Below are positions 1-64,000 of a DNA stretch of 64,000 nucleotides, in pieces. Numbering within the stretch: the stretch's first letter is position 1; each line of letters starts with the position of its first letter. This stretch comes from Sphingomonas faeni. Lineage in GTDB: Bacteria > Pseudomonadota > Alphaproteobacteria > Sphingomonadales > Sphingomonadaceae. Where the stretch lies: positions 186,001-250,000 of the forward strand of contig NZ_JAUSZF010000004.1 of the NCBI RefSeq assembly GCF_030817315.1, written 5' to 3'. Both the position numbers and the translations under genes were made by a program. Below the pieces are notes generated by a model that ran no database searches, was not told where the DNA came from, and saw only the letters and a program-made list of their open reading frames with translations.

Positions 1-35
1 CGATCAGTGAGCCGCTTCATTCTTGTCTTGAGCAT
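1..35 (-). CDS. 5' end of a small protein, cut by the window edge
   Basis: Only the start is inside the window. Reading the minus strand from 35 gives MLKTRMKRLTD, nearly the same as the start of the 65-residue protein at 13096-13293 (MLKTRMKRVADR). The upstream bases are also shared: an AGGAG ribosome site 5-6 bases before the ATG here, and a similar leader there. The two are therefore paralogous copies including the leader. The function is unknown. Confidence 0.55.
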   Translation of the reverse strand, partial: MLKTRMKRLTD

Positions 36-421
36 GTGTGCTCCTATCATAAACGTTCGCGAGCGGGCAGGGGCATTTGCCGCCCGGTTTCAGCTTGGAC
101 CTCCGCCCGACTGCAACTTCGCTTATTCTTAAGCTTCAGCAAATAATTGGGGTGCAGACCGGTGAACATTGTGCCGGCAGATTAATGTGCCGCGCGATAG
201 GCGAGATGCATCCCGTTCTTGTCTTGTGCAAGGAGCTCTCAACCGTACGACGAACTGCGGCGGTCACAGTCGGGAACGGTGTTTGGCTGCGCTATTCTTT
301 CGAACTGTGCAACCCAACGTCAGAAACGCAAAAAACGAAAATATTTGAGTAAGCGTTTATTTGTCATTGGTGTGATGCTATTTTAATGATGAAATCTGAT
401 TCACACTGCGCAGCATAGACC
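36..421. other. Intergenic stretch, no convincing gene
   Basis: Bases 36-90 are the leader of the small minus-strand gene at the window start and match 13294-13345. An open frame of 91 codons at 77-352 on the plus strand has no ribosome site, no recognisable domain and no protein-like composition, so I do not call it. I see nothing else here. Confidence 0.5.
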
Positions 422-536
422 CTACTGATAACCGCCGTTTTCCTCGCGTTCTTTGGCAGCGTCCTCCTGCACTTCTTCCATTTCCTTGGCCTGCTCGGTC
501 GGCATCCTTGTCTTCGGGCTTGGGGTCGTCGATCAT
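422..536 (-). pseudogene. Frameshifted small acidic protein
   Basis: Minus strand, ATG at 536 with a GGAGG site just upstream. The reading begins MIDDPKPEDKDADR and would then run into arginine-rich nonsense. Moving by one base near 495 restores TEQAKEMEEVQEDAAKERE followed by ENGGYQ and a stop at 422-424. That restored tail matches the intact 61-residue acidic protein at 49328-49513, which ends LEEAQKEGAEEREEGGLY. The span is not a multiple of three. One base is missing or extra, either by real mutation or by a sequencing or assembly error. Function unknown; highly charged and probably soluble. Confidence 0.6.
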
Positions 537-701
537 ATGTTACCTCCGAGTTCAATAACGGAGGACCAACGTGGTTGGATCCGTGGAGCAACAGCAAGCA
601 AGCTGGTTTGCAACCGAACGGTTTCTGATCGAACGATGACACCGCACGACCTCGATGGTGTGGGGTTTTAGATCCTGGGTTGTCGGTTAAAGACTTGCCG
701 C

Positions 702-925
702 ATGAACAACTCTCAAATCGAGTCATACCGGAACGCTGCCGCCCATGACGATCGGAAGCGGAGCTGTCCACGCTACCGCTTGTTCGAGAGCGTCATCTAC
801 GATCGGCAGAGGCTTGGGATGCGATTGCCAGTCAGGGTGAAATGACCGAGCGCCTGGCGCAGGCGAACGCCGTGAACCGGGTGAAACAACCATATCAGCG
901 ACGGTCGTCAGCCGAGAATATGTAG
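702..925 (+). pseudogene. Frameshifted small hypothetical protein
   Basis: ATG at 702 opens MNNSQIESYRNAAAHDDRKR and then hits an early stop in that frame at 843-845. Changing frame around 762 gives a continuous protein-like stretch, ELSTLPLVRERHLRSAEAWD then AIASQGEMTERLAQANAVNR, ending with a stop at 923-925. The combined product (about 74 residues) resembles small helical hypothetical proteins that I associate with sphingomonads. The span is two bases short of or beyond a codon multiple, so it is a one-event frameshift. Function unknown. Confidence 0.55.
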
Positions 926-1134
926 GATGGGCGCGTGTCGGTCGGACGCCTGATATCGACGGGTGGCCGCACTGCGTTGTCGGAAGCCACGTTGTTCAAC
1001 GAGAAGAGGCAGATCGGTGCGACGTCCACGCTGCTCTTTTCGAACTCAGACCAGCGAAAGCCGCCATCGATACCGTATAACGCCCAGGATTGGGACGATG
1101 ATCAAACATCGCCCCGCCAAGCGGACGTTTGAGG
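926..1134. other. Short stretch with one doubtful open frame
   Basis: A GTG-initiated frame at 935-1132 on the plus strand could encode 65 residues ending DDDQTSPRQADV. It has no ribosome site and no family I recognise. It could be the tail of a decayed gene. It converges on the GH39 gene. Confidence 0.3.
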
Positions 1135-2721
1135 TCAGTTTCCCGGGTCGACTTCGATCAGGACAGCATCATTCTCCCGCATTGGCACGCGCAGTAAAGC
1201 CTTGCCGTCCGCCTTTACCTGGAGCTCGCTCATCTCGGGCGTATCCGCCGTCAACGCTTGGAGCCGGGAAACATCGATTGTTGTCAAAGTGCTCGGCCGA
1301 CCCATTTCGAGGTAGGCGGTGTAGGCATCGTTCCGCTGATACCCGGTGGTTCGGATCCGTACGGAATGGTGCCCCGGCGTTAAACCCGAGAGGCGCACAT
1401 TGGTCAGCGATTTCGCGGTCGCGCGGCGGGGCTTCGTAAAGAACGGGCGATTGCTGATCGGCTGTTCCGGTATCACGCTGTTCCACGCAAGTACCTGCAC
1501 GGTTCTGCCTTTCAGCGTCCCAATACTCTGATCGTCGTTCGTCGGGAGTTCGCGGTCGCCGAGCGCACCTAGATACTTGAAGGCGAACCAGGCCGGCTTG
1601 CGAATGCCTTGCGGTGACATCAGCCCGAAGCCACCCTCGAAAGGTTTGGTCTGAGGGCCAGGCTCTTCGAACAGGTCGCTATCGGTCCAATAGCTCATAC
1701 CCTGCGCCAGACCCTCGGTCCGGCGCAACTTGGACAGGATATACGCAGCACCCAGATAGTCGTCATGGACAGGGTCGCGGGGGCTGTAGCTGCTGCTCCA
1801 TTCTGTAAAGAACAACGGCAGGTCGGGTTGAGGCGACGCTTGGATCTGCTCCCGTACGCGCCGCACATCCGCTACTATCGCATCGGGGTCCCGCAGCAGT
1901 TTCGTATCGCCCGCTCCATTCTCGTCCAGAAAACCACCGTCCACGCCGTATGTATGGGTCGAAATGAAGTCGACCGGTAGGGTGTTTGCCTTGGCATAAG
2001 CCAAGAACTCAGGGACCCAGGCAGCGCCCGCCGTCGCAGGGCCACCAACCCGCAACCCCGGATCGATCGCCTTCAGCGCTCGTGCGGTGCGTCCGTAATA
2101 TTCGAAATAGGCTTTCTGATCCGCCCCCTCCCAGAAGTCCTTCAGGTTCGGCTCGTTCCAGAATTCGAAATACCAACTCCGAACCTCCTTGATACCGTAC
2201 CGCTCGACCATGTGGCGGGCAAACGCATCGACTAATGCCGTCCATTTGGCAGGGTTGGGGTGCGACGTATTGCCTTTCCAGTAGAACAACGTCTGGTTCG
2301 ACGTTTTCATGGCGTCCGGCGTAAAGCCCAGCCCTACGAAAGGCTTCAGCTTCATCGCGAGCAGTAGGTCATATAGCCGATCGATCTTGCTCCAGTCGTA
2401 GACCGGGCGGCTACTTACCTCGCGGTAGATCCCGAACTGATCGGCGAAGACATTGTGAAACCGGATATACCGGAACCCAATTTCGCTTTGCAGAGTGCGC
2501 AGTTGAGCAAGACTGTCCGAACGAGCAAGCGTGCCGGGAAAATCAGACCCAATCGACATCGTTGCCATGGGATCGCGTGGCTTCGTAGCACCCCGGACGT
2601 CGATCGAGATCGTGCGAGCCTTGTTCGATGCCGGGGCACTTGGGGGCTTTGAAAGGGCAGGGGAGACGCAGGCGATTGCCGCGCCACACGCTATCACAAT
2701 GCCGAACGTCCACGACTTCAT
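1135..2721 (-). CDS. Secreted GH39 family glycosidase (beta-xylosidase-like)
   Basis: A 528-residue exported enzyme of glycoside hydrolase family 39, whose members remove terminal beta-xylose or related sugars with retention of configuration. The start is placed at ATG 2721 because the product then opens with a classic signal peptide (MKSWTFGIVIACGAAIAC); an upstream TTG at 2745 is less likely. The acid/base Glu is E190 in FEFWNEPN and the nucleophile Glu is E307 in LFFTEWSSSY, both typical of clan GH-A. The C-terminal 140 residues look like a beta-sandwich. It is divergent from the GntR regulator and close to a TonB receptor and a GH74 xyloglucanase, which suggests a role in xylan or xyloglucan side-chain removal in the periplasm. 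The exact substrate is inferred. Confidence 0.85.
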   Translation of the reverse strand: MKSWTFGIVIACGAAIACVSPALSKPPSAPASNKARTISIDVRGATKPRDPMATMSIGSDFPGTLARSDSLAQLRTLQSEIGFRYIRFHNVFADQFGIYREVSSRPVYDWSKIDRLYDLLLAMKLKPFVGLGFTPDAMKTSNQTLFYWKGNTSHPNPAKWTALVDAFARHMVERYGIKEVRSWYFEFWNEPNLKDFWEGADQKAYFEYYGRTARALKAIDPGLRVGGPATAGAAWVPEFLAYAKANTLPVDFISTHTYGVDGGFLDENGAGDTKLLRDPDAIVADVRRVREQIQASPQPDLPLFFTEWSSSYSPRDPVHDDYLGAAYILSKLRRTEGLAQGMSYWTDSDLFEEPGPQTKPFEGGFGLMSPQGIRKPAWFAFKYLGALGDRELPTNDDQSIGTLKGRTVQVLAWNSVIPEQPISNRPFFTKPRRATAKSLTNVRLSGLTPGHHSVRIRTTGYQRNDAYTAYLEMGRPSTLTTIDVSRLQALTADTPEMSELQVKADGKALLRVPMRENDAVLIEVDPGN

Positions 2722-3069
2722 TCGGGTTATCACTGTTATGTTCAATCTATGATCCTGCTTCAGCTCTACTTTTGCGTAACGTTGCTGTGGTTACACCACA
2801 CGCGCAAAAGCATGTGCCGGGGTATAGCTAGCATCTCGCGGATTTGTCACATACTGACGGGGCGAAACCGATTGCAGCAAACGACTTATCCCACTTGTTT
2901 TTACAGAGGATTTCTCTGTGCCCTCGAGAGCCGTCATCCAACTAAACGAATGAATGGCCGAGGTTGTGAGCAGGAAAAGGCCCCCTGCCGTCCGGAACAT
3001 CGGTTTACCGTCATGGTGATCGTACGGCAGGTGACAGTCGTACCGTAGTGCGGCAGAAACTCAAATATC
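2722..3069. promoter_or_regulatory. Divergent promoter region between GH39 and GntR genes
   Basis: A stretch of about 350 bases lies between two divergent genes and must hold both promoters. Bases around 3020-3050 contain repeated GTACGG/CGTACC motifs that could be part of an operator, but no clear GntR-type palindrome was found. No protein-coding frame here is convincing. Confidence 0.35.
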
Positions 3070-3801
3070 ATGCAGCATAGATCAACCGAGTTTGCCGTCA
3101 GCGGCCGCGCTAATTTCGGGCTAAACCTCACGCAGCGAACGGTCGAAACGCTGGGCAAGGCAATTGTAACAGGCCGTTTCGAGGGCCGGCCTTTTCCGAA
3201 TGAAGGAGAGCTTGCAAAAGCCTACGGCGTTAGCCGGGCCGTGACGCGCGAGGCTGTGAAAATGCTGACCGCTAAGGGACTCATCGTCTCTCAGCCGCGG
3301 CAGTGCACGTTGGCGCAGCCAATGTCCAAATGGAACTTGTTCGACGCAGACGTTCTGCGTTGGCGATTGGAGCATGCGCCGTCAGCAGAACTGCTGCGTC
3401 AGTTTTATCAAATGCTCCTTGCGATCGAGCCAGCAGGTGCGGCACTCGCTACCCAATTTCACGGCAGGGCCGATTTTGCCGTCATTCGCATTTGCCTCGA
3501 CCGTATACGTGCGGCGGATGAAGGGCAGGTTGGCTTGCTCGATGCAAACATCGATTTTCGCGTTGCGGTACTCCGTGCTTCACAAAATCCGTTTTACGCC
3601 CAATTCGGCACCGCCATTGCGACCGCGCTCCGCGCTTCCACCTCCATAGCTGCCCCAGTCGAAATGCTGCGTACCAATTTGCCAGACTTTGAAGCTGTCG
3701 TCGAGGCGATCGTCGCCCGCGATGTGGATGGCGCGCGGGCAGCGATGGTCAGAATCGTCGGCAACCTGCTCAATTCCGTTCCGGAAGAGGTCGAGGGCTG
3801 A
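3070..3801 (+). CDS. GntR family transcriptional regulator, FCD (FadR) subfamily
   Basis: A 243-residue protein with an N-terminal winged helix (about residues 20-85; FPNEGELAKAYGVSRAVTRE covers the helix-turn-helix) followed by an all-helical FCD effector domain (about 100-230). FCD domains usually bind a small organic acid or sugar acid, often with a metal. It is transcribed away from the GH39 gene and lies beside a polysaccharide utilisation locus, so a natural guess is that it controls these genes in response to a sugar acid. The ATG at 3070 has no strong ribosome site. The family is clear; the ligand and targets are unknown. Confidence 0.85.
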   Translation: MQHRSTEFAVSGRANFGLNLTQRTVETLGKAIVTGRFEGRPFPNEGELAKAYGVSRAVTREAVKMLTAKGLIVSQPRQCTLAQPMSKWNLFDADVLRWRLEHAPSAELLRQFYQMLLAIEPAGAALATQFHGRADFAVIRICLDRIRAADEGQVGLLDANIDFRVAVLRASQNPFYAQFGTAIATALRASTSIAAPVEMLRTNLPDFEAVVEAIVARDVDGARAAMVRIVGNLLNSVPEEVEG

Positions 3802-3962
3802 CTTGCGTATCCGCTGCCACCAGTCTTGGTAGTAAAGAGGCGGATCAGCGTGGCAATCCACCTCGTACAGGCTTGATTTAGTTAATTTGTTTAGGTGAAA
3901 GTTCGGGTACGGCGAGCAAATCCGACGTGAACACGTAGATTGCGCATTCAGGAGAGGTATCC

Positions 3963-5474
3963 TTACTTCGCGGTGAGCGCTTGTCCGATAAATGCTGCGT
4001 GTGTTGGCATTCGTTCCACCGTGCGCGAAATCGTCTGATGCATTCGCGGCAACAGTGCTGATAATTGATCAGTTGCGGCCATCGCCATCGGATCAACACC
4101 AGTTGGCCGCAATCCTTGGCCTTCCATTACCGCAATCCAACTAGGCTCAAGAAAAAGGTCAAGCGCTTCGGGAAAGAACCGTCCTCTACTGCGATACAGC
4201 TCAAGCCGCTCTGCTAGCGTATCCGGCACGGTCATTGTCCGCACATACCTCCAGAACACCGTGTCGTCGCGCTCAGTCACGTGGTAGTGCATGATAAGAA
4301 AGTCCCGTATCCTCTCGTATTCAGTCGCCGTAGCGCGATTAAAATAAGCGATGTCTGCCGGGGCAAACGCGCGATCCGGAAATAACGCCAGCAACCGCGT
4401 AAGAGCCGACTGGACTAAATGAATACTGGTAGATTCGAGTGGCTCTAGGAAGCCCCCAGCCAGGCCAATAGCCAGCACGTTCTTGTTCCACGCCTTGCGG
4501 CGCCGTCCTGCTGTAAAGCGGAGCAAGCGGGCTTCGGCGAGCGGTACCCCGGTAACGCTAGACCGCAATACGCGCTCGGCATTGTCATTCGTTGTAAACG
4601 CGCTCGCAAAGACATGGCCGTTGCCCATCCGGTGCTGGAGTGGAATACGCCATTGCCAGCCGGCCTCCTCAGCGATCGACCGGGTGAACGGCGCTGGATC
4701 AGCAGCGCGCGCCGTCGGCATAGCGATAGCGCTGTCGCACGGCAGCCACTGGCTCCAGTCTTCATAACCGGTCTTGATGGCGCCCTCGATTAGCAACCCG
4801 TGAAAACCCGAGCAATCAATGAAGAAGTCTGCAGCAACACGCTTCCCGCTCTCGATCATCACGTCTCGTATGAAGCCTGCATCGGTCATTCCGACATCGA
4901 CGATCCGTCCCTCCCGTCGAACGACCCCGCCAGCTTCTGCCAGACTACGTAAGTATTGTGCGTACCGTCCGGCATCGAAGTGGAACGCATAGCTGAGGTT
5001 GGAAAGCGGGTTGCGTGGATCGGGACTTGGACGGCAGAATTTACCTGCCGCCGCTGCCATAGCGGTCAGGCTGTATGAGGTCAGCGGACCCGCACTAGCA
5101 GGATCGGTCGCGCGCAGAGCTTGCCAATAGGAATGGAAGGGCAGTGAGCCAATATCTGCGCCGAATCGCCCGAACGGATGAAAGTAACTATGACCTCGCG
5201 CGCGCCAGTTCTCGAAAGATATTCCGAGCTTGAACGTTGCGCCGGTTGCCCGAACGAACGCATCTTCATCAATGCCTAGCAGCGTATTCATATCGCGAAT
5301 TGGTGGGATTGTAGCTTCGCCGACGCCTACCGTTCCGATCGTGTCCGACTCGACAACGGTGATCGCGATACCCTGAGCGACAAGCGCTTTCGCAAGGACC
5401 GCAGCGGCCATCCATCCCGCGGTACCACCCCCTATGATCGCGATTGAAGAGATACCTTTCTGTCCGACGTTCAT
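3963..5474 (-). CDS. Flavin-dependent tryptophan halogenase family protein
   Basis: A 503-residue FAD-dependent protein. The start at 5474 follows a GGAG site; an upstream in-frame ATG at 5522 lacks one. The dinucleotide fold GGGTAGW is at about residues 13-19, GVGEATIPPI follows, then the conserved Lys of an FKxxI motif (TFKLGISFENW), and the halogenase WxWxIP signature as WQWRIP. Genuine members use reduced FAD, oxygen and halide to make hypohalous acid that halogenates tryptophan or other aromatics. In sphingomonads, caulobacters and xanthomonads such genes often sit beside TonB receptors of carbohydrate loci, as here, divergent from the receptor at 5709. The true substrate is unknown and free tryptophan need not be it. 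Confidence 0.85.
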   Translation of the reverse strand: MNVGQKGISSIAIIGGGTAGWMAAAVLAKALVAQGIAITVVESDTIGTVGVGEATIPPIRDMNTLLGIDEDAFVRATGATFKLGISFENWRARGHSYFHPFGRFGADIGSLPFHSYWQALRATDPASAGPLTSYSLTAMAAAAGKFCRPSPDPRNPLSNLSYAFHFDAGRYAQYLRSLAEAGGVVRREGRIVDVGMTDAGFIRDVMIESGKRVAADFFIDCSGFHGLLIEGAIKTGYEDWSQWLPCDSAIAMPTARAADPAPFTRSIAEEAGWQWRIPLQHRMGNGHVFASAFTTNDNAERVLRSSVTGVPLAEARLLRFTAGRRRKAWNKNVLAIGLAGGFLEPLESTSIHLVQSALTRLLALFPDRAFAPADIAYFNRATATEYERIRDFLIMHYHVTERDDTVFWRYVRTMTVPDTLAERLELYRSRGRFFPEALDLFLEPSWIAVMEGQGLRPTGVDPMAMAATDQLSALLPRMHQTISRTVERMPTHAAFIGQALTAK

Positions 5475-5708
5475 TCTGCTCCCTCTCCCGTAAGACCGCG
5501 GCATCAACCAGCTAGGCATCATTTATCAGACTTATTTATTGACGAAGAATTTCAATTTAGATAGCGCCAACACAAGGGACTGGTCCGTCTGCCATGCGGG
5601 AAGCGAAGATCAGCTTAATCGGAGAGGAACTGCGGCATCTATGCAGCCCACCTTTCCCCTTGATTACGACGCGAGGTTCGAACGGACCTTAGCTTAGAGG
5701 GGTTATTC
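5475..5708. promoter_or_regulatory. Divergent promoter region, halogenase and TonB receptor
   Basis: An intergenic region of about 230 bases between divergent start codons. It includes an AT-rich patch (about 5521-5565) suitable for promoters and an AGAGGGG site just before the receptor ATG. No clear operator palindrome was identified. Confidence 0.4.
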
Positions 5709-8663
5709 ATGCGCTTTCGTTTCGTCACCAAAGGTCAATGCTCGCGCCGCGTTTGGTTGGCGAGCGCTTCAGCCGCCGCGCTGATCGCTACCTCCGCGCA
5801 GGCTCAGGAGGTACCGGTTCAGGAGAAACCCGGTAGCGGGGCACCGGCGCAGTCCGCCTCTTCGACCACAGGTGACACTGGTACGCCCGTCAATGGTACG
5901 CTGCCGCGCGATGGCAGTGGCGCACAAACTGCCGTTCCCGCGGATAGCGCAGGGACGATCGCGCAGGCGGATACGAGCGCGAACGATCCAGCCGGTGGTG
6001 AGATCGTCGTGACCGGGTTGCGTCAAAGCCTTGCGACAGCGCAAGCGCTGAAGTTCAATTCGGATCAGTTCGTCGACTCAATTACGGCAACGGACATCGG
6101 CAAACTGCCCGACAAGAATGTGTCGGAAGCGCTACAGCGCATATCCGGTATCCAGATCGACCGGACGTTCGGCGAAGGCTCGGGAGTCCAGATACGTGGT
6201 CTCCAACAGGTCAAGACCGAACTCAACGGTCGCGACGTGTTCGGCGGCAGCGGTGGCCGCAGCCTGAATTTCGAGGATGTACCGTCCGAACTGTTGGCGG
6301 GCGTCGATGTGTACAAGAACCCGTCGTCCAAGGAGATCGAGGGCGGCATCGGCGGCCTGGTCAACCTGCGCACGCGCATGCCCTTCGACGAGAAGGGTTT
6401 CGTCCTGTCGGCCAGCATGGGCGCGAACTATTACGACCTCGCCAAGGACGCCCGCTTCAATGGGTCGGTGCTATTGAGCAAGACCTGGCAGAATACCGGT
6501 ATCGGCGACATCGGCTTCCTTTTCGACGTATCGACTTTCGAAGGCGTATTTCGCCGCGATCAGGCATCGATCGAGCCTTATGTCGATGTCACTAACATTC
6601 CCGGTCGTGAGGGGCAGGTCGTATCGGTTCCCGACGGCGCAGGTATCCAGGTCACCGAGGGCAACCGCAAACGTCGCGGATATTACGGCGCCGTGCAGTG
6701 GGAGCCGGCCAGCAACCTGCAGTTTTACGGCACGTTCTTCCGGTCCCAATACGATCTGTACACGCCAAACTATTCCAGCTTCGTGACCCGTGGCACGGAC
6801 ACGAGCGGGCTCGCCAACCTTACGCCGAACGGCCCTTTTACCTTTGCGAACGATGGGTCGTTCCTAGTAGGCGGCTATGCAGGGCTCGTTCCGGCCTATT
6901 CGCAGCCACCTTACGTCAACACGGCACTGTCACTTGCCAACAACACGCAGGCGGGCTTCAACAAGTCGGTCACGACGGATTACGCTGGTGGTGTCAAATG
7001 GCAGCCTACCGATCGCTTGCATCTGAACCTTGACGTCCAGTACATTCGCGCGACGGCGCAGAATGAGAGCTACACCGCGTTCGCACAGAAGGACCTCGCC
7101 TCCTACTATGTCGATTTGCGCGGCGACCTGCCGCAGATCGTCTTCGGCGGTGCTCCAGGTGGGGCCGCCAACAGTGATCTCTCGGCGTACCGCGTTACGG
7201 CGTTGATGGATCACTTCGAGGATAGCATAGCGACGCAGAAGGCGGCACGGTTCGATGCCGAATGGGATTTCGACAACAGCTTGCTGACATCGCTGCAAGC
7301 TGGAATCCGCTATACTGATCGCGACGCCGTCAATCGCAGCACGCCTTATAACTGGACCGGCGCGACCAATACCGCCTTGCCGCTGAATAGCGCCTTGGTT
7401 CCCGGTATTCTCAACCCTTACGACACCCTTTTCGACGGCAAGGGTACGAACATCGTTGGGGCTGTCCCATATATTTCGGCAAACCTCTTCGACAACGCAT
7501 CGGCCGCTTTCCAGTCCATCGTGGGGCGCGGACTCAGCACGTTCACCGATCAGGACGTCAACACCCAGCGCGAGAAGACCTATTCGGGATACGCGATCGC
7601 GTATTTCAAGTTCGATGCAGGATTACCGATCGACGGTAACATTGGCGTCCGCGTAGTGAAGACGACGACCGAAGGGATCGGTTCGACCCGGCTGACCTAC
7701 CGCGATTCGCTTCTGGCAAGCAGCCAATCGATCACAGTCGATCAGCCGTTCTCGGCCAGCCAGGACTACACCAAGTTTCTGCCCAGCCTGAACTTGCGTG
7801 GTCATATCACCGACCGTATTCAGGTGCGTGTCGGCGCTTCGAAGGGCCTGTCGCGTCCGAACTTCAGCGATCTGCGCGCGATCCGAAATCTTTCGCTCAA
7901 CTACACGGCAACAACGAATGCCGACGGCACGGCCGGTCCGTTCGTGCTGAACGGCGCTACGGGATCGGGCGGCAATCCGGCGTTGAAACCCCTGACGGTG
8001 GATCAGGCGGATTTGGCACTCGAATGGAACGCATCGCGGACGACCTTCCTGTACGGCACGGTGTTCTACAAGAAGCTGAAAAACTTCACGACGTCGCGCC
8101 TGTTCGACGTTGACTACGACGTTCCTGGACAGGGCACGCGGAGCTTCCAGTACACGGCACTTGTCAACGGAACCAAGGGGACGGTGAAGGGTGCAGAGAT
8201 CGGCGGAAACACGTTCTTCGACTTCCTGCCGGGACCGTTATCGGGCCTGGGTCTCCAAGCGAACGCGACCTACGTCGACAGTGACGCACCGGGCAATGGC
8301 GGCGTGTTGTTCAACGGCGACCCGGCCCCGACGCAGCTCGAACGCTTGTCGAAGTGGAGCTACAACCTCGTTGGTCTGTACGAGAAGTACGGTTTCTCGG
8401 CACGCGCCGCGTACAATTGGCGCAGCAAGTACCTCGACACGACGGCGGGTAACGGTACGCTCAACGTCCCGATTTTCTATCGTGCCTATGGTCAGTTGGA
8501 CGCGTCAGTCAGCTACAACTTCAATCCCAAGGTTTCGGTGACGGTGGACGCAATCAATCTCACCAATTCGCGCTACGACAGCTACCAGTACTTCGAATCA
8601 AACCCGCGGAACTACGAGCTGAACGACCGCAGGTTTGGCGTCACGTTCCGTATGCGAAACTGA
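5709..8663 (+). CDS. TonB-dependent outer-membrane receptor
   Basis: A 984-residue outer-membrane importer driven by TonB-ExbB-ExbD. It opens with a signal peptide ending near ATSAQAQE, then an unusually long linker rich in Ala, Gly and Thr (about 35-95). The TonB box region and plug begin EIVVTGLRQSLATAQALK, continue with SEALQRISGIQIDR and an IRGL motif, and about 22 barrel strands end in the C-terminal signature GVTFRMRN. This is the Caulobacter/Xanthomonas type of receptor used for oligosaccharides. Flanked by the halogenase-like gene and GH74, its likely cargo is xyloglucan or xylan oligosaccharides. That substrate is inference from neighbours. Confidence 0.92.
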   Translation: MRFRFVTKGQCSRRVWLASASAAALIATSAQAQEVPVQEKPGSGAPAQSASSTTGDTGTPVNGTLPRDGSGAQTAVPADSAGTIAQADTSANDPAGGEIVVTGLRQSLATAQALKFNSDQFVDSITATDIGKLPDKNVSEALQRISGIQIDRTFGEGSGVQIRGLQQVKTELNGRDVFGGSGGRSLNFEDVPSELLAGVDVYKNPSSKEIEGGIGGLVNLRTRMPFDEKGFVLSASMGANYYDLAKDARFNGSVLLSKTWQNTGIGDIGFLFDVSTFEGVFRRDQASIEPYVDVTNIPGREGQVVSVPDGAGIQVTEGNRKRRGYYGAVQWEPASNLQFYGTFFRSQYDLYTPNYSSFVTRGTDTSGLANLTPNGPFTFANDGSFLVGGYAGLVPAYSQPPYVNTALSLANNTQAGFNKSVTTDYAGGVKWQPTDRLHLNLDVQYIRATAQNESYTAFAQKDLASYYVDLRGDLPQIVFGGAPGGAANSDLSAYRVTALMDHFEDSIATQKAARFDAEWDFDNSLLTSLQAGIRYTDRDAVNRSTPYNWTGATNTALPLNSALVPGILNPYDTLFDGKGTNIVGAVPYISANLFDNASAAFQSIVGRGLSTFTDQDVNTQREKTYSGYAIAYFKFDAGLPIDGNIGVRVVKTTTEGIGSTRLTYRDSLLASSQSITVDQPFSASQDYTKFLPSLNLRGHITDRIQVRVGASKGLSRPNFSDLRAIRNLSLNYTATTNADGTAGPFVLNGATGSGGNPALKPLTVDQADLALEWNASRTTFLYGTVFYKKLKNFTTSRLFDVDYDVPGQGTRSFQYTALVNGTKGTVKGAEIGGNTFFDFLPGPLSGLGLQANATYVDSDAPGNGGVLFNGDPAPTQLERLSKWSYNLVGLYEKYGFSARAAYNWRSKYLDTTAGNGTLNVPIFYRAYGQLDASVSYNFNPKVSVTVDAINLTNSRYDSYQYFESNPRNYELNDRRFGVTFRMRN

Positions 8664-8996
8664 TCGAAGGTCTTGATCCACCTCCGGCAGGATCGAGAGG
8701 CGTCCCCTAAACGGGCGCCCGTTTCCCGACTAGGGTAGCGGCAGGAACTGGCGGCGCTGCCGGTGTCATTACCGTCCAGAAAAGTGTTGGGGTGTTCACG
8801 CCGAACGGCGGGATCGCGGAGCTACTTAGTCGACGCATCTGGGCGGGTTCGGTCGACCCGCCCGTGGCTGCACTGCCGTAGGATTCATCCACGCGGTTTA
8901 TGGCGCATGTTCACTACATGATCGACAAAACCGCGGCGGCGATACCGACCTATGAAAAGTCGCACAGCATTGGGCTGCGACTATGCGGGAGTCCTC
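8664..8996. other. Intergenic stretch upstream of GH74
   Basis: No gene supported. A 61-codon minus-strand frame at 8707-8892 has no ribosome site and low protein character. A plus-strand frame over the same bases reads protein-like (TVQKSVGVFTPNGGIAELL) but has no start and I do not recognise it; it may be a relic. Confidence 0.3.
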
Positions 8997-11210
8997 ATGA
9001 TCCGATCACTTCCTAGACGATCGCGCGCGATTGGTGCGACTGTGCTAATGGCGCTCGCGGTTCCTGCGTCGGCTCGCGCGCCTGAAATTGTCCCGTATCT
9101 TTGGACCAACGTGAAGGTGGGGGCGGGCGGCTATGCCCCCAACATCGTGTTCAGTCCGGCGGAGCGCGGTCTAGCCTATCTTCGCACGGATATGGGGGGC
9201 GCCTATCGCTGGGACGACCAGGAACAGCGCTGGCTACCGCTGCAGGACGGCAACGCCGTCGAGAGCTACATGGGCATCGAAAGCATAGCGCCCGATCCGC
9301 GCAACCCGGACATCGTCTACATGGCCGCCGGCATGAATGCCGGCCAGCCGGCTGCGATCCTCCGGTCTGTAGATCGCGGTCGGTCCTGGCGCATCACGCC
9401 GGTGCCGTTCGCGATGGGCGGTAACGAGGACGGCCGCGGGCTCGGCGAGCGGCTAGCTGTCGATCCCAATCAAACGCGTCGCCTGTTCTTCGGTTCGCGT
9501 CATGACGGCTTGTGGCGCAGCGACGATGCCGGTGCGACCTGGGCCAAGGTCTCAAGCTTTCCTGTGGCGGGGCTTGGGCCCCCCGCGCCCCGAAAGACCC
9601 ATGGCGGCGTCTCCTTCGTATCGATCGACGGTACGAGCGGTGGTGAAGGCAGGCCGTCCCGTCGGATTTGGGCGGGCGTGGCAGATCAGGGTGAAGTACA
9701 TCTCTATCGATCGGACGACAGTGGACAGACGTGGGTCGCGGTAACGGGACCGGCGATGCTGGCGGCAAAGGGCGTTGTCGATGCGCGTGGCGTGTTGTGG
9801 GTCGGCTATGCGAGCGGGCTTGGACCGAGCGGCATCGCGACCGGAGCGGTGTGGCGCTACGAGGCCGACGGACGCGGGCGCGACGTGACGCCGACGGCGT
9901 GGCGCGAAACCGGGGCGGAGGGAGCGTTCCTTGGTGTTTCGGTCTCGCGGATGACGCCAGGCACCGTCGCGGTCACGACCGTCGACCGATATCGGCGTGG
10001 GGATTCGCTTTGGATCAGCCGCGACGACGGGCGCAGCTGGGACGATGTAGGTCTGCGCAGCCGGCGCGACGTATCCGAGACGCCGTTCCTGCTGCATGAA
10101 GGCAAGGGCGCCGATTTCGGACACTGGATCTCAGGTCTTGCAATCGATCCATTCGATCCGGCACACGTCGCCTATACGACCGGTGCGACGGTCTATGCGA
10201 CACACGGGGTGAGCAGTACGAGCGTCAACTGGACGCCGTGGACCAAGGGCATCGAACAGACCGCAGTCATCACGCTTGCGTCGCCGACAGGCGGCGCGCC
10301 ACTGATCTCGGGCTTCGGGGACTTGGCCGGCTTCATCCATGACGATCTCGACCGTTCGCCGCAGCCGACCTTCATCAATCCGTACATGTCGAACACCAAC
10401 AACATCGATTATGCCGGGCTGAGACCGAACGTGATCGTGCGTAGCGGGAGTTTGTACCTCGACCGACTGCGTGAGGCCTCGATGGGGCGATCCGAGGATG
10501 GCGGCCGGACGTGGACGATGGTCAAGTTGCCGTCGATGGGTGATCCGGCGAAACGCGAGGATCTGAACGGCGATTGGCCGATCAGCGTTTCGGCGGACGG
10601 CGCGACAATCGTGGTAGCGACCCCTGTTCCGCAAGTCTCGCGCGATCGCGGACACAGCTGGTCCGTAGTTCGCGGCCTGCCGGGCAAGACCCGCGCGGTG
10701 GCCGACAAGCGTGATCCGCGTCTATTCTACGCCGTGGACGTCTATCGCGGCCGGGTACTCGTTTCGCGCGATGCGGCGGCTAGTTTCGCGTCCGTGGCGG
10801 CGCGCGGACTGCCCGCCGGTCTCAGCCGAGCCGGAAGGCAGGACCGCGAGGCGCAGAGCGCACTTGTCGTAGCCCCCTCCCGGACGGGCACGCTGTGGCT
10901 GCAGGCGGGGGAGCGGCTGTTCCTCAGCAACGATGCCGGGCAGAGCTTCGTCCCTGCCAGCGGCAACCTCCGTGTCGAACTTTACGGGCTTGGCAAGAAC
11001 GGTCTGTTTGCGGTCGGAACGCTCGACGGTGTTCACGGCGTGTGGCGGTCGGTAGACCGCGGGGGAAGCTGGTCGCGCATCGACGACGATGCGCATCGCT
11101 GGGGCGCAAGGTACCGTGTCATATCGGGCGACCCCCGGCGCGAAGGCCGCGTCTATATCGGTACGGACGGTCGTGGCCTGTTCTACGGCGACCCCACGGA
11201 GGTTCAATGA
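8997..11210 (+). CDS. Secreted GH74 xyloglucanase
   Basis: A 737-residue exported glycosidase of family GH74, which cleaves the beta-1,4-glucan backbone of xyloglucan with inversion. The start at 8997 gives a clean signal peptide (MIRSLPRRSRAIGATVLM ... SARA); an in-frame ATG at 8952 would put extra residues before it. Two seven-bladed propellers are expected; repeated blade motifs such as RSVDRGRSW, RSDDAGATW, RSDDSGQTW and RSEDGGRTW are visible. Candidate catalytic aspartates are in LRTDMGGAYRW (N-terminal propeller) and GFGDLAGFIHDDL (C-terminal propeller), matching the family pair. It follows the TonB receptor and gives the locus its predicted xyloglucan specificity. Confidence 0.93.
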   Translation: MIRSLPRRSRAIGATVLMALAVPASARAPEIVPYLWTNVKVGAGGYAPNIVFSPAERGLAYLRTDMGGAYRWDDQEQRWLPLQDGNAVESYMGIESIAPDPRNPDIVYMAAGMNAGQPAAILRSVDRGRSWRITPVPFAMGGNEDGRGLGERLAVDPNQTRRLFFGSRHDGLWRSDDAGATWAKVSSFPVAGLGPPAPRKTHGGVSFVSIDGTSGGEGRPSRRIWAGVADQGEVHLYRSDDSGQTWVAVTGPAMLAAKGVVDARGVLWVGYASGLGPSGIATGAVWRYEADGRGRDVTPTAWRETGAEGAFLGVSVSRMTPGTVAVTTVDRYRRGDSLWISRDDGRSWDDVGLRSRRDVSETPFLLHEGKGADFGHWISGLAIDPFDPAHVAYTTGATVYATHGVSSTSVNWTPWTKGIEQTAVITLASPTGGAPLISGFGDLAGFIHDDLDRSPQPTFINPYMSNTNNIDYAGLRPNVIVRSGSLYLDRLREASMGRSEDGGRTWTMVKLPSMGDPAKREDLNGDWPISVSADGATIVVATPVPQVSRDRGHSWSVVRGLPGKTRAVADKRDPRLFYAVDVYRGRVLVSRDAAASFASVAARGLPAGLSRAGRQDREAQSALVVAPSRTGTLWLQAGERLFLSNDAGQSFVPASGNLRVELYGLGKNGLFAVGTLDGVHGVWRSVDRGGSWSRIDDDAHRWGARYRVISGDPRREGRVYIGTDGRGLFYGDPTEVQ

Positions 11211-11350
11211 GCCCGCAAATTAACGTTCTGGCGGGAATGAGCGCGGCGCAACCCGCCTCTGCACACGACACTAGAATCCCCAGGATCAAGCGGTTTCCAG
11301 AACTGCCGCTGGGTCATGACGCGCACATTAGGGATGCGCATCTGACTTAG
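11207..11350 (+). pseudogene. Start of a truncated gene coupled to GH74
   Basis: An ATG at 11207 overlaps the GH74 stop by four bases (ATGA), the usual arrangement for a translationally coupled operon gene. The frame reads MSPQINVLAGMSAAQPASAH and then soon becomes unlike an export signal or a domain, ending after 47 codons inside the tail of the oppositely oriented recombinase gene. The likeliest reading is that the next gene of the xyloglucan operon was cut off when the accessory DNA carrying the recombinase arrived. Its product cannot be identified. Confidence 0.4.
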
Positions 11351-11990
11351 CCGCCCCGATCGCTGCGTCAGCCTCCGCCTGTAGACGGCGATCACGAGCA
11401 ATCTTGGCGAGCAGCGTTCGACTGCACCCAGTCGCATTCATTATATCGCGCCAGCTTCGGCCATCGCGGAGAAGGCTCGAGATAGCCGCGTTGCGGGTCT
11501 TGTTCTCGGGGCGTCCCTTATAAAGGCCCGCTGCCTTGGCCTTTGCAGTGCCTTCGGCCTGTCTACGACGGCGATCCTCATAATCCTTGCGGGCAACCGC
11601 GGCGAGTACGTCGAGCATCATGGCGTTGACCGCTGCGAACATTCGGCCGGTGAACTCATCGGTCGGTGCCGTCAGGATCCACGACGTCGGCAGGTCGAGC
11701 GCGACGATCCGGACCTGCTTGGCGTCGATTGAATTGCGCAGCTTGATCCAGTCCGGTGAGGTTAGGCGGGAAAGCCGATCAACCTGCTCGACCAGGAGCA
11801 CGTCTCCCGGCTCGCAATCCGACAGCAGGCGGAACAGCTCTGGCCGGTGAAGCTTGGCTCCACTCTCGTTTTCGACATAGCGGGCCGCAATCCGAAGCCC
11901 GCGCTCAGTCGCAAAAACGTCGAGGGCGCTCTTGGCCCGCGACGCATCCTGTTCGGAGGTGGATGCGCGAAGATAGGCTCGGACGAACAT
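11328..11990 (-). CDS. Serine recombinase (resolvase/invertase family)
   Basis: A 220-residue site-specific recombinase. The N-terminal catalytic domain has the nucleophile Ser10 in RAYLRASTSEQ, followed by the family motifs GDVLLVEQVDRLSRL (about 61-75) and an E-helix. A C-terminal helix-turn-helix (about 175-200, DGRSWRDIMNATGCSRTLLA) should bind the recombination site. The length fits small resolvases of Tn3-like elements and plasmids rather than large phage integrases. It sits at the left edge of the accessory region and ends 118 bases after the GH74 stop, so it probably marks the boundary of an integrated element. No transposase partner is adjacent. Confidence 0.88.
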   Translation of the reverse strand: MFVRAYLRASTSEQDASRAKSALDVFATERGLRIAARYVENESGAKLHRPELFRLLSDCEPGDVLLVEQVDRLSRLTSPDWIKLRNSIDAKQVRIVALDLPTSWILTAPTDEFTGRMFAAVNAMMLDVLAAVARKDYEDRRRRQAEGTAKAKAAGLYKGRPENKTRNAAISSLLRDGRSWRDIMNATGCSRTLLAKIARDRRLQAEADAAIGAAKSDAHP

Positions 11991-12231
11991 GCCGCACTCT
12001 GCTATATGTGGTGCTTATTAGTCCAGTCCTTTTTACGCCATCAGGACGGGCATAAAGTACCAGTTACAGGGAGGTCTGCGAAAGGCATACCCTAAAAGTA
12101 CTGTACTGCAGACGGACGTTTTGCACCGGCTTGGATATCGGGCAGTGGGGTGAGCGCGCGGTATCCCGTCGAGTTCGTGCTATCAATGACACCGTTTCTC
12201 CAAGGCTGGTCGTGCGACGCCGTCAGCTATA
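11991..12231. promoter_or_regulatory. Upstream region of the recombinase, possible crossover site
   Basis: Resolvase-type recombinases usually act on a site next to their own gene. This stretch holds short related motifs (AAAGTACC near 12053 and AAAGTACTGTACTGC near 12095, the latter containing the palindrome AGTACTGTACT). They are candidates for subsites only. No gene is supported. Confidence 0.25.
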
Positions 12232-12675
12232 TTATGCTGTCCGAGGCATGTCGGTGATCGACGCCGTCACTGCCGTGACGTTTTGGATGCCCGACGCCTT
12301 CGTTGCTGCCGCCACCAGATCGGCGTCCGTCAGATCGCGGTAATCGATCCACCATTTGGCGTCAGTCACCTGGAGACAAGCGCAACAGTCGGCGTCGTTG
12401 TTCGGATTTGTTAGCGCTGCGAGCCGCTTGATCCTGATCGTCGACGCCCAGCTGATTTGCCGATCGGTCCCAGTCAGCGGCGGAAGAACAAGGTGTGAGA
12501 CAGCGGCGCTGCTTGACGTTGCCGCAGCGACCTCCTCAGCGCGCTTTTCCGCAACGAAGCAGTCTCGACAGGTAGTCGTCTTCAGCCACTTGGCCTTACG
12601 TTCCTGCTGGCTTTCAAAGCCGGTGAGATGATGAGCCTGCTCATGACCACAGGCATGAATGATCCGCTGTTCCAT
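12232..12675 (-). CDS. Hypothetical protein with N-terminal Cys/His cluster
   Basis: A 147-residue protein. The N-terminus has HACGHEQAHHLTGF and then CRDC at about 37-40, a spacing that could hold one zinc ion and is seen in small accessory proteins of plasmids and islands. The middle is Ala-rich with a charged helix; the C-terminal half contains W and D rich segments (KWWIDYRDLTDADLVAAA). No known domain is recognised. It lies between the recombinase and small unknown genes in the accessory region. Confidence 0.6.
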   Translation of the reverse strand: MEQRIIHACGHEQAHHLTGFESQQERKAKWLKTTTCRDCFVAEKRAEEVAAATSSSAAVSHLVLPPLTGTDRQISWASTIRIKRLAALTNPNNDADCCACLQVTDAKWWIDYRDLTDADLVAAATKASGIQNVTAVTASITDMPRTA

Positions 12676-12781
12676 GGTATGGATGATGCCCGTTCGTGGT
12701 TTGAGCGCAACGCCAATGAGTCAGGTTGAATCAAAATCGCGGCCAGTGGCTGACGACTGAACGGGACAAATGTCCAGCCAA

Positions 12782-12985
12782 CTAAGCTGGCGCAACGCCG
12801 TCAGCGTTCACCAGATCCGGGCCAACCAATGTTCCGATAAGCCGGACGCGCTTCTCTACCAGATCTACGGGGGTTCGATGCAATTTCAGCTCGTAGCGGC
12901 CACCGACATCGCGGCGAAGATAGAAGGCTCCGCCATCGCAGACCAAGGTGCCTATCTCATTGATCTGGGTACCACTCGCTACCAT
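12782..12985 (-). CDS. Small beta-rich hypothetical protein (DUF5818-like)
   Basis: A protein of about 67 residues. The pattern EIGTLVCDGGAFYLRRDVGG ... LVEKRVRLIGTLVGPDLVN looks like a small OB-fold-type barrel similar to short sphingomonad proteins annotated as DUF5818: a glycine-rich first hairpin, then a V-x-V-x-G-T strand. The start is uncertain: ATG at 12985 is used, and a TTG at 13018 would add 11 residues. An overlapping plus-strand frame (12770-13060) is considered a shadow. Function unknown. Confidence 0.5.
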   Translation of the reverse strand: MVASGTQINEIGTLVCDGGAFYLRRDVGGRYELKLHRTPVDLVEKRVRLIGTLVGPDLVNADGVAPA

Positions 12986-13095
12986 CGCTATGTCGTCGCT
13001 CCGTTGATGATTATGCAAAAATTGCGGGAGATCTTTGGGGCAGCCGATGCTGCTTGGTAGTCCGATGATCCTGCTAATTCGTTCCCGATCGGTCT

Positions 13096-13293
13096 CTAAA
13101 GACTGATATTCCGCCGCGCCATTTCAACGAATGCCATATCCCCGATTGGTGAGCGGGGCTCGGCTTTAAAGATGTCGGCCAAATCGAGCAGATCCTCGTT
13201 GGAAAGGTCCGCGATCGAGGCTTCGATCTCGGCAAGCCGCCGCACCGCGTGATCGCCGCGATCGGCGACCCGCTTCATTCTTGTCTTGAGCAT
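13096..13293 (-). CDS. Small hypothetical protein, paralog of the gene at the window start
   Basis: A 65-residue protein starting MLKTRMKRVADRGDHAVRRL with a helical, charged body (IEASIADLSNEDLLDLADIF) and the tail ARRNISL. A longer frame extends upstream to 13506, but this ATG is chosen because the same start and leader occur at bases 1-90. Its first residues are highly basic and the rest acidic. No domain recognised. Confidence 0.6.
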   Translation of the reverse strand: MLKTRMKRVADRGDHAVRRLAEIEASIADLSNEDLLDLADIFKAEPRSPIGDMAFVEMARRNISL

Positions 13294-13790
13294 GCCGCCT
13301 TTTATCATAAACGTCGCGGGGGCGGCAGGGGCATTTACGGCCGGTTGGCTGAGGTCATTCGGCCAAAAATGACCGCTATCTGCAGGCGGAAGAAGCTTTT
13401 TTAATGAAGAACCGCGCCGCGTTCTGGCAGCAGATCCCAAAGCTGCAGGAACGCACAGCTTCAAAGAGTGAACGGCGCCATCACGGTACATGCGGAACGT
13501 CCGCATTTACGGTAAAACTGGTGGAAAGCGGTCCGGCCGTTTTCGGGCAGCGATCGGCGTAACCGGACGTTCGTTCAGGCTGTGGAGCAGGGGGCGACGG
13601 ACCGTTTTCTGGTGGAAACGGTAATGGCTGCCTTCGGGCAGTCAGCGTTAGCGAGCTGCCGTTCACGAGGGAGAAGGCATACCTGCTTTTCGTGACGGAC
13701 GGTATGACCGCAACTCTCGGACATCAAGACCCTAAGCAAGTCATCGGCGGTTGTGTACCGGCGGCAAAGGCGCTTTTGGTCCACATCTGA
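13294..13790. other. Intergenic, short repeats, no convincing gene
   Basis: Bases 13294-13345 match the leader at 36-90. Further on there are two copies of a CTGGTGGAAA motif (near 13518 and 13610) within G-rich sequence, resembling the degenerate intergenic repeats of sphingomonads. Several short minus-strand frames (13481-13666, 13575-13784) have no ribosome site and biased composition, so they are not called. Confidence 0.35.
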
Positions 13791-16136
13791 CTAGCTCCGG
13801 CGCGCGAACGCGAGCACGCGCTCGCTGAAATGCGTTAGCTCCTGATCGTTGATCGCTTCCGTCTCGTAGGCGGCGTTGGCATCGTGGTGAAAGCGGTTCA
13901 CGTAGACGAGCAGCGCGCGTAGTTCGTCGATGTCGGCTTGGCTTAGCAGTTGGTTTTGCTGGCCCACCCGCTGCTGACAAATCCCGAGGTACGGCCCAAG
14001 TAGCATGCCGGGCGGGAATGCGGCCGGATAGGCGACGCGCATGAAGGCTTCGAGGATATGGCGCAGCGCGACCGCGACCCGCCGCTCAGCTGCCGGATTC
14101 GCCGCCTGCAGGTATTGCTGAACGAACGCGTGGCGTCTGTCGTGTTCGGTGATGCAGTCCTGGTTCACGTCCCAGACCGCCAGCGTCGAGCCCACGGTAT
14201 CGCGCTGGATCAGCAGCGCTTGCCGGACGGCCGGGGTGGCGCCTTCCCAAAGCTGGCACAGGAAGGGCTTGGAATGCGAAAGCACGATGATCTGGCTGGC
14301 CCGCGCCTGCATGCGGCGCATCTCCTGTACGGTGGTTATGGAACGGTGCTCGTCGAGGCTCGTCATGGGATCGTCGATGACGAGGATCTTCTGCGCCAGC
14401 TGCGGATCCTGGTCGAGCGACGCGAAGAAGAAAGCGAGCGCAAGCGTGTTGCGGTCGCCGGCGCTCAAGGTGTTGCGGAAGGCGGGACCGGCATTCGCGG
14501 TCAGCGCCACCTGCACATTGTTGATGACGACGCTGTAAGAGCATGAGGATCCGCCGCGGGTGTTCTGGGCGCTGACAGAGGCCAGCCGGAACCCGGCATT
14601 AAAGCGCTGCAGGTACGTGTTGATAGCCGCCTCATAGGCGGGAAAGATGTTTTGGCGATAGTTGTTGAGTGCCGTCCGAGCCTGCGCGCGCAAGGTTTCC
14701 GTGGCGGTCTTGCCCGCCTTCTCAAGAAGGTAATCCTCGCAAAGGTCCTTGACTGGATTGCTATGGCGCGCGCCAACGGCCTGCAGGCGGGCGATGTCAG
14801 CCGCACGCGCGCCGGCATCGGCGTTTGCCGCCTGTTCCTTCACGACGGCGATCGGCAGGTTGCACGCCTGCAGCGCGGCCGACAGCGCCGCAACCTCAGC
14901 ACGGCGGGCATCATATTCCTGAATGAGGGCATGGGTTTCGGGTGCCAGCGTCATTGCTTCAAGTGGCGATAACGCCTTGGCGCGCAGCAACGTCAGGACC
15001 GCCTCGCGTGCAGCGGTCCAAGCTCGTAGGACAGCAGCCGTATCCACCTCGACTTCGGGAACGTCGGTGAATTCATTCCAGAAAGTACGCCACTGTGCGG
15101 CTATGCGCACGGCCCGTTCGAAAGCGGCCGGCACTTCGCCGCCATGGGTCGTGTTGATACCCTGGCCCGTCGCCGTGATCGCCAATTTCAGACCGTCGTA
15201 GGCTTGGCTGAAAAAGGCGCGATAGTGCGCAATGAGGGGGGAGCCATCCAAATCCTGCGCACAGAACGGGCAAGCCTCGTGCTCCCGCTTTGCCGACGCG
15301 CCAGCAATACGGGTCATCCCATCGGACACCCATGTCTCGCCGCCCTGGCCCAGGCTGCGCAGCTGCACCCGCACCTGTGCAGCGGCCTCGGCCTCGAGGT
15401 CCGGCAGTGTCCGGGCCAGAAGCGCGGCGATGCCATCAGCTTCGAAGATGGGAAGTGTGATGGGCGCAAAGCTCGCCTGCTGGCGGATCGCATCTGCAGA
15501 GCGTGCGGCCGCAAGGTTGCGCTCGGCCGTGGTAATCGAAGCCTCGATGTCGGGATCCGCAGCGAGAGCGCAGAAATCATCCACGCTTAGGCTGCCGCGC
15601 GCAGGCGCCGGGATGGCGTTTGCTTTCAGCGTCAGCGCCCGGTTGTGCTCCTCGATGCGCGCCACGTGGCCCTGCAGCGCCGCATTGAGCGTCACGCCCT
15701 GCGCGCCAAGGATTAGTTCGTGCAGGTTCTGGCGGTGACCCGCTTCGACCTCGACGCCCGAGCAGACATTCGCGGCGATAAAGGCATCATCGAAGATGGC
15801 AAAACGCGGCATAGGGGCCGACCAAACGCCATTCTGAAACTGCGCAGTGACGCCCCCGGCAAAGGCCAGCACGATGTGCGGCGGGTGTGCTGCCCCAAGG
15901 CGGTGACGCTCCAGCACATGGCTCGGATCGCCCGTGCCGAGCGAGCGCAGCACGGACGAAATGGTCGTCTTGCCGCGTCCGTTCTCACCATAAATCAGCG
16001 TTAGCGTCGAGAGCGGGATCTGTGCGCCCGCACTGACTGAAGCGTACTGACCGACATTGCGAAGTAACTGAAAACGTTTGAGCAAAGCAACCCCCCGGAT
16101 CGCGATTTCGATGCCAAGCAATGCCATCGGCACCAT
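13791..16136 (-). CDS. AAA family ATPase, RloC/PrrC-like (AAA_13), possible defence protein
   Basis: A protein of 781 residues (about 764 if the TTG at 16085 is the start, which follows a GGGGGG tract and begins at the conserved LLKRFQLLRNVGQ). Walker A is GENGRGKTT (about 50-58), then two long coiled-coil arms separated by CPFC (C289, C292), like the zinc hook of Rad50 and RloC. The ABC signature region NTLSAGDRNTLALAF, Walker B KILVIDDPMTSLDE and H-loop IIVLSHSKPF follow. The C-terminal 170 residues carry His/Arg-rich segments (NRFHHDANAAY) where RloC and PrrC have their anticodon nuclease. Nuclease activity is not proven by sequence. It stands alone in the island. Confidence 0.8.
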   Translation of the reverse strand: MVPMALLGIEIAIRGVALLKRFQLLRNVGQYASVSAGAQIPLSTLTLIYGENGRGKTTISSVLRSLGTGDPSHVLERHRLGAAHPPHIVLAFAGGVTAQFQNGVWSAPMPRFAIFDDAFIAANVCSGVEVEAGHRQNLHELILGAQGVTLNAALQGHVARIEEHNRALTLKANAIPAPARGSLSVDDFCALAADPDIEASITTAERNLAAARSADAIRQQASFAPITLPIFEADGIAALLARTLPDLEAEAAAQVRVQLRSLGQGGETWVSDGMTRIAGASAKREHEACPFCAQDLDGSPLIAHYRAFFSQAYDGLKLAITATGQGINTTHGGEVPAAFERAVRIAAQWRTFWNEFTDVPEVEVDTAAVLRAWTAAREAVLTLLRAKALSPLEAMTLAPETHALIQEYDARRAEVAALSAALQACNLPIAVVKEQAANADAGARAADIARLQAVGARHSNPVKDLCEDYLLEKAGKTATETLRAQARTALNNYRQNIFPAYEAAINTYLQRFNAGFRLASVSAQNTRGGSSCSYSVVINNVQVALTANAGPAFRNTLSAGDRNTLALAFFFASLDQDPQLAQKILVIDDPMTSLDEHRSITTVQEMRRMQARASQIIVLSHSKPFLCQLWEGATPAVRQALLIQRDTVGSTLAVWDVNQDCITEHDRRHAFVQQYLQAANPAAERRVAVALRHILEAFMRVAYPAAFPPGMLLGPYLGICQQRVGQQNQLLSQADIDELRALLVYVNRFHHDANAAYETEAINDQELTHFSERVLAFARRS

Positions 16137-16183
16137 AATGCATGAAGACTAGGGGACCGCGAAAGCCCTACATCCGAAAACAT

Positions 16184-16652
16184 GATATTAAATCTTGAAT
16201 AGTAACGAGTTTTACGCAGGCGGCGAGTCGCTCCGAACCTCCCTGAGATTCGCTGCCGTCACTGACTTTTCAAGATGCAGCCCTTGCCCGCGGCTCCCCT
16301 GAAGCGGCTGCCTAGCTCAAGGACGCCAGCCTCAATCGCGAATTCAAGTCGAGAACCTGCACCTGAACCGACGTCCGCTCCCGGGTAGCCTCCAAGCCAC
16401 TTGGTATGGCCTCATGTGCGTCCTCATACCGGTCGGCAAGCGCGGCGATGAACCGGACCGGCCGCCGATGATGTTTACTGTAAACCAGCGGCAGGCTTAG
16501 TGGTTGCGTGTTCCCGCGTAACGAGTCCGTTCGTTTGAGAGTGTTCCGCGCGAGACGTCTACGATCGGGGGCTGAAGAGTAGTCCAGTCAACATGCCACG
16601 TCACGAGTTGTAAACCGTGGGTGCGCGGTCGCGGCCCCACGACATCTCAGAT
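16184..16652. other. Intergenic stretch with possible gene relic
   Basis: No intact gene. On the minus strand, bases about 16480 to 16318 read RFIAALADRYEDAHEAIPSG and on to SLS before a stop, which looks protein-like but has no start and no family I recognise. It could be a relic of a gene that once followed the broken TonB receptor. Confidence 0.3.
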
Positions 16653-16723
16653 TTACACGCGTAGACGGGTGTAGTAAAAATCTTCGTCAAAGCCGAACGG
16701 GCCGCCGTTACCCGGATAAACCT
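16653..16723 (-). pseudogene. C-terminal end of a TonB receptor, cut off by an IS
   Basis: Minus strand immediately beyond the IS: YPGNGGPFGFDEDFYYTRLR, then Val and a stop at 16653-16655. This is a typical last-strand sequence of a TonB-dependent receptor (SPFGF ... Y-x-R-L). The preceding part lies on the other side of the IS at 17563-17765. The gene also carries in-frame stops, so it was already decayed or has decayed since. Confidence 0.7.
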
Positions 16724-16724
16724 A

Positions 16725-17560
16725 GGGTCAGGACTCATTGGTCATAGCCAGAAGATGACGGTGGCCGCGAGCGCGACGGCAGAGAAGAAGACGGTTGGGC
16801 AGCGGTCGTAGCGAGTGGCGACGCGGCGCCAATCCTTCAGACGGCCGAACATGATCTCGATGCGGCTGCGGCGCCGGTAGCGGCGCTTGTCGTATCTGAC
16901 CGGCTCGTTCCGCGATCTGCGGCCCGGGATGCAGGGCTGGATGCCCTTGGCTTCCAGGGCGTCCCTGAACCAATCGGCGTCATAACCACGGTCGCCAAGC
17001 AGCCACTGTGCTTTCGGCAGATCGTCGAGCAAGGCTGCCGCGCCGGTGTAGTCGCTGACCTGCCCGGCGGTCATGAAGAAGCTCAAGGGCCGCCCATCCG
17101 CATCGCTGACGGCGTGCAGTTTGGTGTTCATGCCGCCTTTCGTGCGGCCGATCAGGCGGCCGAGATCCCCTTTTTTACCCGCAGACTCGATGCCGTGCGG
17201 TGTGCCTTCAGGTAGGTCGCGTCGATCATGACCGTTTTCGGTACGGCTTCTGCTGCCGCGAGCCCCTCCATCATGCGCAAGAACACACCCCTCTCGCCCC
17301 ACCGCTTCCAGCGATTGTAGAGCGTCTTGTGCGGCCCATAGTCCTTCGGCGCATCACGCCAGCGTAGCCCGTTGCGGTTGACGAAAACGATACCGCTGAG
17401 CACCCGCCGATCATCAACCCGAGGCTTGCCATGGCTCTTGGGAAAATACGGTTGCAGACGCGCCATCTGCTCATCCGTCAGCCAGTACAGGTCGCTCATC
17501 CACGCTCTCCTCACGGAGCCTGAATCAGATCGCGCCTCTCACATCAATGGGTCCTGACCC
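16725..17560 (-). mobile_element. IS5 family insertion sequence (IS427-like), 836 bp
   Basis: The ends form imperfect terminal inverted repeats: GGGTCAGGACTCATTG at the left and, read inward, GGGTCAGGACCCATTG at the right. Both ends are flanked by TA (16723-16724 and 17561-17562), consistent with a 2-base target duplication. The single transposase gene occupies almost the entire length. It is inserted within the remains of a TonB receptor. Size, ends and target fit the IS427 group of IS5. Confidence 0.88.
16742..17499 (-). CDS. IS5 family transposase made by programmed frameshift
   Basis: Two overlapping frames. The first (from 17499, MSDLYWLTDEQMARLQPYFP) carries the N-terminal DNA-binding part and the first catalytic Asp in VMIDATYLKAH. 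It continues to a slippery AAAAAAG (complement of 17165-17171, coding VKKG). The second frame, ending at 16742, has GDRGYDADW with the second Asp and the C-terminal Glu in RRSRIEIMFGRLKDWRR. This split with an A6G slip is characteristic of IS427-type elements, so the break is functional rather than damage. The full DDE triad is present, so the element may be active. Confidence 0.88.
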
Positions 17561-17562
17561 TA

Positions 17563-17765
17563 ACCGTTCGATGTGCCACCGGTGAGCGGATAGATCCGCA
17601 TAGTTGAATTGGGAGTCAGCCGATTAAGATGCCCGTCGGTGAAATTCTGAGCGCCGACGGACAGGGTGAATTACTTGAACGTGTAGCTCAGTTCCAGATC
17701 GGTGGTGAACTTGCCATCGAACGTCTGGTTCGCGACGCCGACTGCCCGACGTGACCATCGAACCC
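17563..17765 (-). pseudogene. Fragment of a TonB receptor upstream of the IS
   Basis: Minus strand reads VGVANQTFDGKFTTDLELSY TFK, then a stop codon, then FTLSVGAQNFTDG and LTPNSTMRIYPLTGGTSNG up to the IS. These are late barrel strands of a TonB-dependent receptor. The rest of the gene is missing: upstream is the 2OG oxygenase gene ending at 17779. So it is a C-terminal relic of about 90 codons, disrupted by a stop and by the IS. Confidence 0.7.
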
Positions 17766-17778
17766 GAGGTCTAACTGC

Positions 17779-18519
17779 TTACGAGTCAGGCTTGCTACCC
17801 GTGGCGCGCAGCCAGCCTGTTATTGAGTATCGCCTCCAAGCCGCCGCACGCGTTACTTCGGACACGCTATGCATTTGTGGTACTCTGAACAGATTCAGAG
17901 TGTTGAACCGGGGTTCCAGGGCCCGCAGCCACCCTTTGCCGTCCGAATGGAAAACCAGTAGTCCACCCCATTCGGTTCGCCAGATGGGATTGAGACCGAG
18001 CACATAGGCGGCACGACGATTGCGCCCATCGACGGCATCGTCATGACCGGTGAGAAAATCCCCGGGCCCATAGGCCGTGGCCTGGGCGTCGGCGAAATCG
18101 ATATTCCCGGCCCCCGTGACCGTCCGTAGGAACGCGCGAGGCTCACCCGATGAGAGCCACGAGGCAAACGCAGCGAGTGGATCGTCGCTGGCGCGACGTG
18201 ACGCCTCGTCATCGGGAACGCGTATCGTTTCATACCGGAATTGAAAGCCCCTGCGGGCAGATGCGTAGACTGCATTGTCCAAGGCATCGCGCTGGGCACT
18301 GGACATGGCGGCCCGCGTGGCACGGTCCAATTCAATCGTGCGATCACCACTATTTACGAGGTAGCGCCAGTCCGTCCGCTTGCTCAGCAGGGAGTGGAGG
18401 GCTGCGGCGCATTCGGCTTCGAGAAAATCCGCTATGTGCAATCGACCATCACGCGCGAACTGATCCGCCAACGCGGTTGCATTGAGTGCTGGGTTCACGG
18501 AAAAGCGATAAGATGACAT
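17779..18519 (-). CDS. 2-oxoglutarate/Fe(II)-dependent oxygenase (prolyl hydroxylase-like)
   Basis: A 246-residue protein of the prolyl 3/4-hydroxylase-like double-stranded beta-helix type. The metal ligands are H159 and D161 (LTGHDDAVD) and H217 (VPQMHSVS). An Arg at 229/230 before YSITGW should bind 2-oxoglutarate. The start at 18519 aligns with the paralog at 18584-19312 (both begin with a short strand, then an FARD motif). The two genes are divergent and about one third alike by eye. Expected chemistry is hydroxylation of a peptide or small-molecule substrate; that substrate is unknown. Its 3' end abuts the TonB receptor relic. Confidence 0.85.
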   Translation of the reverse strand: MSSYRFSVNPALNATALADQFARDGRLHIADFLEAECAAALHSLLSKRTDWRYLVNSGDRTIELDRATRAAMSSAQRDALDNAVYASARRGFQFRYETIRVPDDEASRRASDDPLAAFASWLSSGEPRAFLRTVTGAGNIDFADAQATAYGPGDFLTGHDDAVDGRNRRAAYVLGLNPIWRTEWGGLLVFHSDGKGWLRALEPRFNTLNLFRVPQMHSVSEVTRAAAWRRYSITGWLRATGSKPDS

Positions 18520-18583
18520 GCCGTCCACCCTATCGCACGCGATGCTCCCGCGTCGACGATCCAATGGAAAATACGATCACGTG

Positions 18584-19312
18584 ATGCAGCGTCTGTTCGA
18601 CATCAATCCGTCGATAGATGTGACCACGGCGTCGACCGTCTTCGCGCGTGATCATCGCGTACAGATACGCGATTTCCTGACCGACCACACGGCACGGGTC
18701 GTTCGTCGCGTTCTCCAGCACGAAACGCCTTGGGGAACGGCATGGCAGGCCGGCACCAACGGTCCTTCTTCGATGCGTCAGCAAGAACTGCGTGCGATGC
18801 CGGCGGATCGCCGAACCGCGCTCGCAGCGGCCGTGAACACCGCGGCCGCATCACGGGATTATGCATTTCGTTTCGCGCATTATCCCATGGTCCATGCCTA
18901 CATCGAAAAGTGGAATGCCAGGGGTCTCCACGATCTGCTTGTCGAACACCTGAATGACGCGCCGTTCTTGAACCTCGCACGGGCCGTGACCGGCATACCG
19001 GAACTCATCAAAGCTGATGCACAAGCCACGTTCTTCAGTGCCGGCGACTTTCTCGCTCTTCACGACGACAGTCATGCGGCGGAGGGACGCCGCGTAGCGT
19101 ATGTCCTGAACGTCGCTGATGACGACTGGCACACCGACTGGGGCGGATATCTCAACTTTCTCGACGATGATGGCGATGTCGTCGCCGGATGGCGTCCGCG
19201 GTTCAACGCGTTGAACTTGTTCCGCGTACCTCAGAGGCATCAGGTCAGTTACGTCCCGCCGTTTGCGCGCGCGTCGCGGTTTGCCGTTACGGGGTGGCTT
19301 CGCGACAGATGA
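18584..19312 (+). CDS. 2-oxoglutarate/Fe(II)-dependent oxygenase, paralog
   Basis: A 242-residue paralog of the protein at 17779-18519. The metal triad is H160 and D162 (FLALHDDSH) and H219 (VPQRHQVS), with R232 in SRFAVTGWLR for 2-oxoglutarate. The start at 18584 is chosen by alignment with the paralog; upstream ATGs at 18518 and 18542 add a basic, unconserved stretch, and none has a good ribosome site. It overlaps the following TPR gene by four bases (ATGA), so the two are translationally coupled. The pair probably modify related targets. Confidence 0.84.
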   Translation: MQRLFDINPSIDVTTASTVFARDHRVQIRDFLTDHTARVVRRVLQHETPWGTAWQAGTNGPSSMRQQELRAMPADRRTALAAAVNTAAASRDYAFRFAHYPMVHAYIEKWNARGLHDLLVEHLNDAPFLNLARAVTGIPELIKADAQATFFSAGDFLALHDDSHAAEGRRVAYVLNVADDDWHTDWGGYLNFLDDDGDVVAGWRPRFNALNLFRVPQRHQVSYVPPFARASRFAVTGWLRDR

Positions 19313-20982
19313 TGCACGGTGCCGCGAGCCTACGCGACCGCGCTCTGGCTGCGGCGCGGTCTGGAGACGATGCCGTTGCGGTCCGCCTCTTCGCCGAAGC
19401 AGCTGTGCGATATCCCCGCGATGCCGCCCTGCTGAACAGCGCGGGCAATTTTCATGCAAGAGCCGCACGTCACGACGAGGCCTTGTCATGTTTCGACAGG
19501 GCGATCGCCGCTAACGCCGATTTCGGCGAGGCCATCGTCAATCGGGCGATCACACTCGCGGCAATGGGTAAGCAACGCGAGGCGCTTTCAACACTCTGCG
19601 CCGAGGAACACCGATTACGGGGACTGCCACGCTATTGGTCAGCGCGTGCGGGTCTCGAGGTAGCGCTGGATGATCGTGTCTCAGCGTCGCGCAGCTACGA
19701 GCAATGCTTGTCGCTCGCGCCCACGCACGCATTGGCGCTGCATGGACGCGCACGGATGGCGCTCGACCGCGGCGAAGATGACATGGTGGAGCGTTTCGAT
19801 CGCGCGCTTGCCCTGGCACCGGGTGATGCCCTGCTCTGGCTGGGACGCGCAAACGCGCTCGATCACGTGGGACGTACTGCGGAAGCGCGCCAGATAGCCG
19901 AAGCGCTCGTCGAGCAGCTTCCGGAATGGCCGGACGCACTCGAACTGTTGGCACAATTGCGTTGGGCGGCCGGAGAACGGCAGGACTTCTGCCTGCATTA
20001 CGCAGTCGCTGTCCGTCGCTTTCCCCACAATGCTCTTCTGTATCGTTCGTGGTGCCGCATGCTAGCAGGCGTCGATCGCTATCATGAGGCTGCCGATGCA
20101 GCAGGGATCGGTCACCGGGCATGCCCCGAGGACCCCGAACTCGCGTTGCGCGAAGCCGTTCACCGGGGCGAAGCCGGTGAAGACGACGTCGCGGAAGCGA
20201 TCTTCGCGCGCCTGACCCTGGACACTGACGATCGGTCTATGCACGAAGCGCGTCACTGGCTGCGGCGCGAGGAGCCGGAGCGCGCCGAACGCCTCCTCGC
20301 CCCGATAGCCGAGGCCAACGGCCCCGTCGCGGCGTGGGCGCTTCGCGATATCGCCTGGCGGATGCTCCAGGATCCGCGGCATGCTTGGCTTCACCAGGAC
20401 ACGTTTGTCCGTCTCCTGCCCCTCGAGCTGAGTGACCGTGATCTGCATGCAGCGATAGCCGTGCTTGATCGTTTTCACGACACCGCTGCCATGCCGATCG
20501 GCCAGTCGGTCCGCGACGGCAGCCAGACGCGCGGCGGACTGTTTGATCGCGGCGAAGCTGAGATCGCGCGGTTCCACGAGGCGGTTGTGCGAACGATCAC
20601 ACGATACCGGAATGCGCTTCCGCCTCGCGATGATGGGCATCCGCTACTGCGGTATCGCGATGCTCCCATGCGCGTCGCCGGTAGCTGGTCTGTCAGACTG
20701 ATGCAGGGCGGGTTCCATACGGGCCATATCCATCCCGAAGGCGTTCTGTCTTCGGCATGCTATCTGTCAATGCCCGAACCGGAGAGCGCAGACCCTTTTG
20801 CCGGAGGATTGGAACTTGGCCGTCCGCCCGCCGATCTGCGGCTCGCGCTGCCACCTGTTCAGATCGTTAAACCCGAGCTGGGTTTCTGCGCATTGTTTCC
20901 GAGCACGCTGTACCACGGCACGCGTCGCTTTAGCACGGGCAAGCGCATGACAGTCGCGTTCGACGTCGCCCCCTACCGCTAA
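19309..20982 (+). CDS. TPR protein fused to a putative 2OG-Fe(II) oxygenase domain
   Basis: A 557-residue protein. About the first 350 residues are tetratricopeptide repeats (for example DALLWLGRANALDHVGRTAE, NSAGNFHARAARHDEALSCF). The last 200 form a beta-helix resembling putative 2OG-Fe(II) oxygenases: GGFHTGHIHPEGVLSSACYL and, near the end, FPSTLYHGTRRF, giving the HxH-type first ligands and the distal His. The start overlaps the stop of the upstream oxygenase. TPRs usually hold a protein or peptide partner, so this may be the targeting member of the three-oxygenase set. It converges on the TonB receptor at 21078. Confidence 0.82.
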   Translation: MMHGAASLRDRALAAARSGDDAVAVRLFAEAAVRYPRDAALLNSAGNFHARAARHDEALSCFDRAIAANADFGEAIVNRAITLAAMGKQREALSTLCAEEHRLRGLPRYWSARAGLEVALDDRVSASRSYEQCLSLAPTHALALHGRARMALDRGEDDMVERFDRALALAPGDALLWLGRANALDHVGRTAEARQIAEALVEQLPEWPDALELLAQLRWAAGERQDFCLHYAVAVRRFPHNALLYRSWCRMLAGVDRYHEAADAAGIGHRACPEDPELALREAVHRGEAGEDDVAEAIFARLTLDTDDRSMHEARHWLRREEPERAERLLAPIAEANGPVAAWALRDIAWRMLQDPRHAWLHQDTFVRLLPLELSDRDLHAAIAVLDRFHDTAAMPIGQSVRDGSQTRGGLFDRGEAEIARFHEAVVRTITRYRNALPPRDDGHPLLRYRDAPMRVAGSWSVRLMQGGFHTGHIHPEGVLSSACYLSMPEPESADPFAGGLELGRPPADLRLALPPVQIVKPELGFCALFPSTLYHGTRRFSTGKRMTVAFDVAPYR

Positions 20983-20997
20983 CCGTTTCATAAAATA

Positions 20998-21027
20998 AGC
21001 GCCCGTACGGTTTCCCGTACAGGCGCT
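20998..21027. terminator. Stem-loop between convergent genes
   Basis: An inverted repeat AGCGCCcGTACGG ... CCGTACaGGCGCT lies in the short gap between the convergent TPR-oxygenase and TonB receptor genes. A second hairpin (GGCGGGC/GCCCGCC) follows at 21048-21068. They probably stop transcription in both directions. Confidence 0.65.
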
Positions 21028-21077
21028 GATGGAACAGGTTCTGAAAGGCGGCGGGCCGCAGCCCGCCGCGTACCGGA

Positions 21078-23966
21078 TCAGAACTTGAAGCGGGTCGAGA
21101 CAAAGAAGTCACGACCAAGCACATCGTAAGTGCTGGGGTAGGTGTTGGCCTGCTGCTGGTTGAACCCGAGGATTCTCGGATTCTTGTCGAACAGGTTGTT
21201 GACGCCCATCGACAGGTTGTACTGATCCGTGATGTCGAACGAGAAGCTCAGATCGATCAGGTTGTACGCGGGAATCCGCTCAACGAAATAGTCCGTGCTA
21301 TCGTCATCGTCACGTACTGCCGACAGGTGCCGCCAACGGACGCTTGTCGTAAGGCCACCGTCCATCCACGATACGCGCGACGTCCACTTGTACTTGGGCG
21401 TCGGGTTTCCACACGCCAGGACACCGAACCTGCCGGCGCACTCGTTGACCGTGTCCGGCAACTCCGCAACCGGCGTGAGGTCGTTCTTCCGCGTATAGGT
21501 GCCGAGGAAGAAGAAGGAGAGCTTGGAGTCTCCATTGCCCGTCAGTGAAAGCGGGAAGCGCGTTTGGTAATCGACCTGAACGTCGACACCTTCGACCTTC
21601 AGCGTCGACACGTTCGCATTGCCGATAAGCGGTGGGTTGCTCGCGTCGAACTGCCCGAGTGCGTTGCGGGTGCCCACGAACGCCTGACAATAGGGGCTGT
21701 TGATGTCCTGGACGACGTTATAGCAAAGATCGAGCGAGTTGGCCAAACCACCACCAAGCGTCGAGACCGTGTTTTCGACCTTGATGTTGAAGTAATCCGC
21801 CGTCATCGACAGGCCAGGCAGGAAGCTGGGCCGCAGCACGATACCCGCGGTGTAGGAGTCAGACGTTTCCTCCTGCAGATTCGGGTTGCCGCCAGTCCGG
21901 TTCTGGATCTGCGTATTCAGCTGGACGCCCGGCGTACCAACCAGTGCGGCCGGAACGCCCGTCGCGACGCATAGAGCGTTCGTTGTACCGTTGGATGCTG
22001 CAGCGGCCGTTGCGCAAGGGTCGACCGCCCCCGGAAAGTTCACCGCCCCGCCTGCAAACAGCTCGGCTACGTTAGGAGCACGAACTGCATGCTGATACTG
22101 ACCGCGGAAGCTGATATCGCGGATTGGCGAGTAGGTGATGCCGCCTGCATAGGTCCAGACGCCGCCTACATTAGACAGCGAATAGTCCGAATAGCGTCCT
22201 GCACCGTTTATTTCCAGGTTGTAGATACCTGCGGTGCGCGCGGCGATCGGGACGAGAATTTCGCCGAACAGTTCCTTCACGTTGTAGCTGCCTGCAGTCG
22301 GGTCGCCGGCATTGAAGCCGATGACGTCGCCAGACGACAATGCGGTGTCGGGAATGAACTCGGACGTCATCTTGCGATATTCGCCACCCGCGGCGATGCT
22401 GACGTCGTCGCCGCCGAAGCCGAAGTTGAACAGGCTGCCGGTTACCGATGCGTTGGCGACCTGCAGCACGGACGTATCGCCGTTCTGCGCGAGGATCGTG
22501 ATCTGATCGACCATCGCCGGGGTCAGTGTGTTCGGTCCGAAGATGTTGATCGGGGATGCCGTACCGTTGAGCCCGGCCTGGAAAGCCGACCGCGAGATGT
22601 TGCCGGACTGGACGTTCGAGTTCCGCGTACGGGCATAGCTGTAATAGGCGTCGTAGTTGAAGCCTTCGATGATACCTCCCTTCACGCCGACGAGCATGCG
22701 GAACGCGTTACGCTCGTCGAGCGAATTGCGCGATCCGGTCTCGACCACGCGACGTGACACCGAAAGCGGAACGACACCGTCGCCCACGGTGTTGCCGGCT
22801 GCTACTACCGAGTCCAGCTGACGCAGCGCTGCTATATTCGCCGCGTTGAGGAACGGCGAAACCGATGCGATGTTGACCTGGAACGTGCCCGTGACCGGGG
22901 TCGCCGCTAGCTCGTTGGCGACGCGGTTGTTGACGAACGATGCCTCCAGGTACGCTGTATTGCCGCCGCCCATGTCGTAATCGGCGTAGCCCCCTATCAG
23001 GTAGCGCTCCTGCGGAACCTGAAGAAGGTTTGCCGGCGCGAAGTTGTAAAGGTCCGTTCCGACCCGCGGTCGGCTGACGCCTGGCGCAGTGAAATAGGCC
23101 CCGCCGCCGCAATACACGTTGCCGGTCGGGCAGGCTGAAGGCGCGAAAGTCGAGGTGAACCGGCCGTCGGGCGTCGTCGAAGAGCCACCGGGGACGAGCG
23201 CCGAGGAATCGCCGTTCTCGCCCAGTGCTTCCCGAGTATAGCTGCGTGCTCCTTGGAAGATGGGTTCACGACGGTAATATTCGCCGTAGACGGTCGCATG
23301 GCCGCGGTTGTCATTCAGCGCAGTGCCGATCGCCAAATAGCCCTCGTAACGACGACCGTCGCCGCGCTCGGTCAGATTGTACTGACCACCGGCCTCGACA
23401 CCGGTCAGATCGGTCCGCAGGCGGAAGTTGACGACGCCGGCTAGAGCGTCGGAACCGTACACGGCCGACGCGCCGCCGGTTACGACATCGACACCCTCGA
23501 GCAGGAAAGCCGGAATGGTGTTGAGGTCGGTGATCTGCGATGAATCGTAGAACATCCAGCGACGGCCGTTCACCAGTACCAGCGTACGGTTCTCACCAAG
23601 ACCGCGCAGGTTGAGTGTCGAGACCCCGCCACCTGGATTGTTCGAGAATGACGTGCTGCCGGGAATGACCTGCGGCAGCGTGTTTATCACCTGCTCGACG
23701 TTGACGGTGCCAGAAAGCTTGAACTCTTCCTGACCGACAACGGCGACGGGAGCGGCGGTCTCCAGATCACGACGCTTAATGCGCGACCCGGTGACGACGA
23801 CAGTGTCGCCTTCGGCGGGTTCGCCGGTCGCGCTCTGATCGATGTTGTTTGTCGGCGTTCCCGTGCCCGAATCCGATCCCGGACCGGTCTGTGCATAGGC
23901 AGGAGCCACGACGGCTGCCGCACTGGCCGCCAACGTCGTTGCGAGTAGACGCGAACGAAAGTTCAT
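21078..23966 (-). CDS. TonB-dependent outer-membrane receptor
   Basis: A 962-residue receptor. The start at 23966 has an AAGGGGG ribosome site and gives a signal peptide (MNFRSRLLATTLAASAAAVV ... AYAQ); a longer frame to 24053 does not. The plug opens DTVVVTGSRIKRRDLETAAP, with STLNLRGLGENRTLVLVNGRR, a form frequent in receptors of sphingomonads and caulobacters for peptides or large glycans. The barrel ends DVLGRDFFVSTRFKF with the C-terminal aromatic signal. It is opposite three oxygenase-type genes, and with the wrecked receptor nearby the area seems to be a receptor/oxygenase module. Cargo unknown. Confidence 0.92.
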   Translation of the reverse strand: MNFRSRLLATTLAASAAAVVAPAYAQTGPGSDSGTGTPTNNIDQSATGEPAEGDTVVVTGSRIKRRDLETAAPVAVVGQEEFKLSGTVNVEQVINTLPQVIPGSTSFSNNPGGGVSTLNLRGLGENRTLVLVNGRRWMFYDSSQITDLNTIPAFLLEGVDVVTGGASAVYGSDALAGVVNFRLRTDLTGVEAGGQYNLTERGDGRRYEGYLAIGTALNDNRGHATVYGEYYRREPIFQGARSYTREALGENGDSSALVPGGSSTTPDGRFTSTFAPSACPTGNVYCGGGAYFTAPGVSRPRVGTDLYNFAPANLLQVPQERYLIGGYADYDMGGGNTAYLEASFVNNRVANELAATPVTGTFQVNIASVSPFLNAANIAALRQLDSVVAAGNTVGDGVVPLSVSRRVVETGSRNSLDERNAFRMLVGVKGGIIEGFNYDAYYSYARTRNSNVQSGNISRSAFQAGLNGTASPINIFGPNTLTPAMVDQITILAQNGDTSVLQVANASVTGSLFNFGFGGDDVSIAAGGEYRKMTSEFIPDTALSSGDVIGFNAGDPTAGSYNVKELFGEILVPIAARTAGIYNLEINGAGRYSDYSLSNVGGVWTYAGGITYSPIRDISFRGQYQHAVRAPNVAELFAGGAVNFPGAVDPCATAAAASNGTTNALCVATGVPAALVGTPGVQLNTQIQNRTGGNPNLQEETSDSYTAGIVLRPSFLPGLSMTADYFNIKVENTVSTLGGGLANSLDLCYNVVQDINSPYCQAFVGTRNALGQFDASNPPLIGNANVSTLKVEGVDVQVDYQTRFPLSLTGNGDSKLSFFFLGTYTRKNDLTPVAELPDTVNECAGRFGVLACGNPTPKYKWTSRVSWMDGGLTTSVRWRHLSAVRDDDDSTDYFVERIPAYNLIDLSFSFDITDQYNLSMGVNNLFDKNPRILGFNQQQANTYPSTYDVLGRDFFVSTRFKF

Positions 23967-24198
23967 AGTGTAATCCCCCTTAGAAGTATGTCCGCAACCA
24001 TGCTGTGCACGTTCTGCAGCATTCGAAGCCTCGGCCCTCGTCGAGGCACCCAAGCATGACTGTTAGTATCTTCTATTGAAACAATGTTGCAATGTAGGAA
24101 GCGCCGGAAATATCCGCTATCAGGCGTTTCGCCATTGTTGTGGCAAATCGGACACACCGCGGAACTGCAGACGCTATCAATGAAGAGGGAGAAGCGAA

Positions 24199-24729
24199 GT
24201 GCGACATGTCCGGCTTACACTATCTGCGATATCCATCTTCGCCGTCATGATGCCGGCGTCAGCGCAGACCGCGCCGAGCATCGGCAATGGCGAGAAGTTG
24301 ATCGACGCCGTCACGCAGTGTCGAGCGATCGCAGAGCCGGCCGGTCGGCTAGCCTGTTTCGATCGGGCATCGTCCGCCTTGGAAGTCGCACGCGCCGGTG
24401 ACGGCCTAGCTGTCCTCAGCCGTGATGAGGTCGCGGAGAAACGCCGGTCGCTCTTCGGCTTTCAGCTCCCGACGATCAATCTCTTCGGCCGTTCGGGCGA
24501 GAGGATGCCTGAGATCCAGAACTTCGAATCTTCGGTCAGCACCGTGACCCGATCGGGACGAGATCGCTGGGTCGTCCGCTTAGCCGACGGTTCGACGTGG
24601 AGGACTACCGAACCGTCGCGGTTCCCTCCTCGAATCGGAGACCCGGTGAAGATCAGACGAGCCGCACTTGGCACCTTCGTCGCCTCCTTCGACGGCGATC
24701 GAAGCCTGCGGATCGAGCGCTTGCAATAG
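24199..24729 (+). CDS. Secreted hypothetical protein
   Basis: A 176-residue protein starting at a GTG preceded by GAGGGAG. A signal peptide ends near MMPASAQT. The mature N-terminus has the two-cysteine pattern CRAIAEPAGRLACFDRA, seen in several periplasmic small proteins of Proteobacteria (C-R-x-I-x-D/E-x-x-R-L-x-C-F/Y-D). The C-terminal part (WVVRLADGSTWRTTEP ... PVKIRRAALGTFVASFDG) looks like a small beta-barrel that may bind a ligand or nucleic acid. No enzyme motif. It stands alone, divergent from the TonB receptor. Confidence 0.75.
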   Translation: MRHVRLTLSAISIFAVMMPASAQTAPSIGNGEKLIDAVTQCRAIAEPAGRLACFDRASSALEVARAGDGLAVLSRDEVAEKRRSLFGFQLPTINLFGRSGERMPEIQNFESSVSTVTRSGRDRWVVRLADGSTWRTTEPSRFPPRIGDPVKIRRAALGTFVASFDGDRSLRIERLQ

Positions 24730-24858
24730 ATGGACGGCGCTGCCTAAGGGCGAGAAACGAGAAGTGCAGGCTTCACCCACAGTTCGGTGACGTTCGGGGG
24801 CTCGAACTGATAAGTCGGCTAGCGAAGATACCCTTACATATGAACGGCAGCGATACTT

Positions 24859-25638
24859 ATGCTTAATGACCAGTTCGATTCAATCACTGCCAGATCAAAC
24901 AGCCGACCGCGCATACTGATCTTGACCAGCGAGACTGATGATGATGACGTCTTGCTTCTTGAGACGTTAAGACGCCATGCCATGACTGTTGACCGGGTAC
25001 AAACCGCCGATGATCTGAACGTATGCGTTGGTATGATAGATTACGATCTAATAGTAATCGACCTTTTAATGCCCGACACTGATAGTTTGCATATTGTAAA
25101 GTGGTTAAGCAACTATCGGAACCTACCAGGGATCATGGTAAGATCTAGTCTGGAAGATGATACGGACAGGATAGTCGTGTTTGAGCTAGGCGCCGATGAC
25201 TTTGTTTCAAAATCCTGCAATCCTCGAGAGGTGACGGCTCGGATCCGTGCCATACTTCGTCGCCGTTTGAGCGAAAAGGAACGTCATAATAGTCTGGTCG
25301 AAGGGTGTAGTTGCCAGTCCTCTCAGGGTAAGCTGAGTTTTGCGGATTGGGTGCTAAATTCCACAAATAGGCAGTTAGCCTCTCCTTCGGGGGAATTGCT
25401 GAAACTTTCAATTGTCGAGTATGCTATATTGAGTCGCTTGTTCATTGATCCAGATGCCGTCAAAGATCGCGCGAGCCTGGTCAGCACTTCTGGCGACGGC
25501 GTAGATATACGATCTACTGACGTCCATGTCAGCCGGCTGCGAAGGAAATTAGCCTTATACGGTGGGCAGGATTTGATCCAGACGGTTCGCGGGCAGGGAT
25601 ACAGAATGGTAGCCCCCGCCGATGCGAAGCGGAGGTGA
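24859..25638 (+). CDS. Orphan OmpR/PhoB-type response regulator
   Basis: A 259-residue two-domain regulator. The receiver domain (about 18-130) has acidic residues at DDDD 27-30, the phospho-acceptor D68 in VIDLLMPD, a Ser switch in MVRSS and Lys119 in DFVSKS. The winged helix (about 160-255) ends with TDVHVSRLRRKLALYGGQ and IQTVRGQGYRMV, typical of the OmpR family. No histidine kinase is nearby. Base and codon use differ from the neighbours: many TTA, ATA and GTA codons make this gene visibly AT-rich, which suggests recent acquisition. The next segment is an IS110 relic, in line with an imported patch. Confidence 0.88.
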   Translation: MLNDQFDSITARSNSRPRILILTSETDDDDVLLLETLRRHAMTVDRVQTADDLNVCVGMIDYDLIVIDLLMPDTDSLHIVKWLSNYRNLPGIMVRSSLEDDTDRIVVFELGADDFVSKSCNPREVTARIRAILRRRLSEKERHNSLVEGCSCQSSQGKLSFADWVLNSTNRQLASPSGELLKLSIVEYAILSRLFIDPDAVKDRASLVSTSGDGVDIRSTDVHVSRLRRKLALYGGQDLIQTVRGQGYRMVAPADAKRR

Positions 25639-25789
25639 TGAGAATTCGTCGTGGAGCCTGATGGACGAACACTCCGTAAACCATACGATGGCGACTGACG
25701 CTGTCGAAGAGACCAATACCTTCCACCCCCGCAAGCCTGCTTCCCGATAATCGGTGTCGCTGGCGGCTTCTAAGCGAGATTGGGCTAGG

Positions 25790-26203
25790 GTGGCGACCTC
25801 TTGCGCTCGTATCAGATCGCAAATGGCCTCATCCGGTTCATCTGGTACCCAGGCCGCGGTCAGCTCGCCAGCCCGATCGAGCTGGGCTAGGTTTACGGCA
25901 TCACGACGGTTGGTCTTGACCCGGTCGCCGGGACGCTTGGGCATGAGCGATGGCGCTATTAGCTCGGAACCCTGGTCCAGCTCAATGATCTGGCGGTAAG
26001 GCTCGTATCCCCTCAAACCAGCCTCATAGCGAAGTGAAGCTTGGCGGGTTGCTTTGCCAGTTTGGTCAACACCGACGCCGGCTCGGCTGAGATGTCGCTA
26101 AAAAAAACCGGACTTCGCCATTCCGTTCGCCATCGGCAACCACGACCAAGATCTTCAACTCCGACGTATCGAGTCCGACGAAAAGTTCGCTATCCTCTTC
26201 CAT
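25790..26203 (-). pseudogene. Remnant of an IS110 family transposase
   Basis: Minus strand. ATG at 26203 opens MEEDSELFVGLDTSELKILV then VVADGERNGEVRFF, the N-terminal DEDD-type domain of IS110 transposases, and breaks at a run of seven T in the complement (26101-26107). A second frame carries DISAEPASVLTKLAKQPAKL, and a third carries GYEPYRQIIELD ... PSLMPKRPGDRVKTNRRDAV and LAQLDRAGELTAAWVPDE. There are at least two frameshifts, and the entire C-terminal transposase_20 domain is absent. It is dead. Its left end runs into the response regulator region. Confidence 0.75.
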
Positions 26204-26369
26204 CGTCCGCCCTCAATCAAGCTTAGGGCTAGGTGCCGACGCATCCGGTGCACCCCCGTATCCTGCCTACTACGGGGGCGGGCTACCTTCGCGGCCCGAA
26301 CATACGGTCCTGCTTGCCGATCACGACGTTCATGACTGAAATCGAAAACCGAAGACCTCATGATGCGGC

Positions 26370-26432
26370 GATGAACGAACGTCTGAAGCTGGGAAGCGCG
26401 AGAGGGGGCGTGAATGTCCACACATGGGTTTC
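26370..26432 (+). repeat. Dispersed intergenic repeat, copy 1
   Basis: One of five related copies of about 62 bases on the plus strand, always between genes. The common pattern is GATGAACnnnCGTCnGnnnTGGGnAGC, about 15 variable bases, then GAAnGTCCnnnnATGGGTyt. Other copies are at 27512, 30949, 37417 and 49119. Confidence 0.55.
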
Positions 26433-26490
26433 GTGCCGCCCGCATTTAACTGATGGGACTTCGCTTGATCGCTAGCAACGCCTGTTTGCT

Positions 26491-27480
26491 TCAGTCGTTC
26501 TCGGGCAAGAGACGCATCCGCCGATCGAAGTAGCGCTTGTGGTAGACGTCCCGGCCGCTTCGCAGCCGGTATGTCGCCCAAATGAACACCGCCCCCTTGT
26601 GGTTCCCGGAAACATCGAAGTCTGCAATCTCCTCCAGGTTCGGGCGGCGCGCAGTCCGGCGGCACTCGTCGAGGAGCGCGTCCAGAGGACCGGCGAGGAA
26701 CGCCTCCAGCTCCTCTTGCTTGTAGATGATGTCCTTCGGCTCGAACCTTCCCGCACCAACCCGCTCGCATTCCTCCGGCGGCCTCGCAGGCTTGATGCTG
26801 CGGAACGCCAGTTCGAAGCCTCGAGTCTCGCCCTGCAGCACTTCGACCGGGCGACGGTCCAGCACCTCACACACGCGCGCCGCGTGCTCAGGCTTGACCC
26901 GCGGGCCGAGGAACACGCGCCGAAGCGCGTCGTCCAGGTAATGTTTCGGCCCGACCTCGCCGGTGACGAACCGCCATTCCTTCTCGTGCGCCCACTCGCT
27001 GCGCTTGCGGGTGATGCGGGCGATCACCGCCTCTTCCAGGCGTTCGGGCGCCATGTCGGTGACCGTGAGCGGCGGCAGGGCGCTGCGGGCGTAGGTGACC
27101 GGCCGCAGCTTCTCGTTCTGGAAATCCCCGATGGCTAGCTCGGCCGCATCGAACTCCAGGCACATGCCGGCGAAGTTGCTGCCGTAATAAGCCCACATTG
27201 GCAGGTTTTCGTGCGTGCCGGCGAACGAGACCAGCGCGAAGCGGTTGATCATCTCGGACAGCATCTCGTACATGCCGTTGATCCGCTTGCCGGTGGGCGC
27301 GAGCATGGCGTTGATGATCCGGTCGCTTGGACCGCCGGTCTCGTAAAACGCCTCCATCGGATCGTTCATGGCGGCGAACGGCGGCGAATAGAGGTAGCTG
27401 TCCCGGAGGGCGCCGAGCTCACGATTGAGCAGCGCATCCTCCAACGGACGGTAGCGGTACAGCTTCGGTGGCGTTTTCAT
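26491..27480 (-). CDS. DUF2971 family protein
   Basis: A 329-residue protein. The N-terminus KLYRYRPLEDALLNRELGAL ... PPFAAMNDPMEA and the later GTHENLPMWAYYGSNFAGMC and HEKEWRFV are the hallmarks of DUF2971, a family of unknown function often found in accessory and defence-associated DNA. The N-terminal strand-helix with NDP, the central L-W-x-x-Y and the ExxWR motif may form an active site, but no activity is established. The start is set at 27480 (MKTPPKLYRYRP); seven extra residues are possible. No partner gene is adjacent. It is flanked by the dispersed repeat on both sides. Confidence 0.82.
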   Translation of the reverse strand: MKTPPKLYRYRPLEDALLNRELGALRDSYLYSPPFAAMNDPMEAFYETGGPSDRIINAMLAPTGKRINGMYEMLSEMINRFALVSFAGTHENLPMWAYYGSNFAGMCLEFDAAELAIGDFQNEKLRPVTYARSALPPLTVTDMAPERLEEAVIARITRKRSEWAHEKEWRFVTGEVGPKHYLDDALRRVFLGPRVKPEHAARVCEVLDRRPVEVLQGETRGFELAFRSIKPARPPEECERVGAGRFEPKDIIYKQEELEAFLAGPLDALLDECRRTARRPNLEEIADFDVSGNHKGAVFIWATYRLRSGRDVYHKRYFDRRMRLLPEND

Positions 27481-27511
27481 CGCGCTGGCTATAGCGGTCA
27501 TTTATGGCCGA

Positions 27512-27573
27512 GATGAATGGGCGTCCGCTTCCGGCGAGCGAAAAGGACAGTTTGAACGGCCGATTGTGGGTCT
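27512..27573 (+). repeat. Dispersed intergenic repeat, copy 2
   Basis: Same family as 26370-26432: GATGAATGGGCGTCCGCTTC at the left, GAACGGCCGATTGTGGGTCT at the right. The remaining bases to 27859 hold no supported gene; a minus-strand frame at 27616-27882 is composition noise. Confidence 0.55.
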
Positions 27574-27859
27574 GGCCGGAAGCGGGAGGGCAGGGCGTGT
27601 TTCGCCAGCTATCGGTCATCCATTGGGTGCTTCCCTGTCCCAACTTCGGCAGTTTGTTCTTTTCGCTTCATGATGGCAGACCGCGATCAAGTTCAGCCAT
27701 TTGAACGGGTTAAATTGGTCGATCCACGTCGTTACCGCATCGCTCATAGTTTGGTGCTGTGTGTGACATGCGCCCTCGCTGACCGCCAGCTGGCAGGCAC
27801 CACCGTCGTAGCTGCGGATAGCAGGTCCACAATGCCTGCTGGACGGTTGACAGGTAACT

Positions 27860-27876
27860 CTACTTAGATTGAGTAG
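27860..27876. promoter_or_regulatory. Putative PadR operator
   Basis: CTACTTAGATTGAGTAG is an inverted repeat (CTACT/AGTAG) ending just before the padR-like start. Similar CTAC-TA-TT elements occur at 28885 and 29463 ahead of the next two transcription units, suggesting a small regulon controlled by this PadR protein. Prediction only. Confidence 0.45.
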
Positions 27877-27880
27877 GAGC

Positions 27881-28183
27881 ATGGGCCGTAATCGTCGACC
27901 ATCTAAGCAAATGCTCCTCTTGTTGGAGGCGCTGTCGGCGCACCCTCAGCAGTGGCGCCACGGCTACGATCTGATGAGAGAAACGGGGCTCCTGTCTGGA
28001 ACGCTGTACCCGCTACTGATCCGCATGACCGATCAAGGGCTCGTCGAGGCCGAGTGGCGCGAACCGGAACGCCCTGGCCGTCCTGCTCGACATGCGTACC
28101 GTTTAACGAATGCTGGAGTGGCATTTGCGCGGATGGCGACACCTGCCGGCCCGCTGACCTTCACCAAGGCCGCTTTCGCGTGA
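27881..28183 (+). CDS. PadR family transcriptional regulator
   Basis: A 100-residue PadR-like winged-helix repressor. The DNA-binding core is SAHPQQWRHGYDLMRETGLL then SGTLYPLLIRMTDQGLVEAE, with the wing GRPARHAYRLTNAG. The start at ATG 27881 has an AGGAG very close to it; a TTG at 27869 is an alternative start. PadR proteins of this short type often repress their own operon and respond to membrane or phenolic stress. The next gene begins within its stop (GTGA), so the two are coupled. Confidence 0.85.
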   Translation: MGRNRRPSKQMLLLLEALSAHPQQWRHGYDLMRETGLLSGTLYPLLIRMTDQGLVEAEWREPERPGRPARHAYRLTNAGVAFARMATPAGPLTFTKAAFA

Positions 28184-28818
28184 CACTAGCTGTTTCGCGG
28201 GCCTTGCTGTCAATGGCCAGTCGGTCTCTCGGCTCGGATCGCCGAACCTGGGCGATGGCTATGGAAGCGGAGTTCGAAGCCGCAGTGGAGGATCGGCGTC
28301 CATTCCTGTTCGCTCTCGGCTGCCTGTTTGCAGCGTGGCGAGAGATTGGGAAGCACAGCGAAGGACGCCTCATCCTTGCGAACTACGCGCTCGCCCTGGG
28401 GTTACTCATCCCGATGGCAGTTCTGCAGTTCCAGCAGGCGGTCGGCTTCCTATCCTCGGCAGGAGGTCCTCCTTTCGGCATCCCAAGCGCCGCCGACGGA
28501 CCGAATCTCTATTTGATCTGGTCTCAGAACAGCGCCATCCCGATCTTGCTTATCACGTGGCTTCTGCTCGGTATGGCGCACCTCTGTCTTGCGTGGATGC
28601 TCGTAGAGGGGGATTGGCCGCGCATCGTGAAGTGCGGCACGCTGATTGGAGCGGCAATGATCACGCTGTCGCTATTCATGGGCGTATTGATGCTCGATTT
28701 GTCGTGTCTGAGGGCGCAAGTTGCGGAGCTGGCGATCGAATTTGTGGCGGTGGTATCTATTTCGCGCTGGCACATTCGGATTCTTGCCGGCGCCTCGCGC
28801 GATTTGCTTGCCCGGTAG
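28180..28818 (+). CDS. Membrane protein coupled to PadR regulator
   Basis: A 212-residue protein beginning at GTG 28180, which overlaps the padR stop (GTGA). The N-terminal 55 residues are soluble and helical (SLGSDRRTWAMAMEAEFEAA). Then come about four membrane spans: LALGLLIPMAVLQF, ISIPILLITWLLLGMAHLCL-like, TLIGAAMITLSLFMGVLML and a weak last one. PadR-linked membrane proteins with this layout are common in sphingomonads and uncharacterised. The pairing suggests a sensor or effector controlled by the regulator. Confidence 0.75.
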   Translation: MTLAVSRALLSMASRSLGSDRRTWAMAMEAEFEAAVEDRRPFLFALGCLFAAWREIGKHSEGRLILANYALALGLLIPMAVLQFQQAVGFLSSAGGPPFGIPSAADGPNLYLIWSQNSAIPILLITWLLLGMAHLCLAWMLVEGDWPRIVKCGTLIGAAMITLSLFMGVLMLDLSCLRAQVAELAIEFVAVVSISRWHIRILAGASRDLLAR

Positions 28819-28880
28819 CTTGTAGGGACCCTCCAACAATCCTCGCGGCTGGTTGGACCTCTGCGGACCTCTTGACTCAT

Positions 28881-28898
28881 AAATCTACATATGTTGCT
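28881..28898. promoter_or_regulatory. Operator-like element, copy A
   Basis: AAATCTACATATGTT at 28881-28895 is repeated exactly at 29459-29473. The inner part contains the palindrome ACATATGT and resembles the CTAC...TAG element in front of the PadR gene. It lies about 110 bases ahead of the gene at 29007. Confidence 0.4.
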
Positions 28899-29006
28899 AT
28901 ATGTTTAGCACGAGGGTGGCGAGGCTCAACGCGGAGGGGCGACGAAACGCCGAAGCCGTGTACGGGTTGAGAGGAACAGCGTCCGACACGCGAAAGGGAA
29001 GCGAAG

Positions 29007-29396
29007 ATGCGACGTGTACTTAGCATAGGTGTCGTTGCAACCGGCACTGTCTTACTCATCGCTTTATTTCTCTTCGTTCGTGAGCCTGTTGTTGACGCCA
29101 GCGCGAACGGCCTGTTCGCAAACGACTTTTGTGGCACGATAAAGCTAGCCGATGGCGAGATGCTGCTCAACGATCAGCAAACCATATCCTATATTGTCGG
29201 TAGAGATGCAGATGGGCGGTACATCTTGCCGCGCTTTGACGTCGGCGCCGTATCCGATCAAGGGCTCGACGTGGATGGAACGCGCTCTGTGCGCAAGCTG
29301 CGCCTCGACAGGCTACCTTCAGCGACAAAGCTTACGCTACATGAGGGTTTGACACCCTATGTCTTCAAAAGGCTGACGCCAAATCTTCGCAACTAA
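29007..29396 (+). CDS. Membrane-anchored hypothetical protein
   Basis: A 129-residue protein. One N-terminal membrane span (VLSIGVVATGTVLLIALFLF) is followed by a periplasmic domain of mixed strands (GTIKLADGEMLLNDQQTISY ... RYILPRFDVGAVSDQGLDVD), ending with TPYVFKRLTPNLRN. No known family. It has an upstream GGGAAG site and lies between two copies of the CTACATATGTT element, so it may belong to the PadR-controlled set. Confidence 0.6.
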   Translation: MRRVLSIGVVATGTVLLIALFLFVREPVVDASANGLFANDFCGTIKLADGEMLLNDQQTISYIVGRDADGRYILPRFDVGAVSDQGLDVDGTRSVRKLRLDRLPSATKLTLHEGLTPYVFKRLTPNLRN

Positions 29397-29458
29397 TCTC
29401 GAAGCATCTGTTAATCAGCTTGAGTGATCAGGTCCGAAGCCAGCATAGCTGGACCCTC

Positions 29459-29476
29459 AAATCTACATATGTTTCC
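29459..29476. promoter_or_regulatory. Operator-like element, copy B
   Basis: The same 15 bases as 28881-28895, here extended to CTACATATGTTTCCGTAG with matching CTAC/GTAG arms. It lies about 120 bases ahead of the alpha/beta hydrolase at 29586. Confidence 0.4.
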
Positions 29477-29585
29477 GTAGCGGGAGCCAGGGCTGCTGAA
29501 CGCTACGAGCGACTGGTCGGCAGAGAACGGTGGGAATACTTCGGCACGGCATACCGGCCGTGCTGCACGGTGAGGAGGTGGAGCA

Positions 29586-30728
29586 ATGATGAAAGCCATG
29601 ACCAATGCGTTCCGGGGGCCCCCCATACGCCTATTAGCAGTCCTTCCGCCGCTTCTCGCGACAGGCATCGCGGGCCGCGTAGAGGCGCAGTCACAGGCAG
29701 AGGTCGGCAAACCTTCGAGCCGGCTTGGCTTGGCCGTGCCCGGGCCGATCGCAACCGATGTTCGCATTTCATCCGAGCCGGATGTTGTTTTGGCGGGAAC
29801 GCTGTACCTGCCGGCAGGCCACGGCAAGGGTCCCTATCCCTTGGCCGTGATGATCCAGGGGAATGGACCCAATAAACGTGGCGGCTTTTCCGAGCTAATC
29901 AAACGCCTGTCCGCCGACGGCATCGCTGCTTTGGAATACGACAAGCGCGGGGTCGGGCAGTCGACCGGCATCTATGAAGAGGATCCCGAGCGGCTGACCG
30001 CGGACGCCGCCGCAGCTGTTGCGGCGATGCGCCATCGCTCGGATATCGCCGGCAGCCGCATCGCTTTGGTCGGCCATAGCGGGGGCGGTGTGATCGCGCC
30101 CGCTGCGGCGACTGCAGATCCCGACATTGCAGCCGTGGTGACGCTGGCGGGCAATGTTGGCGACGGGCTGCCTTACGTCAGGAAGGGGCTTTACAGGCAG
30201 ATGATGAAGATGGTTGTCGGCGGTCGTGACACCCTCGTCGGCCCGGCGACGGATGCGGCTATGACTTTGCTCCAGGCTCGCGTGGACAGCAGAGATGCGG
30301 CAACGATCTCACGCCTTCGTGCAAACGCTGTCGACCGGTTCGAGGCAGCGGGGTTCCCGCGGCCGCAGGCGGAACAAGCGCTCGCGATGATCGACGTTCC
30401 AGAGGCCTGGAAAGGGAGCAAGTTACGCTCGGCCTCGGATCTCAAGGCTCTGCACATACCCGTTCTAGCGATCTACGGGACTAAGGATACGGTGGTGGAC
30501 GACGCACCTGCGGCACGTGCCGCCTTGGCGAGCAACCCCCGCGCTCGAGTTGTGATGCTGGACGGGCTCGGCCATTCGTTCCAGGAAGGCGCAGTCACAG
30601 GCGCGCCGGATGAAGCGTCGAAGTTGGGCCCGTACCTCGGATCACCTCGCCTTGTGGAAATCGTTGGTGACTGGCTTCGAGATACACTGTCGTCGAAAAG
30701 TGGCAGGGGTATACGACAAGTGCGGTAA
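29586..30728 (+). CDS. Secreted alpha/beta hydrolase
   Basis: A 380-residue serine hydrolase with an export signal (PPIRLLAVLPPLLATGIAGR VEAQ). The fold begins at VVLAGTLYLPAGHGKGPYPL. The nucleophile is S165 in LVGHSGGG; the acid is in LAIYGTKDTVVDD (about 303) and the His is in DGLGHSFQ (about 335). The oxyanion turn is likely QGNGPNKRG. It resembles acyl-CoA thioesterase/BAAT-like or dienelactone-type hydrolases anchored in the periplasm. A GGAGG site precedes the ATG. It carries an upstream CTACATATGTT element like that of its neighbour. Substrate unknown. Confidence 0.85.
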   Translation: MMKAMTNAFRGPPIRLLAVLPPLLATGIAGRVEAQSQAEVGKPSSRLGLAVPGPIATDVRISSEPDVVLAGTLYLPAGHGKGPYPLAVMIQGNGPNKRGGFSELIKRLSADGIAALEYDKRGVGQSTGIYEEDPERLTADAAAAVAAMRHRSDIAGSRIALVGHSGGGVIAPAAATADPDIAAVVTLAGNVGDGLPYVRKGLYRQMMKMVVGGRDTLVGPATDAAMTLLQARVDSRDAATISRLRANAVDRFEAAGFPRPQAEQALAMIDVPEAWKGSKLRSASDLKALHIPVLAIYGTKDTVVDDAPAARAALASNPRARVVMLDGLGHSFQEGAVTGAPDEASKLGPYLGSPRLVEIVGDWLRDTLSSKSGRGIRQVR

Positions 30729-30948
30729 CGCGCACGTTCTCGCCGCTCGACGACTAGTCGATTGCTGCTTCTGGGCGCCGGTTCTTGGCCTTTAAAGGGC
30801 GCTTGACGGCGCTAGGTCGCGGTCCGCTCGACATGAACGTTCATCGGGTTTGTGCCTGTTCTGACTCGAACAGTAGCCGTTCCGCTCTCCTCTCTCATTA
30901 CGAGATTCGCGAGCTGATAGCCGGGCTTCAAAATCGGTCGTTCGCGAA

Positions 30949-31010
30949 GATGAACCAGCGTCCGAAGTTGGGAAGCGAGGGAAGGGGCGTAAGCGTCCGG
31001 ATGTGGGTCT
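30949..31010 (+). repeat. Dispersed intergenic repeat, copy 3
   Basis: Same family as 26370-26432: GATGAACCAGCGTCCGAAGT at the left and GCGTCCGGATGTGGGTCT at the right. The rest of 30729-31131, between two convergent genes, holds no supported gene and no obvious terminator. Confidence 0.55.
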
Positions 31011-31131
31011 ACCCCTACATTATTCTTTGCATGACCGATCATCCATAATCTTTGCCCGCGCCGCCAACGACAGTAACGTTAAACTAGATTATCCGGGGTC
31101 AAAGCGTCGACCTTTGGGTTCGCAGGATATG

Positions 31132-33309
31132 TCATCGAGCCGTGACTTCTAATGTCCCCCCTATTAGCAGATCCGCGTGCTGGACGCGGAAGTTTGGAAG
31201 GGGCCGTCCGTTCAAGCTCGCGCGCGTGATCCGGCCGTTCTCGCGCCCGGAGCGCTGGATTGTCAGCGTGCGGCCATTGCCGAGATCAATCGAGCTTCGC
31301 GCGAACGCTGGCGTCGTCACGATGTACCACGGCTCGCCTGGCACCAGCGGGTACAGACCGAGCGTGGCGAACACGTACCACGCGGTCATCCCGCCGGCAT
31401 CGTCGTCCATTCCGTCGGCAAACCCCTGCGGCGACAGCGCGAAGCTGCGGCCGACGAACGGCACGGGCAGCTTGCCGCTGTTGGTATAGGGATGCGCGAT
31501 CGGCTTGGTCAGGATCGTGTGGATCAGATCGGCGCTGGCTTGCGGCTGGCCCAGCGCGGCGAACATCCACGGTACCTGGATGTCGGGCTCGTTGGTCATG
31601 TTGAACAACCCGGCATCGAAGAAATGATGCAGTTCGCCGAGCATCCGTTCGCGCCCGACCGTCGCGGTCATCCACGGCAGGTCGAAGATCGGCGCCCAGC
31701 GATATTGCCACAAGGTGCCCTGATACAGCCCGCGCGCCTTGACCACGTCGCCGTCCACGCCCGGCGTCTGGAACACCGATCGCCACATCGGGCGGTAGCT
31801 TTGTGCCTTGGCGGTGAAGGCCCGCGCAAGGTCGGTGCGGCCGAGGTCGCGCGCGAGTTCGGCGGTCGCCCAATCGTCATACGCGGCTTCGATCTGCTCG
31901 TCCGGCGTAGCGCGCTTGAGCGTGTCGCTGTCTGCCACCATTCCCGCCAGCGCGGCGTCCGCGTCGAACGCGATGCCCTTGCGGTGCATGTCGAGCAGCG
32001 CGATCCCGGCATGCTCGGTGCGAACCGTCAGGAACGGTTCGCGTGGGGTCGACCATTGCGCCTTGCCGCCTGCGTAGAGAGCGACCAGCGACTGAGCGAT
32101 ATCGGCGCTGCGTTCGGGCTGGAGCAACGCGAGCAGCGGCATCTGGGTGCGGTAATTGTCCCATAGCGACCAGTTGGCGTAGCGCGTCCGGCCCTTGGGC
32201 GAGGTCTCCACGATGCTTTCATTGTCGCGGTGACGCCCGTCGGGATCGTCGATTGCGACCGGGGTTTCCATCACGCGGTAGAGCGACGTGTAGAACAGCG
32301 CGCGCTGGTCTTGCGAACCGCTGAGCGCGACACGGCCGAGGATGCGGTTCCAGGCAGCGCGCGTCTCTGTCGCGACGGTGGCGAGGGGACGGTTGTCGAG
32401 TTCGGTCTCGCGCACCGATGCCGCACCGCGTCCGTCCACGGTGGAGAGCCCGGTACGGATCTCGATCGCATCGCCCGCTTTGCCGGTGAGGTGCAGTGTT
32501 GCCAGATCTTCCGCGCCCGCGGTCAGCGTCTGGTGGATCGGTCGTCCGTTGACCAAGATCCGGCTAGCACTGTGGAGATGGTAAGCGCCCTGATCGCAAA
32601 CCGTGCCGGCGACGAGATCGGCACGGACATCATCGCTGGCGAGGCTCGCCCAACTTGCTGCCAGACGCTTCGAATAACTGTGTCGTGGGTCGATCCGCAG
32701 GTCGACCGCGCCGGCGCGAGGCAAGGTGAAGCGCAACACGCCCGCACCGCGCGTCGCCACCATCTCGGCGAGGATTCCGCCATCGTAGCGGACACGGTAG
32801 ATGCCGGGCCGAGCTGTTTCGCTGCGCTTGTCGATCAGCGCGGGACCGCTGGCGCCGGCATAGCGCAGCGAGATCATCAGGTCGCCGCCTGCGCCGCCGC
32901 AGCCTACCCCGACGCCGCGCGTATGCGAAAAGCCGAGCAATGTGGTCGCCGCGTGATCATAGCCCGCGTGGTTGGCGGGGCTGGTATCGGGGCCGAGCTG
33001 CATCATCCCGAACGGCGCGACCGCGGCGGGGGAGAGCTGTCCGAAGTCCGCGAGCGTGCCGACGAACGGGTCGACGAGGTCTGCGGGGGTTTCTTGTGCG
33101 GTGAGGGCGGCGGGGCTCCCCAATATGGCCGCGAGCAGAAGAGCTCTCCTTACACCGCGCCTCCCCGGCGGAGGCCGGAGCCCAGGTTGAAAGGTCGACG
33201 TAACCGAGCGCGACCCTGCGTTGGCGATGTTTCCCAACTGGGCCCCGGCCTTCGCCGGGGTGGAGGCAGGGGCGTTTACTCGGGTCGGGTGCGTAAAATA
33301 ATCGCTCAT
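31132..33309 (-). CDS. GH92 family protein with Gln at the general-acid position
   Basis: A 725-residue exported member of glycoside hydrolase family 92, calcium-dependent inverting alpha-mannosidases. Motifs: DPFVGT, GYDHAATTLLGFSHTRGVG with CGGAGGD, WSLWDNYRTQMPLL, and near the C-terminus DDDAGGMTAWYVFATLGLYP, which keeps the Asp base residues. At the general-acid position, normally EG-x-W-Q-Y, the protein has LYQGTLWQYRW: residue 530 is Gln (codon at 31720-31722). The ATG at 33309 overlaps the stop of the upstream gene (ATGA). Residues 17-50 are encoded by a GC-rich palindrome; the export signal (ALLLAAILGSPAALTAQ) comes after it. It is the last gene of an operon with a TonB receptor and a YdcF-like protein. 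Confidence 0.88.
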   Translation of the reverse strand: MSDYFTHPTRVNAPASTPAKAGAQLGNIANAGSRSVTSTFQPGLRPPPGRRGVRRALLLAAILGSPAALTAQETPADLVDPFVGTLADFGQLSPAAVAPFGMMQLGPDTSPANHAGYDHAATTLLGFSHTRGVGVGCGGAGGDLMISLRYAGASGPALIDKRSETARPGIYRVRYDGGILAEMVATRGAGVLRFTLPRAGAVDLRIDPRHSYSKRLAASWASLASDDVRADLVAGTVCDQGAYHLHSASRILVNGRPIHQTLTAGAEDLATLHLTGKAGDAIEIRTGLSTVDGRGAASVRETELDNRPLATVATETRAAWNRILGRVALSGSQDQRALFYTSLYRVMETPVAIDDPDGRHRDNESIVETSPKGRTRYANWSLWDNYRTQMPLLALLQPERSADIAQSLVALYAGGKAQWSTPREPFLTVRTEHAGIALLDMHRKGIAFDADAALAGMVADSDTLKRATPDEQIEAAYDDWATAELARDLGRTDLARAFTAKAQSYRPMWRSVFQTPGVDGDVVKARGLYQGTLWQYRWAPIFDLPWMTATVGRERMLGELHHFFDAGLFNMTNEPDIQVPWMFAALGQPQASADLIHTILTKPIAHPYTNSGKLPVPFVGRSFALSPQGFADGMDDDAGGMTAWYVFATLGLYPLVPGEPWYIVTTPAFARSSIDLGNGRTLTIQRSGRENGRITRASLNGRPLPNFRVQHADLLIGGTLEVTAR
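33163..33260. repeat. GC-rich palindromic (REP-like) element inside a coding region
   Basis: The left arm CCCCGGCGGAGGCCGGAGCC and right arm GGGCCCCGGCCTTCGCCGGG flank about 45 bases, with CAGGTTG/CAACTGG extending the stem. Such elements are common between genes in sphingomonads. Here it lies after the start codon of the GH92 gene and is open in that frame. Confidence 0.75.
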
Positions 33310-34457
33310 GGATCGAGAGGATCGCGCGGATCGTGGCGCAACGATAGCCGCGACGGCCGAAATTCCAGGTCGTACAGCGACACCCGCCGCCCAACTGCGC
33401 CCGGCGAATACCCCAGCTCCGTACGGTTGCGATCCGAGAAGGTCTGGCTCTCGATATATTTGCTCTGCTCGGCGTCGGTCACGATCAGCGTCGGCCGATC
33501 GAGCGGAATGCCAAGCGACACCATCCGCCGCGTCGCGTTGCGCAGGTTGGTCGTGGTATGCCGCGCATACGGTTCCAGGATCACGCGATCGGCCGGAATC
33601 CCATAGCGCTCGATCAGTGCACGACGGATCTCGACCGCCTCGACGAACCGGGTGCCGCGCGGATGCACCGCGCTGCCCGAGACGAGGATGAACGGTGCGA
33701 GACCCTGGCGATAGCGTTGCGCCGCGAGCAGCGCGTGGAGCTTGCTACGCGGGCTGAGCGCAGTGTCGACGTCCTCGGGGCCGACGCCGGGCACGATCAG
33801 AAGCGAATAGCGGAACGCCTTCCAGTCGGTCCGCGCCGCCAGCGCACGCGCGCCCACATTCTCGCGCTGGTCGAGCGGTTCGAACCGCGTCGCTGCCACC
33901 GCGTCGTTGGCATCAAGCAACGCCACCGCGAGCCGCACGCTCCCCGCGATGGTCGCGGGCGGCGCATCGGACGCGGCACGCGCGGTATCGATCGCGACCT
34001 TGACGCTGTCGGCAAAGAACGGCGTGCCGGTCGCGAAGATCGGTCCGTCGATCTTGGGATAACGTCCGGCCAAGCCAAGGCCATAGACGCGCAGCACGAC
34101 ATTCACCCCGTCTAGTTCCTGGTCGAGCGCCACCGCTACCGGCAGGTCCGCATTCGACTTCACCGATCGTAGAGCGCCAGTTGTCGCCAACTTTGCCATC
34201 ATCGCCCGGTCCTGATCGGTCCAGATCGTCGCCTCGACCACGCAGGCAGGCACAGCGCCGCACGCGGCAATCCGTCGCGCCCGCGTATCGAGCGCCCCCG
34301 CCGGCGAACGCCCCAACGCGCCGAGCATCGGGAACAACCGTTCCGACAACGTATCGACGACCGTGTCGCTAACCGCCACCGGTGCAGGCGTCTCCGCCCA
34401 CACCGATGCAGCCGCCGTGATCGCCAGCGCCGCCATCATCATACGCAGTCCCGTCAC
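33306..34457 (-). CDS. YdcF/SanA-like DUF218 protein
   Basis: A 383-residue exported protein. A GTG at 34457 overlaps the stop of the TonB receptor (GTGA); an ATG cluster at 34442 is the alternative. The signal peptide is MMMAALAITAAASVWAETPA. The C-terminal half is DUF218: YSLLIVPGVGPEDVDTAL, FILVSGSAVHPRG, EAVEIRRALIERYGIPADRV, EPYARHTTTNLRNA and PTLIVTDAEQSKYI. The N-terminal 180 residues are specific to this subgroup. DUF218 proteins such as ElyC and SanA affect cell envelope polysaccharides; the biochemical role is unknown. Its place between a receptor and GH92 suggests glycan handling in the periplasm. Confidence 0.82.
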   Translation of the reverse strand: MTGLRMMMAALAITAAASVWAETPAPVAVSDTVVDTLSERLFPMLGALGRSPAGALDTRARRIAACGAVPACVVEATIWTDQDRAMMAKLATTGALRSVKSNADLPVAVALDQELDGVNVVLRVYGLGLAGRYPKIDGPIFATGTPFFADSVKVAIDTARAASDAPPATIAGSVRLAVALLDANDAVAATRFEPLDQRENVGARALAARTDWKAFRYSLLIVPGVGPEDVDTALSPRSKLHALLAAQRYRQGLAPFILVSGSAVHPRGTRFVEAVEIRRALIERYGIPADRVILEPYARHTTTNLRNATRRMVSLGIPLDRPTLIVTDAEQSKYIESQTFSDRNRTELGYSPGAVGRRVSLYDLEFRPSRLSLRHDPRDPLDP

Positions 34458-36997
34458 CAGGACTTGCTGACCACGAGGCGGACGTTCCGCCCGAAGATCG
34501 GACGGCCGTAGATCGCGTCGGCCGTGCCTTGGCCGCTCAACTGGTCGGTACGCGTATTGCCTTCGGTCAGGCCCTTCGCGTTGAACAGATTGTCGCCGAC
34601 GACCTGCATCTGCCACGTGTCGTGCGTCAGCGTGATCCCCGCGCCGACCGTCTGGTAGGAGGGCAGGGCGGTGTTGTTGAAGAAGTCGACATAGCGTTTG
34701 CCGGTATATTCGTAGCGGCCGTACAGCTGCACCGAATTGCCCGCGACGTCGAAGTCGACCGAGGGGCGGATGTTGCCGTAAACCTTCGGCTCGCGGACGA
34801 TCTGGTTGCCCTCGACGTCGCCGGCACTCGCGCCGTTAGCATTGACGAGGCTCTTATATTGCGGATCGCTGATCGTCAGCGCCCCAGTGACTGCGAACCC
34901 GTATGGCAGCGCGAGGTTGCCATCGATCTCGATGCCCTTGATCTCCGCCTTGCCGACGAACGGCACCGACTGGTCGTTGCGGCCGGTGACCGGGTCGAGC
35001 GCGACGAACGACGCGTTGAGCGGATTGTAGCGCGTATAGAAGCCGATCAGGTACAGATAGGACCGGCCGAACGCCGCCTTCAGGCCGACCTCATACTGGT
35101 TCGCCTTCGACGTGATGATCGTCGGGTTGATCTGGTAGGTGACCTGCGTCGATGGCGGCGTTTCGAGGTGCGAGGCGCGGGCATAGGCGCCGAAGTGCTT
35201 GGTGACGTCGTAGTTGATGCCGCCGGTCCAGTTGGTGATGCTGGGGCTGAGCTTCGAGTTGATGATCTGGCCGGTGAACGCGCGGACCGCGTTGTCGGCG
35301 AGCGTGTTCGGGTCGCCGAGGTTGGCGGAGGTCGTTGCGAACGCATAGCCCTTGAAGCTGTAGCGTTCATGGCGGATACCGCCGTCGAGGGTCAGGCCCT
35401 TGACCAGCTCCCACGTGTCGTTGGCATAGAGTGCGTACATCGAGGCGTCGGTGTTGCCGCGGTTGAGCGTGGTCGTATAGCGCAGCACGCCGTTGTCGGT
35501 GACCGAGCCGACCGCCTGGCCCGCGGCGTTGTAGGCGATCAGGTCAAGCGTTCGCGGCTTGCCCTTCACCTCGAGCAGATAGTCCTGGTACGCGACCTCG
35601 TTGGTCTCGCCGTAGAGGCTGCCATACACGCCGACGCGCAGGTCATGCGTGCCGAACCCGGTCGTGATCGAGCGGGTGACGCTGAGATCGCCTTGCGTCG
35701 AATAATATTTCGAGACGACGTCGCGGAACTGCGCGGGGACAACCAGACCTGAGGCGGTGTTCGGGTCATAGACCTCGGCGCCATTGGTGCCGGCGATTGC
35801 ATAGCCGAGCCGGGTCACGCCTGCGCCGAACGCGGTCCGCGCGGCGCCAAGGCTGCTGGCGGCATAGGCGTTGGCGTCCGACGGGTTGCTGGTCGAATAC
35901 AGTGCGTTGAAATGGAGCTTGCCGACGCTGACGCCGCCCTTCGCCGCGACTTTCCAGCCGTCGTAATCGGCGTCGTACTGCACGCCGACATTGCCGAACT
36001 GGGTGTGACGACCATTGCCGAGATCGGCGTCGACGTTGCGCGTCGTGCCGTCGGCCTCGCGGAAGCGGATGTTCGCGTTGCGCAGCGCGGGCGAGTTCAT
36101 CGTGCCGCTGAAAAAATCGATATACTGGTTGAGCGACTTGCTCGGATCGCGCGGGTCGGCGGTCGGGATCGGCAGGTAGAACACGTTGTGGTCGTTCAGG
36201 TAATTGCCCGACACGCGCAGCGATCCGTTGCTGAAGTCGTGCTTGATATTGGCGCGGATCTGGCCGCCGCGATCATTCGGGAAGCCGTTGTCGCGGTAGC
36301 CGTCGTGGCGGCGGAGGAACCCGCCGATCGCGTAATAGGTCGAATCGTCGATCGGGCCAGCCTGATAGCCGTCGAGCCGGTAGAGGCCGGTGTCGCCCAG
36401 CGTGACCTGCGCCTTGCCGCGCGTCGTATCGGTGCCCGACACGGTGATGTTGTTGACGATCGCGGCGGCATAGCTCGCATAGACCGGGGCAGGGCCGCCG
36501 CGCACGACCTCGACGCGCTGCGTCATCAGGTCGAACCGGTTGATGCTGTCGCCGCGGAAGAAATTGCCATCATTCTCGTGGAACAGCGGCAGGCCGTCCT
36601 GCTGGAAGGTGACGAGCCCGCCGTCGCTCGGCAGGCCGCGCAGGCGGATGATGTTCTGGACTTCACCGCCGGTGCTCTCGACCGCGAAGCCGGGCAATTT
36701 GCCGAGCAGGTCGGCGAAGTTGATCGGCGCGAGCTTCTGGATGTCGGCGTTGCTGAGCGAGTTGACCGCGTAGGAGACGTCGAAGCGGCGCTGCTGGCGC
36801 GCGGAGCCGGTGACGATAATGTCGCCGCCGCCAGCGTCAGGCGCTGCGGCGTCTGGTGCGGCAGCTTCCGGAACCGCATCGGCCGGGGGCGTGGCGGCCG
36901 GAGGAGCGGCTGGGGCGGTTTGAGCCCAAGCCGGCGACTGCGCGGCGATGCTCAACGCGAGAATGGCGCAACCCGTGCGCAAGCCAAATTTGGTCAT
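34454..36997 (-). CDS. TonB-dependent outer-membrane receptor
   Basis: An 847-residue receptor and first gene of the receptor, YdcF-like, GH92 operon. The start at 36997 gives the signal peptide MTKFGLRTGCAILALSIAAQ ... AWAQ, followed by a Pro/Ala-rich linker (about 26-58) and the TonB box region DIIVTGSARQQRRFDVSYAV. The plug has LLGKLPGFAVESTGGEVQNI and IRLRGLPSDGG. The barrel ends PIFGRNVRLVVSKSW. A much longer open frame extends to 37411 but lacks protein character. Its likely cargo is a mannose-containing glycan, because the operon ends in a GH92 gene. Confidence 0.92.
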   Translation of the reverse strand: MTKFGLRTGCAILALSIAAQSPAWAQTAPAAPPAATPPADAVPEAAAPDAAAPDAGGGDIIVTGSARQQRRFDVSYAVNSLSNADIQKLAPINFADLLGKLPGFAVESTGGEVQNIIRLRGLPSDGGLVTFQQDGLPLFHENDGNFFRGDSINRFDLMTQRVEVVRGGPAPVYASYAAAIVNNITVSGTDTTRGKAQVTLGDTGLYRLDGYQAGPIDDSTYYAIGGFLRRHDGYRDNGFPNDRGGQIRANIKHDFSNGSLRVSGNYLNDHNVFYLPIPTADPRDPSKSLNQYIDFFSGTMNSPALRNANIRFREADGTTRNVDADLGNGRHTQFGNVGVQYDADYDGWKVAAKGGVSVGKLHFNALYSTSNPSDANAYAASSLGAARTAFGAGVTRLGYAIAGTNGAEVYDPNTASGLVVPAQFRDVVSKYYSTQGDLSVTRSITTGFGTHDLRVGVYGSLYGETNEVAYQDYLLEVKGKPRTLDLIAYNAAGQAVGSVTDNGVLRYTTTLNRGNTDASMYALYANDTWELVKGLTLDGGIRHERYSFKGYAFATTSANLGDPNTLADNAVRAFTGQIINSKLSPSITNWTGGINYDVTKHFGAYARASHLETPPSTQVTYQINPTIITSKANQYEVGLKAAFGRSYLYLIGFYTRYNPLNASFVALDPVTGRNDQSVPFVGKAEIKGIEIDGNLALPYGFAVTGALTISDPQYKSLVNANGASAGDVEGNQIVREPKVYGNIRPSVDFDVAGNSVQLYGRYEYTGKRYVDFFNNTALPSYQTVGAGITLTHDTWQMQVVGDNLFNAKGLTEGNTRTDQLSGQGTADAIYGRPIFGRNVRLVVSKSW

Positions 36998-37531
36998 CTG
37001 TTCGTCCCCACCCTGTTCAATGAAAAGCCGTTGGACGCTCGATGTGACAGTTTTATTAATCGTACGGAATAACTCGACGAAGGTACTTGATCGAATAGGT
37101 AATGTAGCTTCGATCCCGGCAGCGGGGGCGACGGCCGCGAAATGATCGTCGGACTTGCCGCGCAAGCTCCTTCTAACGCCATCCCCATCCAGCATCGTAG
37201 ATTGCCTTAAGCTGCGATTTAGCCGAACTCGTGCCGTTGTTGGAGCAGGTGCAAGAAGCAACGTTGCTTCAGCTTTAACCTCGTGTCGTCGTCTTTTACG
37301 CCTGTTCAGGCACTCGTATCTGCCTCGATTGGCAGGGAAAGTGCGCCGGCTAGCTTTGGCAAGCGGCGCGAAATTCAAACACGCCGTGTCCTCGTTGCCG
37401 AATTCTGCCAAATAAGGATGAACGAACGGCTGAAGTGAGGAAGCGCGCAGGGCGATTTGAATGGCTGCAACTGGGTCGGTTTAGTCGTCGAACTCGAATG
37501 CAAGGTGTGTCAAAAATCGGCGCTTATAGAT
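36998..37531. other. Intergenic region with dispersed repeat copy 4
   Basis: Bases 36998-37416 probably include the promoter of the receptor operon; no gene is supported and no operator stands out. Bases 37417-37477 are a diverged copy of the dispersed repeat (GATGAACGAACGGCTGAAGT ... GAATGGCTGCAACTGGGTCG). Confidence 0.5.
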
Positions 37532-38227
37532 TTATGCCGCGGATCCTTCGATTTCACGAAGTTTAACGCACGCGATCTTTGCTGCTTCTCGGACATGCTT
37601 TTGGCAAGCGGCAGCCGCTCCTGATGCATCTTGGCGTTCGATGAGATCGACCATTCCTGCCAGCCGTTTGAGCCCAGCAGCTTGCCGTCCAACGACCGAT
37701 AGCGTCATCGCGCGTAACTGACTGATCCGACTGTTCAATCGTTGGACGATTTCCCAGGCGATGAGGTGTCCGCCTGTCTTGAAGATGATCTCGTAGAAAC
37801 AGGTCGTCGCCCTTAACGCTCTAATCGCACTACGCTGTTCATGGGCAACGGCAATATCCGCCAGTGCCGACTTCAGTGCCGAGACGGTCACCTCTGTAGC
37901 GACGCGAGCGCACGCCGCGACCGCGGACGATTCGAGCTGGATGCGAATGTCGTAAATCTGTTCCGCCTGGTCGATCGTGATGATCCCCAAGCGCGGTCCC
38001 GACGGTGTTCCCTCAACAAGCCCTTCGGACTCGAGATTGCGAATAACCTCGCGGATCACCGACCGGCTTACCCCCAAGCGCTCGGCTAAATTGCGTTCCA
38101 CCAAGCGTTCGCCAGGGCTGATACGGCCTTCGAGAATAGCATCGCGAACGCGGTCGAGCGCGATCAAGCGCAGGGTCTGCGGCCGGGATTCGATCCGGTC
38201 CAGCATATTTACGTCGTCATTCTGCAT
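37532..38227 (-). CDS. GntR family regulator, FCD subfamily, of the catabolic cluster
   Basis: A 231-residue regulator. The winged helix (about 20-85) includes LAERLGVSRSVIREVIRNLE with SEGLVEG; the FCD domain spans about 95-225. The start is set at 38227 (MQNDDVNMLDRIESRPQT); an in-frame ATG at 38278 would extend it by 17 residues. It is divergent from the operon beginning at 38327, and the perfect palindrome TGGTATACCA at 38284 lies between them. That is the type of site bound by FadR/VanR-like GntR proteins. A second copy at 45055 makes it the likely controller of the entire cluster, released by a pathway intermediate. Confidence 0.87.
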   Translation of the reverse strand: MQNDDVNMLDRIESRPQTLRLIALDRVRDAILEGRISPGERLVERNLAERLGVSRSVIREVIRNLESEGLVEGTPSGPRLGIITIDQAEQIYDIRIQLESSAVAACARVATEVTVSALKSALADIAVAHEQRSAIRALRATTCFYEIIFKTGGHLIAWEIVQRLNSRISQLRAMTLSVVGRQAAGLKRLAGMVDLIERQDASGAAAACQKHVREAAKIACVKLREIEGSAA

Positions 38228-38283
38228 CAGCGTTGTTCCCTCAAAGGTCACCATAAATGAACAATTGCCATTGTCCAATCAGG

Positions 38284-38293
38284 TGGTATACCA
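38284..38293. promoter_or_regulatory. Putative GntR operator TGGTATACCA, copy 1
   Basis: A perfect 10-base palindrome in the 100-base gap between the GntR gene and the DUF1185 operon, 43 bases before the ATG at 38327. The same ten bases recur at 45055-45064 ahead of the permease gene. The sequence matches the TGGTnnACCA core of GntR/FCD operators. Confidence 0.75.
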
Positions 38294-38326
38294 ACAGACA
38301 CCATACAGGCAGGAGGGTTGCTAGAC

Positions 38327-38929
38327 ATGGCACTAAGCATTCGAAAGATTGTCTCGTACGTTGAAGAAGTGCGTACCGAAGGCGGCAAGGAAGCCGGCAC
38401 CCCGGTTACCACCGTCATGGTTGCAGCCGTTCTCCAGAACCCATGGGCCGGACGAGGCTTCGTCGAAGACCTTCAGCCCGAGATCCGCGCGTACGCGTCC
38501 GACCTTGGTGCGCTGATCGTCAAGCGGCTGATCGCGGCGATGGGGGGTGCGGACCGGATCGAGGCGTATGGCAAGGCCGCGGTCGTCGGCGCCGCCGGTG
38601 AGATCGAGCATGCCTCTGCGTTGATTCACACGCTGCGCTTCGGCAACCACTATCGCGAGGCGGTAGAGGCAAAGTCCTATCTGAGCTTCACCAACAAGCG
38701 TGGCGGGCTGGGGACGTCGATCCAGGTGCCGATGATGCACAAGGACGATGAGGGCCAGCGCTCGCACTACATCACCGGTGAGTTCTCGATTTCGGACGCC
38801 CCGCTTCCTGACGAGATCGTCGTCGTTCTGGGGGCGGCGGATGCGGGGCGGGTACATCCCCGTATCGGGAACCGATACCTCGACTTGGAAGCCATCGCAG
38901 CCGAAAAGGCAGCGCGGCAGGCGTCGTGA
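38327..38929 (+). CDS. Amino acid synthesis family protein (PF06684, DUF1185)
   Basis: A 200-residue protein with an AGGAGGG site before its ATG. Family features: IRKIVSYVEEVRTEGGKEAG, AAVLQNPWAGRGFVEDLQPE, YGKAAVVGAAGEIEHASALI HTLRFG and an NKRGG segment. PF06684 proteins occur in catabolic gene clusters for nitrogen compounds and are thought to be hydrolase- or ligase-like, but the reaction is not established to my knowledge. First gene of a five-gene operon with very short or overlapping junctions. The following start overlaps its stop (TGATG). Confidence 0.85.
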   Translation: MALSIRKIVSYVEEVRTEGGKEAGTPVTTVMVAAVLQNPWAGRGFVEDLQPEIRAYASDLGALIVKRLIAAMGGADRIEAYGKAAVVGAAGEIEHASALIHTLRFGNHYREAVEAKSYLSFTNKRGGLGTSIQVPMMHKDDEGQRSHYITGEFSISDAPLPDEIVVVLGAADAGRVHPRIGNRYLDLEAIAAEKAARQAS

Positions 38930-39753
38930 TGGCTGGCGTTCCCGACACGGTGAACGTGCCACTGTCCTACGACGATAGCGGCGGCACGGGGCCTGTGGTC
39001 GTCCTCATTCACGGTGTCGGGCTGTCTCGTGGAATGTGGGCGGCGCAGGTGCCGCTACTCGAGACAGAGTATCGCGTCATTGCCGTCGACATGCTTGGTC
39101 ATGGCGACAGTGCGCGCCCTCCCGAAGATGCCGGTCTGGATAGCTTTGCCGATCACATCGTCGCGGTGCTGGATCATGCGGGGGTCGATCGGGGGACCTT
39201 TATCGGGTTCTCGATGGGGGCACTTGTCGCGCGCGCCGTGGCCTTGCGTCATCGCAGCCGGGTCGAGGCTCTGGTCCTTCTCAACGGCGTGTTCGATCGC
39301 TCGCCAGACATACGCTCGACTATCCTGGCCCGTGTCGCCGATGTCGCCACGGACGGTCCAGCCGCGAACATCGATGGTGCGATCGAGCGATGGTTCAGCC
39401 CGGCGTTCCGCAACGTGAATGCTAAGTATATTGCGGACCTGCGCACGAGCTTCGTAGCCAACGACCCGGCCGGGTATGCGGTAGCCTACCGGTTGTTCGC
39501 AACCGAGGATTGCTATGGCGATGCGGAGCTGTCCACCATCAACGTTCCGACCCTCGTCGCGACCGGCGAATATGACGTTGGCTCGACACCGGCGATGGCA
39601 AGGTCTTTGGCCGCGCGCATTCCCGGTGCGGTCTGCCGGGTCGTGGAGAATGCGCGGCATATGATGCCGGTCGAAATGGCAGATGCGACCAACGCCCTCC
39701 TGTTGGATTTCCTGGCTACGATCGAGTGTCACCAACCCTCCTTGGGAGATTGA
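38929..39753 (+). CDS. Alpha/beta hydrolase (RutD-like)
   Basis: A 274-residue cytosolic hydrolase. The ATG at 38929 overlaps the previous stop; a GTG one codon earlier is possible. The oxyanion motif is LIHGVGLSRGMW, the nucleophile is S95 in IGFSMGALVA, the acid is in ATGEYDVGSTP (about 213) and the His is in ENARHMMPVE (about 242). The size and pattern match RutD and enol-lactonase-like (PcaD) proteins, which cleave C-C, ester or carbamate bonds in ring-degradation pathways. In this operon it may hydrolyse the ring-opened product. The exact reaction is inferred only. Confidence 0.85.
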   Translation: MAGVPDTVNVPLSYDDSGGTGPVVVLIHGVGLSRGMWAAQVPLLETEYRVIAVDMLGHGDSARPPEDAGLDSFADHIVAVLDHAGVDRGTFIGFSMGALVARAVALRHRSRVEALVLLNGVFDRSPDIRSTILARVADVATDGPAANIDGAIERWFSPAFRNVNAKYIADLRTSFVANDPAGYAVAYRLFATEDCYGDAELSTINVPTLVATGEYDVGSTPAMARSLAARIPGAVCRVVENARHMMPVEMADATNALLLDFLATIECHQPSLGD

Positions 39754-39755
39754 AG

Positions 39756-41234
39756 ATGACGACCACCACGTTCCAGATGCTCGTGGGTGGGCAATCGGTC
39801 CCTGCCGTCTCGGGCGCGACCTACACCTCCCTCAACCCGGCGACAGGAGAGGCATGGTCTACGCTTCCTGACGGCGATGCGGCGGACGTCGATCACGCTG
39901 TGCGTGTTGCCGATGCCGCTTTCCGTTCAGACGAATGGCGCCGGCTGACTGCGAGCGCGCGCGGCAAACTCCTTCGGTGCCTTGGTGATCTAGTTGCCGA
40001 CCATGCCGTCGAACTCGCAGAACTCGAAACCCGCGATAACGGGAAGCTAATCCGAGAGACGCGCGGCCAGCTCGCCTACCTGCCGGAGTTCTTCCACTAC
40101 GCCGCGGGTCTGGCCGACAAGCTCGAGGGCAGCACGCTGCCGATCGACAAGACCGACATGTTCGCCTTCACCGTCCACGAGCCGCTTGGCGTCGTCGCCG
40201 CGATCGTGCCCTGGAACAGCCCGCTCTATCTGACCGCGATCAAGCTCGCGCCGGCGCTGGCGGCAGGTAATACGATAGTCATCAAACCTTCCGAACATGC
40301 ATCGACCAGCATACTGCGCTTTGCAGAACTCGTCGCGCTCGCCGGCTTTCCCGACGGCGTCGTCAACGTGGTAACCGGCTTCGGCGCAGGCGCGGGCGCG
40401 GCGCTGACCCGTCATCCGCTGGTCCGCCGCGTCGCTTTCACCGGCGGTCCCGCAACCGCGCGACATGTCGTACGCGCTACCGCGGAGAATTTCGCCAAGC
40501 TCTCGCTCGAACTCGGCGGCAAGTCCGCGAACATCGTCTTCGACGACGCGGATCTGGAAGGTGCCGTCAACGGCGCAGTGGCGGGCATTTATGCCGCGTC
40601 CGGTCAGAGCTGTGTCGCCGGATCGCGGTTGCTGGTCCAGGATGGCATCTACGACAGGTTCGTCGCCGCGCTGCGCGAGCGCATCGCACGGATCACGATC
40701 GGCGATCCGCTTGATCCGGCTTCGGACATGGGGCCGATGGCGACGGAACAGCAGCTCGGTGTCGTGGAGACGATGGTTGCGCGCGCGCGTGAGCAGGGCG
40801 TGACCGTGCTGGCTGGCGGCAAGCGGCCCGAGGGGCATGCTGGCTGGTTCTACGAACCAACGCTGCTCGAATGCGAGTCTGCGGATCTCGACATTGTCCA
40901 GAACGAGGTGTTCGGGCCGGTCGCCGCGATCATGCGCTTCAGCGATGAAGACGACGCGCTCCGTCTCGCCAACGGAACCGAGTACGCACTCGCGGCCGGC
41001 GTCTGGACCCGCGATCTTGCCCGCGGCCACCGGATGGCGCGCGACGTCCATGCCGGCATCGTCTGGGTGAACACCTACCGAGCCGTGTCGGCGATGGCGC
41101 CGATCGGCGGCTACGGCGCGAGCGGCTACGGCCGTGAGGGCGGTATCCACTCCGTCCTCGACTACACCGAACTCAAGACCGTGTGGGTAAATCTGTCGGA
41201 TAAACCGATGGGCGACCCGTTCGTGATGCGATGA
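39756..41234 (+). CDS. NAD(P)-dependent aldehyde dehydrogenase
   Basis: A 492-residue ALDH. The Rossmann and catalytic motifs are complete: VVAAIVPWNSPLYLTAIKLA, the glycine motif VAFTGGPATARHV, the general base Glu in KLSLELGGKS, the nucleophile Cys in AASGQSCVAGSR, and NEVFGPVAAIMRF. It oxidises an aldehyde to a carboxylic acid. A GGGAG site precedes the ATG, 2 bases after the hydrolase stop. A second ALDH lies two genes on, so the pathway probably forms two different aldehydes, or an amino- or semialdehyde and its successor. Confidence 0.92.
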   Translation: MTTTTFQMLVGGQSVPAVSGATYTSLNPATGEAWSTLPDGDAADVDHAVRVADAAFRSDEWRRLTASARGKLLRCLGDLVADHAVELAELETRDNGKLIRETRGQLAYLPEFFHYAAGLADKLEGSTLPIDKTDMFAFTVHEPLGVVAAIVPWNSPLYLTAIKLAPALAAGNTIVIKPSEHASTSILRFAELVALAGFPDGVVNVVTGFGAGAGAALTRHPLVRRVAFTGGPATARHVVRATAENFAKLSLELGGKSANIVFDDADLEGAVNGAVAGIYAASGQSCVAGSRLLVQDGIYDRFVAALRERIARITIGDPLDPASDMGPMATEQQLGVVETMVARAREQGVTVLAGGKRPEGHAGWFYEPTLLECESADLDIVQNEVFGPVAAIMRFSDEDDALRLANGTEYALAAGVWTRDLARGHRMARDVHAGIVWVNTYRAVSAMAPIGGYGASGYGREGGIHSVLDYTELKTVWVNLSDKPMGDPFVMR

Positions 41235-41245
41235 AGGAGAGAGAC

Positions 41246-41749
41246 ATGACTTCAAGTTCGATCGATCCCACCGAGTTCCGCACTGCGATGGCTGGCTTTC
41301 CCAGCGGCGTGACGGTCGTAACGACGCTGGATACGGAAGGCGCGATCGCCGGGTTCACGGCCAGCGCGTTCAGTTCGCTCTCGCTCGACCCGGCGCTAGT
41401 TCTGGTCTGCCCCGCGCTGACGTCGGCAACATACCCCCATCTCGTCAGCCGTCAGAGCTTCGCCATTCACATCCTTGCGGCCGGGCAGCAGGACCTAGCC
41501 ATGGCTTTCGCATCGAAAGGGACCGAGAAGATCGCCGGACTGGACTGGACGCTCAGTGAACTGGGCAATCCGATACTCCCCGGCGTGGCCTGCGTTATCG
41601 AGTGCACGCTGTGGCGCGAGTACGAAGGCGGCGACCATGCCATCGTCATCGGCGCCGTCCAGCGTATCGGTCTCACCGATAGCCCCGTCCTCATCTACCA
41701 CAAGGGCAGCATGACGGATCACCCCTCGCCGGTGCTGGAGGCGGCATGA
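41246..41749 (+). CDS. FMN reductase of a two-component monooxygenase (RutF/HpaC-like)
   Basis: A 167-residue flavin reductase-like protein. The start at ATG 41246 follows AAGGAGA; an ATG at 41231 overlapping the previous stop is less likely. Family motifs: FRTAMAGFPSGVTVVTTLD, GFTASAFSSLSLDPALVLVC PA, and the C-terminal GDHAIVIGAVQRI. It uses NAD(P)H to make reduced FMN that diffuses to a partner oxygenase, here almost certainly the luciferase-like protein at 43935. Its stop overlaps the start of the next gene (ATGA). Confidence 0.9.
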   Translation: MTSSSIDPTEFRTAMAGFPSGVTVVTTLDTEGAIAGFTASAFSSLSLDPALVLVCPALTSATYPHLVSRQSFAIHILAAGQQDLAMAFASKGTEKIAGLDWTLSELGNPILPGVACVIECTLWREYEGGDHAIVIGAVQRIGLTDSPVLIYHKGSMTDHPSPVLEAA

Positions 41750-43188
41750 CGTTGCATACGCTTCATCCGTTCCGCGACCGTGCGTTGATCGACGGCCGGT
41801 GGGTCTCTGCGACGGGGCAGGGTAGTGCGGTGTACGATCCGGCGACAGGCGAGATCATTGCTTCCGTGCCGGATCTCGGGCGGGAGGAAGCCCAGCTGGC
41901 AATCGCGGCTGCCGAACGTGCGCTCGTAGGTTGGCGTGCCCGACCGGCGGGAGAGCGCGCGGACATCCTCATGCGCTGGTACGCGCTCATGCAGGACCAC
42001 CGCGATGCGCTTGCCCAGATCCTCACGGCGGAACAGGGCAAGCCGCTCGCCGAAGCTGCGGGGGAGATCCTCTACGCCGCAAGCTTCCTGCGCTGGTATG
42101 CGGAAGAGGCGCGGCGCGTCGATGGGGAGATCATCCCAGCACCAAAGGCCAGCCAGCGCATCCTCGTCTGGCACGAGCCCGTCGGGGTGACCGCCGCGAT
42201 CACGCCGTGGAACTTCCCCGCGGCGATGATCACGCGCAAGGTAGGCCCCGCGCTTGCAGCTGGCTGTACGATGATCTTGAAGCCGGCGCCCGAGACGCCA
42301 CTGACCGCGCTCGCACTCGCCGCGCTCGCAGAGGAGGCAGGTGTCCCAGCAGGCGTCTTCAATGTCGTGACGGGCGATGCCGCCGCGATCGGCGGCGCAC
42401 TGATGGACAGTCCGGTAGTCCGCAAGGTGTCGTTCACGGGATCCACGCCGGTCGGTCGCATGCTGTTCGCACAGGCGGCGCCTACGCTGAAAAGGCTGTC
42501 ACTCGAGCTCGGCGGGAACGCACCGTTCATCGTGTTCGATGACGCCGACCTCGATGCGGCGGTCGACGGTGCGATGCTGGGCAAGTTCCGGAACGCCGGC
42601 CAGACGTGTGTCTGCGTCAACCGCTTCCTGGTCCAGGACTCCGTACACGACCGTTTCGTCGAGATGCTGCGGGAGCGGATCGCGAAGCTCGTGGTAGGAC
42701 CCGGAACGGATCCTGACACTACGATCGGCCCCCTCATCAACGAAAAGGCCGTGATCAAGGTGGAGGATCATGTCGCTGACGCCGTGCGTCGCGGCGGTCG
42801 ATTGGTGGCGGGGGGTAAGCGGGGGGAAGGTCTTTTCTATCCGCCTACGCTGATTGCGGACGTCCCCGCCGATGCAGCGATCGCGCGGGATGAGACCTTC
42901 GGTCCGCTCGCGGGCGTCATACGGTTCACGGACGAGGCGGAAGCGATCCGTCTAGCGAACGATACCGAGTTCGGCCTGGCGGCCTACGCCTATACGCGAG
43001 ACATTGGCCGCGCGATGCGAGTGGCCGGTGCGCTCGAGTACGGCATGGTGGGTTTGAACGAAGCGGCCATCTCCACCGAGGTCGCACCGTTCGGCGGGAT
43101 CAAGGCGTCGGGCCAGGGGCGGGAGGGCTCCCGTCATGGTATCGCCGAGTATCTCGAGTTGAAGTACGTGATGATGGGCGGGCTGTAG
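41746..43188 (+). CDS. Succinate-semialdehyde dehydrogenase-like ALDH
   Basis: A 480-residue aldehyde dehydrogenase of the GabD type. The conserved segments are TAAITPWNFPAAMITRKVGP, KVSFTGSTPVGRML, the Glu in LSLELGGNAPFIVFDDADLD and the Cys in KFRNAGQTCVCVNRF, which has the GabD-like second Cys. It oxidises succinate semialdehyde or a similar C4-C5 semialdehyde to feed the citric acid cycle. Last gene of the DUF1185 operon, followed by a strong stem-loop. If the pathway ends in succinate semialdehyde, this is the terminal step, as in known pyridine degradation schemes. Confidence 0.9.
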   Translation: MTLHTLHPFRDRALIDGRWVSATGQGSAVYDPATGEIIASVPDLGREEAQLAIAAAERALVGWRARPAGERADILMRWYALMQDHRDALAQILTAEQGKPLAEAAGEILYAASFLRWYAEEARRVDGEIIPAPKASQRILVWHEPVGVTAAITPWNFPAAMITRKVGPALAAGCTMILKPAPETPLTALALAALAEEAGVPAGVFNVVTGDAAAIGGALMDSPVVRKVSFTGSTPVGRMLFAQAAPTLKRLSLELGGNAPFIVFDDADLDAAVDGAMLGKFRNAGQTCVCVNRFLVQDSVHDRFVEMLRERIAKLVVGPGTDPDTTIGPLINEKAVIKVEDHVADAVRRGGRLVAGGKRGEGLFYPPTLIADVPADAAIARDETFGPLAGVIRFTDEAEAIRLANDTEFGLAAYAYTRDIGRAMRVAGALEYGMVGLNEAAISTEVAPFGGIKASGQGREGSRHGIAEYLELKYVMMGGL

Positions 43189-43196
43189 AACCGGAA

Positions 43197-43233
43197 CCGA
43201 AGCCAGACGCGCCGCGCTCGCATCTGGCTTCGG
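43197..43233. terminator. Bidirectional terminator between convergent operons
   Basis: A perfect 11-base stem CCGAAGCCAGA ... TCTGGCTTCGG with a 15-base loop, placed between the converging ends of the GabD-like gene and the decarboxylase-like gene. No long T tract, so the efficiency is uncertain. Confidence 0.75.
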
Positions 43234-43240
43234 CCACCGG

Positions 43241-43642
43241 TCAGCCTTGAATACCGTCGATTTCCGCGAACACCTCTTTGGCGAGCCGAAAGCTGTCGAC
43301 CCCGGCGGGCACGCCGACGTAGACCGCGATCTGGAGCAAGACCTCGCGCAACTCCTCGCGGGTCACGCCGTTCGTGAGCGCACCGCGGATGTGCGCCTTG
43401 AACTCGTGACCGCGATTGAGCGCGGCGATCATGCCCAGGTTGAGGATGCTGCGGCTGCGGCGGTCGAGGCCCGGCCTGTTCCAGATATGGTCCCAGCAAT
43501 ACTCCGTCGTCAGTTCCTGCATCGGCCAGTTGAAGTCGTCCGCGCCGGCAAGGGCCTTGTCGACATACGCATCGCCAAGCACCTCACGCCTGGTCTCCAG
43601 GCCACGGTCGAAGGCTTCGCTGGTCGTCCGCTCGCTCGTCAT
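43241..43642 (-). CDS. Carboxymuconolactone decarboxylase family protein
   Basis: A 133-residue all-helical CMD protein. The core is YVDKALAGADDFNWPMQELT TEYCWDHIWNRPGLDRRSRS followed by LGMIAALNRGHEFKAHIRGA and REVLLQIAVYVGVPA. The single Cys and the His in GHEFKAH are placed as in PcaC-like decarboxylases rather than AhpD (no CxxC). In the cluster it may decarboxylate, isomerise or hydrate a ring-opened acid. Its start overlaps the stop of the DUF1330 gene (ATGA); it is third in the operon luciferase-like, DUF1330, CMD. Confidence 0.88.
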   Translation of the reverse strand: MTSERTTSEAFDRGLETRREVLGDAYVDKALAGADDFNWPMQELTTEYCWDHIWNRPGLDRRSRSILNLGMIAALNRGHEFKAHIRGALTNGVTREELREVLLQIAVYVGVPAGVDSFRLAKEVFAEIDGIQG

Positions 43643-43935
43643 TCTGGCAATCCTTCCACGATGAGTATCTCGACTTCGGCCGCACCCGCACGGGCTTTTC
43701 GCGCCGCGGTGTATTCGGGCGATGCGTGACAGGCGAGCGCGGCGTCCATGCTCTCGAACTCGATGACGACGTTGCGCTGGCGGGGCTCCGGCCCCTCCAG
43801 CGCAACGGCTTGTCCGCCACGCGACAACAGCTTGCCGCCGTTGCCGATCAGTGCTGCTGGGCCCAACGCCATGTAGTCGGCATAAGCTTCGGCATCGGTC
43901 ACATCGACGCGGGCGATCCAGTAGGCTTTGGGCAT
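43639..43935 (-). CDS. DUF1330 family protein
   Basis: A 98-residue ferredoxin-like alpha/beta-barrel protein: MPKAYWIARVDVTDAEAYAD, GGKLLSRGGQAVALEGPEPR, VVIEFESMDAALACHASPEY. DUF1330 proteins often accompany degradation genes; function unknown, but dimeric fold-mates catalyse small isomerisations or monooxygenations. The ATG overlaps the stop of the luciferase-like gene by one base and its own stop overlaps the CMD start, so it is tightly coupled to both. Confidence 0.82.
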   Translation of the reverse strand: MPKAYWIARVDVTDAEAYADYMALGPAALIGNGGKLLSRGGQAVALEGPEPRQRNVVIEFESMDAALACHASPEYTAARKARAGAAEVEILIVEGLPE

Positions 43936-44972
43936 CAGGCGAACGCCGGCGCGACCTGATCGATGAACCGTCGGATCGAGTCGCGCTTCTCTTCGAACGA
44001 CATCGTGTTGTCGAGCCAGATGCTGTACTCGTCGACCCCCATGGCTTCGTAGGTCTTGAGCCGTGCGATGACCTCTTCTGGTGTACCGATCATGATGTTC
44101 CGACGGAGCTGTTCGGGCACGAAGTCCGGGAACCGTTCGGCGTCCAACGGCGCGATGTCGTGATGGAAGCCGTTGACCGGGGGCTTCCTGTTGCTCGCCC
44201 ATGCGCCGTAGTTGCGGAAGAACAGCGAGATTGCTTCTGCAGCGCGCTGACCGTCCTCGTCACTGGCCTGAACATGGGCGTGCTGAAGGATCATCAATTG
44301 GGGACGCGGTACGTCGGGGCTCGCAGCGCAGGCCTCGTCGAACTTGCGCGCCAAATCCTTCACTTCGTCGTCATTCTTGAACAGCGGTGTCGCCATCACG
44401 CTGCATCCGTTCGCCACCGCGAACTTATGCGACTCCGGATCGCGTGCGGCGATCCAGATGGGCGGCGTCGGCTTCTGGACGGGCTTTGGCACGCTGGTCG
44501 ACACCGGGAACTGCCAGATCTCGCCGTCATGGGCGTAGTCGCCTTCCCACAGCTTGCGGACCACCGGCACCATCTCGCGCAGATACTTGCCACCGTCGTT
44601 CGCCGAAACGCCGTTGAGCATGCGGTCGAACTCGAACTGGTAGGCGCCGCGTGCCAGGCCGATCTCCGCCCGGCCATTGCTGATCACATCGAGCATCGCC
44701 GCTTCGCCTGCCATGCGGATCGGATGCCAGAAAGGTGCGATGAAGGTACCTGCACCCAGCCGAATGTTCTTCGTCCGCTCGGCTACCGCGGCAAGCAGCG
44801 GGATCGGATTGGGGGAGATGGTATATTCCATCGAATGATGTTCGCCGATCCACACTTTGTGGAGGCCGCCTTCTTCCGCGAGATCGCACAGGGCGAGCAA
44901 TTCTTCGTAGAGCTGCCGATGCGAGATCGCCTCGTCGTAGCGTTCCATATGCAGGAAGAGCGAGAACTTCAT
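43935..44972 (-). CDS. LLM-class (luciferase-like) flavin-dependent monooxygenase
   Basis: A 345-residue TIM-barrel monooxygenase: MKFSLFLHMERYDEAI, LAEEGGLHKVWIGEHHSMEY, RTKNIRLGAGTFIAPFWHPI RMAGEAAMLDVISNGRAEIG, and PPIWIAARDPESHKFA. Members bind reduced FMN from a separate reductase and insert oxygen, often opening rings, as in RutA (uracil) and PyrA (pyridine). The matching reductase is at 41246. First gene of its operon, divergent from the permease; the palindrome TGGTATACCA lies in the shared promoter region. Likely the first catabolic step. Confidence 0.9.
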   Translation of the reverse strand: MKFSLFLHMERYDEAISHRQLYEELLALCDLAEEGGLHKVWIGEHHSMEYTISPNPIPLLAAVAERTKNIRLGAGTFIAPFWHPIRMAGEAAMLDVISNGRAEIGLARGAYQFEFDRMLNGVSANDGGKYLREMVPVVRKLWEGDYAHDGEIWQFPVSTSVPKPVQKPTPPIWIAARDPESHKFAVANGCSVMATPLFKNDDEVKDLARKFDEACAASPDVPRPQLMILQHAHVQASDEDGQRAAEAISLFFRNYGAWASNRKPPVNGFHHDIAPLDAERFPDFVPEQLRRNIMIGTPEEVIARLKTYEAMGVDEYSIWLDNTMSFEEKRDSIRRFIDQVAPAFA

Positions 44973-45054
44973 CCGTCGATCCTTTCCTCAAGGGCCTCTT
45001 CGAGAGCCCGATATTTTTGTCTTGCGTCCAGCCTTAGCAGGACATACCGTCCTA

Positions 45055-45064
45055 TGGTATACCA
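45055..45064. promoter_or_regulatory. Putative GntR operator TGGTATACCA, copy 2
   Basis: An identical palindrome to 38284-38293, placed 25 bases before the permease ATG and about 80 bases from the start of the divergent monooxygenase operon. One bound repressor here could silence both directions. Confidence 0.75.
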
Positions 45065-45089
45065 AGAATCATAAGAGGACTTGCTGACC

Positions 45090-46499
45090 ATGGCAACCCC
45101 AGGAGAGGCGCCAACCGCCATCGAGGCCAACAGCATCGGCTTCGTCCCGCTGGCCGAGAGGCATGGCCGCGTGCGTGATCTGTTCACGCTGTGGTTCACG
45201 ACGAACATTGCACCGCTGCCGGTCGTGACCGGCGCCATGGCCATCCAGGTTTTTGGCTTGTCGCTGGGCTGGAGCATTTCAGCAATCATCCTTGGACATC
45301 TGGTCGGCGCGTTGGTGCTGGCCGCCTGTTCGGCACAGGGCCCTCAGATGGGCTTGGCGCAGATGATCCAGAGCCGCGGTCAGTTCGGACGCTATGGTGC
45401 CCTGCTGGTCGTGACGTTTGCGACCCTATTGTATGTCGGCTTCTTCACCTCAAATATCGTGCTGGCGGCGAAATCGGTTCATGCGCTTGTGCCCGGGATC
45501 GGACTGCCGGTCGGAGCAATACTCTGTGCCGCCGCAGCGGCCGGCATCGGTATTCTTGGCTACAACGTCATTCACCTGCTCAACCGCGTCGGCATGTGGT
45601 TCATGGGTCTCGGCCTTCTGTATGCTGCCTTCAGGCTTGCCGATGGTCTTTCGTCAGAGATCGTGTGGCGGGGAGGCTTCACGATGGTGGGCTGGTTCGC
45701 GATGTTCTCGCTCGGCGCCGTTTGGCACATCTCCTACGCCTGCTACACATCGGACTATTCGCGGTACCTGCCACCTAGCGTTGGTATCCGCGGCCCCTTT
45801 CTAGCGAGCTTCGCCGGCGCCGCGCTCGGCGCCGCGGCGTCGTTCATCCTCGGTGCGATGGCCGTGGCGGGTGCCCCCGTCGGTGCCGACCCGATGACCC
45901 AGGTGAGCGGTGCCGTCGGCGCGCTCGCACCGATCCTGATGCTCCTCTTCATCTTCAACATCGTCAGCCACAACGCGCTGAACATCTACGGTGCCGTCCT
46001 GTCGCTCATCACGATGGCGCAGACGTTCGTGGCGTCGTGGATGCCAGGGCGAAAGGCACGCATCGTCTTGTCGGTACTGGTTCTCGGAGCCTGCCTCGTC
46101 GTCGCGACGACGTCGGCGGACACGTTCGTGCCCCGCTTCATCGGCTTCGTCATCGGCCTGATGGTCGTGCTGGCGCCTTGGGCGACGATCAACATCATCG
46201 ACTTCTACGTCGTTCGAAAGGGCAAGTACGACATCGCCTCGTTCTTCGAGGCCGATGGCGGCATCTATGGGCGGCTGAACCTGAAGGCGGCGATTGCCTA
46301 TCTGGCCGGCATCGCGGTGCAGCTGCCTTTCCTGACCTCCAGCCTGTACACGGGTCCCTTCGCCTCTGCGATCGGCGGCTTGGACATCGGTTGGCTCGTC
46401 GCGCCGATCGTCACCGGCGGGCTCTATCTGGGTCTTGGTGCCGGCAAGACGCAACGTCCCATCAACACCGCGGCGCATGCCGAAGTCGCCATACGATGA
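45090..46499 (+). CDS. NCS1 family permease (cytosine/purine/allantoin type)
   Basis: A 469-residue inner-membrane transporter with about 12 spans. Features: LFTLWFTTNIAPLPVVTGAM in the first span, as in CodB and Mhp1, GLSLGWSISAIILGHLVGAL, and SQGQ-like MIQSRGQFGRYGALL. NCS1 carriers import nucleobases, hydantoins, allantoin or related N-heterocycles with Na+ or H+. The start at ATG 45090 is preceded by AGAGGA; a TTG at 45081 is an alternative. The gene ends by overlapping the ribB-like start (ATGA). It is the best pointer to the chemical class of the substrate of this cluster. Confidence 0.9.
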   Translation: MATPGEAPTAIEANSIGFVPLAERHGRVRDLFTLWFTTNIAPLPVVTGAMAIQVFGLSLGWSISAIILGHLVGALVLAACSAQGPQMGLAQMIQSRGQFGRYGALLVVTFATLLYVGFFTSNIVLAAKSVHALVPGIGLPVGAILCAAAAAGIGILGYNVIHLLNRVGMWFMGLGLLYAAFRLADGLSSEIVWRGGFTMVGWFAMFSLGAVWHISYACYTSDYSRYLPPSVGIRGPFLASFAGAALGAAASFILGAMAVAGAPVGADPMTQVSGAVGALAPILMLLFIFNIVSHNALNIYGAVLSLITMAQTFVASWMPGRKARIVLSVLVLGACLVVATTSADTFVPRFIGFVIGLMVVLAPWATINIIDFYVVRKGKYDIASFFEADGGIYGRLNLKAAIAYLAGIAVQLPFLTSSLYTGPFASAIGGLDIGWLVAPIVTGGLYLGLGAGKTQRPINTAAHAEVAIR

Positions 46500-47692
46500 C
46501 GTCGATCACCACCGCCATTGGCATTGATAGTTCCAGCAGGATGGAAATCATGGTTCCCGATACGATGATCCGCGCACGTCCGAACTTCCTGTCTTCGCCC
46601 GAGGAGATCATTGAGGAGGCACGCAACGGCCGCATGTTCATTCTCGTCGATGACGAAGATCGCGAGAACGAAGGCGACCTCGTCATTCCAGCGCAAATGG
46701 CGACGCCGGAAAAGATCAACTTTATGGCAACTTACGGCCGTGGACTGATCTGCCTGGCCATGACGAACGACCGGGTCGATCAGCTTGGCCTCAAGCCGAT
46801 GGCGCAAAAGAACGGCACGCGTCACGAAACGGCCTTCACGGCCTCGGTAGAAGCCCGTGTCGGGGTCACCACGGGCATATCTGCCAATGACCGGGCACGC
46901 ACGATCGCGGTGGCGATCGACTCTGCCAACGGTCCGAGCGAAATCGTCACGCCAGGTCATGTCTTTCCGCTGATCGCACGCGACGGTGGGGTTTTGGTCC
47001 GCGCTGGCCACACCGAGGCCGCGGTCGACGTCTCCAGATTGGCTGGGCTCAACCCTTCCGGCGTCATCTGCGAGATCATGAACGACGATGGCACGATGGC
47101 TCGCCTGAGCGACCTGATCGGTTTCTCCCAGCTTCATAACCTCAAGGTCGGCACGATCCGCGACCTGATCGCCTATCGCCGTCGTTACGACCATCTGGTC
47201 GAGAAATGCACCGAGGTGACGTTCAACAGCCGGTGGGGCGGAGAATGGCGGGCGATCACCTATCGCAACCGTGCGACCGGTACCGAACAGATCGCACTGG
47301 TGAAGGGCGTGCTCGATCCCGAACAGCCGACACTGGTTCGGATGCATGCGATATCGGCGCTTACCGACATCTTTGCGGGCGATGGCCAAGGCATGGATGT
47401 GCTCGAGCGCTCGATGCGGATGATCGCAGAAGAGGGGGCGGGCGTCGTGATCGCGATCAACCGGCAGCGTGACGATCGTTTCTCGATGGCGCTGAAAGCA
47501 CGAGCAGGCACCTTGTCGCCATCGGACATGGAGGAACTTCGTGATTACGGGGTGGGCGCGATGATCCTGACGGAACTCGGAGTCGAACGAATGATCTTGC
47601 TGACGAACACGCACCGCACGCTGGTCGCGCTGTCCGGCTACGGATTGTCGGTAGTCGGCGAACGCAGTCTGGTCGCAGCGCCAGCCGCCTAG
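46496..47692 (+). CDS. ribB: 3,4-dihydroxy-2-butanone 4-phosphate synthase with degenerate RibA domain (RibBX-like)
   Basis: A 398-residue protein. The N-terminal half is a complete RibB: FILVDDEDRENEGDLVIPAQ, then GHVFPLIARDGGVLVRAGHT and EAAVDVSRLAGLNPSGVICE. It makes the four-carbon unit for riboflavin. The C-terminal half is GTP cyclohydrolase II-like (LVRMHAISALTDIFAGDGQG) but lacks the three zinc-binding cysteines of RibA, so that activity is not expected. The ATG overlaps the permease stop. Its presence within a catabolic operon suggests a dedicated boost of FMN for the monooxygenase-reductase pair. Confidence 0.88.
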   Translation: MTSITTAIGIDSSSRMEIMVPDTMIRARPNFLSSPEEIIEEARNGRMFILVDDEDRENEGDLVIPAQMATPEKINFMATYGRGLICLAMTNDRVDQLGLKPMAQKNGTRHETAFTASVEARVGVTTGISANDRARTIAVAIDSANGPSEIVTPGHVFPLIARDGGVLVRAGHTEAAVDVSRLAGLNPSGVICEIMNDDGTMARLSDLIGFSQLHNLKVGTIRDLIAYRRRYDHLVEKCTEVTFNSRWGGEWRAITYRNRATGTEQIALVKGVLDPEQPTLVRMHAISALTDIFAGDGQGMDVLERSMRMIAEEGAGVVIAINRQRDDRFSMALKARAGTLSPSDMEELRDYGVGAMILTELGVERMILLTNTHRTLVALSGYGLSVVGERSLVAAPAA

Positions 47693-47755
47693 CGACCCTG
47701 CACAACTAATATCCAAACAAAGCAACGCGGAGGCTACTTTCGCGAAGGAGAGCGC

Positions 47756-49054
47756 ATGCCTTTGACACCACCGGTTCCGGTCGTCATCGAACAACAGTGC
47801 GTGCCCGGTGCCGCCTGTCCGAATGGGGCAGCATCGCCCACCGGCAATGCCGATGCGGGAGGAGAGGTAACCCTTCCAGATACCCCTGCTACGAAGCCGG
47901 ACGTGGCACCGCCGGCATCGCCGAGGAAGGGACTAAAGGTAGGGGCCACGTTACGGGGGCGGTATGATCTTCGCTTTAACGACGTGTCCGGAAGCGGCGC
48001 GGACCGCACGTCGAGCCACCTCTCCTTCGATACCCTTGCACTGACGGCGGACTATACGTCCGACCGGTTCTTTGGCGCGGCGCAGTACAGATTCTACGGT
48101 GGCAACTTCATCTACGGAAAATCGGCCGGCTACCGGGAATACCCGGGGGAGGTGCGTTTCCTGATGTACGCCTATGGCGGGGCCAAGCTCACCGAGTCCG
48201 ACAGCGTTACCGCAGGTATTCAAGCGGTTCCTTTCGACGATCGATACTGGGGATCGTCCATCCTCGACGACCTCGCGTTCGTTTACGGTTTTGAAGAGAC
48301 CTACAATCTCGGCGTCAAGTTCCGTCACGAGACGCCGCGGTATCGTGTAGAGGTCGGGTTCTTCCCTTCCAGCGGGCCTGCCGGTGGCGGCATCAGTTCG
48401 GACTCGTCCCGCTACTCCACGAACATTTCCAAAGCTGACAGCTACGTGCCGGACGGTTCGCGTAACGACGAACGCAATATGCTCATCGGGAACGTCAGCT
48501 ACACGCTTGCGGCAACAGAGACCGTAAAGCTCAGCGCCACCATTTCTGGATGGCTATCGACAATCCATAACTTTGATACGCATGCCGACGGCAGCAAGCG
48601 CATCTTCGCGGCAAGCCTTACCGGTAGTAAAGGGCCTTGGCATGCAAAGACACTCGTAGCGAGGCAGGACATTGATCCGCGGAATCCGGGTCGTAATGAC
48701 ATGATCACTGTCGGAGGCTTCGACGCCTCCTATAACATCGCGACGAAAGGGACATATGTATTTGGCGAGTTGGGTCGATCCATCGACACCGGAAGCTTGC
48801 CGTTCGATGTTACGCCCTACGTCAACTACGGTCGCTTTTTCAAAGATGCAGACGGCTTCAAGGATAGCGAACGGCTCGATATCGGGGCGGTCTGGTCGTC
48901 CAAGAAGTCTCAGCGCATCAAGGTCTATTCTGAATTTCTGATTGGCCGAAATGACCCTTACGTTGGGGCGGGTCAGTTCATATCCGGCGCGGCTCAGGGT
49001 GGCGACGGTCGTCTGAAGAAATCGATATTGGTGATTTTCGGATACTCGATCTAG
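47756..49054 (+). CDS. Outer-membrane beta-barrel (porin-like) protein
   Basis: A 432-residue barrel. Alternating strands such as GATLRGRYDLRFNDVSG, DRFFGAAQYRFYGGNFIYGK and YRVEVGFFPSSGP fill residues 60-432, and the chain ends SILVIFGYSI. A strong GAAGGAGAG site precedes the ATG, but no export signal is visible: the N-terminus is MPLTPPVPVVIEQQCVPGAA followed by a Pro/Ala linker. Either the start is elsewhere and damaged, or export is unusual. It follows ribB by 63 bases and probably passes the cluster's substrate through the outer membrane. Confidence 0.75.
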   Translation: MPLTPPVPVVIEQQCVPGAACPNGAASPTGNADAGGEVTLPDTPATKPDVAPPASPRKGLKVGATLRGRYDLRFNDVSGSGADRTSSHLSFDTLALTADYTSDRFFGAAQYRFYGGNFIYGKSAGYREYPGEVRFLMYAYGGAKLTESDSVTAGIQAVPFDDRYWGSSILDDLAFVYGFEETYNLGVKFRHETPRYRVEVGFFPSSGPAGGGISSDSSRYSTNISKADSYVPDGSRNDERNMLIGNVSYTLAATETVKLSATISGWLSTIHNFDTHADGSKRIFAASLTGSKGPWHAKTLVARQDIDPRNPGRNDMITVGGFDASYNIATKGTYVFGELGRSIDTGSLPFDVTPYVNYGRFFKDADGFKDSERLDIGAVWSSKKSQRIKVYSEFLIGRNDPYVGAGQFISGAAQGGDGRLKKSILVIFGYSI

Positions 49055-49118
49055 CTCGGGTTGTCCCCGCCGCGCTTGTGGCGTCCATTTTGGACGGTTC
49101 TCCTACGCGTTCAAGGAA

Positions 49119-49179
49119 GATGAACGGGCGTCCAGTTTTGGGCAGCTCATCTTGAGCATTGAACGTCTGCTTATGGGTC
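49119..49179 (+). repeat. Dispersed intergenic repeat, copy 5
   Basis: Same family as 26370-26432: GATGAACGGGCGTCCAGTTT at the left and GAACGTCTGCTTATGGGTC at the right. The surrounding 49055-49327 holds no other supported feature. Confidence 0.55.
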
Positions 49180-49327
49180 ATTCGGCTATCGGTCTTCTAA
49201 AGGTACACCACGATCAGACTCATCAGGAACGGTAACGCGAACGCTCGCCGGCAGGTGTCAGGTATCGTCCGCTGGTTCGCAACCGAGCGATTTGTTGGAT
49301 CGTTTGGGTTTGTGAAGGAGAGCAACG

Positions 49328-49513
49328 ATGATGACCGCCCCGCAGGCCGAAGAGCCCGGTTTTGAAGCCGACGTCAACGAACTACCGGACGACAACAACG
49401 GGAAAGAAGATACCCTTGAGGATAAACCAGTCGCCGACGAACAAAATTCAAACGATCTCGAGGAAGCGCAAAAGGAAGGAGCAGAGGAGCGAGAAGAGGG
49501 CGGCTTATACTGA
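49328..49513 (+). CDS. Small acidic hypothetical protein
   Basis: A 61-residue protein with a good GAAGGAG site. It is almost entirely acidic and polar: FEADVNELPDDNNGKEDTLE and LEEAQKEGAEEREEGGLY. It is probably disordered. The frameshifted gene at 422-536 is a relative with the same C-terminal pattern. Small proteins like this are frequent in sphingomonads; function unknown. Confidence 0.65.
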   Translation: MMTAPQAEEPGFEADVNELPDDNNGKEDTLEDKPVADEQNSNDLEEAQKEGAEEREEGGLY

Positions 49514-49595
49514 AATAGGCATGGAGACGACGTTGACCCGGAGCGTAACCCGCTCCGGACCAGTGAACCATTTAAATAGTAAACGTGCTTCGATG

Positions 49596-49886
49596 CTAAA
49601 GCGCTACATCTGAAGTCGTCAGCAAGATCGGTGGCTCACCACCTAAACGTTTCACAAATTCGCGCTGGGCAATGCGGTGCACGTCGCTCTCGAACTCGAT
49701 GAAGACCTCGGTCGCGGTTTCCGGATCAATTCCTTCTAGCTCCGGGTTCAGCATCTCGGCCAACGCTTCGCTGGTGATCAAAAACTCGACGGGACCAAAG
49801 TCGGTCGTGCCGGTGAAGCCGATGCTATCACGCTCCGCCACCCAATATCCGTCACCGCGCTCGAACCGAACGCTGGATTTTACCAT
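49596..49886 (-). CDS. Small hypothetical protein (DUF1488-like)
   Basis: A 96-residue protein: VRFERGDGYWVAERDSIGFT, then FGPVEFLITSEALAEMLNPE and HRIAQREFVKRLGGEPPILL. The shape, a strand pair followed by a helix after V-x-F-L-I-T/S-x-E-A-L, resembles DUF1488, but the match is loose. It forms a short minus-strand run with the next hypothetical gene, 13 bases upstream. Function unknown. Confidence 0.6.
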   Translation of the reverse strand: MVKSSVRFERGDGYWVAERDSIGFTGTTDFGPVEFLITSEALAEMLNPELEGIDPETATEVFIEFESDVHRIAQREFVKRLGGEPPILLTTSDVAL

Positions 49887-49899
49887 AGTAGTTACTCCT

Positions 49900-50178
49900 C
49901 TACGGTTGGAGTGGCGGCAAATGCTCGGCTAGGGCTGCGATAGCTTCGCCAGTGAACGTCGTACTGGAAACCCCTTCGATCTGAACGGCATGATCCGTGG
50001 TCAAGGTTGCCGCTTCTTTATGTTCAGGGTCCAGCCTGACCCAATCCCGCACGACTCGCTCGAGGTCCGTCACTTCGGCGATATCGGTGTCACCGCGGGG
50101 CACGTTTTCCAACGACGCGCTCATGCGCCAGTTGATGTCCGGGGTCTTGGCGCTTTCGCCCCATGTCGCTTCTGTCAT
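49900..50178 (-). CDS. Small hypothetical protein
   Basis: A 92-residue protein with an AAAGGTGA site upstream of its ATG. It reads MTEATWGESAKTPDINWRMS with VTDLERVVRDWVRLDPEHKE and TGEAIAALAEHLPPLQP. No family recognised. Probably co-transcribed with the gene at 49596-49886. Confidence 0.6.
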   Translation of the reverse strand: MTEATWGESAKTPDINWRMSASLENVPRGDTDIAEVTDLERVVRDWVRLDPEHKEAATLTTDHAVQIEGVSSTTFTGEAIAALAEHLPPLQP

Positions 50179-50205
50179 TGTCAGTCACCTTTCGGGGTTC
50201 AACGG

Positions 50206-50877
50206 CTAGAATAGCACAGACGATCGGGCATCCTCCGCGTCCGCCGATGACATGCCCTCAACGCGCATCAACTGCGATGGGTAGGGCGCGACCAAGTCCT
50301 TCAGTTCGTCCCAGGGCGCTGTCAGCCAACGATCGTAATCATCGTCGTGCAGGATGACCGGCATGGCCTTGGGGTGGATGGGCGCCACGATCGCGTTCGG
50401 CTCGGTCGTCAGGAAACCATAGGCATTGCCTCGCTCGGTCGGACGCCAGATGCCTGCAAACGCAAAGATTGGACGGCTGGGCACGTCAAACCAGTGCAAG
50501 GGCTTCTTGCCGTCTTCGCCCGGCGCTAAACCGTATTCCGAAAAGGCGGTGACCGGGACGAGACAGCGTCGCGCCGGTGTCGTCAGCATCGATCGCCAGA
50601 AGCTGGAGTTCAGGTTCCGCACGTTCGTCACGTACTTGGTAAGTTTGACCGAGGGGTCGCGCACACTCGGCACCTGCGTCGGCACGCCCCATTCCATCCG
50701 CTCAAGCTTTCGCTCCGCGCCGTCCTGCACGATCACCTTGCCGTAGAACGGGGTCTTCTTGCCGGTCGGGAAGATGTCACCAACGGGGTATTCCTCGTCC
50801 TTTTCATACGGAGGTCGGATACCGAAGGTGACGGCAAGGTCGACCTCTTTTGCGGTCATACGATACCGGTTGCACAC
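50206..50877 (-). CDS. SOS response-associated peptidase (SRAP, YedK/HMCES-like)
   Basis: A 223-residue SRAP protein that forms a covalent thiazolidine link with abasic sites in single-stranded DNA. Catalytic Cys2 (MCNRYRM) is exposed after Met removal; N85 (TNVRNLNSSFW), E114 (AFSEYGL) and H168 (IHPKAMPVIL) complete the site. Length is normal. It fits with the DNA damage genes downstream (imuABC, LigD, exonuclease III). No LexA box was seen upstream. Confidence 0.93.
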   Translation of the reverse strand: MCNRYRMTAKEVDLAVTFGIRPPYEKDEEYPVGDIFPTGKKTPFYGKVIVQDGAERKLERMEWGVPTQVPSVRDPSVKLTKYVTNVRNLNSSFWRSMLTTPARRCLVPVTAFSEYGLAPGEDGKKPLHWFDVPSRPIFAFAGIWRPTERGNAYGFLTTEPNAIVAPIHPKAMPVILHDDDYDRWLTAPWDELKDLVAPYPSQLMRVEGMSSADAEDARSSVLF

Positions 50878-50929
50878 GAGCCTGTTCCTAGGGTTGGCGC
50901 CGACGAGACCGCTCGCCGGCGCACACGTC

Positions 50930-51199
50930 TTACATCTTGTCCTTCAGCCCTTTGGCGGCTGTGAACGCAACCTTCTTGGAAGCCGCAATGGTGATCGCCT
51001 CACCGGTGCCGGGGTTACGGCCTTCGCGCTCCGGGCGGTCCTTGACGGTGAACTTGCCGAACCCTGGAATCGAAACCTCGTCGCCCTTCACGGCTGCGGC
51101 CGCAATCTGGTCGAATACGGCGGTGATCGCCTTCTTTGCATCGGCTTCGTTCGAACCGGTCGCTTCGGCGACGCCCTTGGCCAAGTCACTTATGTTCAT
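50930..51199 (-). CDS. HU family DNA-binding protein
   Basis: An 89-residue histone-like protein: MNISDLAKGVAEATGSNEAD, VFDQIAAAAVKGDEVSIPGF GKFTVKDRPEREGRNPGTGE and AASKKVAFTAAKGLKDKM. The arm motif GRNPxTGE with the usual Pro intercalator is intact. The start at 51199 matches the family; a longer frame to 51259 does not. It is a nucleoid-bending protein and probably one of several copies in the genome. Confidence 0.93.
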   Translation of the reverse strand: MNISDLAKGVAEATGSNEADAKKAITAVFDQIAAAAVKGDEVSIPGFGKFTVKDRPEREGRNPGTGEAITIAASKKVAFTAAKGLKDKM

Positions 51200-51240
51200 G
51201 CTATTCGTACTCCGTTGGAAACACCGGCGGGACCTTAGCC

Positions 51241-51417
51241 ATGGCGAACGACGAGACAAAGACCGTACTGGACGACGCCAGCGTTGCGGCGGTTCGCCTC
51301 ATGCTGAACAAGCTTGCCGATCACGATGTCGCCGAAGCTTACGAGGCGACTGGAGGGCAGGGGCCGATCTCCGATCTCGCGGCCGAGGCGATGCGGGCCC
51401 GCAACATCGATCTCTAG
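51241..51417 (+). CDS. Small hypothetical protein
   Basis: A 58-residue protein starting at ATG 51241: MANDETKTVLDDASVAAVRL MLNKLADHDVAEAYEA, ending RARNIDL. Helical and acidic, not recognised. Divergent from HU. Its end overlaps that of the HNH gene by a few bases (convergent). Confidence 0.5.
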   Translation: MANDETKTVLDDASVAAVRLMLNKLADHDVAEAYEATGGQGPISDLAAEAMRARNIDL

Positions 51418-51878
51418 CGGTTAGCGATGCGTTCGCGCGTGACGCGAGGATCCTCGTAGAGATCGCGGATCGCGCGGTGCCGAAAGACATTCCACCAGCG
51501 CTGCCAGCGATGCTCGGCTGCATCGTGGATCATGTGGCAGCGCTGACACAGCGCCTTGAGGTTTGAAGACGCGCTGTTGCCAGGATCATGATCGAGGTGC
51601 GCACAGGCCAGGACGACATAGGTCACCCGAACCGACGCCAGCGCGAACCCGGCTTTCATCGAAATACGTTTGCCGCGGTCCGACCGCCAGCAGCGGACAT
51701 CGGCATCCCACCAGCGGCCATCGCCTAGATGGACCACCCGGCGCAGATGCGGCCGGCTGCATCCTTCACACTTGGCGCCGGCGCGATCAAACCGGACCGT
51801 CTGGGACAGCTGCCGCCAGTCGATCGGGTAGAGCCAGCGGTTCTCGGGGCGGATCGGCATGACGATTCTATGAGTCAC
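51414..51878 (-). CDS. HNH endonuclease-like protein
   Basis: A protein of about 148-154 residues. It has a zinc pair KCEGCSRP, then a ββα-metal-type core CAHLDHDPGNSASSNLKALC QRCHMIHD with the HNH triad pattern and CxxCH. A helix with WQRWWNVFRHRAIRDLY follows. Starts at 51878 or 51860 (MPIRPENRW) are both possible. Small HNH proteins of this type are common hypothetical nucleases in sphingomonads; target unknown. Confidence 0.78.
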   Translation of the reverse strand: MTHRIVMPIRPENRWLYPIDWRQLSQTVRFDRAGAKCEGCSRPHLRRVVHLGDGRWWDADVRCWRSDRGKRISMKAGFALASVRVTYVVLACAHLDHDPGNSASSNLKALCQRCHMIHDAAEHRWQRWWNVFRHRAIRDLYEDPRVTRERIANR

Positions 51879-51935
51879 CGAACTGCCAAACGAAAGCGAA
51901 TAATTCGTCGTTTGTTGCCGCTTCGTATTTTTTTC

Positions 51936-51961
51936 GTTCCCCTCCGTGCGCCGAGGGGAAC
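51936..51961. promoter_or_regulatory. Inverted repeat upstream of imuA
   Basis: GTTCCCCTC-(8 bases)-GAGGGGAAC is a perfect 9-base stem. It lies about 90 bases upstream of the imuA start, after a T tract (51928-51934). The T tract is on the wrong side for a plus-strand terminator. Possible operator or terminator for antisense reading; role unknown. Confidence 0.4.
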
Positions 51962-52021
51962 GGCAAGCCTCCTGCCCGGATCGGGACGATCAAAGCGCTT
52001 GCAATGTTGGAGATGGTAACG

Positions 52022-52036
52022 GAACATAAAGAGAAC
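52022..52036. promoter_or_regulatory. LexA box (GAAC-N7-GAAC) of the imu operon
   Basis: GAACATAAAGAGAAC on the plus strand reads GTTC-N7-GTTC on the other strand, the alphaproteobacterial SOS box. It lies 18 bases before the imuA ATG, where a repressor would block transcription. Confidence 0.8.
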
Positions 52037-52053
52037 GAGTAGAGTGTAAGAAC

Positions 52054-52818
52054 ATGATGTCCCCCGCCCCCGAGTCCCTCGCAACCAGCATTGCGCATCT
52101 GCGGACGATTGCTACGCCAGTGACCGACTACCGCGTGCTGCCGTTCGGCGTAGACGCGATCGATGGCCGGCTTGGTGCTGGCGGTTTGCGTGCTGGAGCG
52201 CTTCACGAGGCGACGGCGCGCAGCGCATCGCTGGTCGATGATGCTGCAACGACGTTATTCCTTGCCGGCATTGCGGCGCGTGAAGCTGCCAACGCCAGCG
52301 GCCCTGTCTTGTGGGCCACGTGCCGCACCGACCTCTACGCTCCGGCTCTGGCGCAAGCGGGCCTGTCCTCATCGGATGTCATCTATGCTCAGCCCTACGA
52401 TGACGCGGCGTTGCTCGCCGTGATCGAGGACGCGGTTCGCGATGGCACACCATCGGCGATCATCGCGGAAGCGAGCAAGGTATCGATGGTCGCAACCCGC
52501 CGCCTGCAGCTTGTGGCTGCTGAAGCTGACATGCCGGTGCTGCTCCTTCGCCGTCGACGCGGCCGTGATCAGGATCCTTTTTCCGAACCGTCCGCCGCGT
52601 GGACGCGCTGGCGGATCGGCTCCGCGCCTTCGGCGCGGTTAGAGATCGCGGGTGTAGGAAGAGCGAGATGGTCGGTCGAACTGGCGCGGCAGCGCGGCGG
52701 TGAGGGCTTTTCCCTGATAGTGGAGGGCAGCGATGAGACGGGTCGTCTCGCTGTTCCTGCCGAACTTAGCCATCGAGCGGCTGAGACGGTTGGAACGGCC
52801 CGCTACGCGGCTGCCTGA
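52054..52818 (+). CDS. imuA: ImuA, RecA-like mutasome protein
   Basis: A 254-residue RecA/SulA-like protein: LPFGVDAIDGRLGAGGLRAG ALHEA at the start, VLWATCRTDLYAPALAQAGL, RRLQLVAAEADMPVLLLRRR. It works with ImuB and DnaE2 in error-prone translesion synthesis after DNA damage and modulates RecA. First gene of the SOS operon, behind a LexA box. Its 3' end overlaps imuB by 86 bases. An ATGATG pair gives two near-identical starts. Confidence 0.92.
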   Translation: MMSPAPESLATSIAHLRTIATPVTDYRVLPFGVDAIDGRLGAGGLRAGALHEATARSASLVDDAATTLFLAGIAAREAANASGPVLWATCRTDLYAPALAQAGLSSSDVIYAQPYDDAALLAVIEDAVRDGTPSAIIAEASKVSMVATRRLQLVAAEADMPVLLLRRRRGRDQDPFSEPSAAWTRWRIGSAPSARLEIAGVGRARWSVELARQRGGEGFSLIVEGSDETGRLAVPAELSHRAAETVGTARYAAA

Positions 52819-54526
52819 ACGGCCAGCCCTGCAACTGCCGGTCGACGACGATCCGGGTACCTGTTCGGTGCCGAAGGGCGGCGGATGGCGGCCTGGTGCC
52901 CGTTGGGCGCGCGAGGGTGCGCAATCACGCGGGGACGTTGAGGCGCAGATCGCCGCGCTACCAGTTCATGCAAAACCGCCCATGCGCGAGCTTGGTCGGC
53001 GATCGGAAGCAGCCAATCATCCCTATAAATCGGCGAACCCGTCGAAGCCGATAGTTTCTGCATCGCGTCTTAATATTAAAATCACCGTATCTGCACCGCT
53101 TGCTTTGGTTGGAAAGGTTGGGCGACGCGAGGAGGTGGTTGCTGCTTGCACAGGCGCGCAGGCTCTCGGCATTCACGCAGGCATGGCGGCTACGCATGCC
53201 CGCGCGCTGGTGTCAGATCTCGACTTTCGTCCGGCCGATCCTGAGGCCGACACGGCGCTACTCGATCGCCTCGCGCTGCTGGCGGTTCGACGCTGGTCGC
53301 CGATCGCGGCAGTGACGCCGGCAGACGGGCTTTGGATCGACCTTGCCGGCTGCGATCATCTCCATGGCGGGGAGGAGCGGTTCTGCCGTCGCCTGCTGGC
53401 TTTCTGCCGTCGCGCAGGCTTCACAGCCCGTGTTGCGGTAGCCGACACACCAGGTGCTGCGCACGCGCTGGCACGGTTCGGAAGGGACGATCTTACCCGC
53501 GTCGAACCACGCGGAACGGTAGAGGCGCTGAGCCCATTGCCGGTCGCCGCGCTGCGCCTGACGCCGACGGCGCTCACCGCGGCGCGCAAGTTCGGCTTCG
53601 AGCGGATCGCAGATCTGTTGCCGGTCGCGCGCGGGCCACTGGCACGCCGGCTTGGCTTAGCCGCCATCACGCGGCTCGATCAGGCCTTGGGAGGCATGGC
53701 AGAGCCGATCACCCCGCGTGAGGATGCGGAGGTGCCAGCTGTCGAGCGCCGGTTGTTGGAGCCGATCAGTACAGCCGAGGCGATCGAGCAGGTCATGGGC
53801 GACCTCCTGCGCGACCTCGCAGAACTGCTGCAGGCAAAGGGCCTTGGCGCCAGGTCGCTGCGGCTGACCGGCCTGTGCGTCGACGGCAGTGAGCAGATCG
53901 TGGCGGTCGGCACATCCCGGCCAACACGCGAGGTGACGCATCTTCTGCGGCTGCTGAAGCTGCGCATCGAGCGCATCGATCCAGGCATGGGGCTTGAGCA
54001 ATTCTCGCTGGTGGCGCCGCACACAGAGCCGCTCGATGCGGTCGACCTTGGCGCTGTCCTCGCCGGTGAGACATTGGTGCGTGATCCGTCGCGCCTGGTC
54101 GACCTGATCGCAGGCCGCATCGGAGGGCATGCCGTCTTCCGCATAGCGCCTGTCGAAAGCCATGTGCCGGAGCGCGCCGTTATCCGCTCCGATCCCAATC
54201 GCGTGCCGGGAGATTGGCCGGCTTGGCAACGTCCGATCCGTCTCTTCGCGCATCCAGAGCCACTACACCGGGTCATGGCGCTGATGCCTGATCAACCGCC
54301 GAAACGGTTCGAGTGGCGGGGCAAGACGTACAAGGTCGTCGCCGGCGACGGACCGGAGCGTGTCCACGGCGAATGGTGGCGGCGCGACGCCGAGGTGTGG
54401 GCGATCCGCGACTATTACCGCGTCGAGGACGAGACCGGCGGTCGCTACTGGGTCTTCCGCCGCGGTGACGGTTTCGAGGACGACACCGGGGATCTCAGCT
54501 GGTGGATGCACGGGGCCTTCGGATGA
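52733..54526 (+). CDS. imuB: ImuB, Y-family polymerase-like mutasome protein
   Basis: A 597-residue Y-family relative that lacks polymerase activity and serves as the hub linking DnaE2 to the sliding clamp. It begins [21 protein letters not shown] long insert (about residues 37-125) typical of sphingomonad copies interrupts the N-terminal domain. Then [40 protein letters not shown] and the little-finger region follow. The C-terminus ends [11 protein letters not shown]. Its stop overlaps the dnaE2 start (ATGA). Confidence 0.92.
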
Positions 54527-57500
54527 CCCATTATGTCGAGCTTCAGGTGCTGACGCACTTCTCGCTCCTGCGCGGTGCCTCCAGCCCGGACGAGCTGTTC
54601 GCGGCTGCGGCGCTGCTCGGCTATCCGGCGATCGGGGTCAGTGATATCGGCACCGTCGCCGGCGTCGTGCGGGCGTGGGAAGCGCAGAAGGCGACCGGCG
54701 TCCGCTCGATCGTGGGCACACGTGTCGATCTGTCCTGCGGTCGTCGCCTGTTGCTCTATCCTACCAACCGTCCCGCCTGGTCGCGGATCACGCGGCTGCT
54801 GACCGTCGGCAAGAAGCGGGCAGGGAAGGGTGGTTGCCTGCTGCACTGGCACGACCTCAAGCCATGGTCTGAAGGCATCGTCGCGATCCTTTTGCCGCGT
54901 GAGGCCGACGAAGAGAACCTTGCCGCACTGGCGGAATTGAAGGCGCTCTACGGGCGTCGCGGCTATATGGCGCTGTTCCAGCGTCGTCGACCAGGGGACG
55001 CGGTCCGCATTGACGCGCTCGCGCGCCAAGCCGGTGATGCCGGCGTGCGCGCAGTTGTGACCGGCGACGTGCTTTACCACGCACCCGACGCACGGCTGCT
55101 GCAGGATATCGTGACCGCGGTGCGCGAGAAATGCACCGTCGACGAGCTTGGCTACAGGCGTGAGGTCAACGCCGATCGTGCGCTCAAATCGCCGGACGAG
55201 ATGGTCAGGCGTTTCCGTGCCTACCCCGACGCGCTGCAGGCAAGCGTCGATATCTCGCGCATTTGCACCTTCGATCTTGGCGAGCTTCAGTATCAATACC
55301 CGCATGAAAAGCTGATTGACGGCCTGACGGCACAGGAGGCGCTTCAGAAGCTCGCGACCGAAGCGGTCGAGCGGCTGTTCGACGGCGACGTGCCGCAGGC
55401 CTATACTGACCAGATCACGCATGAGATGCGACTGATCGGTGAGCTTGGCTATGCGCCCTATTTCCTGACCGTGTACGCGATCGTCCGTGAGGCACGCAGG
55501 CGCGGGATCCTCTGCCAGGGCCGTGGCTCGGCCGCCAATAGCTGCGTCTGCTTCGTGCTCGGCGTTACCTCGATCGATCCGGTGAAGCACGAGCTGCTGT
55601 TCGAGCGGTTCGTCTCGGGTGAGCGCCGCGAGCCACCCGATATCGACGTCGACTTCGAGCATGAGCGCCGCGAAGAGATCATCCAGTGGATTTACGAGAC
55701 CTATGGTCGCAATCATTCGGCGTTGACCGCGGTGGTCACACGCTACCGGGCCCGCGGCGCGGTACGCGATGTCGGCAAGGTGCTTGGCTTGCCGGAGGAT
55801 CTCACGTCATCGCTGGCGGGGCTTGTATGGGGTTGGTCCGCGGACGGCGTCGGCGAGAAGCAGGTCGAGGAACTGAACCTCGACATCGGCGATCGCCGGT
55901 TGCGCCTGACGCTGGAACTGGCCCGCAAGCTGATCGGCGTGCCGCGTCACATGTCACAGCACCCGGGCGGGTTCGTCCTCACTCATGATCGCCTAGATGA
56001 CCTGGTGCCGATCGAGCCGGCCGCGATGGAAGATCGTCAGATCATCGAGTGGGACAAGGACGACATCGATGCGCTGAAGTTCATGAAGGTCGACGTGCTG
56101 GGTCTCGGCATGCTCGGCTGCATGAACCGCGCCTTCAATATGCTCGAGGCGGACAAGGGGCTGCGCGTTGGCTTGGCCGATCTGCAGGACGACGATCCAG
56201 ACGTCTATGCGATGATTTCGAAGGCCGACACGCTCGGCACCTTCCAGATAGAGAGCCGCGCGCAGATGAGCATGCTGCCGCGCATGAAGCCGCGACGTTT
56301 CTACGACCTCGTCATCCAGGTCGCGATCGTGCGGCCGGGACCGATCCAGGGCGACATGGTGCATCCGTATCTTCGCCGACGCGAGGGGCTGGAAAAGCCG
56401 GAATATCCGCGACCGGAGCTGCGCGCGGTGCTGGAGAAGACGCTCGGCGTGCCGCTGTTCCAAGAGCAGGCCATGAAGGTCGCGATCGTCGGCGCCGGGT
56501 TCACGCCGGCCGAAGCCGATCAGCTGCGCCGCGCGATGGCGACGTTCAAGTTCACAGGGGGCGTGAGCCACTTCAGCGAGAAGCTGATCGGGGGCATGGT
56601 CGAGCGGGGCTACCCGCGGGAGTTCGCCGAACGGACCTTCCGCCAGCTCGAAGGCTTCGGGTCTTACGGCTTCCCCGAGAGCCACGCGGCCTCCTTCGCC
56701 AAAATCTCTTATGCGTCCTCGTGGATGAAGCATCATCATCCCGACGTGTTCTGCGCGGCACTGATGAACGCACAGCCAATGGGCTTCTACGCGCCTGCGC
56801 AGATCGTCCGCGACGCCCGAGACCACGGTGTTGAGGTTCGTCCGCCCTGCGTCAACGCGAGCCGCTGGGACTGCACGCTCGAGAACGCCGACGGGCGCTA
56901 TCTCGCCGTACGGCTTGGGTTGCGACAGATACGCGGCCTCTCGAACGCGGATGGCGCCAAGATCGTTGGTGCGCGCGAGCTGACAGCTTTCGAGAGCGTA
57001 GAGGACGCTTGGCGGCGCTCGGGGGTGCCGCGCGCCGCGATCGAAAAGCTGGCCGATGGGGATGCCTTCCACAGCTTCAGCGTCGATCGCCGCCAGGGGC
57101 TTTGGAAGGTTAGGGGCCTCGGCGACGCACCGCTGCCACTATTCGCCGCGGCCGACCGCGTAGCCGAGACCTTCAGCGCAGAAGGCATCGAGCCGGACGT
57201 GGCTCTGCGGCCGCTGACCGATGGTCGTGAGGTGATCGAGGACTACCGTGCGCTGCAGCTGTCGCTCCGCGCCCATCCGCTGACGTTCGTGCGTGACGAA
57301 CTGATGCGACGCGGCGTCACCAAATGCGCTGACCTCGCGAACGTTCGCGACGGCCGTCACGTCGAGGTCGCCGGCATTGTCCTCGTTCGTCAGAAGCCGG
57401 GGTCCGCCAAGGGCGTGCTGTTTATTACGATCGAAGACGAGACCGGGATTGCTAACGGCATCCTCTGGCCAGACCGGTTCGAGGCACAGCGGCGCACGAT

Positions 57501-57786
57501 CATGTCCGCCTCGATGGTCGGCATGAAGGGACGGGTCCAGAAGGAAGGCGAGATCATCCATGTGATCTGCGACCGGATCATCGACCATGGGGACCTGCTG
57601 CACCGTGTCGGCGACATGTCGTTCCCGCACCGGACTGGCCGCGGCGATGCTGGCCAGCATCCCGGCTCACCCGATCGCGGCGACAAGGGCTGGAAGCCCG
57701 AGGTGCGTAACCAATACTGGCCGCCACACGCGGACGGCATGGATCCGGAGGAGGTCGTCCGATTCAAGTCGCACGACTTCCATTGA
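54523..57786 (+). CDS. dnaE2: Error-prone DNA polymerase DnaE2 (ImuC)
   Basis: A 1087-residue alpha-subunit-type polymerase. The PHP domain begins [20 protein letters not shown]; the polymerase core contains [40 protein letters not shown] (metal Asp residues) and [13 protein letters not shown]. The C-terminal OB-fold is [17 protein letters not shown]. The start at ATG 54523 overlaps the imuB stop. It extends primers past lesions under SOS conditions and lacks the clamp-binding tail, which ImuB supplies. Confidence 0.95.
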
Positions 57787-57790
57787 TCCC

Positions 57791-58078
57791 ATGTCCAAGC
57801 TGCCGAGGCATCAGCGGGTCGTGATCGCGCTGTCAGTGCATATCCTGCGTTGCGGAGTTACGCGCTGCTCGGACGCTCGCGTCGACGTACCAGAGATCCG
57901 GTTGGCGCTTCGTTGCCTGCTGCCGCATTGCCCGGAGAAATGGCCGCTGACGATGTTCTGGGACGCGGCAGGACAACAAAACGAAATCGGACGCGCTCAA
58001 GGCGTAACTGCGGCTTTCAACGGGATTGTCCGCCAGCTGCGCCGTGCAGGCTGTTATGAAGAGGTGTCTGAACCGTGA
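57791..58078 (+). CDS. Hypothetical protein following dnaE2
   Basis: A 95-residue protein starting four bases after the dnaE2 stop: MSKLPRHQRVVIALSVHILR CGVTRC, RLALRCLLPHCPEKWPLTMF WDAAG and VTAAFNGIVRQLRRAGCYEE. It has five cysteines, but no clear metal motif. It is almost certainly in the SOS operon by position; the next start overlaps its stop (GTGA). Not recognised. Confidence 0.65.
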   Translation: MSKLPRHQRVVIALSVHILRCGVTRCSDARVDVPEIRLALRCLLPHCPEKWPLTMFWDAAGQQNEIGRAQGVTAAFNGIVRQLRRAGCYEEVSEP

Positions 58079-58520
58079 GTATGAGACTACCGCGAGCGGC
58101 CGTTGCTCGCGTTCCGGAAGGCACGCGGATCGTCAGCGTCGAACGCATGTCGCGGGCCTTCACCAAATACCATCTCGACGACGGACGAGCGCTTCACCGG
58201 TTCAAGATGGAAGAGCCGCACGCAACACCGCACGACCATCCCTGGGGGTTCGAGACCGAAGTCCTCGAGGGCGGCTATGTCGACGAAGTGTTCCATCTGG
58301 ATTCCGGCGGAGGCTGGCATAGCGAGCTTGTGCACCGCGTCCCTGGCGAGCGATACATGTCGACGCTACGCATATTCACCGCATTGTCGAGCTGCCGACA
58401 GGCGAATGCTGGACGTTGGTTCGTGCCGGACCCCACGCACGCGAGACCCGGTTCTGGCGGTTCGGGGACACAGTTCAGTCGCGTGCCTGGCACGAGCGGA
58501 AATGGACGCATCACCTCTGA
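58075..58520 (+). pseudogene. Cupin-like protein with one frameshift, last gene of the imu operon
   Basis: GTG at 58075 overlaps the previous stop. The frame encodes VERMSRAFTKYHLDDGRALH, a metal-site-like PHDHPWGFETEVLEGGY and HSELVHRVPGERY. It then shifts by one base at about 58355. The restored frame reads HVDATHIHRIVELPTGECWT LVRAGPHARETRFWRFGDTV ... WTHHL with a stop at 58518-58520. Both halves match one cupin-type barrel (about 148 residues) with a His-x-His-x-His cluster. A missing base is the simplest explanation, so either a sequencing error or a recent loss. Confidence 0.75.
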
Positions 58521-58662
58521 CGAACGGGGCAATGCGGAAGTGCTGACGCATGCATCACACGCAGCGATCGCTGCCTCGCCGGAGCGGCAGGAACAGATAG
58601 CGACCGGGGGCTTTATAATCGGGAAGCTGCCTGGAGTGATCTCATGCTTAAGAATGTCGTGA
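58483..58662 (+). CDS. Possible short protein overlapping the cupin gene end
   Basis: In the other frame, a GTG at 58483 (or 58540) opens a protein-like stretch ASHAAIAASPERQEQIATGG FIIGKLPGVISCLRMS, ending at 58662. The segment after 58520 is not covered by any other gene. It has no good ribosome site and no known family. Weak. Confidence 0.3.
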   Translation: MPGTSGNGRITSDERGNAEVLTHASHAAIAASPERQEQIATGGFIIGKLPGVISCLRMS

Positions 58663-58823
58663 TCAAGTCGACTGTGCCGAACGGGTTGCCCAGTTTGGCT
58701 GGCATTGCTCCGCTGCCAAGTCGGCAGGAACGACGCCGCGAGGCAGCGAAGGTCAAAAGAAGGGCTCATAAACAGTGTGCTTGCTGCGCCCCGGAACAAA
58801 GCAAACCAGTCGACGATTACTGA
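58644..58823 (+). CDS. Small Cys-containing hypothetical protein
   Basis: A 59-residue protein starting at ATG 58644 with a GGAG eight bases upstream. It reads MLKNVVIKSTVPNGLPSLAG then SRQERRREAAKVKRRAHKQC ACCAPEQS, ending PVDDY. Very basic centre and a CACC cluster. It could bind nucleic acid or metal, but nothing shows that. Overlaps the preceding short frame. Confidence 0.45.
   Translation: MLKNVVIKSTVPNGLPSLAGIAPLPSRQERRREAAKVKRRAHKQCACCAPEQSKPVDDY
58793..58817 (+). promoter_or_regulatory. Possible EcfG (general stress sigma) promoter
   Basis: GGAAC, 16 bases, then CGAT resembles the alphaproteobacterial general stress consensus GGAAC-N16-CGTT with one mismatch. It is 44 bases ahead of the small lipoprotein at 58861. 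Prediction only. Confidence 0.35.
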
Positions 58824-58860
58824 TTGAGGCGTTCAAGCCATTGAACAGGGGTAGAGTGTC

Positions 58861-59130
58861 ATGAAGAAGATTTTCGGTCTTGGTATCGCGACGGGGCTGA
58901 TCGCCTTGTCTGCCTGCAACTCCACCCCCCGCGAGCAGACGGCGGACAATATCGAAGCCAACGCGGAAGCTGTGGCGGATAATCTGGAAGACGCCGCTGA
59001 TAATGCAGGCACTCCCACGCTCGAGGACAACCTTGAGAACAAGGCAGATGGCGTTCGGGCAACCGGTCAGAATCAAGCTGACGACATGCGCACGAACGAT
59101 CCTGATACCAACCTTTCGAACGGGATTTAG
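58861..59130 (+). CDS. Small lipoprotein
   Basis: An 89-residue protein with a lipoprotein signal MKKIFGLGIATGLIALSAC (lipobox LSAC; Cys19 would be acylated). The mature part is acidic and helical with Asn/Ala repeats: ADNIEANAEAVADNLEDAAD. It resembles entericidin- or KGG-like small envelope stress lipoproteins by composition, not by a defined family. It ends before a clear terminator. Confidence 0.75.
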   Translation: MKKIFGLGIATGLIALSACNSTPREQTADNIEANAEAVADNLEDAADNAGTPTLEDNLENKADGVRATGQNQADDMRTNDPDTNLSNGI

Positions 59131-59185
59131 CTTTACCGATTTTTCGGGACAGGCCGAGCTGCTCCCAAGCATGGCTCGGACTGGA

Positions 59186-59217
59186 AGGGCGCTCGACAAA
59201 CCTCGGGCGCCCTTTTT
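59186..59217 (+). terminator. Rho-independent terminator
   Basis: Stem AGGGCGC/GCGCCCT with a 14-base loop, followed directly by a run of T. It lies 56 bases after the lipoprotein stop. Confidence 0.8.
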
Positions 59218-59425
59218 ACTTCCACAAGTTTCCACGAACGTGCGTTGCTCCGGTATTGGAGTTTTCAAAAGTGGAAGCGTTACGAGGTCGAATACTGGAG
59301 CGGCAAATGTCCTGTCATCAAAGCCGAACTGGAAGCTGCCGTAGTAAAAGCCAGTGCGAGGAGCAGAACGGCCGCCAAGGTGCGAGTGGCTGGACGATTT
59401 TTGTCAGAGTTGCGGGCCCTAACTG

Positions 59426-60439
59426 ATGGTCGCAGATCGGCCCTCGCCTATGGAAGCCAAGCTCGTAGACGAACTACCGGCCGAGCCGGGCTGGCAGTAC
59501 GAGCCCAAATGGGACGGTTTCAGGGCCCTGGTCTTCCGTGATGGCGAGGTGGTCGAAATCCTTTCAAAATCGGGAAAGCCGCTCGGTCGCTACTTTCCTG
59601 AGATCGTCGCACTTGTCGCATCGGTCCCGCAGGAGCGTTTCGTGCTCGACGGCGAGATCATTCTGCCGATTGCGGACATCCTCTCGTTCGATGCGCTTCA
59701 GGCACGGCTGCACCCGGCGCAAAGCCGAATCGATCGCCTGGCGAAGGAGACGCCTGCGCAGCTGATGCTGTTCGATTGCCTGGGCGTCGACGATACCGAC
59801 TTCAGCAGTGCGCCGCTCTCGGCTCGTCGAAAAGCGTTGGAGACGTTCCATGCGCGACATGCGCGCGATCGTCTTCTGCTGTCCCCCTGTAGCGACGATA
59901 TCAATGATGCTACAGCTTGGTTAGCGACGAGCGGCGGGGCTCTGGACGGCGTCGTGGCGAAACGACTGGACGAGCCGTACCGTGGCGGGGAACGCGCCAT
60001 GCTGAAAGTGAAGCAGCATCGCAGCGCGGATTGCGTCGTAGGCGGCTTCAGACGGGTGAAGGAGGGTAGCGAGGTGGCGTCGCTCCTGCTTGGCCTTTAC
60101 GATAATAGTGGAAAGCTCAACCATGTCGGCTCCACCTCAGGTATCGCCGCGTCCGACCGCGCGGCGCTTACCGCGAAGCTCGAGCCACTGATTGAAGCGC
60201 CGGGCTTCACCGGTAAAGCTCCTGGCGGTCCCAGTCGCTGGAACGACGGTCGTGAGAGCGAGTGGGTCCCCTTGCGGCCAGAGCTCGTCGTCGAAGTCCT
60301 GTACGATCAGGTGACTGGTGATCGGTTCCGGCACGGTACGCGCATCCTGCGCTGGCGTCCCGACAAGGCACCTGAGGCATGCACGATGGATCAGCTCGAG
60401 CATGAGCTTCATCCTGCTGAACTGGGCATAGCGTCATGA
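59426..60439 (+). CDS. ligC: ATP-dependent DNA ligase, LigC-like
   Basis: A 337-residue ligase. Lys28 in the YEPKWDGFRAL motif I would be adenylated; motif III is RFVLDGEIIL, motif IV DGVVAKRLDEPYRGGERAML and motif V KVKQHRSADCVV. A C-terminal OB domain is present (LVVEVLYDQVTGDRFRHGTR). No polymerase or nuclease domain. Such stand-alone ligases assist repair beside LigD. The start is 59426 or 59450. Its stop overlaps the ligD start (ATGA), so the two are coupled. The upstream 59218-59425 holds no gene. Confidence 0.92.
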   Translation: MVADRPSPMEAKLVDELPAEPGWQYEPKWDGFRALVFRDGEVVEILSKSGKPLGRYFPEIVALVASVPQERFVLDGEIILPIADILSFDALQARLHPAQSRIDRLAKETPAQLMLFDCLGVDDTDFSSAPLSARRKALETFHARHARDRLLLSPCSDDINDATAWLATSGGALDGVVAKRLDEPYRGGERAMLKVKQHRSADCVVGGFRRVKEGSEVASLLLGLYDNSGKLNHVGSTSGIAASDRAALTAKLEPLIEAPGFTGKAPGGPSRWNDGRESEWVPLRPELVVEVLYDQVTGDRFRHGTRILRWRPDKAPEACTMDQLEHELHPAELGIAS

Positions 60440-62928
60440 CCGGTTCCTCCTCAAGCGATGCCCTCGCGCAATACCGGGAAAAGCGGGATTTCGCCAAGAC
60501 CGCCGAGCCTGAGGGTAAGATCGCCAAAGCAGGGGGCAACCGCTTCGTCGTGCAGAAGCATGCCGCGTCTCGCCTGCACTATGACTTACGGCTCGAGCTC
60601 GACGGCGTTCTCAAGAGCTGGGCCGTCACGCGAGGACCCAGCATCAATCCTGACGACAAACGTCTAGCAGTTCGCACCGAAGACCACCCCGTCGAGTACG
60701 CCACGTTCGAGGGCACGATCCCGAAGTCGGAATATGGCGGCGGGACCATGATGCTGTGGGACACAGGAACGTGGGCGCCGCTCGCTGGCAAGGACCCGAG
60801 CAAGACGCTGCCCGAGGGACATCTCCACTTCTTCCTGCATGGGCATCGCCTCAAAGGCGAATGGATGCTTTTCAAACTGAAGCCTCGGGGCAAGGAGAAG
60901 GGCGAGAACTGGATCCTGCGCAAGGTCACCGACGACCAGATCGGTGGATCGGAGGATCTTGTCGGAACACACCTCACCGGGGTCGTCAGCGGCCTGACTA
61001 TGGAACAGATCGCCGCCGGCGAGCGGGGCAAGCCGGGAGCGCCAGCAACGCCCGCCGCAAAGCCTGCGACGAAAGCTGCGAGATCACGAGCGACAAGCCG
61101 TAAGAAGGCAGGCTCGCCCCCGCCGTTCCAACCTGTCCAGCTCGCAACGCTTGTCGATCATGTGCCCGCCGGCAATGCCTGGCTGCACGAGATGAAATAT
61201 GACGGCTATCGAACGCTGGTAGCGGTCGGTGGGGGGACGGGCAGGGCCTACACGCGGTCCGGGTTGGACTGGACGGACAAGTTCGCCGGCATTGTCGCTA
61301 ACGCCGCGGATTTGAATGCGTCGTCTGCTCTCATCGATGGTGAGGCAGTGGTCGTCGATGCCGACGGCAAGACCAACTTTCAGGCGTTGCAAGCTGCGCT
61401 CAAAGGAGACCCGAACGCGATCCTGTACTACGCGTTTGATCTGTTAGCGCTCGACGGTGAGGATCTGACCGGACAACCGCTATCGGAGCGCAAGGCGAAG
61501 CTTGTATCGCTGCTTGCGGGTGGCACCGACCGGATCCGCTACTCGGACCACATTGTCGGCCGCGGCGAGGAGCTGTTCGACACGTTTTGCGCCGAAGGTC
61601 TCGAGGGCGTCATCTCGAAGCGTGCGGACGCGCGCTATGTCGGCTCGCGGTCCGGCAGCTGGCTGAAGACGAAGTGCATCCAGAGACAGGAGTTTGTCAT
61701 CGTCGGCTGGTTGCCGTCCGACAAGCAGCGAGGGTTCAAGTCGCTCCTCTTGGGCGTCAACGAGGACGGTCATCTCCGCTATGCTGGCAAGGTGGGGACA
61801 GGGTATACGGGCGACGAGATCGACAAGCTGATGGACCTGATGACGCCGCTTGCCGTCACAAAGCCGAGCGTCGACGCACCTCGCGCAGCCGTCCGCGGTG
61901 CACGCTGGATCAAGCCGCAGCTGGTTGCCGAAGTGGCTTTCATGGAGGTCACGAGCGACGGGGTGTTGCGCCATTCCAGCTATCTGGGGTTGCGCCAGGA
62001 CAAGAGACCCGAGGCGGTCGTCGTCGAGAAGCCCGAACCCATTGCCAAGCTCGAGGCGCCCGCGCCCTCCGTCGTCCGAGTGACGAACCGGGAACGGGTG
62101 ATCTTTCCGGAGTCCGCAATCACAAAAGGCCAGCTCGCCGACTATTACCAGGCTCTGTCCGGCATCATGCTGCCCTGGTGCGGGAGTCGGCCGATAAGCC
62201 TGGTCCGGTGTCCGCAGGGCAGGGGGAAGAAGTGCTTCTTCCAGAAGCACGACGCCGGCAGCTTCGGTGATCACGTCCACCACGTCGGTATTGCTGAAAA
62301 GGACGGACACGACGAACCCTATTTGTTCGTGGACGATGCTGAGGGTCTCGTCACCTGCGTCCAGATGGGTACGATCGAGTTTCACGGCTGGGGTGCGCGG
62401 ATCGAAGACGTCGAAAAGGCCGACCGGCTGGTGTTCGATCTCGATCCCGATGAAGGCCTCGATTTCAAAGACGTCATCTCCGCCGCGCTCCACGTCCGCG
62501 ACGTACTGGCCCAGATGGGTCTTGAGACCTTTCCGATGATGACGGGCGGAAAGGGCATTCACGTCATCGCGCCGCTAACACCGCAAGCCGAGTGGCCGGC
62601 CGTGAAGGATTTCGCACACCGTTTGGCAATCGTCCTAGCCCAGTCCGAACCCGATCGATTTACCGCAGCCCTTGCAAAGGCCAAGCGAACCGGCCGCATC
62701 TTCATCGACTATCTTCGCAATCAGCGCGGCGCGACGGCTGTCATGCCGTATAGTGCTCGCGCTCGCGAAGGCGCGCCCGTTGCCGTACCCATCACATGGA
62801 AGGAGCTGGGGAAACTCGACCGCGCGTCGGGCTGGCACATCGGCGATGCCAATGTGCTGCTGAAACGCGCGGCGTCCAAGGATCTGCTGGGTTGGGGACG
62901 CGCTAACCAGACGCTGCCGGACCTATGA
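60436..62928 (+). CDS. ligD: LigD, multifunctional NHEJ DNA ligase
   Basis: An 830-residue protein with three domains in the order phosphoesterase, ligase, polymerase. The phosphoesterase (about 30-185) has FVVQKHAASRLHYDLRLELD and RTEDHPVEYATFEG. A basic linker (about 200-228) follows. The ligase has Lys254 in LHEMKYDGYRTL and EGVISKRADARYVGSRSGSW. The primase-like polymerase (from about 545) has DRLVFDLDPDEGLDF with the metal aspartates and MMTGGKGIHVIAPL. It seals and tailors double-strand breaks held by Ku. No Ku gene is in the window. Confidence 0.95.
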   Translation: MTGSSSSDALAQYREKRDFAKTAEPEGKIAKAGGNRFVVQKHAASRLHYDLRLELDGVLKSWAVTRGPSINPDDKRLAVRTEDHPVEYATFEGTIPKSEYGGGTMMLWDTGTWAPLAGKDPSKTLPEGHLHFFLHGHRLKGEWMLFKLKPRGKEKGENWILRKVTDDQIGGSEDLVGTHLTGVVSGLTMEQIAAGERGKPGAPATPAAKPATKAARSRATSRKKAGSPPPFQPVQLATLVDHVPAGNAWLHEMKYDGYRTLVAVGGGTGRAYTRSGLDWTDKFAGIVANAADLNASSALIDGEAVVVDADGKTNFQALQAALKGDPNAILYYAFDLLALDGEDLTGQPLSERKAKLVSLLAGGTDRIRYSDHIVGRGEELFDTFCAEGLEGVISKRADARYVGSRSGSWLKTKCIQRQEFVIVGWLPSDKQRGFKSLLLGVNEDGHLRYAGKVGTGYTGDEIDKLMDLMTPLAVTKPSVDAPRAAVRGARWIKPQLVAEVAFMEVTSDGVLRHSSYLGLRQDKRPEAVVVEKPEPIAKLEAPAPSVVRVTNRERVIFPESAITKGQLADYYQALSGIMLPWCGSRPISLVRCPQGRGKKCFFQKHDAGSFGDHVHHVGIAEKDGHDEPYLFVDDAEGLVTCVQMGTIEFHGWGARIEDVEKADRLVFDLDPDEGLDFKDVISAALHVRDVLAQMGLETFPMMTGGKGIHVIAPLTPQAEWPAVKDFAHRLAIVLAQSEPDRFTAALAKAKRTGRIFIDYLRNQRGATAVMPYSARAREGAPVAVPITWKELGKLDRASGWHIGDANVLLKRAASKDLLGWGRANQTLPDL

Positions 62929-62953
62929 TCGCCTCTGTTCGCTTGGTGCCCCG

Positions 62954-63751
62954 ATGAAGATCGCAACCTACAACGTGAATGGTATCAACGGTCGCCTGCC
63001 GGTGCTACTGCGCTGGCTGGAAGAAGCACAACCGGACGTCGTCTGCTTACAGGAACTGAAAGCACCGGACGAGAAGTTCCCTTTGAACGCGATCGAGGCG
63101 GCCGGTTATGGTGCGATCTGGCAGGGCCAGAAGAGCTGGAACGGCGTCGCCATCCTCGCTCGCGGTGCAGAGCCCGTCGAGACCCGGCGGGGTTTACCGG
63201 GTGACCCGGACGATTTGCAAAGCCGCTATCTCGAAGCGGCCGTAAGCGGCATCCTGATAGCCGGGTTCTATCTGCCAAATGGCAATCCAAGGCCGGGTCC
63301 GAAGTTCGATTACAAGCTGGCTTGGATGGAGCGCTTGATCGCCCATGCGGCCACGCTGTTCTGCACCGACGCGCCGGTCGTGCTGGCCGGCGACTACAAC
63401 GTGATGCCGACCGAGATGGACGTCTACAAGCCGGAGCGGTGGATCAAAGACGCGCTGTTTGCACCAGAAGTCCGAGCCGCGTTCTTTCGTTTGATCGATC
63501 AAGGTTGGCTGGATGCGCTACGGGCAAAGCACCCGAACGAAACGATCTACACGTTCTGGGATTACTTTCGGAACGCGTATGGCCGTAACGCCGGGCTAAG
63601 GCTCGATCATCTTCTCCTGAACGCTCCTGCGGCTGCTCGGTTGGCGAATGCTCAAGTCGATCATCACGTCGGGGGATGGGAGAAGACCAGCGATCATGCC
63701 CCTGTCTGGATCAAACTGAAGGCCGCCCGACGGAAGCGTTCCACGACCTGA
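62954..63751 (+). CDS. xth: Exodeoxyribonuclease III
   Basis: A 265-residue exonuclease/AP endonuclease of the EEP fold: MKIATYNVNGINGRLPVLLR, catalytic Glu34 in CLQELKAPD, then FYLPNGNPRPGPKFDYKLAW, AGDYNVMPTEMDV, YTFWDYFRNAYGRNAGLRLD HLLLN and EKTSDHAPVWIKL with the catalytic His. It cleaves at abasic sites and trims 3' ends. It follows ligD by 25 bases and is likely co-transcribed, grouping end-processing with joining. Confidence 0.94.
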   Translation: MKIATYNVNGINGRLPVLLRWLEEAQPDVVCLQELKAPDEKFPLNAIEAAGYGAIWQGQKSWNGVAILARGAEPVETRRGLPGDPDDLQSRYLEAAVSGILIAGFYLPNGNPRPGPKFDYKLAWMERLIAHAATLFCTDAPVVLAGDYNVMPTEMDVYKPERWIKDALFAPEVRAAFFRLIDQGWLDALRAKHPNETIYTFWDYFRNAYGRNAGLRLDHLLLNAPAAARLANAQVDHHVGGWEKTSDHAPVWIKLKAARRKRSTT

Positions 63752-63885
63752 TCGTCATACCGACGTGATATGCCAACACTTGGTAGGGCATCCAGCGATG
63801 CCGAAACCGGCACGCGCAGGTCCTCCTCCCGCGTGATCTCAAGCGTCGCGCCCAGACTGTCGTGGGTGCCGGAACGTCTGCTCAT
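63694..63885 (-). CDS. Possible small protein overlapping the xth end
   Basis: A 63-residue minus-strand frame (MSRRSGTHDSLGATLEITRE, then VSASLDALPSVGISRRYDDQ). It overlaps the 3' end of xth by 58 bases, in the opposite orientation. The composition is protein-like, but there is no ribosome site. Low certainty. Confidence 0.35.
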   Translation of the reverse strand: MSRRSGTHDSLGATLEITREEDLRVPVSASLDALPSVGISRRYDDQVVERFRRAAFSLIQTGA

Positions 63886-63918
63886 TCAGACGCTGACGCG
63901 ACCGCACCTTGCCTGTGT

Positions 63919-64000
63919 TCAGGCCTTGCCGCGTTCGCCGTTTACCTTGCCTGCAGCAGCGTCGAGCTTCTCGCGGTCGTTCCCGACCTCGGCAATCAGG
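63919..64000 (-). CDS. C-terminus of a gene entering from the right edge
   Basis: Minus strand, open from the window edge to a stop at 63919-63921: LIAEVGNDREKLDAAAGKVN then GERGKA. Charged and helical. It may be the tail of a helix-rich or DNA-binding protein, but too little is present to name it. Confidence 0.4.
   Translation of the reverse strand, partial: LIAEVGNDREKLDAAAGKVNGERGKA

Follow-up and report, generated by a model that had tools for sequence, protein, structure and literature searches.

The twelve-gene cluster at positions 37532–49054 of the window (the whole 64-kb stretch of Sphingomonas DNA that was analysed) raises the question of which compound its products take up and degrade. 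The sequence-only reading had assigned it to an "unknown", probably N-heterocyclic, substrate. The kind of pathway, which that reading did not name, is known already as tgn: the same set is partly annotated tgnA/tgnB/tgnC in Acinetobacter sp. PK01, and the tgn trigonelline pathway of Acinetobacter baylyi ADP1 was reportedly described by Perchat et al. in 2018. Judged by homology, the locus is probably a GntR-repressed cluster for the uptake and breakdown of trigonelline (N-methylnicotinate), a nitrogen-ring compound common in plants, and would thus be the sphingomonad version of the known tgn set. A formerly "unknown N-heterocycle" cluster is thereby turned into a testable trigonelline prediction.

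The features are listed below; percentages are identities to the PK01 counterparts on plasmid NZ_CP094644.1, the tgn reference, in which the gene names are automatic annotation.

37532–38278, reverse strand: GntR/FCD repressor, start uncertain (PF07729, PF00392; 44% to the GntR adjoining tgn)
38284–38293: predicted operator TGGTATACCA, flanked by the GntR gene and the PF06684 operon
38327–38929, forward strand: PF06684 protein, TgnF-like (238 bits; 59%)
38926–39753, forward strand: alpha/beta hydrolase, TgnD-like (Pfam; 34% over 89%)
39726–41234, forward strand: aldehyde dehydrogenase, TgnC-like (PF00171; 54% over 98% to tgnC)
41231–41749, forward strand: short flavin reductase, TgnA-like role (PF01613; 42% over 84% to tgnA)
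41746–43188, forward strand: succinate-semialdehyde dehydrogenase (SSADH), TgnE-like (TIGR01780, 672.8 bits, cut-off 646.35; 57%)
43241–43642, reverse strand: CMD-family protein (PF02627; TIGR02425, 148.4 bits, cut-off 155.7; 55%)
43639–43938, reverse strand: DUF1330 protein (PF07045; 52%)
43935–44972, reverse strand: luciferase-like oxygenase, TgnB homologue (PF00296; 52% over 100% to tgnB)
45055–45064: predicted operator TGGTATACCA, flanked by the oxygenase and NCS1 operons
45090–46499, forward strand: NCS1-family permease, predicted substrate carrier (PF02133; 48% to the tgn-locus permease)
46496–47692, forward strand: RibB with a cysteine-free cyclohydrolase-II-like domain (PF00926/PF00925 over cut-off)
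47756–49054, forward strand: predicted outer-membrane barrel (no Pfam match; 29% over 79%)

The three operons and their gene content, as originally described, were confirmed by Pfam, which identified GntR/FCD, PF06684, an alpha/beta hydrolase, two aldehyde dehydrogenases, a flavin reductase, CMD, DUF1330, a luciferase-like monooxygenase, an NCS1 permease, and RibB with a cyclohydrolase-II-type domain. Two corrections were required, to the extent of the DUF1330 gene and to the RutD label of the hydrolase. The DUF1330 open reading frame as first listed extends to 44202, and the gene most likely occupies only 43639–43938 because the domain begins at residue 92 of the longer frame. The PF06684 gene starts at 38327 by ATG or at 38318 by TTG. 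Within the operons, adjacent genes overlap by 4 to 28 bases, with the exception of a 63-base gap upstream of the barrel gene. The neighboring TonB-dependent receptor (34454–37411), used as a query, had no counterpart at the 1e-5 threshold in any locus searched and was therefore left out of the cluster.

In support of the trigonelline reading, 11 of the 12 cluster proteins were matched, at 29–59% identity and each on the expected gene, in a single locus of the PK01 plasmid. The oxygenase, the reductase, both dehydrogenases, the hydrolase, PF06684, GntR, NCS1, CMD and DUF1330 are all shared, as are the operator TGGTATACCA and a barrel-like protein behind the permease (29% over 79%; the Sphingomonas barrel is 64% and 86% identical to proteins of two sphingomonad relatives, L016 and L126). 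The sole extra among the twelve is the RibB-like protein, which has no counterpart in the PK01 locus. The gene order differs, and the Sphingomonas cluster contains no sarcosine-oxidase-type genes. These likenesses fit the pyridine-type substrate, the two-component reduced-flavin ring opening, and the amide-cleaving hydrolase followed by succinate-semialdehyde oxidation proposed earlier. The "new variant" of ring cleavage is not borne out, as the same set occurs in PK01 and similar gene sets were found in Proteobacteria and Actinobacteria.

Several differences were counted against the trigonelline reading. The Sphingomonas reductase is shorter than that of PK01 (172 vs 310 aa) and lacks the extra C-terminal half. 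The hydrolase is just 34% identical to the PK01 enzyme, which itself carries no tgnD label, and 33–37% identical to its counterparts in six TgnB-side loci; its closest named relative (P0122, 81%) is called a generic pimeloyl-ACP methyl ester carboxylesterase, and the source names of the oxygenase homologues are mostly generic as well. At the same time, among the 120 hydrolase homologues listed, two (P0131, 62%; P0139, 58%) bear the automatic JGI name (E)-2-((N-methylformamido)methylene)succinate hydrolase. The JGI name trigonelline monooxygenase, oxygenase component, is given to P0064 and P0105 among the 120 oxygenase homologues listed and to P0277, P0301 and P0304 in a second list of 120. No Acinetobacter stood among the best 80 of 590 confirmed loci kept from the named-genome scan, nor among the best 120 homologues listed for a gammaproteobacterial oxygenase.

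In the proposed pathway, trigonelline would enter through the outer-membrane barrel and then the NCS1 permease. The short reductase would supply reduced flavin to the TgnB-like oxygenase, by which the ring would be opened to (Z)-2-((N-methylformamido)methylene)-5-hydroxybutyrolactone, and the TgnC-like dehydrogenase would convert this butyrolactone to (E)-2-((N-methylformamido)methylene)succinate. Cleavage by the TgnD-like hydrolase would then yield methylamine, formate, CO2 and succinate semialdehyde, the last of which would be oxidized to succinate by the SSADH with the aid of the PF06684 (TgnF-like) protein. The RibB-like protein, of the RibBX type, has cysteines only at 86, 192 and 238 and probably raises the flavin supply; a second copy, 72% identical, is located on C1. 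For the PF06684 protein, stimulation of TgnE by TgnF in A. baylyi is described in PMC7913881.

CMD and DUF1330 are two small proteins retained in many such clusters; the former may speed CO2 loss from a formylsuccinate-type product, and the latter may act as an isomerase. In the Sphingomonas genome itself, the best match to the type III glutamine synthetase (GmaS) family reached 207 bits against a cut-off of 469.6, and below-cut-off matches to this family were present in all 14 control genomes too. The best SoxA match reached 118 bits against a cut-off of 1164, below which the PK01 SoxA (867 bits) also falls. Since neither of the two methylamine-assimilation families searched reached its cut-off, methylamine may be released. 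A tentative and rather doubtful extension is that CMD (PcaC-like) and DUF1330 perform catalytic steps of trigonelline breakdown, being replaced by NIPSNAP or tautomerase in other lineages, and that a sphingomonad without methylamine assimilation passes methylamine to leaf methylotrophs.

The regulatory evidence is provided by TGGTATACCA, which, as the sequence-only reading had noticed, occurs in identical copies at 38284 and 45055; both are exact (chance mean 0.00, 0/100 shuffles of the 64-kb window). With up to two mismatches the pattern is not special, 12 occurrences having been found against 8.0 expected and 9 of 100 shuffles reaching 12. The whole genome (4.37 Mb) carries it in three places, and the reversed control pattern in none; the third copy lies inside an open reading frame tentatively read as inositol-monophosphatase-like. 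An i.i.d. estimate gives ~2 per 4.37 Mb and 0.03 per 64 kb, which makes three copies per genome unremarkable; the informative feature is that two of them are paired within one cluster. The motif fits the FadR-subfamily consensus NyGTM-N0-1-KACNy (PMC4494728).

The proteobacterial loci that were examined contain 91 exact copies, of which 88 precede a cluster-type gene, and exact copies are present at loci of Alpha-, Beta- and Gammaproteobacteria, the PK01 tgn locus among them. In six other genomes, no exact site (14 in all) is farther than 19 kb from the oxygenase gene. Three observations were counted against the trigonelline reading: G383, the seventh of these cluster-bearing genomes, lacks an exact site; all seven together contain 20 occurrences of the reversed control pattern; and the Sinorhizobium meliloti 1021 pSymA locus carries only a one-mismatch version. 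Taken with its conservation, the paired sites fit a single predicted GntR regulon over the three operons, in which GntR would bind both copies and be released in the presence of the substrate or an intermediate. TGGTATACCA probably serves as the operator of the tgn regulon in three classes of Proteobacteria and can be used to find further members; in the mostly open-access literature consulted, no paper describing a tgn operator came up. One such member, in a Pseudomonas-like genome, is a chemoreceptor gene. Its use as proof of a betaine ligand was set aside; PMC10104139 reports dCache_1AM receptors that were tested elsewhere without trigonelline binding.

The alternative that survives best, although unlikely, is that the same chemistry acts on a close analogue, i.e., a different N-methylpyridinium or pyridine carboxylate; the repressor and the later enzymes would be common to tgn, and the oxygenase of this clade would have a natural substrate of its own. 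In the midpoint-rooted tree, where long branches were flagged as possibly joined falsely, the Sphingomonas oxygenase falls outside the clade of anchored TgnB proteins (clade supports 100/99 and 99/94), which makes a close analogue conceivable as the substrate. Identity with a characterised pathway, which the sequence-only reading had set against itself, accordingly holds in kind, the pathway being tgn, but is not exact. Moreover, paralogous clusters with the same toolkit and 42–44% oxygenase identity, one of them adjoining a glycine-betaine-type transporter, indicate a toolkit that is not tied to a single compound, which was counted against trigonelline. On the other side, the operator and the carrier family are those of the PK01 tgn locus, the SSADH is retained, and the two oxygenase clades were not seen together, each of 25 distinct matching genomes having one oxygenase match at 1e-100 (in many of them, scoring covered just the best 5 to 8 candidates). 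Action of TgnA/TgnB on homarine was argued to be unlikely in a marine metabolomics study (PMC8269262).

Rut-type catabolism of a nucleobase, hydantoin or allantoin, suggested by the NCS1 carrier, is very improbable. The Rut pyrimidine pathway also employs two-component flavin ring opening, a likeness in principle, and the flavin reductase weakly matches RutF; but the scores fall far below the cut-offs (RutD 101 vs 238.5 bits, RutF 72.9 vs 254.75 bits), and, in agreement with the initial description, no isochorismatase- or RidA-type (RutB, RutC) domain was found among the cluster Pfam matches. Nor need the carrier point to a nucleobase, since its 48%-identical relative sits in the PK01 tgn locus. 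Riboflavin or lumichrome breakdown, to which the RibB-like gene within the operon might point, as might the riboflavin kinase present in 2 of the 26 core loci from Actinobacteria, is equally remote, because RibB makes a flavin precursor, the PK01 locus has no RibB-like gene and the remaining genes match tgn. Separately, a protocatechuate PcaC/PcaD identity was rejected on equivalog scores (PcaD 177.1 vs cut-off 255.85; PcaC 148.4 vs cut-off 155.7).

The trigonelline reading can be compared with loci of other species. The pSymA of S. meliloti 1021 has one oxygenase of this kind, and 7 of the 12 proteins (GntR, PF06684, hydrolase, reductase, oxygenase, dehydrogenase and SSADH) were matched there in a single locus. 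This locus differs in having an ABC transporter and a NIPSNAP protein, with no NCS1, DUF1330, CMD, RibB-like or barrel match within the 24 kb read. According to PMC4207669, an S. meliloti strain without pSymA does not grow on trigonelline. The Pseudomonas oryzihabitans locus has an additional ABC transporter and no CMD or barrel match, and shares NCS1, the RibB-like protein, DUF1330, GntR, SSADH, the core enzymes and the same operator, with 64–74% identity for the oxygenase, dehydrogenase and PF06684 protein. The same cluster, with a 97% identical oxygenase, was found in the relative G729.

In agreement with the sequence-only reading, which had proposed three operons tied together by two identical palindromes, the cluster was found to be real: two copies of the predicted GntR operator, TGGTATACCA, are flanked by three tight gene units within the window, which spans 186001-250000 of contig C4 of the 4.37-Mb, five-contig host genome.

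Unit 1, plus strand: PF06684 protein, hydrolase, aldehyde dehydrogenase, flavin reductase, SSADH
Unit 2, minus strand: oxygenase, DUF1330 protein, CMD protein
Unit 3, plus strand: NCS1 protein, RibBX (RibB with a cyclohydrolase-II-like domain), predicted outer-membrane barrel

The GntR gene is divergent from the PF06684-led unit, and the cluster is very probably under common regulation. An oxygenase with 97% identity was found in G729, a genome of the same genus and probably that of Sphingomonas sp. Leaf20, whose protein P0001 shows an equal identity. A TonB-dependent receptor gene (window 34454-37411, minus strand) adjoins the cluster, carries no operator and had no match among the related loci searched.

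This kind of cluster is already known, the window holding a further member, and its most likely substrate is trigonelline. The window oxygenase matched 1,095 records of the plasmid collection, and the use of a rhizobial relative as the query brought up a record from Acinetobacter sp. PK01 whose annotation reads flavin-dependent trigonelline monooxygenase. In the PK01 locus, the DUF1330 and GntR genes run in one direction, next come the genes for an amino-acid-synthesis protein, the hydrolase, tgnA, tgnB and tgnC, and these are followed by a cytosine permease, a hypothetical protein, SSADH and CMD. Each matched window protein fell on the expected PK01 gene, with identities of 59% (PF06684), 57% (SSADH), 55% (CMD), 54% (dehydrogenase), 52% (oxygenase and DUF1330), 48% (NCS1), 44% (GntR), 42% (reductase), 34% (hydrolase) and 29% (barrel); RibBX had no counterpart in this locus. 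The operator stands upstream of the PF06684 gene in PK01 (L154:7623) as in the window, and a one-mismatch copy precedes the SSADH gene.

The pathway reportedly releases methylamine, formate and CO2, as Perchat et al. are said to have described in 2018. The sequence of intermediates was taken from enzyme names in the annotations of hydrolase homologues and of PK01. Ring opening by TgnA/TgnB is given as the first step in a section of PMC8269262, according to which Ruegeria pomeroyi grew more poorly on homarine than on trigonelline. An excerpt of PMC7913881 describes the PF06684 protein HcdD as a homologue of TgnF, which in A. baylyi stimulates TgnE-dependent succinate-semialdehyde oxidation; no such stimulation was observable with HcdD. 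Our confidence in the trigonelline-cluster reading is good, if slightly lowered because the nearest named relative of the hydrolase is named generically and a flag was raised on the sister placement of the oxygenase clades.

In the tree of the window oxygenase and 40 of the 100 available relatives, this protein joined five sphingomonad rows (100/100), which next joined Pseudomonas and Actinobacteria (99/97). PK01 TgnB and the pSymA oxygenase formed a separate clade (100/99) beside the window's group (99/94) if the root is set on the two distant paralogues as the outgroup, which is also the position of the midpoint root. This sister relation is not firm, since the program warned that the TgnB clade and the paralogues have long branches that may have been joined falsely. 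P0064 and P0105, with trigonelline-monooxygenase names from JGI, lie on the window's side by identity (64% and 61% to the window oxygenase, ~80% to Arthrobacter, and 50-52% to three rows of the TgnB side, L006 not among them). Their placement argues, as far as automatically annotated names can, for the same function of the window-side oxygenases. Paralogous clusters on Agrobacterium fabrum pAt (L158:4466-10255) and a Parasedimentitalea marina plasmid (L157:1410-8035) share the toolkit of oxygenase (42-44% to the window), PF06684 protein, hydrolase and dehydrogenase; the former adds CMD and NIPSNAP genes and lies near a glycine-betaine-type transporter.

Sinorhizobium meliloti 1021 pSymA gave a single match at 1e-20, 87% identical to the rhizobial oxygenase, and 7 of the 12 window proteins (GntR, PF06684, hydrolase, reductase, oxygenase, dehydrogenase and SSADH) were matched in the 24 kb around it, a stretch in which the operator occurs only in the one-mismatch form TGGCATACCA. 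The annotated pSymA of strain ml47 carries the same row, plus NIPSNAP and an ABC transporter. A passage of PMC4207669 reports growth on trigonelline for the wild type and none for a pSymA-less strain, which ties the replicon, rather than the tgn-like gene set, to growth.

The cyclohydrolase-II-like stretch of RibBX is free of cysteine and, given the zinc-ligand pattern of cyclohydrolase II, this half is, from its sequence, probably not a working zinc enzyme. A second RibB-like copy (72% identical) is present in the host genome. Elsewhere, RibB-like genes in Pseudomonas loci and riboflavin kinase genes in two Actinobacteria adjoin the cluster, in keeping with a high flavin demand. CMD has one cysteine only and thus does not have the CxxC of AhpD-type peroxidases; the window and PK01 CMD proteins scored close to but below the PcaC cut-off of 155.7 (148.4 and 149, respectively). 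Neither type III glutamine synthetase nor SoxA (best 118 bits) exceeded its cut-off in the host genome, whereas sarcosine-oxidase-type and folate genes adjoin tgn in PK01; the SoxA comparison rests on 118 versus 867 bits, because PK01 SoxA is also under the cut-off.

At a threshold of 1e-100, the oxygenase was matched in 20/398 genomes of the phylum, 7/293 of the order of the Pseudomonas-like G286 and 3/250 of the host genus (overlapping samples), and such low numbers make the cluster an accessory trait. The 25 distinct matching genomes had one match each, although in many of them scoring was confined to the 5 to 8 best candidates of the first look. The whole core (PF06684, hydrolase, dehydrogenase and oxygenase) was present in 57 of 100 loci examined, 26 actinobacterial and 31 proteobacterial; nine of the other 43 were shorter than 21 kb, and in two Pseudomonas-like genomes among these 43 that were read further, G058 and G286, the second operon lies 15 to 18 kb away from the oxygenase. 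Each gene was assigned to the member of a fixed query set that it matched best in phmmer; flavin-reductase matches near 40 bits and some tautomerase matches near 50 bits are doubtful. The proteobacterial core loci contained GntR (29), reductase (28), NCS1 (21), CMD (20), DUF1330 (18), ABC binding protein (12), RibB-like (11), SSADH (10), barrel (4) and NIPSNAP (3), and the actinobacterial ones reductase (26), GntR (24), tautomerase (19), NCS1 (11), SSADH (4) and riboflavin kinase (2), with no best match to CMD or DUF1330. A tautomerase, NIPSNAP or DUF1330 protein in 40 of the 57 core loci (none in 17) does no more than suggest one slot, differently filled. On an Arthrobacter dokdonellae plasmid (L002:881-6512), riboflavin kinase and NUDIX genes adjoin the actinobacterial cluster form, which has two consecutive PF06684-type genes.

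When all 1024 10-base palindromes were ranked by the proteobacterial loci containing them, TGGTATACCA came first (58/70 loci, 85 copies), followed by a palindrome in 30/70, the best other of the same composition reaching 20/70; these counts are not independent, as the loci are mutually related and were picked via the oxygenase. The exact operator was missing from 12 of the 70 and from all 26 actinobacterial loci. It matches the FadR-subfamily consensus in an extract of PMC4494728, so its shape is ordinary for such repressors. None of the 14 exact sites in seven genomes was more than 19 kb away from the oxygenase gene, one of these genomes (G383) having the cluster and no exact site; since the reversed control pattern occurred 20 times in the seven, position rather than number is the telling feature. 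When a wider set of loci was taken, with L128 and those of Actinobacteria omitted, 88 of the 91 exact sites fell between 250 bp ahead of and 30 bp past the estimated start of a cluster-type gene. One of the remaining three is in G356, a genome whose oxygenase groups with Pseudomonas oryzihabitans, 11 bases ahead of an ORF (L147:2556-4559) for a chemoreceptor that has an HBM sensor domain and may be a chemotaxis component under the same regulation; the same locus encodes an OpuAC-type binding protein (L147:1274-2302).
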